Source: Saccoglossus kowalevskii | Taxonomy: Eukaryota; Hemichordata; Enteropneusta; Harrimaniidae | Reading direction: 5' to 3' | NCBI RefSeq assembly: GCF_000003605.2 | Contig: NW_003114462.1 | Span: 146,802-184,341 of the forward strand | Length of the DNA: 37,540 bases | Shown here: positions 1 to 37,540 of the stretch, one piece after another | How the letters are laid out: each line of letters starts with the position of its first letter | Numbering within the stretch: the stretch's first letter is position 1 | Made by a program: the position numbers and the translations under genes | The notes under the pieces: generated by a model | The model's database searches: none | What the model saw: only the letters and a program-made list of their open reading frames with translations | What the model was told of the DNA's origin: nothing

Positions 1-251
1 ACTTCCTTTGGAAACTGAAATAATCAAGTCCATGTGACAATACGTTTTGCATTGATTATAGACGTCTCAGTGAAGTTACAGTTGGTGATTGTTTCCTACT
101 TCCCATAATTTATGACAATAAAGATGGCATCTTACTACAGAATATTTGACATAACAGCACCCCTGAACCCCATGAACTGGCGCATTAAAATGTACCATTC
201 AACTGAACTGACACTTGTCAAGCGTTATTTGATTAGGCTAGTGCTTTGCCT

Positions 252-310
252 TCTGCCCATCTGTCCGTCTGTTTGTTTGTTTGTTCGTCCGTCCGTTCGT
301 CTGTCTTTTA
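252..310. repeat. Degenerate TCTG/TCCG/TTTG tetranucleotide tract
   Basis: The + strand reads as repeated four-base pyrimidine-rich units (CTGT, CCGT, TTGT) for roughly 55 bases. This is a degenerate microsatellite and explains the repetitive Cys/Val/Arg/Ser-rich reading of the overlapping open frame, which I do not treat as a gene. Confidence 0.6.
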
Positions 311-637
311 AGTCTCTTGACTTCGTTACGCTCTGTCCAATTTATTTCGAAGTTGGCGCACTATACATCTCAATACCATACATATGCACACCAAGTAGTT
401 TTTTGATACGCCAATGTTTTACTGTGTTTTCTTTAATTTTTAACCTTTTTCCTAGCAAAAATGCCGAAAATTACCGACTTTACACGACAGCGCGTAGAAA
501 TGCCGAAATTACCCGAAAAGACTCGGAGTTTTGACAACAATTGGCATAACGCATATCGCATACGTAGTTGTAGCCTCGGTGGAAATCAGCTTCATTTGCG
601 CGTTAGGATATTGTATCCCGGGTTGTATATTTCTTTG

Positions 638-697
638 CGCAAAGCTTATATATTCTATTCATATATTCGCAAAGCTTATATGAAATTCTATTCATTC
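638..697. repeat. Two-copy imperfect tandem repeat, 30-bp period
   Basis: CGCAAAGCTTATAT occurs at 638-651 and again at 668-681. Each copy is followed by TTCTATTCAT (653-662 and 686-695). The second copy has a few extra bases between the two words. Function unknown. Confidence 0.7.
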
Positions 698-1720
698 AAT
701 CTCAAAGGTAAGAAACTGTGCTTATTATGGTATTTATACAGTTTCAATTATTGTTTGTGCCTTTGTGTCCCGGCTTTGGTGATCGTGAGAAATTTTCGCT
801 AACCTGGTGAGAACTTTGCCAGAAAAAACGCCTTTATATTATTGTAAGAACTGAGTATGTGAAAATCTTCAATTCAGTTCAAACACCAATTACATGATCA
901 CTAACTCTGCTGTTTAGATTTTCATGTAATTCTATCTGTATCATATTAAATATATTTTTTTGTATTTTGCTCAAAAGTAATTTTGTTATTTCTCTAGATA
1001 TCATGGCATCCATTTGGTTCAGTTCAAGTGAAGTTTTCCGCAAATCCCTGGTCAGCTACAGTTTCAATCTGGCTAGTTCATCTTAAGGGATCTATTTTCG
1101 TACTAAGATGAACCTGTACGCAAACATCTTAATAAATTAAATTTAACAGTCAATGGGAGCACATGCTACAACATCTGCTTCCTTTTTCTCAGAACGCAAA
1201 GTCAGTGATAAACCATATACCTTGTCATTGCCAGAATTATACAAGAATAACTTCACCTGTCATTGTGTTGCAACTGTGCCACAATTACACAGTCAATGTA
1301 TTACACCCAGTTCACTATACTAACTCTCTACAAATCCTTATACTATTTTTTGCACAGTTTGTACTGCCTTGCTCAAAATTTTTCAAAAAAATTCAGCTCA
1401 ATCTAGCATCTGTATATTGTTTATATTTTTATTGATTGTTGTGTGCACAATTTTACTTGGTTTCACATTTCTGTGAAGTTTTATGTACTAAACTCGAGTT
1501 TTTACCATTTAATACAGAAAGCTAATAGCGGGACTTGTATTTTCAACAAACCAATGGTACTGTATATATTACAAAAGCACATTATTCGCTGCGTGTTTGA
1601 CAATTGTAAAAAGTTTTCCAGGTCTTCTTTTTTTTCTTTGAGTTTTCCTGCCAACCAAAGCATGAATATGTGTTTCTCTGTGCATAAGAGTTCAATTTCA
1701 CACATTTGTTAATATTAATG

Positions 1721-1790
1721 TATGATTCTTGCACTTTGTTTGTATCATTGAGATATTGAAACGAATCCAGGACTACAAACTAGATAAGTA
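1721..1790 (+). pseudogene. Degenerate 2A-like motif of a retroelement leader (remnant)
   Basis: In the + frame, 1752-1775 reads D-I-E-T-N-P-G-L. This matches the D-x-E-x-N-P-G-P core of 2A ribosome-skipping motifs except for Leu at the last position. A stop codon lies directly before the Asp, and a hydrophobic run (from ATG near 1721) precedes that. Such motifs are known at the N termini of some non-LTR retrotransposon ORFs. The copy is clearly dead. The short length makes chance a real alternative. Confidence 0.3.
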
Positions 1791-2091
1791 TGTGAAAAAC
1801 CAGAAAATAAAGTTGTTGTCACAGGTACTGTATACGAAGGATCATTGTAATTTTTCAGTTCCTCATCTGGTGATAGTACTTGTTTGACAAACAGTATCAT
1901 TGCCCGCGAACTAGCAAAACTTGTTACAACATAGAGTTTTGTTTAAAGGTTTTTTAGCAGGTAGTTCCAGCAGACAAAGAAGGAGAGTGGACTAAATGAT
2001 ATGATTCTTTATCCTAGTCATTTGCTGAAAGTACATGAACATGATAGGAGCAAAATTGTTCTTCTCTGGCAACAATTTGAATCCAGATTCA

Positions 2092-2400
2092 CTTTTGGTT
2101 TATCGAACAAGAAAGCGACATATATGATTATCAAGAACCCTTGCTAAGAAGAGATGGCAAGAAACGATGATCATTGAGCAGAGATTGGGGGAAACAACAT
2201 ATAAATTCAAGCCACGTAATAGTCTAAGACCAGGGAAGTCACATGTGGTGAACCAGCGAAGACTATAGAAACATTGGTCCACTCACCTCAACCAGTGTTC
2301 TAATATTCCTGATGAAAAGTACAATGCAGTAGCAGAGCACAATGAACATTTGGACAATGAACTCATAAAACCAACATTTAGACGTTCTCATAGAATATGT
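2092..2400 (+). pseudogene. Ty3/gypsy integrase C-terminal remnant
   Basis: Read on the + strand in frame with 2101, the sequence has the layout of a gypsy integrase C-terminal domain. A basic segment is followed by a Trp, then the motif R-L-G-E-T-T-Y-K, a basic region and a V-V-N-Q-R-R-L stretch, as in the GPY/F-type domain. A second part (2300-2390) ends in a basic F-R-R-S-H-R tail like the usual end of pol. At least two in-frame stops show it is dead. No catalytic core or LTR is visible nearby, so this is a short fragment. The call rests on pattern memory and would need a profile search. Confidence 0.45.
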
Positions 2401-2660
2401 ATGCTACTTGTATCTATAACCTATTTGTTGCACCTTATCATAATATTGTATCATATTTTAGTGCATTCGAATTTGATGTTATATCGAAATTCATTCTCTT
2501 TACTGAAATATTCTAGAGGACAGTAGAAATATTCTAGAAGAGAATAGTGTAATATGTTCTACAATGCGTTTGTCCTGTTGATCTGGAGCTCATGCCTAGA
2601 GTGAGAAGAAGTTTGATTTGAGTTAGAAAAGATAAAGTAATAACATAATAAATCCATATA

Positions 2661-3340
2661 GTGCGTATATAATCAATGTTGTGTTAATGAGACTCAAGTT
2701 AATTACTGTTATTCTATTCTCAAATATCGTTGAAGTCAGCCACACACAACAAAATATCTGGAATTTACCTTCAATTAATTTTTCTCACAGACAAGTCTTC
2801 AACATCAACTGTTCATTGCATTTGTTACACTCCTGTGGGTGAAAGTAATGCATACTGAATTTACTGCTTGTTTTCCCTTCAAACATCTCACATATCTTGA
2901 ACGAATTTTTTGCCAGACTAATTAGTTATTTAATTTTATCACACCACAAATAACTCGTTTGCAAATTAATAGTATATTTTCAACTGACTACGATATTTTA
3001 AACTACAGCAGTATTTTTGTGAATTGTAATACCAGTATTTTTGAGGCAACTTTACGAAATGCGATTATAATAATTGGAAAAGGCATAATTGTGAGTGATT
3101 GTAATTAGGTTATTATTATGACAACCTGACATCGTGAGTATAACAATTGATTTAATTTATTGATTTAAACACATGAAAACGGTACGTACAATATGTAAAT
3201 TATTCGTAATGACTTTAGTTTTGTTTGATGCCCACCTGCATTATGTCTTCACTATTTTATACTGCACTGTACTGAACTGTACTGTATTATTCACTCCACT
3301 CTTGTAAATGTTAAATCTTTTGTGATAGTCTGCCTTGATG
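2661..3340 (+). repeat. Segmental duplication block, upstream copy (A side)
   Basis: This non-coding block aligns in the same orientation with 22059-22739. Shared landmarks in the same order include ATCACACCACA, ATAATTGGA, GACTTTAG.TTTGTTTGATG, CCACCTGCA.TATGT and AAATCTTTTGTGATA. A weaker match may continue to about 3520 (CGGCATAC). It lies about 1.9 kb upstream of gene A exon 1 and marks the 5' side of the unit that was duplicated to give gene B. Confidence 0.8.
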
Positions 3341-3344
3341 TTGG

Positions 3345-5240
3345 AAGTTCAAGTTGCCTGCCTTGACAAATCATATTATCAGGATTATTGCACAGTGTGG
3401 GGTTATATAGATACTCGCCAATTAATTTTCGTTTAATAACGGGTATTATATAGAAGCATATTACTTGTTATGTACCTAGCAGGCTAGCTTGCCATGCTCG
3501 TGTATCGGCATACATTGGAAGAATTATCATGGCCACATTTGCTGCTTTTTGCGTGAAGATAAATTCGGTATTTCCATTGAAGATATAATGTATGTAGAGC
3601 CAAATACTGAAAATATAGTTGCAATAACACGTCTTAATACTACATTTACATCTGCATTTCTATGATAAAGTAACTCTGTAATTCGGTTATTAAATTCGAG
3701 CTGGCTATTTATCTTGGAATGAATAATAATGCTTTATAATAATAATTTATTTATGTAATTATTAAATGTGTGTGTATCACGTGTGTATATATATTACTGG
3801 ATTTGTTATGCACAATGTAAATGTAAGTGTTCCAAAATATGACAATTTTTGTACCCCACTTTAAAATCACTTGAAGTGTTTTATAATTAAACACATTATT
3901 TGTTTTTCTTAAAATAACAAATGAGTTATTTAACAAAAACAACACCACCAACCAACCAACACCAACACCACCACGACACGTAGAAAAGTGTCTCAACTGA
4001 GAACATGTTTTACTGAAGTGATTTCACGCAAAACACAATCTGATTATTGAAAATACATTGCTTATTGCTATTAAAAGTAATAATGTAATAAACGAAATGG
4101 TGTCACGGAATTATTTTGTTTTGTAGAAATGTGATATTATTTTGAAACATTTCATGTGTATCATAGGGTCCTCCTTACGGATTTGACAAAGTAGTGTTGT
4201 GTCAGTATTTTTGCTCTACTGAAATGTTTTTCGATTGTTGTGAGTCACTAGTTGTTTTGATTTTAGAAATTCCCTATACAACTTTGCAAGCTGTTCACAT
4301 GTTTCCATTTGAGTATCCTATTTCCACTTTACGCGTTACCGAATTAGAACATGAAACTCGAGATACTTAAAGATTGTATCAGCGACTACAATATTTTTAA
4401 ATGAACATCCTCTATTTTGGACCTATTGTAGACCTAATTGTAAATAACGACGATAATGAAGATATATTCCTATTATGACTAAATTTAAAAATGAATAATG
4501 CAATAATATTGCATCTTTCCGCCGATTGCAAATTTTACCACTCGCATGTCAACACAATATGATACATTTTTTATACAATTTTTGCCATATGTTATTTTTT
4601 CTTGAACACTATTCCAATGTTTTATAGCGACATACACCTTCCATCTATGTATATATTTCAAGTATTAAATTATTCTGGGTTTGAGGCTTATACTACTTGA
4701 ATTAACTTATTTAACTGAAGTGGCTTTTTTTAAATACAGATTGGGCAGTAAATGTGTGTCTGTGTATTTTTGAAACATCTAACTCTCATCACACAAAATA
4801 AAATGTCAAATAACACGTTTGAACCACGAATAGTGTTTTATTTCTGCAGTTACAATGGCACAACAGATTGAAGTATTCTATGTAACTGATATGTACAGGA
4901 TACGCCTTGTTCGAATATACGTAATTTGCATATTTGTTGTCAATTTAGCTCGAGCAATCTGTTCCCTTTATCTCACATTTGCGAATTCTTGTCAGTTAGC
5001 CCACGATTGTAGTAGGTAAGTGCTACGAGTACAACTGGTAAGGGTGTCGATTAATATTAGTGGTGGTTATAGCCACGATTATAATTAGCCAAGTTAGGTC
5101 CACGATTGTATCAGTATAATAATATTGAACAACTATGCCACGTTTCTGTTTTACCATATGCAGAACAGTAGTATGTACATTGCAAGTGAATGTACTCTCC
5201 GAACTCACTTGTATGATCTTCATAACTCAATATTTTCTAT
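3345..5240. other. Non-coding 5' flank of gene A
   Basis: AT-rich sequence with many stops in all frames. No domain, repeat family or RNA gene is recognisable. Regulatory sites for gene A could lie here, but none can be named from the sequence. Confidence 0.55.
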
Positions 5241-5242
5241 AT

Positions 5243-5250
5243 TATAAATA
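5243..5250 (+). promoter_or_regulatory. TATA box of gene A
   Basis: TATAAATA sits 41 bases upstream of the proposed start codon at 5284. This places transcription start near 5273-5280 and gives a very short 5' UTR. Support comes only from the motif and its spacing to a signal-peptide ATG with a matching splice phase. Confidence 0.5.
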
Positions 5251-5283
5251 GGGTGACGTATGAGTGTACAGACTGTGATAGTC

Positions 5284-5350
5284 ATGAAACTGTTTGCTGT
5301 GCTCACCTACTTGTTATTAATGACAATATCAGATGCCAATCCAATCACAG
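5284..5350 (+). CDS. Gene A exon 1: signal peptide
   Basis: The ATG opens M-K-L-F-A-V-L-T-Y-L-L-L-M-T-I-S-D-A, a typical secretory signal with likely cleavage after S-D-A. The exon ends ...ATCACAG before GTAGTT, leaving one base of a split codon. That phase matches exon 2, where G plus CC gives Ala. An in-frame ATG also occurs at 5260, but starting there would put a polar stretch ahead of the hydrophobic core. I chose 5284 for this reason. Confidence 0.62.
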
Positions 5351-8300
5351 GTAGTTTATTCAGCTCTTAAAAATCGTATCGTTTCATTGTCTGCACGTAC
5401 GGTTTATGCATCGACCTCCGATGTGCATCGGTACTGTCTTTGCGCATATTTTGCGATATCCTCATAATAATCGCATATTATTGTCAGTATTATTATATTC
5501 ATTAGCCAAGTCCACATTATTAAGTATTGTTCTACCATATTATCAGCATGGTTTCCATGACACAGTGACTCACATTCACATATTTCCGAGTCAATACATT
5601 CGCGATATTTATTTGGGTGTGGCCGCTGTGGACTACACGAGAATGCCATTTACAAACGGAAATAGTATTGAAATCGCATTTTTGCCTGTGTATTTTTGTG
5701 ATATATGGTTCTTCTCTGATTTTGTGATTAAAATAGAATTTGGTAGAGATGATGAATAATTAGCCTCGGAATATTTGTCGAAACATATGTAACGTAATAT
5801 TGTCACATCAACACTCATACGATGACAGCACAATTAATATTATTCATATTCAAAAAGGACCCTCCGATTCGCATACATGTGATCAATGTTTATCTACCAA
5901 ATCAAATCCGATTATTTTATATAAATATTTTCAACACGAGGCATATATAATTGTCGGTTGCATCACCCCATACATTTTATGGTAGAGATGCAGGACAATG
6001 GGCACCAAAGTATTTATTGTTTTGGTTAGTTCATATGTAGACAGTCGTGCCTTAACATTGGTAAAATGTTGGAGCCGTGAAAAACGGCATTTGATTATGT
6101 GTATTTGATCACGCCGTAACCAGAACCCACACAAGAGTGTAAAAGGGGCTCTTGACAAATGTATAATTTGGTTATGAAAGGTGATGCCGGCAATTTAATT
6201 ATAAGTTTGTTTATATGAGAGTTATAACCACTATATTAGTGTCACCATTTGCACTTGGTGAATGATTATGCAAATTAGCCACTCCCTCAACTTGAATTTC
6301 ATAGGTTAAGACCGAATTAACTTCCAAAATACTGCTTTGTTTCCGAAAAAGACTTTTACACTAGGTTAGGGAAGTTTTATTTATTTAACAAAGAATGTCT
6401 GGGACTTTTGATTATGTGATTTGTTTTGTTGTAACAATATCAATCGAGCTGTTAGCCATGTAATTGAACCGACTCAGTGATATAGCACTTATTGTATCAT
6501 TGTGCGGAATCAAAACACGATATTGCCTGGTGGTTCTTTGTTGAGAAACAATTTGTGTGATGATTGAAAATATAATGAACATAAATTCGGGATATATTTA
6601 AATGTAACCAACTGAATAAAGTAGAAATTCCATACCAAACCGTAGATCTTTATAAATAAGAAATATACATGTCCAGAAGCACAAAATAAAAGACATAGGA
6701 AAATGTCTGCTTACAACATTTAAAATGGGGATTTGGATTAAAACACGGTCTAAATCCTACTTTACGCCTATAAACGTTCCTTTGTGTGTTTTTTTCACTT
6801 TTCCTAGTTGTACAATAGTCTGGTAAACTAAATGTGTCTTTTCAGTTTATTCAAGCAACGCGTTTTAGAAAGTAGTTTGCTGAATTTTAATTTAAGTTTT
6901 AGTCGCATTGCCCCAACTGAAATCACAACACGTTGGTAAATAATTCATGTAATAGTTTGTCTGGACACATTCCAGTTCCTCTCATTGTCATCTTAAAGCT
7001 GTGAAAATTTGGTGTTAATCCGTCGACAATAAGTATACGTTATTTTTGTTAAAGACCTTGTATTTTGAAAAACATAAACTCCTAGAAAACGTCAATGAAG
7101 TCACAACAAAGATTTTCAAGCTTGTTTATCGGCACAAGCGATTTGTTTTCACATCAATTTCTGTCTTAACATGTGTAGGGGCATCCAAATGTATGAGGCT
7201 ATTGGGAACCAAAAATAAAGGAATTGGATAGCTATAATTCGATAAAAATCGGCAGATGAGAACACTAAAATCAATGATTTTTTTAGTTGCTGTGTGATCT
7301 TGTGTCTGACATATTCATATTCAAATGAACTAATCTGTCAACAAACAGGGCGGAGACCAACCACTATAGCTACTGATAACACATCCTGACTTTATGGATT
7401 ACATGAGATAGCGAAAGAGGGCAAGATCCTCAAATGCAGTTAATTTAGTTAAGGTCACAAAACAATCAAGCAGTCGTAAACGTAAACCCAAGGCTCGAGC
7501 AGTCACAGCGCAATCAGGTGTACAATAGACGCTCCCAGAACTTCGATTATTTTTGAAAAATTGCATCGATTGTTCGTACTAACACGTCCATGACTATAGA
7601 TAGTAGTATGATTTCAGAGTGAGAACAATAACATTGATACATTGAGACTTTGCAATACTTACTGCCGGGTGTGTGTGTGTGTGTTTATAACTTCTAGTAT
7701 GTCGGACCTATCATGGCGTAGTAGGTTTATAGTGTATTTCATCAATTAATAAATAAATGTGAAAATCTCGCTACCTAAAGTAAAACAAAAAACGATTGAG
7801 CAATTCTCTGCCAATACTGTGTTCTACTCCCTGTTAATTTTGGTCCTGTAGACAAGAGTTTTACTGAGGTGTTACGTGTAAAGGACTGTAAGAGAGTTAT
7901 GGTGAACACTGGAAAACCTTCAATCATTTTTTATACACCACTTAATAAGATGTTTCGGCCACAGTGAGATTTTTTCTATACAGATCATTGAACGCCGGGA
8001 TCAAACACATACAATTTACTATTGTGCCGGGAGATGGTAGGATGGAGAGTTTGTCTCAGTTACGTTGGGGGATCGTTTAAAAGGTATAAAATGATACAAA
8101 TTTTTCTAAAATAAATTAATATAAAATCGGTACAAATCTAACAACAATTTCAAATTACTCTTTATAATTTACTTATTTTATATACTCATGGTGAAGTTTA
8201 CTAATTCGCTCCGACGACTGAAATATGAATGGCAGATGTCCATTTAATATATATTTTGGAAATAATACCGAATTAGATAAAAATATGAATAAACTAAATT

Positions 8301-11300
8301 GTGTAAAAGCACAAGTGAGCTCCACAGCGGCTTTAATATAACAATCAGTGATTCACACCTTCTCCTACAGAGAGTGTCAACACCTAACGCCGCTCTCCCG
8401 TCTTGAGATCTATCTTGAAAAGCTATATGATAATGGTAGACTAGGGATGACTTGAAACCAAATAAAAATTATTCTAAAATAACGTACTAATACCCAATTG
8501 ATTATGGATTCATTGACCCGAGAGAAGAAAAAAACATCTTCGCGATAATTATGCAATAATCGTCGAGCAGTTCCAGATTGTAACGTTCTGTTGACGAAAT
8601 GAATACTAACGAATTTCAAATAACCAATTGTTTTTTTTTTAGCTTTTTCAATATTTAGCATATTTTAAATATGTTGTACATAATCTTCGGTGATAACTAC
8701 GAAAGCGAGGTCCCACACCTTCAACAATATCAAATTTATTGTTCTACATTCACCCAACCTTCCGCTCGCTGTCACTTTTCGATCGTTTTTTTTTCTTCGC
8801 TCGCTTTTGCAACCGCTTGCTGAATTCGACCGGATAATTACTGCTTTGTTTTCGACCGCGTAAACCCGGAAATATTGCCCGTTTTTAATTATCTATAATC
8901 TGATCTTTGACTGGGATGGAATATATCATTTTAAACAATATTCTGACGCGACATACTGCCACAAAATGTATTACAACACAAGTACGGTATGATTGTCTAA
9001 TTTGCAAAATACATCGGTATAATTTCGGGATTTCCTTAACGATTTACATAATTACTGTTATTTTCCCCAAGGAGAAAACATGGACCACATAACTAAATAA
9101 AGAGTTCCGTGCCCATGCACGTAAAAATAAAATAATGCCTAACATTCCATATATTTGTTATTTTTGCGTATGTCTGATATGACAGTATGTTTGTAAATAT
9201 ATAGAAAAAAAATCTCGATTATAATTTCGATTGTTTGAAAGGTCTATAGACCCTGCGTGTCTCGGTAATTATTTGTTTGTAATGTCGATCGCGTCTTAGT
9301 TCAGGACGGCATCGGTATTGCAGTCTGTCTTTCAACTCAATTCATGGGGACAATGTTCTGTATTTTGAGGGCTGAAAACTCAGATAATTAAGCAAGTACT
9401 ATTTATTATATATATTGTTTGATGATTTTTTTTATCGCGACACTATAAAAGAACTAAAGTTGTCCCGTTGAAACAGTCACATTGGTCAATTTCAACTATC
9501 CATTTCTTAACTTGAAATGAAAAAAAAAACCGAAGAGCATCAGGAATATATTAATGACCATACTTACCAATCGACAGCATTATTTTAATCTAGCCAGTCT
9601 TCCGACATTTGTTGGCAACTTTAGTGCTAAACTTGTTGAATATGTGTGTGTTGTTCTCTCGAAAATTCATGTAGATAACACGGACAAGTACGGTTCTGTG
9701 ACCCAGGACTTGCTCCGATCAAGTGACATTCAGGTAGTCAATGATGTTGTAACTACGCGCATCTAATAACCGGTGTCAATTCACGTAGGTTTGTGGTGTG
9801 ACAGGCTTCAAAATTATTCGCTCCATAGTCATTGCTATATTTTGACAAATGGTTCAAAAAGAAAAAAATCTGCTGCGATACCTTAGAGAACACGTCAAAT
9901 CAGTTTTCTTTGCAAATTGAGAAAATTATGTAAACCAGACTATGGTGTATAATTTCAAGTACAGAATTGTCAAACTGTTCATCGACCGGCCACCAAATAT
10001 TTACGGCTACAACAAATGTAACACTTTGTTAAATTTCTGAACCCCAAAAACTGTTTATACATGTCAAACTCTGTTCGATTTTTTAAGGGCATGTCGCATG
10101 TTTTTGCTCAAAAATATTTGTTTGTGATAATACTTTTATTGAAAACCTGATCGTGACTTAATTTTGATGTCAAAACTTACTAGACCGACGTGTCATTTTT
10201 GGGAAAAACGCAGCAATATTTTCCTCGTTGCTCTGCTCTCTGTCCAAAGAAGTTAGCATTGCTTTTTGTCATGTAACTGTCACGATAATCGTTGTTAGAA
10301 GAGGCGAGCAGCCCTGATTCAAACGGAACAGAGTGCCGCTCCAGCATGTTGTGTAACACGGTCTATTCACGTAACAAGAGGTCACAGTTCAATTCGTTGG
10401 ATACCGATACAAAGGATTGATGTGTCATTCAGAATTTAATAATAGATAATACTCGTTGTTTTCCTCAAACTTTACTATTAAACCACCATTTCGACTACTC
10501 ATGTACCAGTGATCAGTGTTTGGGTGAGCAGTCGGTGTTTTCATTTAGCGAGCGAGAAAGCGAAAAAATGTACCGTTTTCCGGTAGGAAAAGACCGTGCG
10601 GTCCGACCGTGCGACGATAACCAGTCGATTAAAACGCGATAAAAGCGGTGGATTGGGCAAGCGTCGTCAAGTGAGGACATGATCGAAAGAGTTGATAGTA
10701 CACGCGGGGAGTGAGTCCAGACTGGGAACTTTGTCAACAGCCCTATAGGAGGAAAACGTGAAATCTCGAAGGATATTGCACGTTCATACGTTCTTCTTGC
10801 GTTTTGAGGGCTGCAAAGTCCGAAAAAGTACACTAAATGAAACAAAAATCATGCGCTAGTGATGTGGCAATGAAGAATTTGGTTTTCCAGTACTTAATCG
10901 ATTTGTAACGCCTTGGCTACTTTATTTACATTAGCTTTTTATCCAATTGATTAAGAATTTGAGCTGACTAATAGGCCGTGTCGAAAACGTTCACGACAAA
11001 AGTCAGTTGTAAGCAGAATTATTCTTATTAAAACAATCCACAAGAACAGAACTAAGACAACTACTCTACACTACACTATATAGTGAAATATGTGGACTCA
11101 ATGGTTGACATGAAGTGATGCACATGTGTCACCCAACATCTTTTTGAGTCATAATCAAAAGGTTACTGTTTTAGACCCAAGGTCTACATTAGGAAGTGAA
11201 AATTTACTACACGCTCTAAATGAATATGAAAATATATATGTATATCTATATATCTCTCCATATATCTGAAAATCTCACCCTTAGAATGAAATTATTGGGA

Positions 11301-14300
11301 CAAATCCATGTATGAAGCAGAAGATTATGTTGTCTCCTTGTCTCAACATATTTCATTTTAGAATTAATGATGGAAAGTATATCATCCATATATATCTGAA
11401 TGTTAAATTAAACGATTTATCACTTCTGTGCGGTTTATTTCAACTAACTTCTGTGGAAGAATTAATGAAATCTGCCAGTATGGAAGTACAATGTGTTCCA
11501 ATTGGAAAGCGGAAACTTTGTTGAAAGATACATCCTACAAACTCGACAAATTCTAGCATACTGATAATGTCATCCTAATTGTAGGGAAGTTTCGCGCCAG
11601 TATTGTTCTTAACAAAGTAAGAATAATGGTATCCAAACAATAAGTATTTATAGCGACTAGAATCATCTTTATTGATTAATGCTTGATGTCTAATTTTTCT
11701 AGTGCGTAATTTTACGTAATCGTGTGGTATAGTACTATAAATGATAAAAAAATAAAAGTGCAAATAACAGTTATATTTGAAAGTGACCTTGATTTCAATT
11801 TATTCAAAAGCTCTTTCGATTTTTTTTTTAAATTGACATATGATTTATACTACTTCTAGAAAAGATGGCATCACAGTATTGCTGTGAAACTCTTCGAAGG
11901 ACTTAATAAAAAATAATTCCTAGCTAAAAACGTTGGTGCATTTCAATCGAGTCATATTATGAGTTGTTTACAACATACCCCGCTTCCTCTTATTCAATTT
12001 CGAAATTCTAAAATACATATACATTGAAAATAACTTTGAGTTTACTGACTATGCTAAATATGAAAAGAAGGGTGAAAGTGACGAGCATTGGAATACTGAA
12101 TACTGGCTTCATTGAGTAAATGATTGCAACTTGGATTGTATATGCCTGAACTATAATGAGAGATAGGTGATTGTGTAACCATAATTTGTTTAGTTTCTTG
12201 GATAATCCTTTCTTAATGTAGGTAAACTATATCGCCTACTTCAAAATTACTTACTTTTGCCTTTTGGTCGTAATTATGCTTCATTTTTTTATGACCTTTA
12301 TTATTATGTTTTGTCCGGCAATTTCGTTTATGACTTTTAATCTATCTTTCAATTGTTCATTGCATTCTGGGGCTGTTTGATTTTCCACTGGTTCCTCTTC
12401 TAATAATATTGTGTCTATTAGTAATACTACCTCTCTCCCAATCATCATAGCGAAAGGTGTTTCTTTTTGTAGTCTCGTGTTTTGATATTCTGTAAGCCAT
12501 TAATATTGCTGGGATGAATTAGTCCCAGTCGGTCTGATGGGTATTACAAAACATCGATACTCCTTGTATTAAAGTCCCATTATTCTTCTCTACAACACCT
12601 TGAGACATCGGATGAAACGAGGAAGATGCTATCTTATCAATGTTTTATAATTAACATTTATCTTTAACGACTTTTGAAAGAAAAGTTTGACCTCTGTCAG
12701 AAGGTATTTATCTTGGAGCCCTATACCAGCAAATAATTCCATCGAATACGCGCAGTTGTCTTTGCAGTTTGATCTGGTGTTGCAAAGGCCTCAGGATATG
12801 TTTGGAAATTGTCTACGGTTAACAATATATCTTTGTTTCCTTGGGAGCTTTTGTAAATCGGACGTCCCTACTCATAAAATCGTTCACGTATCGCTGTGTA
12901 TGTTTTTTGCGAAACCAAAGTGTTCCCCCAAACATAATCGTGCATTTGATTCAATACGAATTGTCTTAAAAAGTAATAAAACTGTTTTATACACTGTTGT
13001 TTGATATTTGTTTCCTTTATAAACCAACAAGCAATTTATTTCTATCCATAATATATTCATCATGTGTGTGTAAGATTACTCTAGTATTACGAGGATTAAT
13101 TGATTAATTAGTTCCTGCGTTTATATTACTATCTCTTTTAATTGCTGAACTTGCCTTTGTAAGGTTGGCAAGTTCTCTAATAATGTTTTATCTCTATTCT
13201 CTATATCAGGTGTTTTTTATTAACCGCATTAACCGTCGTTGTCTAGGTCTAGGTTTTCTTAGTTAGTCACTAAGCCTGCCAAACCGATACAATCGTTCTG
13301 TTTTAGTTGTCTCTTTTATTCTGTGTTAGAAGTCGTGCATTGTGATCCGTAGTTATCTCGAATTTAGCGTGCCTAAGGTAAACGTCGAAATACTTTACAC
13401 CTAAAATCACTGTTAAGGCTTCTAGTTGTGTTATTCCGTATTTAGTTTCCGCTGGGGTCAAACCTCGTCCCCTGTGTGTTACGTTCATGTTCGTCTTGTG
13501 CTTGTGATAATATGTATCCCAGGCCTGTTGAAAGGCTTTTCGATATCTGAATAACATAATATGGATGGCTTTACTTATGCATTATTTAATGTTTGGAACG
13601 CCTTATCACACTCTGTGAACCATACAAACTTTACTTCCTTTTTTGTTAAGTTGTATAATGGCCTAGCAATTAACCTAGCGAGAAACGTTCTATGCTACTG
13701 GAAATTCCCTATTTTTGTTGTTGGTTCAGGATTTGATTCAATGCCATCCTTAGATATTATGTGTCCTAAGAATTGTATTTCATTGCATCCAAATCTGCAC
13801 TTGCTTAATTTCAATTTCAAATGTGAAACCTCGTAGAACTGTGATCATCATATTTTAGAAACTACTTGCGGCCCCTTTCACCCCCATTGAACATCGTTTA
13901 AACATGTATGTACCATCATAAGTCGTAAATGTTGCCAATTCCCGAGAATCTGGGTGTAGGTCTAATTGGAAGTAGCCGCTTTTTAAGTCCAGTGTAGAAA
14001 AATATTTCGGTTGAGCTAAACCCAATGAATCTAGACAATCAGTTATTAGTGGTAATGGATAGACGTTTTCTTTAGTAACAGCATTTAATTTACGGTAATC
14101 AACGCAGAAACTATAAGTGTGATCCGGGTTTTTGATCAAAATTACCGGGCTGGACCACCCACAATGGGGCGCTGGTTTGATGATATCCTGTCTCAACATT
14201 TCATGTCGTGTTATTTCTTTGCATTTATGTGGCGTTACTCTATATGGTCGACTGCTAATCGGTTTCTGTCTGCTAAATTTGAGCTCGATTTTATAGTTCG

Positions 14301-17300
14301 TAATATTACAATGTCCCATTTCTCCTGTTGTTTCTGCAAATATGTCACTATTATCATTCAACAATTGACTCAACTCTAATTTTTGTCTATTTAAATCTGT
14401 GTCGAGTTTCTATGTCGGCTTCCCCGCCACGTGCTATGAACAGGGCGTCGAAGAAGGAGGGGGCTCCGGTGAACTGCGGATGACACTTACACGTGGAGGT
14501 GCCCGTTTCGTTCCCAAGGAATACACATTTTCGTTCTGTACAGATAGTCCAGATTTATTCACACAAGCAGTCAGCCGAGGTAACCCTCGCTGCACCGTTC
14601 TCTGGTTCTCTCCCTTACAAAGGAACCAAACTCTCTTTAATAAATAGAGTAAAGTATATATAATATAACATGCTGTAGTCTGTAGTCTGCATTAATCAAG
14701 AAAAACCATGAATCTAAACACTTGATATTTCCACTCTCATACAGCCATGACCGATGATATACTGAGGCCTGTAGTTCACAGCCAGTATCGAAATAGACTA
14801 CGACGCCAAACAGAGAGTCGGTTTTTTATTGTGACTAACAATCACGATTTGGCAATACTTGACTCAAACACTGGAACTACGTCAGAATCAATACCTGGTA
14901 CAGCTCTTACAATTGATGTAGCTTTGCACATTGGTGGAGCATTACTCGGAATTACAGAATCTGGCGATCTTCAATATAAATCAACAAAGGACACACCCTG
15001 GTCAACTATTTCACCAAGTCGATTCAGTATTGTATCAGTGATGTTTAGTGATCAGAATATCATATGGGCTGTTGAAGCAGACACACATCAACTGATTTAC
15101 AGGGAATCACTCAATCAAGACTGGCTTGATATTGTTCCAAATAGTGGTCCAATCCTCGGAATTGAAGATTATGGTGGAGGAGTAATTCTTGGTATTGCTT
15201 GGCCTGATGGTGATGAATTGTTGTATGGTCCTATAGGGGATACATTCTGGGAACCCACAGATGTTGATCTTCAGGGTCAAAGTTTATTTGATATTGTATT
15301 AGTAAATGGACGATTTTTCCTTCTTGCAAATCCTAATGATTTCATGGCAATTAAAAGTTGCCCCATGAACTCAGGTGAGTTATTTTAACATAATCAAATG
15401 ACTGGAAATGTTAAAAAATAATTAAAATTATAATTAATCAAACTCTCACTTTGCCTTTTGAGTTGTAACCGAATCAGAAGCTTAAGCAGGTATTAACAGG
15501 TATACATATTTGTCATGTCTGTTTTCTGGATTGATGTCATGTAATACCAACGGAATTTAGTACTTGGCATCTGGAGTTGATAGAAAGGATATACAATATC
15601 CTGACAAATGCTTATTTATCATTGAACTTTGTCCGCAAAGTAAGTAATTCGTACATCACTATACTGTCTGAATTTCAAATAGTGTTGTTATGTCATTCAC
15701 ACAATACATACTTTCAGTAATACGTCAGAAAATATAACTTGGCATATAAGGTTCATGAAAAAAGTGAAAGTTTGTGAAATTGCCATGGAACAGATTAGCA
15801 TACCTCTTCACAGAAAATGTTTAGCTACATTGATATGAAGCTCACTGTGTCTGTTAAACTTAATCTATTAAACAGTAATAATGGCTGTAATATATTCAAA
15901 CCCTTTACAAATAAAAGTTTGTCTTGGTAAACTGACAATCTTCGTGAGTTTCAAGAGAATTAATTCATATGTTTCATAGTTCTAAATGTAACAATCATTC
16001 ACAAAATTAGTTTTAACATGGCAATCCGATTCCACATTTCTTCCAAGTCATGAGGGAAAAAGTTACATATGCTGAAAATTGGTGATTCATGTAAAATATT
16101 CCAATTCATGATATAAGTTTATGTTATTAAACATATTCATATAGTCGTATACTGATTAAAACACATTAACTACCAATGGAAATGGTTAGACCGAATTATG
16201 TAAAATAGGATTTGATATGACGTTGGTATAAGTATGTTATTTGTGTTTTAAATATCCGATACAAAAATTGAAGAAGAAAATTGATAATTGCACACCATAG
16301 ACGTAATATAACACTTCATCAGTAGTATATGTCAATGTACACTATTAGCTGGTATAATTGGCAATACAGGTTACACAACACATTTGTTCACGCGTTTCAA
16401 CTAAAAAAACAAATCATTTACTCTTGATATTTCATCCTGGTTTTATGGAGTCATAAATAGATTGTTTCTTGAATAATCATTGTATGTTAGGTTACACTGG
16501 TGGTCCAACGACGGATGGCTTGCAATTATTGGTGATAAAAGATGACAATCAATTGTATCAAACAGATTTTCAATTTCAATCAATGGTTGGTCCATTAACC
16601 CCTGATGTACCCTTGATAGATGTTGATATGTCCCGGAATGAGTGGCTAATTGGTGTAACAGATACATATGAATTGGTACATATGGAATCGTTAGCAAGTG
16701 GAGTATGGTCAAGCCCTGTTTCAGGAAGTGCTAGTGTTATCAGTGTATGTGTAGGTTCACCGAGTGGCGAAATATTTGGAATAACTGCAAATAACGAATT
16801 GAAAGTGAGAGAAGATATCCAATCATCATGGACAATCGTGGTAGATGGGTATCAGGAACAGGTTAGAAAAATAGCATATAGTGCTATTGTGATGGGACTT
16901 ACACCAAGCACTCTCTTCCTACTTGACAACTCACTGGTATGGATTGAAGCTAATATTGAGATTGGTGACGATGAAGTTGAAGACATAACTGTCATTGACA
17001 ATAATGGTATCTTTCCATTGCAAGCGAATAGTGGTTTTATAGCCATTTGTTATACTGGACTACAAGAATCACAAGGTACGGGAGGAAATACTGAAGAAGG
17101 GGGATATATCGTCGGAAGCGAAGGTATAGTATTATTATTGCATTGTTGTGTTTCATTGAAGCAACGTGATATTTGACCGCTGCAATTTTGTTTGTTTTAT
17201 TATGTGTTGATGAACATAAATATTGAGTGCATGTTGAATACATCTGAGTAAACAGTAGGACGATATGATACCGAATTCACTATAGACAGGAAAAGAGGTC

Positions 17301-20249
17301 CAACTAGGTGGGGGATATTTTGCAATAGCTTAATTTTGCTGAATATTTGTAGATTTATATGTATTTGAGAAAATCAATAAAATGTCTGACACAAATTTGG
17401 CATCGCAGATTTTATAGCTTTTAGCTTTTAAAGCATATACTACTAAAATACAATACTACATTCACACATTACGGTCTAAATATCACATGCACACAGCATT
17501 ATTAACATTGTCGTCATAGGATTACACAAACAAAGACTATATTGAGATGTATTCCCTAACATACGAGTCGGAATGTAGTAAGGCTAAAGTGCTCAGATAT
17601 TTGTATTTGGTAAATATGTTAAATTGCCGTTATATATCATCCTATTCCTATTAATGAAAGTTCCAGAATTGTTTTTCTATCATTGTTATTTAAAAAAGGT
17701 GTAAACAAAGAAAAAATAATGCTAAACCAACCGGTAAGAAAACCCTGGACAATGATGCTCTATTTTCATATTTCTGCAATACCTTTATTCATTCATGCCT
17801 GTGTATGTGACATCTTATTCTCCAAACAAACAAATATTACAACATGACACATTCTGATACAATTATCTTCTGGGTTTAAAAGGTATTCAGTTGTTGGTTA
17901 TAACTATTTACGCATATATTCTGCATACTTTTCTACAGCAGACGAAGTACATGTGTTTAAAATAAACTTTAATTGTTTTATGATTATTGTTCAGAAATAA
18001 ATGTATTAACCGATTGTGAATGAAGATTCAAGATATGATTTTTTTTATCAGAGATCTGAATACTAAAGAGTATGCAACTATTTAGCTTTTATTGACTGCA
18101 TTGTGATCTTTCTCCATTTTATTTGTCTAGGTTCAAATACACTTCTCGTTGGAATTGACAACAATTTGTACATACGTGACAAAAATCACAATATAAGCCC
18201 TGTCCCAACTTTCAGTGGGATTATCGATATTGCGGTGATGACAGATGGTTCTTTGCTTGCAATAGATACAAACAACGAAATGGTGTGGAAGCACTCAATT
18301 GACACTCGGGGATGGCCAGAAAAAATACGAAACTCTTGCTGTGTGATTAGTATTGATTGCTTGGAACAGTACATCATTGGTGTTGGAGTTAATAACCAGT
18401 TGTATATAAAAGAAATTTTATATAATGAATGGAGTGGCCCAGTTCCAGACAGTGGTTTTGTGACAAAGGTGATTGCACATACTGATGGACAAACTATACT
18501 CGGAATAGATACAAATGGTGCAATAGTGGTAGCTACTGATAAAGTGCCTATTTGGCAAGCTGCAGGAATAGATGTCATTGCAAAAGATCTTACTGTAATG
18601 CTTGATGGTGCTTTTGATGTTCTCATGGAAGATGACACTACATTTCAAGCAATATGTCGAGTTGAACTACCGAGTGATTCTGGTGAAAGCTCAGTTGGAT
18701 CTGGATCATTAGGTGCAGCTGGTCACTATACAGGTAAATGCGTTTTTGATTCAATTTAGGTGAAACACAATTCTAAATTACAGGGTGACCGAAAAGTGAA
18801 TGACAACTGAATAACTACCTGAATTTGATTAATATCACTTATTTTTTATCGCTTTTTCTTGTTTTATCAATTTATAGAAGTCCCCCACACTATTGTTGAT
18901 ATGCCTGGAGCAACATATTCAGCAAGTCACTATATGACAGGAGAAATAGATCAGCGCAGTGTTATTGCTGTGGGGGCTGATGGCTATCTTTATACGGGAA
19001 TCCCAATAGGTGATCATGTATATCAATATGGTAAACCAATAGAGGGATCATGTTGTGTAAAAGATGTGGCTAACCTGCATGATACCACACTTGTTGGTGT
19101 TCAAGAGGACGGTAGTTTGTATGTAAAACCAAGTTTAGCGGACGACGACTGGATTAAAAGCAATACCGATAGTTGTTGTATTGTCAGTGTGGATATAATG
19201 CCAGGTGGTGAAATAGTAGGAGTCGGAGTTGAAGAGGTGTTGCTCATGAGATCAAGTATAAATGCTGAATGGGATTACACAATTCCTACTGGCATGCGCC
19301 TTGCAAAACTCACAATATTACCCAACAACCGTGGTATAATTGGGATTGGTGAAAATAGTGCACTCACTATTCTTACACTTAATGAGATGTGGAAGGCTCT
19401 CAACAACGATATATCGGATTTACCTATCACTGACCTGGCTGTTGATAAGGATGGGAACTATGGCATCTTGAATCCGGGAATGTCAGAAGGACCAGACGGG
19501 AATCAGATTCACATAATTAGTATGACTTTTGTAGATCTTCCTCAACAAGGTATGATATTGTCATTGAGATCACTCTTCTGTATATTGCCATAGAGTTTAT
19601 CAATATCAAGTAACTGATTGGATTTATATTGGAAGTGTTATATTGATCAACTAACACTTGGAATTATAGTATGCAGAAGTACCTGTGACTGTGTTACTGT
19701 GTATATTTAGTAATATTTTTACTTCATTATTTTTTCTGATGAATTCTACAGTGATGACCAGATATGTGAGATTTTAACGCAATATGGAAAGTTTGAATTG
19801 TTCTTTACGTTGTGCTTTTGATTATAGAGTCTACTTCAATAGTCACGAGTCGATTACAGTCTACTCAGATGGTTGCCACAGGTAAATTGCCTTTCCAATA
19901 ATATATCTCCTGAAAACACATTCAAGTAAATTCGATATATTATACATTTTGTTGCTTTTTGTTTTCTTCGCAGATTACAGTGGAATGACAACTAGTGACA
20001 ATATCATTGGCGAAAATGATTCAGTTATTGACAGAAGCAGTGGTTCAGGTAATCAAATCTTTAAAAAAATTGGTTAATTGTGTTTTTTTAATTGATAATT
20101 GATTTTCTTTTTTTAACTTTACACAAGGTATGGCGACACAGATTATTATACCGCTGATTATAGCTGCTATTCTGATTGGAGGCTATATTGGTGTTAGACA
20201 TCACAGGGAAAAGCAAAATCTGCTCAAGGAAGTCGAGCCAGACCAATGA
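5284..20249 (+). CDS. Gene A: type I membrane protein with four beta-propeller-like domains
   Basis: Eight exons join as 5284-5350, 14745-15374, 16491-17123, 18131-18733, 18878-19549, 19828-19881, 19974-20048 and 20128-20249. They total 2856 bases, or 951 residues plus stop. All introns are GT-AG and all are phase 1. Layout: signal peptide (about 1-18); basic stretch ending R-L-R-R (40-43), a furin-like site; four propeller-like domains, one per large exon (about 45-232, 234-443, 445-644, 646-868); Ser/Thr-rich stalk (870-911); transmembrane helix (917-934); short basic tail. The domains are built of roughly 40-residue units with an I-x-G-I/V strand, N/G-x-L-Y, then Trp and a small-residue turn, like tectonin/tachylectin-2 repeats. 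Inference: a surface or shed lectin-like/adhesion receptor. No enzyme motif is seen. Exon 1 is the least certain part because of the 9.4 kb intron. The alternative start is Met at 14747, without a signal peptide. Confidence 0.78.
5351..12129 (+). other. Gene A intron 1, 5' part: no gene seen
   Basis: This is most of the proposed 9.4 kb first intron. Open frames are short and unrecognised. CpG-richer patches lie near 8700-8880 and 10530-10800, a short TG run near 7671-7683, and an AT-rich dinucleotide patch near 11230-11275. No phase-1 exon resembling the gene A modules is visible. Confidence 0.55.
11977..11994 (-). other. Possible polypurine tract of the antisense gypsy element
   Basis: On the - strand this reads as a purine-rich run (AATAAGAGGAAGCGGGG) followed by TA and then TGTTGTAAAC. 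That is what a polypurine tract followed by a 3' LTR start could look like, just beyond the end of the pol remnant. The candidate LTR does not obviously match the LTR-like block at 14413-14670, so the call is weak. Confidence 0.25.
13303..13557 (-). pseudogene. RNase H segment of the gypsy remnant
   Basis: The open segment of 84 residues carries a typical retroelement RNase H core: L-T-P-A-E-T-K-Y-G-I-T-Q-L-E-A-L, then V-K-Y-F-D-V-Y-L, then the T-T-D-H-N-A box near the end. It sits just after the RT in element order. It is a piece of the pol listed above, not an independent gene. Confidence 0.8.
13855..14373 (-). pseudogene. Reverse transcriptase segment of the gypsy remnant
   Basis: This is the longest open segment of the element, 172 residues. 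It covers the RT fingers and the first part of the palm: P-x-C-G-W-S-S-P-V near residue 90, V-D-Y-R-K-L-N, L-D-L-K-S-G-Y-F-Q with the first catalytic Asp, and C-S-M-G-V-K-G-A-A-S-S-F at the end. The frame breaks before the Y-x-D-D catalytic box, which I cannot find in the decayed sequence downstream. Confidence 0.85.
14413..14670 (-). repeat. LTR-like block next to gene A exon 2
   Basis: On the - strand this starts TGTTATATTATATATAC and ends ...GCCGACA (TG...CA ends). It holds TATA-like AT stretches and an AATAAA near 14560, and is GC-richer toward its 3' end. It directly precedes the antisense pol remnant, which suits a 5' LTR with gag deleted. No second matching LTR was found and no clear primer-binding site follows, so the boundaries are approximate. 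It ends only 74 bases before the exon 2 acceptor. Confidence 0.4.
14745..15374 (+). CDS. Gene A exon 2: propeller-like domain 1
   Basis: The acceptor is ...CCACTCTCATACAG and the donor GTGAGT; phase 1 on both sides. The N-terminal part holds R-N-R-L-R-R-Q, a furin-type site. Five repeat units then follow: R-F-F-I-V, L-L-G-I-T, I-I-W-A-V, I-L-G-I-A and F-F-L-L-A. Trp closes units 2-4 (P-W-S, D-W-L, F-W-E). The domain ends F-M-A-I-K-S-C, a signature also seen at the end of exons 3 and 4 (F-x-A-I). A fragment of this exon survives in gene B. Confidence 0.85.
15375..16490 (+). other. Gene A intron 2
   Basis: This 1116-bp GT-AG intron is AT-rich with no gene or recognisable repeat. An alternative acceptor TAG at 16460 would keep the same phase and add ten residues to exon 3. 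I prefer 16490 because the added residues do not fit the module pattern. Confidence 0.7.
16491..17123 (+). CDS. Gene A exon 3: propeller-like domain 2
   Basis: Phase 1-1 exon. Units begin L-Q-L-L-V, L-I-G-V-T, I-F-G-I-T, L-T-P-S-T and F-P-L-Q-A, with Trp after the first complete units (V-W-S-S, S-W-T-I). The domain ends F-I-A-I-C-Y. A Gly/Glu-rich linker (Q-G-T-G-G-N-T-E-E-G-G) precedes the donor GTATAG. Repeat 4 is the most divergent. No counterpart exists in gene B, where this exon is deleted. Confidence 0.85.
17124..18130 (+). other. Gene A intron 3
   Basis: This 1007-bp GT-AG intron ends in a good pyrimidine tract (TTTTATTTGTCTAG). It is AT-rich and I see no gene, RNA or known repeat in it. 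Confidence 0.75.
18131..18733 (+). CDS. Gene A exon 4: propeller-like domain 3
   Basis: Phase 1-1 exon with the clearest repeats: L-L-V-G-I-D-N-N-L-Y, L-L-A-I-D-T-N-N, I-I-G-V-G-V-N-N-Q-L-Y and I-L-G-I-D-T-N-G, closing with F-Q-A-I-C-R. It has a vicinal Cys pair in N-S-C-C (residues 513-514) and an N-glycosylation sequon N-I-S (N464). It ends with a short Ser/Gly linker (S-G-E-S-S-V-G-S-G-S). The gene B copy carries a much longer Ser/Gly stretch at this point. The open frame on the opposite strand here is a shadow. Confidence 0.88.
18878..19549 (+). CDS. Gene A exon 5: propeller-like domain 4
   Basis: Phase 1-1 exon, the largest module (672 bp). Units begin S-V-I-A-V-G-A-D-G-Y-L-Y, L-V-G-V-Q-E-D-G-S-L-Y, I-V-G-V-G and I-I-G-I-G. 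S-C-C pairs occur at residues 703-704 and 744-745. The end (D-L-P-Q-Q) differs from the F-x-A-I ending of the other three modules. It is the exon best conserved in gene B. Confidence 0.88.
19828..19881 (+). CDS. Gene A exon 6: Ser/Thr-rich stalk, part 1
   Basis: A 54-bp phase 1-1 exon between ...TTTTGATTATAG and GTAAAT. It encodes S-T-S-I-V-T-S-R-L-Q-S-T-Q-M-V-A-T. It is too short for an ORF scan, but it is supported by phase, splice signals and an intact 54-bp counterpart in gene B (36270-36323). Likely an O-glycosylated membrane-proximal stalk (inference). Confidence 0.75.
19974..20048 (+). CDS. Gene A exon 7: Ser/Thr-rich stalk, part 2
   Basis: A 75-bp phase 1-1 exon with acceptor TTTTCTTCGCAG and donor GTAATC. 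It encodes an acidic, Ser/Thr/Gly-rich peptide (Y-S-G-M-T-T-S-D ... I-D-R-S-S-G-S). The 75-bp gene B copy (36359-36433) keeps its length and frame, which supports a real coding exon. Confidence 0.75.
20128..20249 (+). CDS. Gene A exon 8: transmembrane helix and cytoplasmic tail
   Basis: The acceptor follows a T-rich tract (TTTTTTTAACTTTACACAAG). The exon encodes Q-I-I-I-P-L-I-I-A-A-I-L-I-G-G-Y-I-G-V, one membrane helix, then R-H-H-R-E-K-Q, a basic stop-transfer segment, and a tail ending E-P-D-Q before TGA. The tail is only 17 residues and shows no ITAM, ITIM or kinase motif. Signalling, if any, would need a partner. The matching exon in gene B confirms the boundaries. Confidence 0.82.
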
Positions 20250-22058
20250 GGTGACTAAGGAACTTGAAAGTAGTGAAAGAAATGAGTAAATTACTGAAGC
20301 ATTCGCACATTATTAGCACGTTTAGTAGAAATCTGTCTTTGCATTAGTGAAAAATACTGTTTAACCATGACTAATATGAAATTTTATTTTATTTACCGAG
20401 GCCAGGATTATAATTTTCTGTATTATCCGAGTCTCTATTATATTGCAAGGTCACTTACATTCAGTAGAGAGGACCACAATGAACCACTGTATACCATGAC
20501 GCAAAACATTTCTGACCAACATAGTTAATGTTATCAACGGAAAATAATGCTGCACTTGTGGCATTGTAGTTAATATGTTGACCACACTATGTATTTGGCT
20601 TCCATGAATGGAGCCTCACGTGACGAGATAGGTTTTGCAAATTCATGGTATTACACATATAGGTTTCAATTGATACAAATAGTTAATTACGAAATATCAA
20701 TGCCAACATCTTGTTGTAATACATATGAACATAATAGCGTACTCTGCATTATGATGTGGTACTTTATGTACCACTGAGCAATACTGAATTGATAATACCT
20801 TGTGCCAGTGTGCCAAGGCTTGTGATATTTAGTAGGCGGTGTGTTCTCAGTTGTATAGAAATTATTAAGTACATGTATATTTGATGAAACCAGTTAATTT
20901 ATGTTATATTAAGTTTGAATCTATTTCATATATGAGGTATTTATTTAATTAATTTAAACGATATGACCAATTATTAATACTATTTGAACTAGTAGACCAT
21001 GATGAGATAAAAAATGTTCAAAGCACAGTTCCGCATTTTCGAGATTTTAACTGGGCAGCATGAGAATTGTTTGATTGCATTCCCTGATGTGCAAATACAG
21101 ACGTATCAATCCAAAGAATCTAGTTACATTATCTACTCTGAGAAACTGAATTTTATCTCACAAGCACTCTATTGGTTGTTTTGGTTACGGTATTTGTAGT
21201 TAGCTAGTCAGTATATTTCGCTATCAAATTGGGTATTATATAAGACACCACAAAACCATTAAACATAATACATAAAAGTCAAACAATCGAGCATAGCTTA
21301 ATGAAAATAAAGCCTACTGTAATTGGATTATCAATGTTTTGTAAATTATCTATTGATAACTTTAGGGATATATTCTAATATAATACAAATGAATATTAAC
21401 ATGCTGTAATAGGCAAACCACATATTACAAATACAATTGACAAGATAATTCTTGTAATATTACATTAATTTTAAGGATAAAGATACCAACAAATGTTATA
21501 ACATCTTTCTATATTATGCACCCATACAGGAACTCAAAAATAGGAATTCAGGTACAGTTCATAATAAACAAGTTTTGTATATCATAGTTCATGTGTGTGG
21601 TAATTAATTCTCTTTCGCAGTTTCTCTTGATATTATTCCCGATGTAAAGTCAAGCCTCATTTATGTGACACATCATTCAAAGATCTCAAACTTAAACTTC
21701 TCCGTGCAACAATGTTTCACATATGGGTAGTGTCGAGTTGTATAAATTCATATTGAATTGTTACCGATGCATACCTGAAACTTCAAATGTGGCGATTGCT
21801 TGAAAATATAACCATATTTCATATCCGAAGATAATCGGAGTTCATGCAAGACGATCTTATATGCTGATGAACACGCACACTTATACGAATACGCACTAAC
21901 AAATTATGATCTCTGCGTTAGTTTTTAGTATTTACAAGCTTTTTTCATGTGTTCCAAACCTTAATATACGTATGTTGTGTGTAACATTATATACAAGAAA
22001 CGAACTAATAATAATGTTCTTCCGAATAAATGCAGATTGCGTAAGCTCGATTAGAGAT
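20250..22058 (+). other. Gene A 3' UTR and downstream spacer
   Basis: 20321-20412 and 20464-20520 match the gene B 3' region (37237-37318 and 37481-37540), so the start of this stretch is part of the duplicated unit and probably 3' UTR. The rest is AT-rich and without a recognisable gene; open frames at 20589 and 21014 have no domain. Confidence 0.6.
21306..21311 (+). terminator. Possible poly(A) signal of gene A
   Basis: AATAAA about 1.06 kb after the stop codon. No canonical AATAAA is seen closer to the stop. The gene B copy has one at 37347-37352. The assignment rests on position only. Confidence 0.3.
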
Positions 22059-22739
22059 GCATAAATATACAATCAATGCTGTTTTAATGAGACTAAAACC
22101 AAATAATTTATACTAATTTAAGTTTCTCACACGTAACAGAATATCTGGATATATTTACTTCAAAAGTCGTTTGGAATTCATCATCTACTGTTCATCGTAT
22201 TTGTTATACTACTGTTGGTGAATATTATGGATGCTGAATGTATCGCTTATTTTCTTTTGAAACATCGTACAGACTAATCAGATATTCAAATGTATCACAC
22301 CACACATCCCTCGTTTAAAAAATAATAGTGTATTTTCTACTGACTGCAATGTTTTAAAATACATGAATGTGTCTGTTCGTGACATTTCATATTTTAGAGG
22401 CCAACTTTTACAAAGTGTCAACCCATAAAACTGTAATGTAATAATTGGACAAACACGATTGTGAGTGAGTGTAATTATTATTTTGGTTTTTCACTGATTT
22501 AACAACAGGAACAACCTAACATTGTGAATATATGACTATTAGTCGCTTTGACATTCAATTCAAAACTGGTCATTACATTTGTAAATAACTTAATGACTTT
22601 AGCTTTGTTTGATGTCCACCTGCAATATGTATTCACTATTTTACACTGCACTGTACTGTACTGTACTGTAATTAACTGTATTATATTGTTTTCTCAAATC
22701 GTGTAAATGTGAAATCTTTTGTGATAATCAGCCATGATG
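22059..22739 (+). repeat. Segmental duplication block, downstream copy (B side)
   Basis: Direct-orientation match to 2661-3340, with the same order of landmarks, small indels and many substitutions. A weaker continuation to about 22843 matches 3480-3520 (GT.TGTA.CGGCATAC). It is the left flank of the decayed gene B unit. It also holds a short (ACTGT)n run near 22650-22668. Confidence 0.8.
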
Positions 22740-22843
22740 GTGTTTATTTCTTAACTGAAAGTCGATCACACTTTCACACCTAGCCATTGTTATGTTATCT
22801 CGTTGGCCGCGTACTCGCGGTGTGTACCGGCATACCTTTGAAA

Positions 22844-24228
22844 TACGGTGCATATTACGGTGTGGCAACCATGGGAAATCATTAACCGCATAGTACAAAC
22901 GCCGACGATTCGAATATCAGTTTATAAATACTAAACGGAACCGTCCATAGCATTCATTTTAGCTTTCACATTCAACTTGTCGGCATATTGAAGTAGTTAG
23001 CAAAATAATACTACTCAACAACCAACGTTGTGGCGTGGGACACAAGCGTGCATTCGTGCTGCATGGTACAATCAAGCTCTAAGTGAGATGCACACAAGCA
23101 CCATAAGAATCATTAGTGCGATTAAAAATAGTCCCGTGTTTTGTATAGACCCCGCCCCTCCGGCTAAATAGCTCGACTTAAGGATTGCTAATTCCCCTTT
23201 TCTAACTATTGCTCTAAAATAATGTATCGTCCCTTTTAGAATGTTTGACCCAGAAATTAATGAATAATCATGAGCACAGAAAGGCCTGCGTATTGCTATT
23301 GATAGGGCCACTCACAGAACTAACACTGGACAGGGGGTTCTTTCACTGCTAGAATGGGGTAGCGAGATAATAGTACTGGAAATGAAATACACACACACCC
23401 AAATATCAAGTAAAAGTCACTAAAATAGGGGATTGCCTAGGGAAGTGTGCATTGGTGATAACTCACAGTTCCAGGATGTAGATTGGATGACAGTTAATGG
23501 CTTGTGCAACACAACAACGGAAAAATACAGGAGCCTTGCTTGCAGAGGAACGCTGTTATTCTGGAGGGCACCGTTGGAAGCAGGAGATCGCAGAGCAGTT
23601 CATACAAATCTCACAGAACGATGGTTGTAGCCTGTATCACTTGTCTCACAATTAGCAGCAGCTACACACATGTTACAAAGTAGAAATGATGGACTCAAAC
23701 TGTCCTCAGTGTAGCCTATGTATAGGCCTAAATGGCCCAGATTCAGGGACACCACCTGGGTTTCCACATGAATGTGTGTTTAAATATCTTTTGTTATTCA
23801 AATAACAGCACGCCTGGTAGATTGTCCTTTCAAAGGTATAAACATCCTTTTTTATGTAATTCTCAAGCACACCTGGTAGATTCAAATTGTCTTTCAAGAG
23901 TGGTAAACACGTATGACCTGTCAATCACCTTTATGACAGTTATGACACGGCAATGCACACCGTTTCGTCCCATGATTCCATGCATAGTTCTATTTGCAGG
24001 GATTGACGTAATATGAAAAAAAACATGGTTTAAAGGATTCTGACAGGCACTGTTTAGGACATTTCGATGTACTTTATTAATTGTAAGTTATATTTTATTT
24101 AGAGCAGCGTTATAATTATCGTTATGAAATGGTTAAGCAGGACACGGCATGCTATGTAACCTGCATGGCAATAGAATAGTATTACCGTACATGTGTGTGG
24201 CGAGATAATTATATATGCTTCTCACGAT
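22844..24228. other. Spacer upstream of gene B, no supported gene
   Basis: The section near 23040-23950 looks less AT-rich than its neighbours and may be an inserted repeat of unknown type. Open frames there (such as 23072-23311 -, 23433-23630 +) have no recognisable domain. I do not find a gene B exon 1 here. Confidence 0.45.
23805..23912. repeat. Two-copy imperfect direct repeat
   Basis: AGCACGCCTGGTAGATT followed by GTCCTTTCAAAGGTATAAACAT, then again AGCACACCTGGTAGATT followed by CAAATTGTCTTTCAAGAGTGGTAAACAC. The unit is about 60 bp. Origin unknown. Confidence 0.6.
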
Positions 24229-24365
24229 GTTTTTTCTTAGTTTGACACCAGTAGACCAGGTTGTGTACCGCCGGCGTTGTGTACACAATAACCCACCCAA
24301 ACCAGACAAAAGACGTGGATTAATGCTCGTCTGCTGACATCAAACTAGTCAAACTAAGAGAAAAC
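24229..24365. mobile_element. MITE-like element with 18-bp terminal inverted repeats
   Basis: The left end GTTTTTTCTTAGTTTGAC (24229-24246) is matched, inverted, by 24348-24365 with one mismatch. The 137-bp interior is non-coding and contains a GTTGTGTAC word twice around the palindrome CGCCGGCG. A clear target-site duplication is not visible. This looks like a short non-autonomous DNA transposon. A simple inverted repeat by chance is unlikely at this length. Confidence 0.6.
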
Positions 24366-24693
24366 ACATAAATTAGCCAATCGTGTAATACTACGCCTGC
24401 CTATTACACTCGAAACCCTGTATACGCCACGTACTGTCCGCCACAATACATTTAATATTATATGTACCCAGTGTGCTAAAATGAATACGCCAACATCTAT
24501 TTAAAAAATAATAATATGCAAAACGTTGCCATTGGTTCAAGGAAAATACTTTTTTATATTTATTTTGCTTGTATTCAAATGTATCACATAAATTTTACAG
24601 AATATTTGAGACCAAAAGAGTAGATACACAAGAAAATTCTAACTAAAGAGGAAAACAAATTAAACAAAAACATGAGGTCAAATGTTTTTTATA

Positions 24694-24752
24694 CATACAC
24701 ACATTCATCATCAATTAATTGTTTTTCATCCATACACACATTCATCATCAAT
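24694..24752. repeat. 22-bp direct repeat, 37-bp spacing
   Basis: CATACACACATTCATCATCAAT occurs exactly at 24694-24715 and 24731-24752. It lies just beyond the 3' side of LINE copy 1 (read on the - strand), so it may belong to that element's 3' end. Confidence 0.7.
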
Positions 24753-24929
24753 ATAAAACAAGCTTAACTACAACTCGTAAAGTACAGTAATAAATTCAAA
24801 GCATAAGTGGTAGCAAAAACAGTTGATGTCGTTTCTATACACTAAAGCTCTACTGAGATAAGGAGTGATCACCCATGATGGTCTTGGTGCTATCATTTTT
24901 ACTTGATGATTTCCTCAAAATGTTTAAAC

Positions 24930-26230
24930 ACAGGTAGATGGTTCTTGTATCTGAGATTGATATATATAACGTTTTCCAATAATCGGCAAGTGGTTTAATA
25001 TTTGAGAAAAATCTGGTAAGTCTAAAATCTCACGTTGAATAGTTGGAAAGTTAGGCAATTCTACCACACCTACAAAAGAATGTTTGAAATAATTGACAAT
25101 GGAACAAAAAAGGTCATCAACCTTAAATGATTTCATCATATATAATTATTCATTGGTATATAGAATATAGTGCAATAATTTAAATTGAAATACCCTATAT
25201 GCGATATCAAAATTACAGTTGAACAACAAATTTTCACCCATCCTTTGCAACCCAAGCAATCAAAGAAATTGTGAAAACGCTCTTTCCAGGGGTGCTTAAA
25301 TGCTGTTTCCAGATTTCTTTAAATCCAGGAGATGCGCAGTATAATGTTATAATATCAGATGTTTTAAGACCACTATATTGAATATCAGACTTCAATACTT
25401 TGTCGGCAATTTTATCTATACCATTCCCGATAAAAGGAAAAATTGAACTTGTCATTCTCATCAGTTTTTTTTTCCACTTACCAAGCCAAATTGCCTCTTG
25501 TTTGTTTCTCTATTATTTTGTAGTCCTGAATCATAATGGAATTGTTGCAAAAGATTGAATAAAAAAGATCACCGACTTCACAACAGCAAGTTGGCAGGTC
25601 GTTAGCGGAAGCAATATTCTTAACATGTTCCCCGCCTACCTGAAATCCATGTATATTTAGATTACAACGCATGGCAACTAAAAGAGGTTTCAGTGGTAAT
25701 ACAAAAGAGGCTGCCTGAGAGGGAACTCGGTGAGCATTTTCAATAGTTACATCCGCCATCTTGGATCCGAATGCCTTTACTATCGCCACACAGTTTCCAC
25801 CTGTTGATTCTTAAATCCAACAATCTCTTAGAGTAAATATCTTTGCATGTTGAGGAAATTATGCATCAGGATTTCCCTTTGAGACTGTAGTTGCTTGTTA
25901 GAAGCTTGCAAGAACGACAAGCCACTGAAAAATTCATTACACTCGTTACACGAGTATCTCAAATCAGTTTCCAAATCGCCGATTTTTTTTCATCCCGACT
26001 TTTCGAGCGAGCATTTGTTTTTGGTCCGCTGAGGCCCTGTCCAACTTCACTTTCAACTTGACCATTCTTTCCTTCAACTACGAATCTAAGCCACTGATAC
26101 ATTGTCTAATAAATTCTTCCAAGCCAGGTTCACTATACCAACTCATTTCTGTAACACCTTTATTGACGTTATGAATATTGAATGAATTAGTAAATTTTCT
26201 GTGACTGGGATTCTGCCGTAATTGACTCAT
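24930..26230 (-). mobile_element. LINE copy 1 (L1/Tx1-like), internally deleted remnant
   Basis: Read on the - strand, an ORF1-like start lies at 26230 (M-S-Q-L-R-Q-N-P-S-H), followed by a charged, coiled-coil-like stretch with a G-L-D-S stop. At 25789-25478, M-A-D-V-T-I-E-N-A-H-R-V (ORF1-like) runs straight into RT-like sequence: F-V-L-P-L-K-P-L-L-V, then N-I-H-G-F-Q-V-G-G, then a degraded A-D-D box (S-A-N-D-L). Downstream, S-G-L-K-T-S-D-I (25461-25234) and P-D-F-S-Q-I-L (25139-24924) resemble the ORF2 C-terminal region. Endonuclease and most of RT are missing. The copy aligns with 31665-32812 on the other strand. Confidence 0.65.
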
Positions 26231-29200
26231 TTTTCACTCAGCAGTTACAATAATTTGTTGGTTGGTAATAATAACTCAATTGCAATACATAAATATACCA
26301 TGGTTCATGCTTCGTAAGTGTACAACTCGGGAGCTCAAATAATATGCGTCTTATCCGTAGCAGGCCATAGCGCCCTGGACTCATTTAGTATTTCTAGAGT
26401 GAACAGTCGACCATACTACACACGTTTGGAGAAGCCACAAGTCCGGTGATAGACAAACGAGAAAAAACACAAGGGAATAAGTGGTGAAAAAATGTGTCTG
26501 CGATTATCTTCTTGCTCAACATATGCAAACGTTAGTAGTGCAACAGCGCCATCTAATTTTCCATGCCAAAAACAAAAGTTACAAATAATTTATCATAGTG
26601 GCGCTGTATACCACGTATAGTACGATGCGCATTTGCGGAGTTCGAATCTCGTTTCAGGCTTAAATATTCGTAAAATGTTGCTTCTACTTGTGCGTTTTTC
26701 ACTGCTGGGTGAAAGATTCCCCAGGGGGGGGCACTCTATATGTCGTTACTACTCCATGTGTGTTCCAAATTTAGGGGGGGAAGAGCGGTGTTTTTCACCT
26801 TTTGAAGCGGGTCCGCGCGGGAGGTAAATAGGCCCCTTTAAAATGCTAATGGCTGCACTAGGCGCACAGGAATAAACTAACAGGGTTGCTGCGCCCGCTG
26901 TAGGCCCTCTTGCAATAACCAATTCCATGCAACGCCCTAGGCCCCGAATGACACCAACAACGAATGACACCAACAGGAGTTGCATACACAGCAACCATAA
27001 GTAGCTTGTTTGAGTTGATTACACTCCACTTGAGTGCAATGTTCTCAATATATGTCTTCAATTATATAGAGGGTGTTTTATTCTTCAATATGTCTGCTCT
27101 AGAGAGTACTAAATATACACTGCGTCCGCAATAGGGGTATATTATTTGTTAGCAAGAATGCACATGGTGTAAGGTTTTAAAATAGGGTGAACCCCTGGGA
27201 CACATTCGCCCCCTCCCCCGCCTTGGCAGGAAGCTCGTAACTGTTTAGGTCATTCTGACCATGATTATATACCATTTGTGTGCAGAATTGTGTTCTGTGC
27301 ATGTGCAATTGTGCATCTAGTCATTGTATGGGCGCACTAATTATACGCTAATTCATGCTGTATTTTGGGGGGACGGTGTAATGTTGCGTAACGCTTTTGC
27401 TTACAGTGTTGGGTTGCAGCTCTTTAATATTTCATGTTTATATGTTGATCGATAATCACAGACTGATTTGTTCACTACTTATTCCCCTTTGTTTAAAACC
27501 TTTCATCATTCTTCCGGTAATAGGACGTGTAGTTATTATAAGCACAACTACTATCTTGTGATACATACTCCTTATCCATTTGACCAAATAAATGACAGTT
27601 GTCAATAATCTGAATTATCAGAACGAGAAATATATTGGGCTTTAAAATATTGGAGAAATTTAAGTACTCTAACAAATATCTGCCTACAAAGTGATTGCAA
27701 AGAAAGGTTTTACAAGTTGGAGCGTATATCATTAGACACTGGTATCTACAGGCTTGAAGATGGAAAAGCAAAGAACATATGTAAAGTGAAGCAGGCAAAG
27801 CAGAATAAAACCTGCAGGAATAAAATTGATAAAAAAGCAACAAGGAGCTAAAAACGTAGTAAATAAAGTCAGCCTTGTCAAAACACGTAAAAGTGTTGGT
27901 GTTGATACTCTGGTAAGACTAACACGTGTTATCTATTATGGTACTCAATATGGTATATCTGTTGTTTTTGGTCATGCATTTCAAACTGTGCAGTAGAACA
28001 AATCTAGTTCTACTCCATATGAAAATTGGTAATAAAGTGAAAACTAAAAAGCAAAACGAAAGTACTGCACACAATCGGAAGAACAATATAATCTATATTA
28101 AAACTAAATAAAAGTGATAATATCAACACTTTCAGGCCTGTTTTAAAACCATTTCTGTTATGTATATTCTTAAGTGTTTGGGGAGTAACAGCTGCATATG
28201 TGAAGTTATGTTGGGAGAGTTACAGGTTAGCTTTGGAAATTGAATTTTGATGTCCACTAGAAATAGATTTGTTATTGTAGCTTTGGGTCACATGATCTAC
28301 ATAATGACTGCGAGTGTAGGCAAAGCTATCATGTTTAAGAGTTTGCAGAGTTTATAAATATTGTGTATGTTAAGCTGACGGAATAAAGAAGCAAAGATAA
28401 ATTATAGTTTGAAAAAGTGACGAGGGCGAATAGTTGTTTTAGTAGACAAAAAATAAATTCAAGTAGGCTTCAAGTATTTTCCCAAATTTTGATACAGTAA
28501 GGTAAATGTGGGAGGATTGAAGAATGTAGGGTTTTAGTGCTGGATTCGCGATAAGATGCTTACTTTGCGACTGACTGTCTTGACAACGTCTTCATTATGT
28601 GATTTTCAGGTCAGAGAAGGGTCACTGCTGACATCAAATTGAATGACTGGCGAAACGCCCTCTATCGGGATATTATTCACGCTAAGATGGCCATGCACTG
28701 TAAACCGTTCCAGTTTAGTTGTTAGTCTTTGTTATTGGCTAAATGCAATCATTTCTTTCTTGTCAGACTGGATCTCGGCCAGTTAAGCGTGCAACTGACT
28801 TCCCTTATACGTCAAAAAATTGTATCGTAACATCGCACGCATCACGCCGTGTTTAGTCCACGTGAAATGATGCCCATGAAAATAGTTATACATTTCTTTT
28901 GTTGTTTTTAATAATGAAAATCATGGTCTTAGCCTTTGATATTCAGCATAGTCTATTCCTATATTTTGACACTCTTCCGAGTGTAGTTCTTTATCTAGAT
29001 ATAATATACAAGCGTTTGTTAATGGCATATCAAGAAACAATCCAATTATCATGGTGATACTTAGTTTCTCATACTTCTACTACTACTACTCTGTCATTGT
29101 CAATGATATCAAATATGTAATACTTCTATACTGACACAGGTCAGTGGATTCACCAATTTAAACACTTTGTTTACAATTTCCACATTCCGCTTCTCTTACA

Positions 29201-31434
29201 TAATCAACACTGTAATCTAATCAATGAGATCACCATTGTCATTTCTGGCCATAATCAGCGAGTATTATTGGAGAACACAAACGATATATCATTACATTAT
29301 ATTGATCAATATTGACGTTGACAGTTTCATTTGATATGGCATCGGCACGAGCAGTTAACGATGTTTCACTGAAATTTAAAGGTACATTGTTTAATGATTT
29401 GTTACTGGTGTATTTCAATTCCGAAATCGTATAGAATCTATGATCGTATGACAATATTCATAAAGTCAGTTTGCCTTCTTTCACTTAATGCCAACAATTT
29501 GCTATATTGGTTTCAAATCACGCAATTGTTAAATAATAAAAAAAGTTTACAAATTTTAAGATATACAATTTGATTAGCATTTCATGACAATTTTATTAAT
29601 ACATCCAATATAACATCCAATTACATGGCAACAATGGGGAATAAAAATAATACAGAAGCAATGCAGTTTTTAAAAAAATCAGTAATATATCTTTATGGAC
29701 AGAAATTGAATATTCAACATATCTTGTGGATTTCCTTCAGCAGTAACGATCTCGAAATGGAATACATGTACTACGTTTAGGATTCCAGTGACATAAGTTA
29801 TGAAGGGAATAACACAAAACACAGTTTCTGAGTCTTGTGCCTTGAACTTGACACACCAGACTGTGTATAATTATAAATTTCGTGTGGGTTATTTCTACTA
29901 TGCATATTGATTTATTTATTCAAAACATAAACATTTCTATTTTATATCTAGTGATTTTGGTACAGCTACGCAAAATCACAGAAAAGTTTTGTATGTTATT
30001 TCTTTTTTATGAATACTGATAATCCTTAACTTTTGCTACTTTAATCTTTTTATTTTTATATTTGACTGTACAAATGTATGTCTGCTATCAATATTTCAGT
30101 GGTTCTTTCAAAAACTTATTCAAATCAATATTAATGAAACAATCTCAAAATAATAGTGCGAATTATGCATTCAGACAATATGTGGTTACGTCATATTATT
30201 CATACATAACAACACGAACGCACAGTTGTACAGTCCCAGACGTGTACATCTCATCTAGTCGTCCATGCTTATTGCGGGGTTTCATCCAGCCTATTATCGA
30301 TCAGTACAATTAGTTAAGTCATTAGCACGTCTGCAATCAAGGGGTCATGCCATGTCATGACTCGGGTACCTTTATTCCTCCTTTATTCATTTCAAGCAAA
30401 TCTATTGTCTAATAAAAAAAAGAAACATGGGGGGTTCCGAAAAATGTAACAGCAATAACTAAGAACAAGTCTTTGGGAAATGTTAACCTAGAAATTAACC
30501 ATTATGATATTGAATTGAGAAAATGCGATAACGAGAGTAATGAGATTTTTAGATGGATGGTATGATTGATTTATCAAATTAAATCCTCTGTCATCAAAAT
30601 ATTATGTATTGAATTATTTTATAAAATTAACATGGAATACATCATCTGCAGTGTGGACAACCCGAATGACCTTAGGGATTGCTTGTTTTGCTCACCTTGC
30701 CTGCTTTATTGACCACTGTGGAACAATATTCTTGGGCGTATGCCTTCAGGTCAATTTATTTGACAGCTTAATAATATTGTACTGCGCAGTATTTTGTACT
30801 TTTGTGTTGTATTCTTATAGTTCAGCGTGAAAATGTCCCCATATGTGATACTATTTCTATGTTGCCAAAGTACCAATATAGTTGTGTATTTGTTCAAACA
30901 TGTACATACAATACATGTTAGGGTGACAATCACACGGTGACAAAAGACATATTCAAAGTACGAAAATATTCATTTAGTATATTTGGAAGGCATGGCTAAA
31001 GTCTAAAGTGTTAATTACCTTGGTATTGTAAATATCAATAATATTTCAAGTCAGTTAAAAAATTAAACAAATGCGTGCATTACACATTCTGATAAATTAT
31101 AATCATATATTGTCCTGAATACTTTTAAAAATATTGAAACAGTTTGTAACCAAGTCAAAAATATAAAAAGATAGAATATTGACAGCATCAGACTGCTACG
31201 CCTTGGAACTGGTACGTGGATAACAGTGATTACTGCGATCGACGAACCGTCGATCGGGTACAGAAGTAGGATATGAAACTCATAGTACAATATAGGCACC
31301 ATTATATATATTATAAGAGTATGGGAAGATTATGAAGATGGTGTTATCTACTCAATTAATTTAAGGAGTTCAATGTATTCTTGTTTATAAGTCAGGGATG
31401 TATTACCTTGACAATACTAATTAATAAATCTACC
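26231..31434. other. Gene-poor spacer between LINE copies
   Basis: No supported gene. Noted items are G runs near 26717-26725 and 26773-26780 in a GC-richer patch (26700-26960) that looks like part of an unknown repeat, a tRNA B-box-like word GTTCGAATC at 26640-26648, and a strong short hairpin at 31236-31256. Open frames such as 27493-27843 (-) and 30609-30830 (+) show no domain. No gene B exon 1 was recognised. Confidence 0.5.
31236..31256. repeat. Perfect 9-bp hairpin
   Basis: CGATCGACG-AAC-CGTCGATCG: nine paired bases around a three-base loop in an otherwise AT-rich area. No T-run follows, and eukaryotic terminators are not formed this way, so no function is assigned. Confidence 0.6.
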
Positions 31435-31626
31435 CTATAGAACGTTGCGTTGATTGTCGGGAACTTGCATTGACTTCACCAGACTCACACGTGACTTCTT
31501 TGTTAATTCAGGTCTTTGTATAATACCAGGACCTGGGTTTGTTTCAGTATCACCACTATAATTCTCATCAAAATGACCCCTCTCTACTGGAAGAGGTAAT
31601 TTATGATGAAAATCGTAAAGACCCAC
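31435..31626 (-). pseudogene. Fragment with intact 2A-like motif, retroelement leader remnant
   Basis: A 63-residue open segment on the - strand carries S-G-D-T-E-T-N-P-G-P (D-to-P at 31551-31528), which satisfies the D-x-E-x-N-P-G-P pattern of 2A ribosome-skipping peptides. Such motifs are reported at the N terminus of ORFs in several non-LTR retrotransposons of marine animals. The downstream part (R-P-E-L-T-K-K-S-R) is polar and unrecognised, and ends at a stop. The segment is opposed to LINE copy 2, so it probably belongs to a different element. Confidence 0.45.
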
Positions 31627-31664
31627 CTAGGGCCCTCAGATTTGGAAAAAAATGTAGTGCATAT

Positions 31665-32812
31665 TCAACAGATTATTGTTCTTCAACCTGCCAAGTTTTA
31701 TTGATATCTGCTGCAGAATTTATGAGAAAATGTTGGAGAATCGGGACGAGCGGAAAACACAAATTTAGACAACTTACCAGTGGATTAGATTCTAAGTTGA
31801 AGGAAGGGATGGTGAAGTTGAACAGGGCCTTAGCATATCCAAAACAAATGCTCGCTCGAAAAGTCAAGATGAATAGAAATTGGCGAGTTTGAAATCGATT
31901 TTAAGAACTCGTGTAGCAAGGTCAATGAACTTTCTAGTGGCATGTTGTTCTTGCAAGCCTCTAGCAAGGAAATAATGGGTAATGTTCCCAACCCGCAAAG
32001 ATATTTAGAGAAATTTAATCTAAGATTTTGTTGGATTTCAAAATCAGCAGGTGAAGACTGTGTGGCTATCGTAAAGGCATTCAAATTTAAGATGGCGGAT
32101 GTAACCATTGAAAAGGCGGTGAACATGTTAAGAATATATATTGCTTTTGCTGACGACGTGTCCACTTGCTGACGTGAACTCGGTGATCTTTTTATTCAAT
32201 CTTTTGGGAAAATGTCATAATGCTTCAGGACTACAAAATAATATAGAAACAACAAGAGGCAATTTGGCTTGGTAAGTAGACAAAAGTCTAGCTGTTTCTA
32301 AGTTTGTTTTATTGACAAGTGTCAAGTGTTTCAAGATGAATTTTTCATTTTATCTGGAATGATAAAGATAAAATTATAGTGGTTCTAAAGCATTTGATTA
32401 TATAATTTTATACTGCGTATCTCCTGGATTTAAAGCATTTAAGCATCCTTGGAAAGAGCGTTTCCATGAAAGGTTGCAGATGATGGGTGGCAATTTGTTA
32501 ACACCAGGTATATGTTATTTCAATTTAAACTATTGCACCATATTATATATACCAATGACGAATTGTATATAATGAAATCATTTATGGTTGATGACCTCTT
32601 ATGTTTTCTTTGTCTGGTAGAAGCAGAAACTAAAAATCGCGTATTTTCTGTTTCTATTCACTCAGAGGCATTTTACAATTCTTTCAAACAGTCCTTGGCA
32701 GGTCTGGCAGAATTGACTAACTTTCCAATTCTTCAACATGAGATTTTAGGCTCACCAGACTTTCCTCAAATATTAATCACTTGCTGATTATTGGAAAACG
32801 CTATCTATATTT
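31665..32812 (+). mobile_element. LINE copy 2 (L1/Tx1-like), internally deleted remnant
   Basis: It aligns with LINE copy 1 in inverted orientation. Shared pieces in order are a charged ORF1-like part (G-L-D-S-K-L-K-E, M-L-A-R-K-V-K-M), V-A-I-V-K-A-F and M-A-D-V-T-I-E-K-A, then an RT-like A-F-A-D-D-V box (about 32138-32155), T-R-G-N-L-A-W, M-K-S-F-M-V-D-D-L-L and P-D-F-P-Q-I-L. It keeps the A-D-D catalytic pair that copy 1 has lost. It also keeps about 55 bases (E-A-E-T-K-N-R-V) that copy 1 lacks, but carries an extra deletion between ORF1-like and RT-like parts. Many stops; not functional. Confidence 0.65.
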
Positions 32813-33599
32813 ATGTCCGCCTTCCGGGAAGCTGGGAAAACTTCACAAACTCTTCCATTTCCTAGCATATGATCTTCATGTCCACATTAGACAATAATGT
32901 TGGATCAAAACACAGAGGAATACAGAAACCACGCTCACGTGAGTAGGCGAGCATTTGTTCATGTATTAGATTAAATTAATCGTGGTTTGAAAAGTTTGAT
33001 GACCAGGATTCTATGGAGTTCTAGCTGTGGCTATGATTCATTAACTTATGATGAATTATGGATTGTCGTTTGAATTGGCAATGATATCAAGTACCTCCCT
33101 ATTCAATAGAGATCGCATGCACTAGATTCCGAGATGGCAAATGGGTTGCCATACATTGTCAACTATGGCACAAAATCCACCTGGCAGACTTGGGTTGTAT
33201 TTCCTCCAGTCACTGAGAGCTTTGTCCTCTTGTCATCACCATCTCTACCTGTCCTTTGATTCAAAACTGGATACAAACTCAATGTTCTTTTCATTAAATA
33301 GGCAGTAATTTGAAAATGATGAAAAACATATGTAACTAGGTAACCTCTCTGTTGATTTTGCATTGGTTTTTAATATGTTTTTTCTATCTATGTAAATAAG
33401 TGTGGTGATGTAATATTTGTCAATTAACCTGATGTCTATTATCGTTACAAATTCTAAATAAATTAACAGTGTTCGTATTTTTACATTATCTTACACGTTG
33501 GTTTGAGTTTTTTCTATCTTCAATACTCAGATTGTGTTATATTACTGAAAGGTAAATCGTTGGTAGCCATCTTGAAATTCAGTGTGGCCGCCATCCAAC
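32813..33599. other. Spacer between LINE copy 2 and the Gmr1-like fragment
   Basis: No gene or known repeat recognised. The open frame at 33163-33363 (-) has no domain I can name. Confidence 0.5.
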
Positions 33600-34575
33600 A
33601 TAATTTCTAATGCTCTCATAATATTGTCATTTTTGACTGATTTAGAAACACAGTTTGTATCTGACATTATGAAAGAAGCGAGTAGAGCATTGTCTATTTA
33701 AGAAGTAGTAACTTCTCCATATCACCTAGCATGAAGGGATTTGATTGAGCAGTTTAATGCTGAAAGTATGTTGAAACACATGTGTAAAACGGCCAAAGGA
33801 ATGGGATATGTATCTTGACCCAGTATTGTCTATAGAGAAGATCCTCAGGAGAGTTCTGGGTGTTCATCATTCTATCCTATTTATGGTAGAACAGTGAGAG
33901 GCCTAATGATTGTAGGAGTGTTGTGGACGAAGAGACATGTACATTGGCTGAGTTAGCCAAGGCAAAGTTTAGATACAAAAAGTATAATGATAAGAAGGCA
34001 AGGGATAGGAAGTTCCAACGTAGTAACAAAGTGTTACTTCTCACTGACCACAAAAAGTTGTTGATGCAATGGCAGGAACTATATGTAATTAAGGAGCGAG
34101 TAGGTATAATATATTACAGAATCGACGTGAAAGGCAAGGTGAATATTTGTATTTATCATTTATCATTCATGTCGAAAGCATATTATGAAAGGGACAAAAA
34201 GAATGAAAAGAAAGTGATCACAGGTGTGATTCAATGTGTGTACACTGCAGTTGTTGAATATGATACTGTTGACAGTGATACAATACTGTGTGATAGTGGT
34301 GAATTCGGGTATGTGCCAATTCAGTGTAAAGAAACATTTGTTGATTGTTGATTGACATAGGAAGATTGATATAGTTATTTTCCTGATGTTCTCACTGATT
34401 GTCCTGGAAAGACATTGGTGAGCATGATATTAAATTTGTAACATCAGAACCAGCTAGGTCAAAACTTATTCGCACAACAGTGTTCGATTCAGAACCAATT
34501 TCATCGCCTAAAGACCTATTTCCACGATTAAAAGAGAATCGGCACAAAATTAATCTAAATAAGAGTACTGGAAGA
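33600..34575 (+). pseudogene. Ty3/gypsy fragment with integrase upstream of RT (Gmr1-like)
   Basis: Integrase core remnants come first: D-L-E-T-Q-F-V-S-D (about 33640), T-S-P-Y-H, then L-I-E-Q-F-N-A with the catalytic Glu (about 33740), R-E-D-P-Q-E-S and Y-G-R-T-V-R-G. The integrase tail follows: K-F-R-Y-K-K-Y-N-D-K-K-A, V-L-L-L-T-D-H-K-K-L-L-M-Q-W and Y-R-I-D-V-K-G-K-V (33950-34140). After an acidic linker comes the start of RT: F-P-D-V-L-T-D-C-P-G-K-T, E-H-D-I-K, V-F-D-S-E-P and the D-L-F-P-R-L region, with about 60 residues missing in between. IN before RT in one polyprotein is the order of Gmr1-like gypsy elements. Stops and shifts make it dead. It ends where gene B exon 2 sequence begins. 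Confidence 0.75.
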
Positions 34576-34705
34576 TCACCAAGCCGTTTCAGTATTGTAT
34601 CAGTGATGTTTAGTGATCAGAATATCATAAGAGCCTTTGAAGCAGAAACACGTCAACTAATTTACAGGAGAATACTCAATGAAGACTGGCTTGATATTCT
34701 ATTCT

Positions 34706-35234
34706 ATGGCATGACAGAATACCAAATTCTTGCTGTATGATTAGTATTGATTGCATTGAAAATTCCATTATTGGGGATGGAACTGATAACCAGTTGTATA
34801 TAAAAGAAACGTGAATGTTGCATGGAATGGCCCAATTCCAGGGAGTGTTTTTTTCAATAAGTTGATTGCGTATACTGATGGACAAACTATATTCGGAATA
34901 GATACAAATGGTGCAATAGTGGTAGCTACTGGTAAAGTGCCTTTTTGGAAAGCTGTAGGAGTAGATGTCATTGTAAAAGAACTCACTGTAATGTCAGATG
35001 GTACTTTTGAATACCTCCTGAATGACAACCCTGCATTTAAATCAATATGTCGAGGTGAATTACCGAGTGGTTCTGGTGAAAGCTCAGTTGGATCTGGATC
35101 GTCTAGTACCTCAGGTTCATCTGGAAGCGCGGGAGGATCAGTTGACTCTGGTGAAACTGCTGACTACTCTAGTGTTTCCGATGACTCAAGCACATTAAAC
35201 TCCGTCAGATTGAGTGCAGCTGGTCAATATACAG
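34706..35234 (+). pseudogene. Gene B exon 4 piece with long Ser/Gly linker
   Basis: From the Trp-containing unit onward it follows gene A exon 4 (N-S-C-C-M-I-S-I-D, D-N-Q-L-Y-I-K, then after a one-base shift N-G-P-I-P and I-F-G-I-D-T-N-G). The linker is much longer than in gene A: about 35 extra residues rich in Ser, Gly, Thr and Asp (35095-35210), with several S-G dipeptides. The donor GTAAAT at 35235 matches gene A. Confidence 0.8.
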
Positions 35235-35377
35235 GTAAATACGTTTTGGATTCAATCTTAGTGAAATGGAATATAAAATTACAACCGCACTAAAAAGTTG
35301 ATAACAGCTGAATTACCACCTGTGTGTGAATAATATCTTAAATTTTAAAAGAAACATATTTTTTTATAAATTCATAG

Positions 35378-36045
35378 AAGTCCCCCACACTACTGTAGAT
35401 ATGCCTGGTGCATCATACTCAGCAAGTCACTATATGACAGGAGAAATAGATCAGCGCAGTGTTATTGCTGGCGGAGTGATGACTATCTTTATACTAGAAT
35501 CCCAAGAGGTGATCATGTTTATCATTGTGGTGAACCAATACAGGAATCATGTTGTGTAAAAAATGTGGCTAACTTGCATGACACCACATTTGTTGGTGTT
35601 CAAGGGGACGGTAGTTTGTATGTAAAACCAAGCTTAGTGGACGACAACTGGATTAAAAGTAATACAGATAGTTGTTGTATTGTAAGTGTGGATGTAATGC
35701 CAGGTGGTGAAATAGTAGGAATTGGAGTTGAAGACGTGTTGCTCATGAGATCAAGTATAAATGCTGAATGGTATCACACAATTCCTACTAACATGCGCCT
35801 TTCAAAATTCACTATATTACCCAACAACCTTGGTGTAATTGGGATTGGTGAAAATAGTGAACTCACCATTCTTACACATGATATGTGGAGGACTCTCAAC
35901 AGCGATATATCAGATTTACCTATCACTGACCTGGCTGTTGATAAGAATGAGAAATATGGCATCTTGATTCCGGGAATGTCAGAAGGACCAGACGGAAATC
36001 AACTTAACATAATTAGTATGACTTACGTAGATCTTCCTCAACAAG
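35378..36045 (+). pseudogene. Gene B exon 5 with one frameshift
   Basis: 668 bp against 672 in gene A. A single base is lost near 35468 (GCTGGCGGAGTGATG against GCTGTGGGGGCTGATG), which shifts the frame to a stop at 35559. A further three bases are lost in frame near 35878. After the shift the reading frame of the module stays open to the donor (35565-36045), including S-C-C at the same place. This suggests the break is recent relative to the duplication. Confidence 0.85.
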
Positions 36046-36269
36046 GTATGATTTTGTCATTGAGATCACTCCAAGTAACTGATCGGATTTATATTGGAAG
36101 TGATACATTGATCAACTAACACTTGGAATAATGGTATTCAGAACTACCTGTGACCGTGTTATTCTAATTGTGTATATTTACGAATATTTTTACTTCATTA
36201 ATTTTTCTGATGCAATCACAGTGATGACTAGTTTAAATTGTTCATTTACAATGTGATTTTTTGTTACAG

Positions 36270-36603
36270 TATTAACTTCAATAGTCATGAATCGATTACA
36301 GTCTAATCAGACGGTTCCCACAGGTAAATTGCATTTCCAAAAATACATTTTTTGGCAGATAACAGTGGAATAACAACTGGTGACAATTTCTTTGGAGGAA
36401 ATGATTCAGTTATTGACGGTGACAGCGGTCCAGGTAATCTTTCAAAAAAAATATTAGATATTTGTGTTTGTATTTAATTGATAATTAATTGTCTTGTTAT
36501 CTTTACACAAGACACGGCAACAGAGATTATTATACTGTTGATTGTAGCTGCTATTCTGTATGGAGGCTATATTAGGGTTAGGCATTACAGGAAAAAGCAA
36601 TAG
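36270..36603 (+). pseudogene. Gene B exons 6-8: stalk, transmembrane helix, tail
   Basis: Exon 6 (36270-36323, 54 bp) and exon 7 (36359-36433, 75 bp) keep length and frame. Exon 8 (36512-36603) encodes E-I-I-I-L-L-I-V-A-A-I-L-Y-G-G-Y and R-H-Y-R-K-K-Q, then TAG. The stop lies within about 43 bases that gene A lacks at this point, after which the two copies align again (AAATCTGCT...AGGAAGTCG). The intron between exons 6 and 7 is only 35 bp. Confidence 0.8.
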
Positions 36604-37540
36604 AAAAAAAACAGAAGCCGCAGAAAAACAATCAAGTAAAAAGAAATCTGCTTTAGGAAGTCGAACCAGACCACCGAGGAAACCAAGGAACTTGAATTGA
36701 AAAAAATAAGTTTCTGGCTGTAAACTGTAAACACAGATTTTAGGGCGCTAAATGGATAATTGATTAATGACGTAAAATGTTCAAGAAATATTGATATAAT
36801 AATAAATAATTTTACTTCATTCTATTAAAGTTTTTATCACTATGATGGCTACAATTCTTAGATTGTTAAATTTTGCTGACACGCAACTCGCGCAGTTTAA
36901 TTGTGTTTAATTTTTAGTTTCTCAATCTATATCATATTTGTTAGAATACATCAGTCAAACCCTGGACAAAATATGCAGCTTAATAACAGTGCAAGAAGAA
37001 ATGCTACCCTCTGATTTGAGGACATGACCCTAAAAAATACGCTTCGCAAATCATCCTGAATTCAATTTTATGTAATGGTTACTCTATTAATCAACTGTAA
37101 TATGCATATTATAGAATGGATGATATTAATTTAAGATCTTTGCCTTTGTTATCACGAACGTGGTATAGTGTCCCATATAAAGCTAAATGCCAATGTCTAC
37201 ATTTTGTCTAATATCAAAATTCAATCCGCATATAAATTTAGTTGAAATCTGTCTTTGCATTAGTTAAATATAATATTCAACCATGACTTTTATGAAATTA
37301 TGTTTTATTAACCAGGACATGGACTATAGTTGTTTGTGTTTAGATCAATAAAACGGACTAATAATATAAAAATGTAATTGCGAAATAATTTTAATTGAGA
37401 ACACAGAAAACTTGAAATGTGATGTATAGAGTTGTATATAAGTTTTGTTTCATAAATTTACTGTGTTATCCAAAACATTTAGGAGAGAGATTCTCTATAA
37501 ACCACTGTATACCATGTCGCAAAAGATATTTATGACCAAC
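36604..37540 (+). other. Gene B 3' region
   Basis: 36630-36700 still aligns with the end of gene A (AGGAAGTCGA.CCAGACCA, CTAAGGAACTTGAA-like). About 36720-37236 has no counterpart in gene A and looks like an insertion of unknown AT-rich DNA. Homology resumes at 37237-37318 and 37481-37540, reaching the window edge. The duplication therefore extends beyond it. Confidence 0.7.
37347..37352 (+). terminator. Possible poly(A) signal of gene B
   Basis: AATAAA in the conserved 3' region, about 740 bases after the gene B stop. Whether it is used is unknown. Confidence 0.3.

Follow-up and report, generated by a model that had tools for sequence, protein, structure and literature searches.

A predicted family of membrane-anchored multi-propeller receptors with distant kinship to tectonin-type lectins

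Tectonin-type lectins are known mainly as soluble single propellers, with blade numbers other than the five proposed below. Judging by their PDB titles, the structures of Tectonin 2 and PLL5 include bound sugar derivatives. Propellers also occur in membrane receptors: those of the YWTD class (LRP6, LDLR, ROS1/Sevenless) are six-bladed and stand beside EGF or FNIII domains. Duplication of exons or genes is also a source of diversity in recognition genes of animals, among them Dscam, the FREPs and the allorecognition genes. For the lectin tachylectin-2, one article describes a ring closed by strand exchange between its two ends, termed ‘Velcro’, and sugar binding that depends on multivalency and uses repeated sites on the rigid ring (PMC4735018). 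Positive selection and a putative recognition role are reported for a coral homologue in another (PMC2880987).

The locus described here lies in a window of 37,540 nucleotides, the whole stretch of DNA that was analysed, which corresponds to C805:146802-184341 of a 572-Mb animal assembly. With a probability of about 0.6, it belongs to a divergent family of tectonin-type propellers built as a glycan-recognising membrane receptor, in which four modules (M1-M4) are carried on a transmembrane anchor. The gene model, the homology of the modules, the genomic family, its clade structure and the propeller fold class are computed results.

Gene model and membrane topology

The predicted gene consists of eight exons spanning positions 5284-20249 of the forward strand, which join into a single open frame of 951 amino acids with one terminal stop. 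All seven introns are of the GT-AG type and in phase 1, and the lengths of the internal exons are multiples of three. The product begins with a signal peptide and a furin-like site, continues with modules M1-M4 of approximately 200 amino acids each (one per exon) and ends in a stalk, one transmembrane helix and a tail of 17 residues. Exon 1 (5284..5350) encodes the signal peptide MKLFAVLTYLLLMTISDANPIT and closes with a phase-1 donor; stretches like it occur at four further loci (L040-L043). Exon 2 (14745..15374) encodes a short propeptide with the furin-like motif RLRR followed by M1, exon 3 (16491..17123) encodes M2, the type that is tandemly duplicated elsewhere in the genome, exon 4 (18131..18733) encodes M3 and exon 5 (18878..19549) encodes the membrane-proximal M4. 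The stalk is divided between exon 6 (19828..19881) and exon 7 (19974..20048), both with counterparts in a second copy within the window, and exon 8 (20128..20249) supplies the transmembrane helix, the short cytoplasmic tail and the stop codon. All eight exons lie on the plus strand.

Exon 1 is the sole candidate between positions 3000 and 14745 that satisfies a simple rule combining a start codon, a hydrophobic core and a good phase-1 donor. A TATAAAT box (5243..5249, plus strand) is located 41 bases 5' of its ATG, and translation could alternatively begin at a second in-frame ATG, at 5260. The DNA of the exon 1 region is found again at the four further loci with 81, 80, 80 and 74% identity, the last of these matches spanning only 265 of the 500 query bases. 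Exon 1 proper is 92-93% identical at three of them and 78% identical at the fourth. In an alignment covering three of the four loci (L040, L042 and L043, without L041), the TATAAAT box is identical and both the signal frame and the donor are kept in L040 and L042, and L043 differs in the box and in the second ATG. Intron 1, between exons 1 and 2, measures 9.4 kb and contains a reverse-transcriptase fragment on the minus strand (13855..14409; Pfam RVT_1, 30.9 bits against a cut-off of 29.6), which is outside the gene proper and which we take to be a Ty3-type retrotransposon. This opposite-strand fragment may help explain the length of the intron.

The four modules are homologous to each other, with local scores for all six pairs lying 6.4-18.8 standard deviations above those of shuffled sequences (300 shuffles per pair, none of which reached the real score). 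The length of intron 1 could be taken to mean that exons picked by eye from open frames have been joined by chance and are not one gene. Such a coincidence is scarcely credible, however, because the M1-M2-M3-M4 order and the transmembrane exon recur on another contig (C1914), exon 1 is found again at four loci and the modules are mutually homologous.

A single segment of the product, at residues ~917-935, exceeds the Kyte-Doolittle threshold for a transmembrane helix. An exon similar to exon 8 is present in two of the three C1914 genes examined (GTATKIVLPLIIIALLIAGCIGVYYYRTK in L010 and a nearly identical sequence in L011), and none is seen in the stretch scanned of the third (L009). The motif R-x-[KR]-R precedes the first blade in eight of 59 module frames, namely in all four labelled M1 modules and, at four other loci, in the module that comes first. 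This placement independently supports a route through the secretory pathway. The product accordingly has the signal peptide, ectodomain, single transmembrane helix and tail of a type I membrane receptor, with the topology read from hydropathy and conservation rather than from a dedicated predictor. There is only one N-glycosylation sequon in the 951 amino acids, which is few for a large ectodomain and counts against the receptor reading. No cysteine occurs after residue 745, so the stalk contains none, and inspection of the 17-residue tail by eye reveals no recognisable signalling motif. These results bear out the original prediction of a receptor-like gene with four large phase 1-1 exons and an extracellular, single-pass product, including its outer coordinates.

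Propeller fold and kinship with tectonins

As read from the sequences, each large exon encodes four near-complete units of ~40 amino acids, the first without one strand, and a shortened fifth. A structural model of M4, built from four sequences, forms the circular array of four-stranded blades that defines the beta-propeller superfamily. Its strand order fits a five-bladed ring in which a C-terminal strand completes blade 1, with a pLDDT of just 67.5. A Foldseek search with this model gives TM-scores of 0.46-0.55 for its PLL5 and Tectonin 2 matches. A microtubule-associated chain of Toxoplasma and receptors of the YWTD type, rather than lectins, head the VIA rows. Since the pLDDT is moderate and the TM-scores reach only 0.46-0.55, the number of blades is read from strand order and alignment. 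The propeller fold class is a computed result, and from these features we infer, with moderate confidence, that M4 is a five-bladed propeller.

Curated libraries offer little direct guidance to the kinship of the modules. Sequence searches of Pfam, NCBIfam and the PDB with the four modules return no credible match, and tachylectin-2 is not listed in the PDB sequence searches. At E <= 0.1, none of 25 receptor modules matches any of the propeller families that Pfam names. Three candidates are rejected: DUF7304 for M1 (E 0.0095, below cut-off), the KIB1-4 propeller for a longer translation of M1 (weak at E 0.041, far below cut-off) and B_lectin for M3 (E 0.21, below cut-off).

A profile-based route passes through apparently single-propeller relatives in the same genome (L015, L018, L023 and L024), which have a clearer unit pattern and seem to end in a closing strand. 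One of these relatives scores 33.3 bits against the Pfam Tectonin model, whose cut-off is 30, and four of five match it at E <= 1. The profile of the single-propeller relatives finds Tectonin 2 in the PDB at E 1.7e-04, and the receptor-module profile aligns with that of the relatives with an hhalign probability of 99.8% (E 2.2e-30). Used directly against the PDB, the receptor profile finds WD40, designed and Tectonin 2 propellers, the last at E 0.0015. Several PDB matches are set aside. Some of the 26 sequences matched by the receptor profile are plainly chance (ribosomal proteins, E 0.6), the match of designed ‘Bagel’ propellers to the unit profile (E 9e-06) is inflated by eight identical copies, and that of complement receptor 2 to one single-propeller relative is a sum of chance fragments.

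This chain, from the receptor profile to the single-propeller relatives and on to Tectonin, identifies the modules as diverged propellers whose nearest recognised relatives are tectonins. By profile they are homologous to accepted members of the Tectonin family, and none of the four window modules reaches the curated cut-off of PF19193. The original description of the modules as propeller-like is supported by the M4 model, the fold search and the profile search together, and tectonin was among the candidate lectin families that it named. Its view that the family is unrecognised holds for curated profiles, as the result for the 25 modules indicates, and fails at the superfamily level, where the profile chain leads to tectonin. 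A genome-wide search with the Tectonin model matches only C1938 (twice) and a single-propeller relative on C2388. The C1938 matches (73905-77309; 62.1 and 38.8 bits) are absent from all module searches and mark a canonical tectonin gene distinct from the receptor family.

The ligands of the YWTD propellers in LRP6, LDLR and ROS1/Sevenless are proteins, and EGF-like domains usually stand beside such propellers. By analogy, the protein could serve in cell-cell adhesion or allorecognition, with propellers that bind protein partners (their own kind included) and not glycans. We regard this alternative as rather unlikely, because the sequence profiles and the top Foldseek rows favour tectonin-type lectins over YWTD proteins, the modules have no EGF-like Pfam match and the stalk is without cysteine. 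The Pfam scan of the four modules likewise contains no match to YWTD (LDLR class B) repeats, with filters that drop most matches above 0.1.

Genomic family and uneven divergence

Genome searches with M4, M2, M1 and M3 yield 39, 25, 12 and 55 matches, respectively. Merged, these correspond to at least 60 places on 20 contigs of the 572-Mb genome, a lower bound because close exons are merged. A profile run over the fetched loci gives 73 domain matches in 59 open frames. In the 48 modules with at least 130 amino acids of domain, phase 1 is the phase of the best acceptor 42 times and of the best donor 38 times, where one third would be the naive expectation. A tree of these 48 rows (28 labelled and 20 unlabelled), for which the tool warned of long branches, places M1, M2, M3 and M4 each in one clade across paralogues when set against the remaining labelled rows. 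Since the labels were picked from search similarity and position, such clades are in part to be expected; the M1-M2-M3-M4 order along C1914 is independent of the tree.

Multiplication within a gene is seen for M2 only. Three M2 exons lie between M1 (184150) and M3 (193375) on C1914, and two adjoin one M1 on C4561. On C2808, a contig of 11.9 kb, five M2 exons, the last one cut, lie in a 2.5-kb tandem repeat whose units are 96-97% identical. Contig C126 likewise ends inside an M2 exon of this type, which shares 90-92% identity with the C2808 exons across as many as 488 bases. The assembly may therefore break in M2 arrays, and the true copy count may be higher. The tandem M2 arrays and the spread of modules over 20 contigs agree with the expansion by exon and gene duplication that had been predicted. 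Three further loci, L012 and L013 (C2951) and L014 (C2532), contain two modules each. At two of these loci a furin-like motif precedes the first module; that of L012 is without it. These two-module loci are possibly an older, shorter form of the receptor.

A search of other collections for the module pattern finds 0 records in phages, confirms none of six pattern matches in viral contigs and confirms one of 160 in GTDB contigs, a short stretch in an alphaproteobacterial metagenome-assembled genome (MAG). No horizontal origin is inferred.

Among the three C1914 genes, dN/dS is 0.19, 0.28 and 0.31 for M4, 0.46-0.71 for M2 and 0.60-1.04 for M3. The contrast of M4 with M2 and M3 combined gives Fisher p values of 0.039, 0.0047 and 0.185 and is thus significant in two of three gene pairs, which are not independent. 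From these sequence comparisons, the distal modules M2 and M3 seem to change faster than the membrane-proximal M4. The top dN/dS among the pairs listed, between two M2 exons, is 1.18, a value that relaxed constraint would explain as well as positive selection. Variability within M2 is highest in the a-b loops (mean entropy of 1.82 bits, compared with 0.86 for strands and 1.06-1.24 for other loops; 12 rows, two strand segments unplaced), and the segments of blades 4-5 are mostly more variable than those of blades 1-3. A reading of the variable loops as a binding face is not adopted with just 12 rows and without coordinates.

The second copy in the window (34576..36677, plus strand) is broken. 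It consists of an M1-type remnant fused to an M3-type exon and followed by counterparts of exons 5-8. Its M3-like and M4-like exons carry one-base deletions, and stop codons are present. Its identity to the first copy is 83-91% in exons and 79-91% in introns, and such scant exon constraint is as expected if one copy is dead. The dN/dS of M4 between the window gene and the broken copy is 0.71. Just 5' of this copy, the open frames at 33890-34570 have no Pfam match, and one of them continues in frame into its first piece.

The broken copy, which diverges without exon constraint, would also suit a decaying, lineage-specific family in which one or a few genes work and most copies, the fast divergence of M2 and M3 included, reflect relaxed constraint, as would the in-frame stops in some other matches (C4132, C1389 and C4561) and the dN/dS of 0.46-1.18 for recent M2 and M3 pairs. 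Older pairs (dS >0.4), however, have values of 0.24-0.57 across all four module types, the M4 values of the C1914 genes do not exceed the range 0.19-0.31, most of the 48 modules preserve their splice phases and the window gene is open over 951 amino acids. General decay is consequently judged unlikely.

Several other features of the window and genome were recorded. Rfam and tRNA scans of the window give no match. Inverted repeat pieces of 43-163 nt, 80-88% complementary and ~6-8 kb apart, occur at 24953-26050 and 31812-32817; the open frames in these arms have no Pfam match, and a single mobile element, present twice and in opposite orientations, may account for the arms. The segments 3207-3343 and 22591-22742 form a dispersed direct repeat of 78-93% identity that includes a stretch rich in CTGTA. 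Near 7681 of L010, an open frame contains GDIETNPGP, which we take to resemble the 2A-like peptide of non-LTR retrotransposons. Locus L036 (C4830) is mitochondrial, with COX1, named by Pfam, on the strand opposite to genes that are presumably ND1 and COX2, an uncommon arrangement, and with tRNA-Gln and tRNA-Ala between COX1 and COX2. An echinoderm-type mitochondrial code is rejected because AAA stands at expected-lysine sites in ND1, COX1 and COX2. In these genes AGA occurs twice and AGG is not seen.

Proposed receptor and comparison with known systems

In the preferred reading, a glycan-recognising receptor of tectonin-type propellers, the signal peptide would be removed and the short propeptide probably cut at the furin-like RLRR. 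The ectodomain would then comprise four tandem five-bladed propellers of the tectonin/tachylectin type, with one self-contained phase 1-1 exon for each, held on a short stalk, one transmembrane helix and the 17-residue tail as a type I membrane protein. The distal propellers may bind repeated ligands multivalently, the likeliest candidates being glycans on the surface of microbes or of other cells, with M4 and the stalk serving to hold them off the membrane. The shortness of the tail suggests that signalling, if any, would proceed via a partner or clustering. Diversification would combine tandem duplication of M2 exons, which keeps the frame, with gene duplication, so that copies differ in the number and sequence of their distal propellers. 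By analogy with related lectins, such a string of propellers would recognise repeated surface glycans and may act in cell recognition or innate immunity; glycan-binding residues could not be assigned in the modules.

A bolder and tentative proposal is that these genes form an undescribed innate recognition system of membrane-anchored tectonin-type strings, in which the fast M2 is multiplied in tandem arrays, M4 stays constant and genes, haplotypes or splice forms vary in how many and which distal propellers they carry. The literature search, for which most subscription papers fell outside the accessible sources, found no description of a membrane-anchored multi-propeller tectonin family, which is weak evidence of absence. 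Because the family escapes the profile libraries searched, it is probably annotated elsewhere only as uncharacterised proteins. If the proposal is true, strings of lectin-fold propellers with in-place exon multiplication would give animals a new way to diversify their receptors, and the C2808 array is recent enough for the process of exon multiplication to be studied.

The closest described systems share parts of this design. Tectonin-type lectins, such as Tectonin 2 of Laccaria bicolor (PDB 5fsb), the carp fish-egg lectin (4ruq/4rus) and the members of PF19193, are built of similar units of ~40 residues with a common repeat pattern, in which a strand is followed by G-V-n, L-y-x-[RK] and then W...P, and they are also among the top folds of the M4 model. 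Unlike them, the receptor carries four tandem propellers on a membrane anchor, its fifth blade looks shortened and no module scanned reaches the Pfam cut-off. Tachylectin-2 of the horseshoe crab, with homologues in Nematostella and coral, has five blades of similar size to those predicted here, but it is a soluble single-domain lectin with 47-residue blades. The YWTD-propeller receptors have no visible sequence match to the receptor modules. In the mode of diversification, the nearest likeness is to Dscam and similar genes. Dscam, the FREPs and the allorecognition genes use Ig or other domains and not propellers. In Dscam, the frame is kept when tandem phase-symmetric exons are added, as with M2 here.
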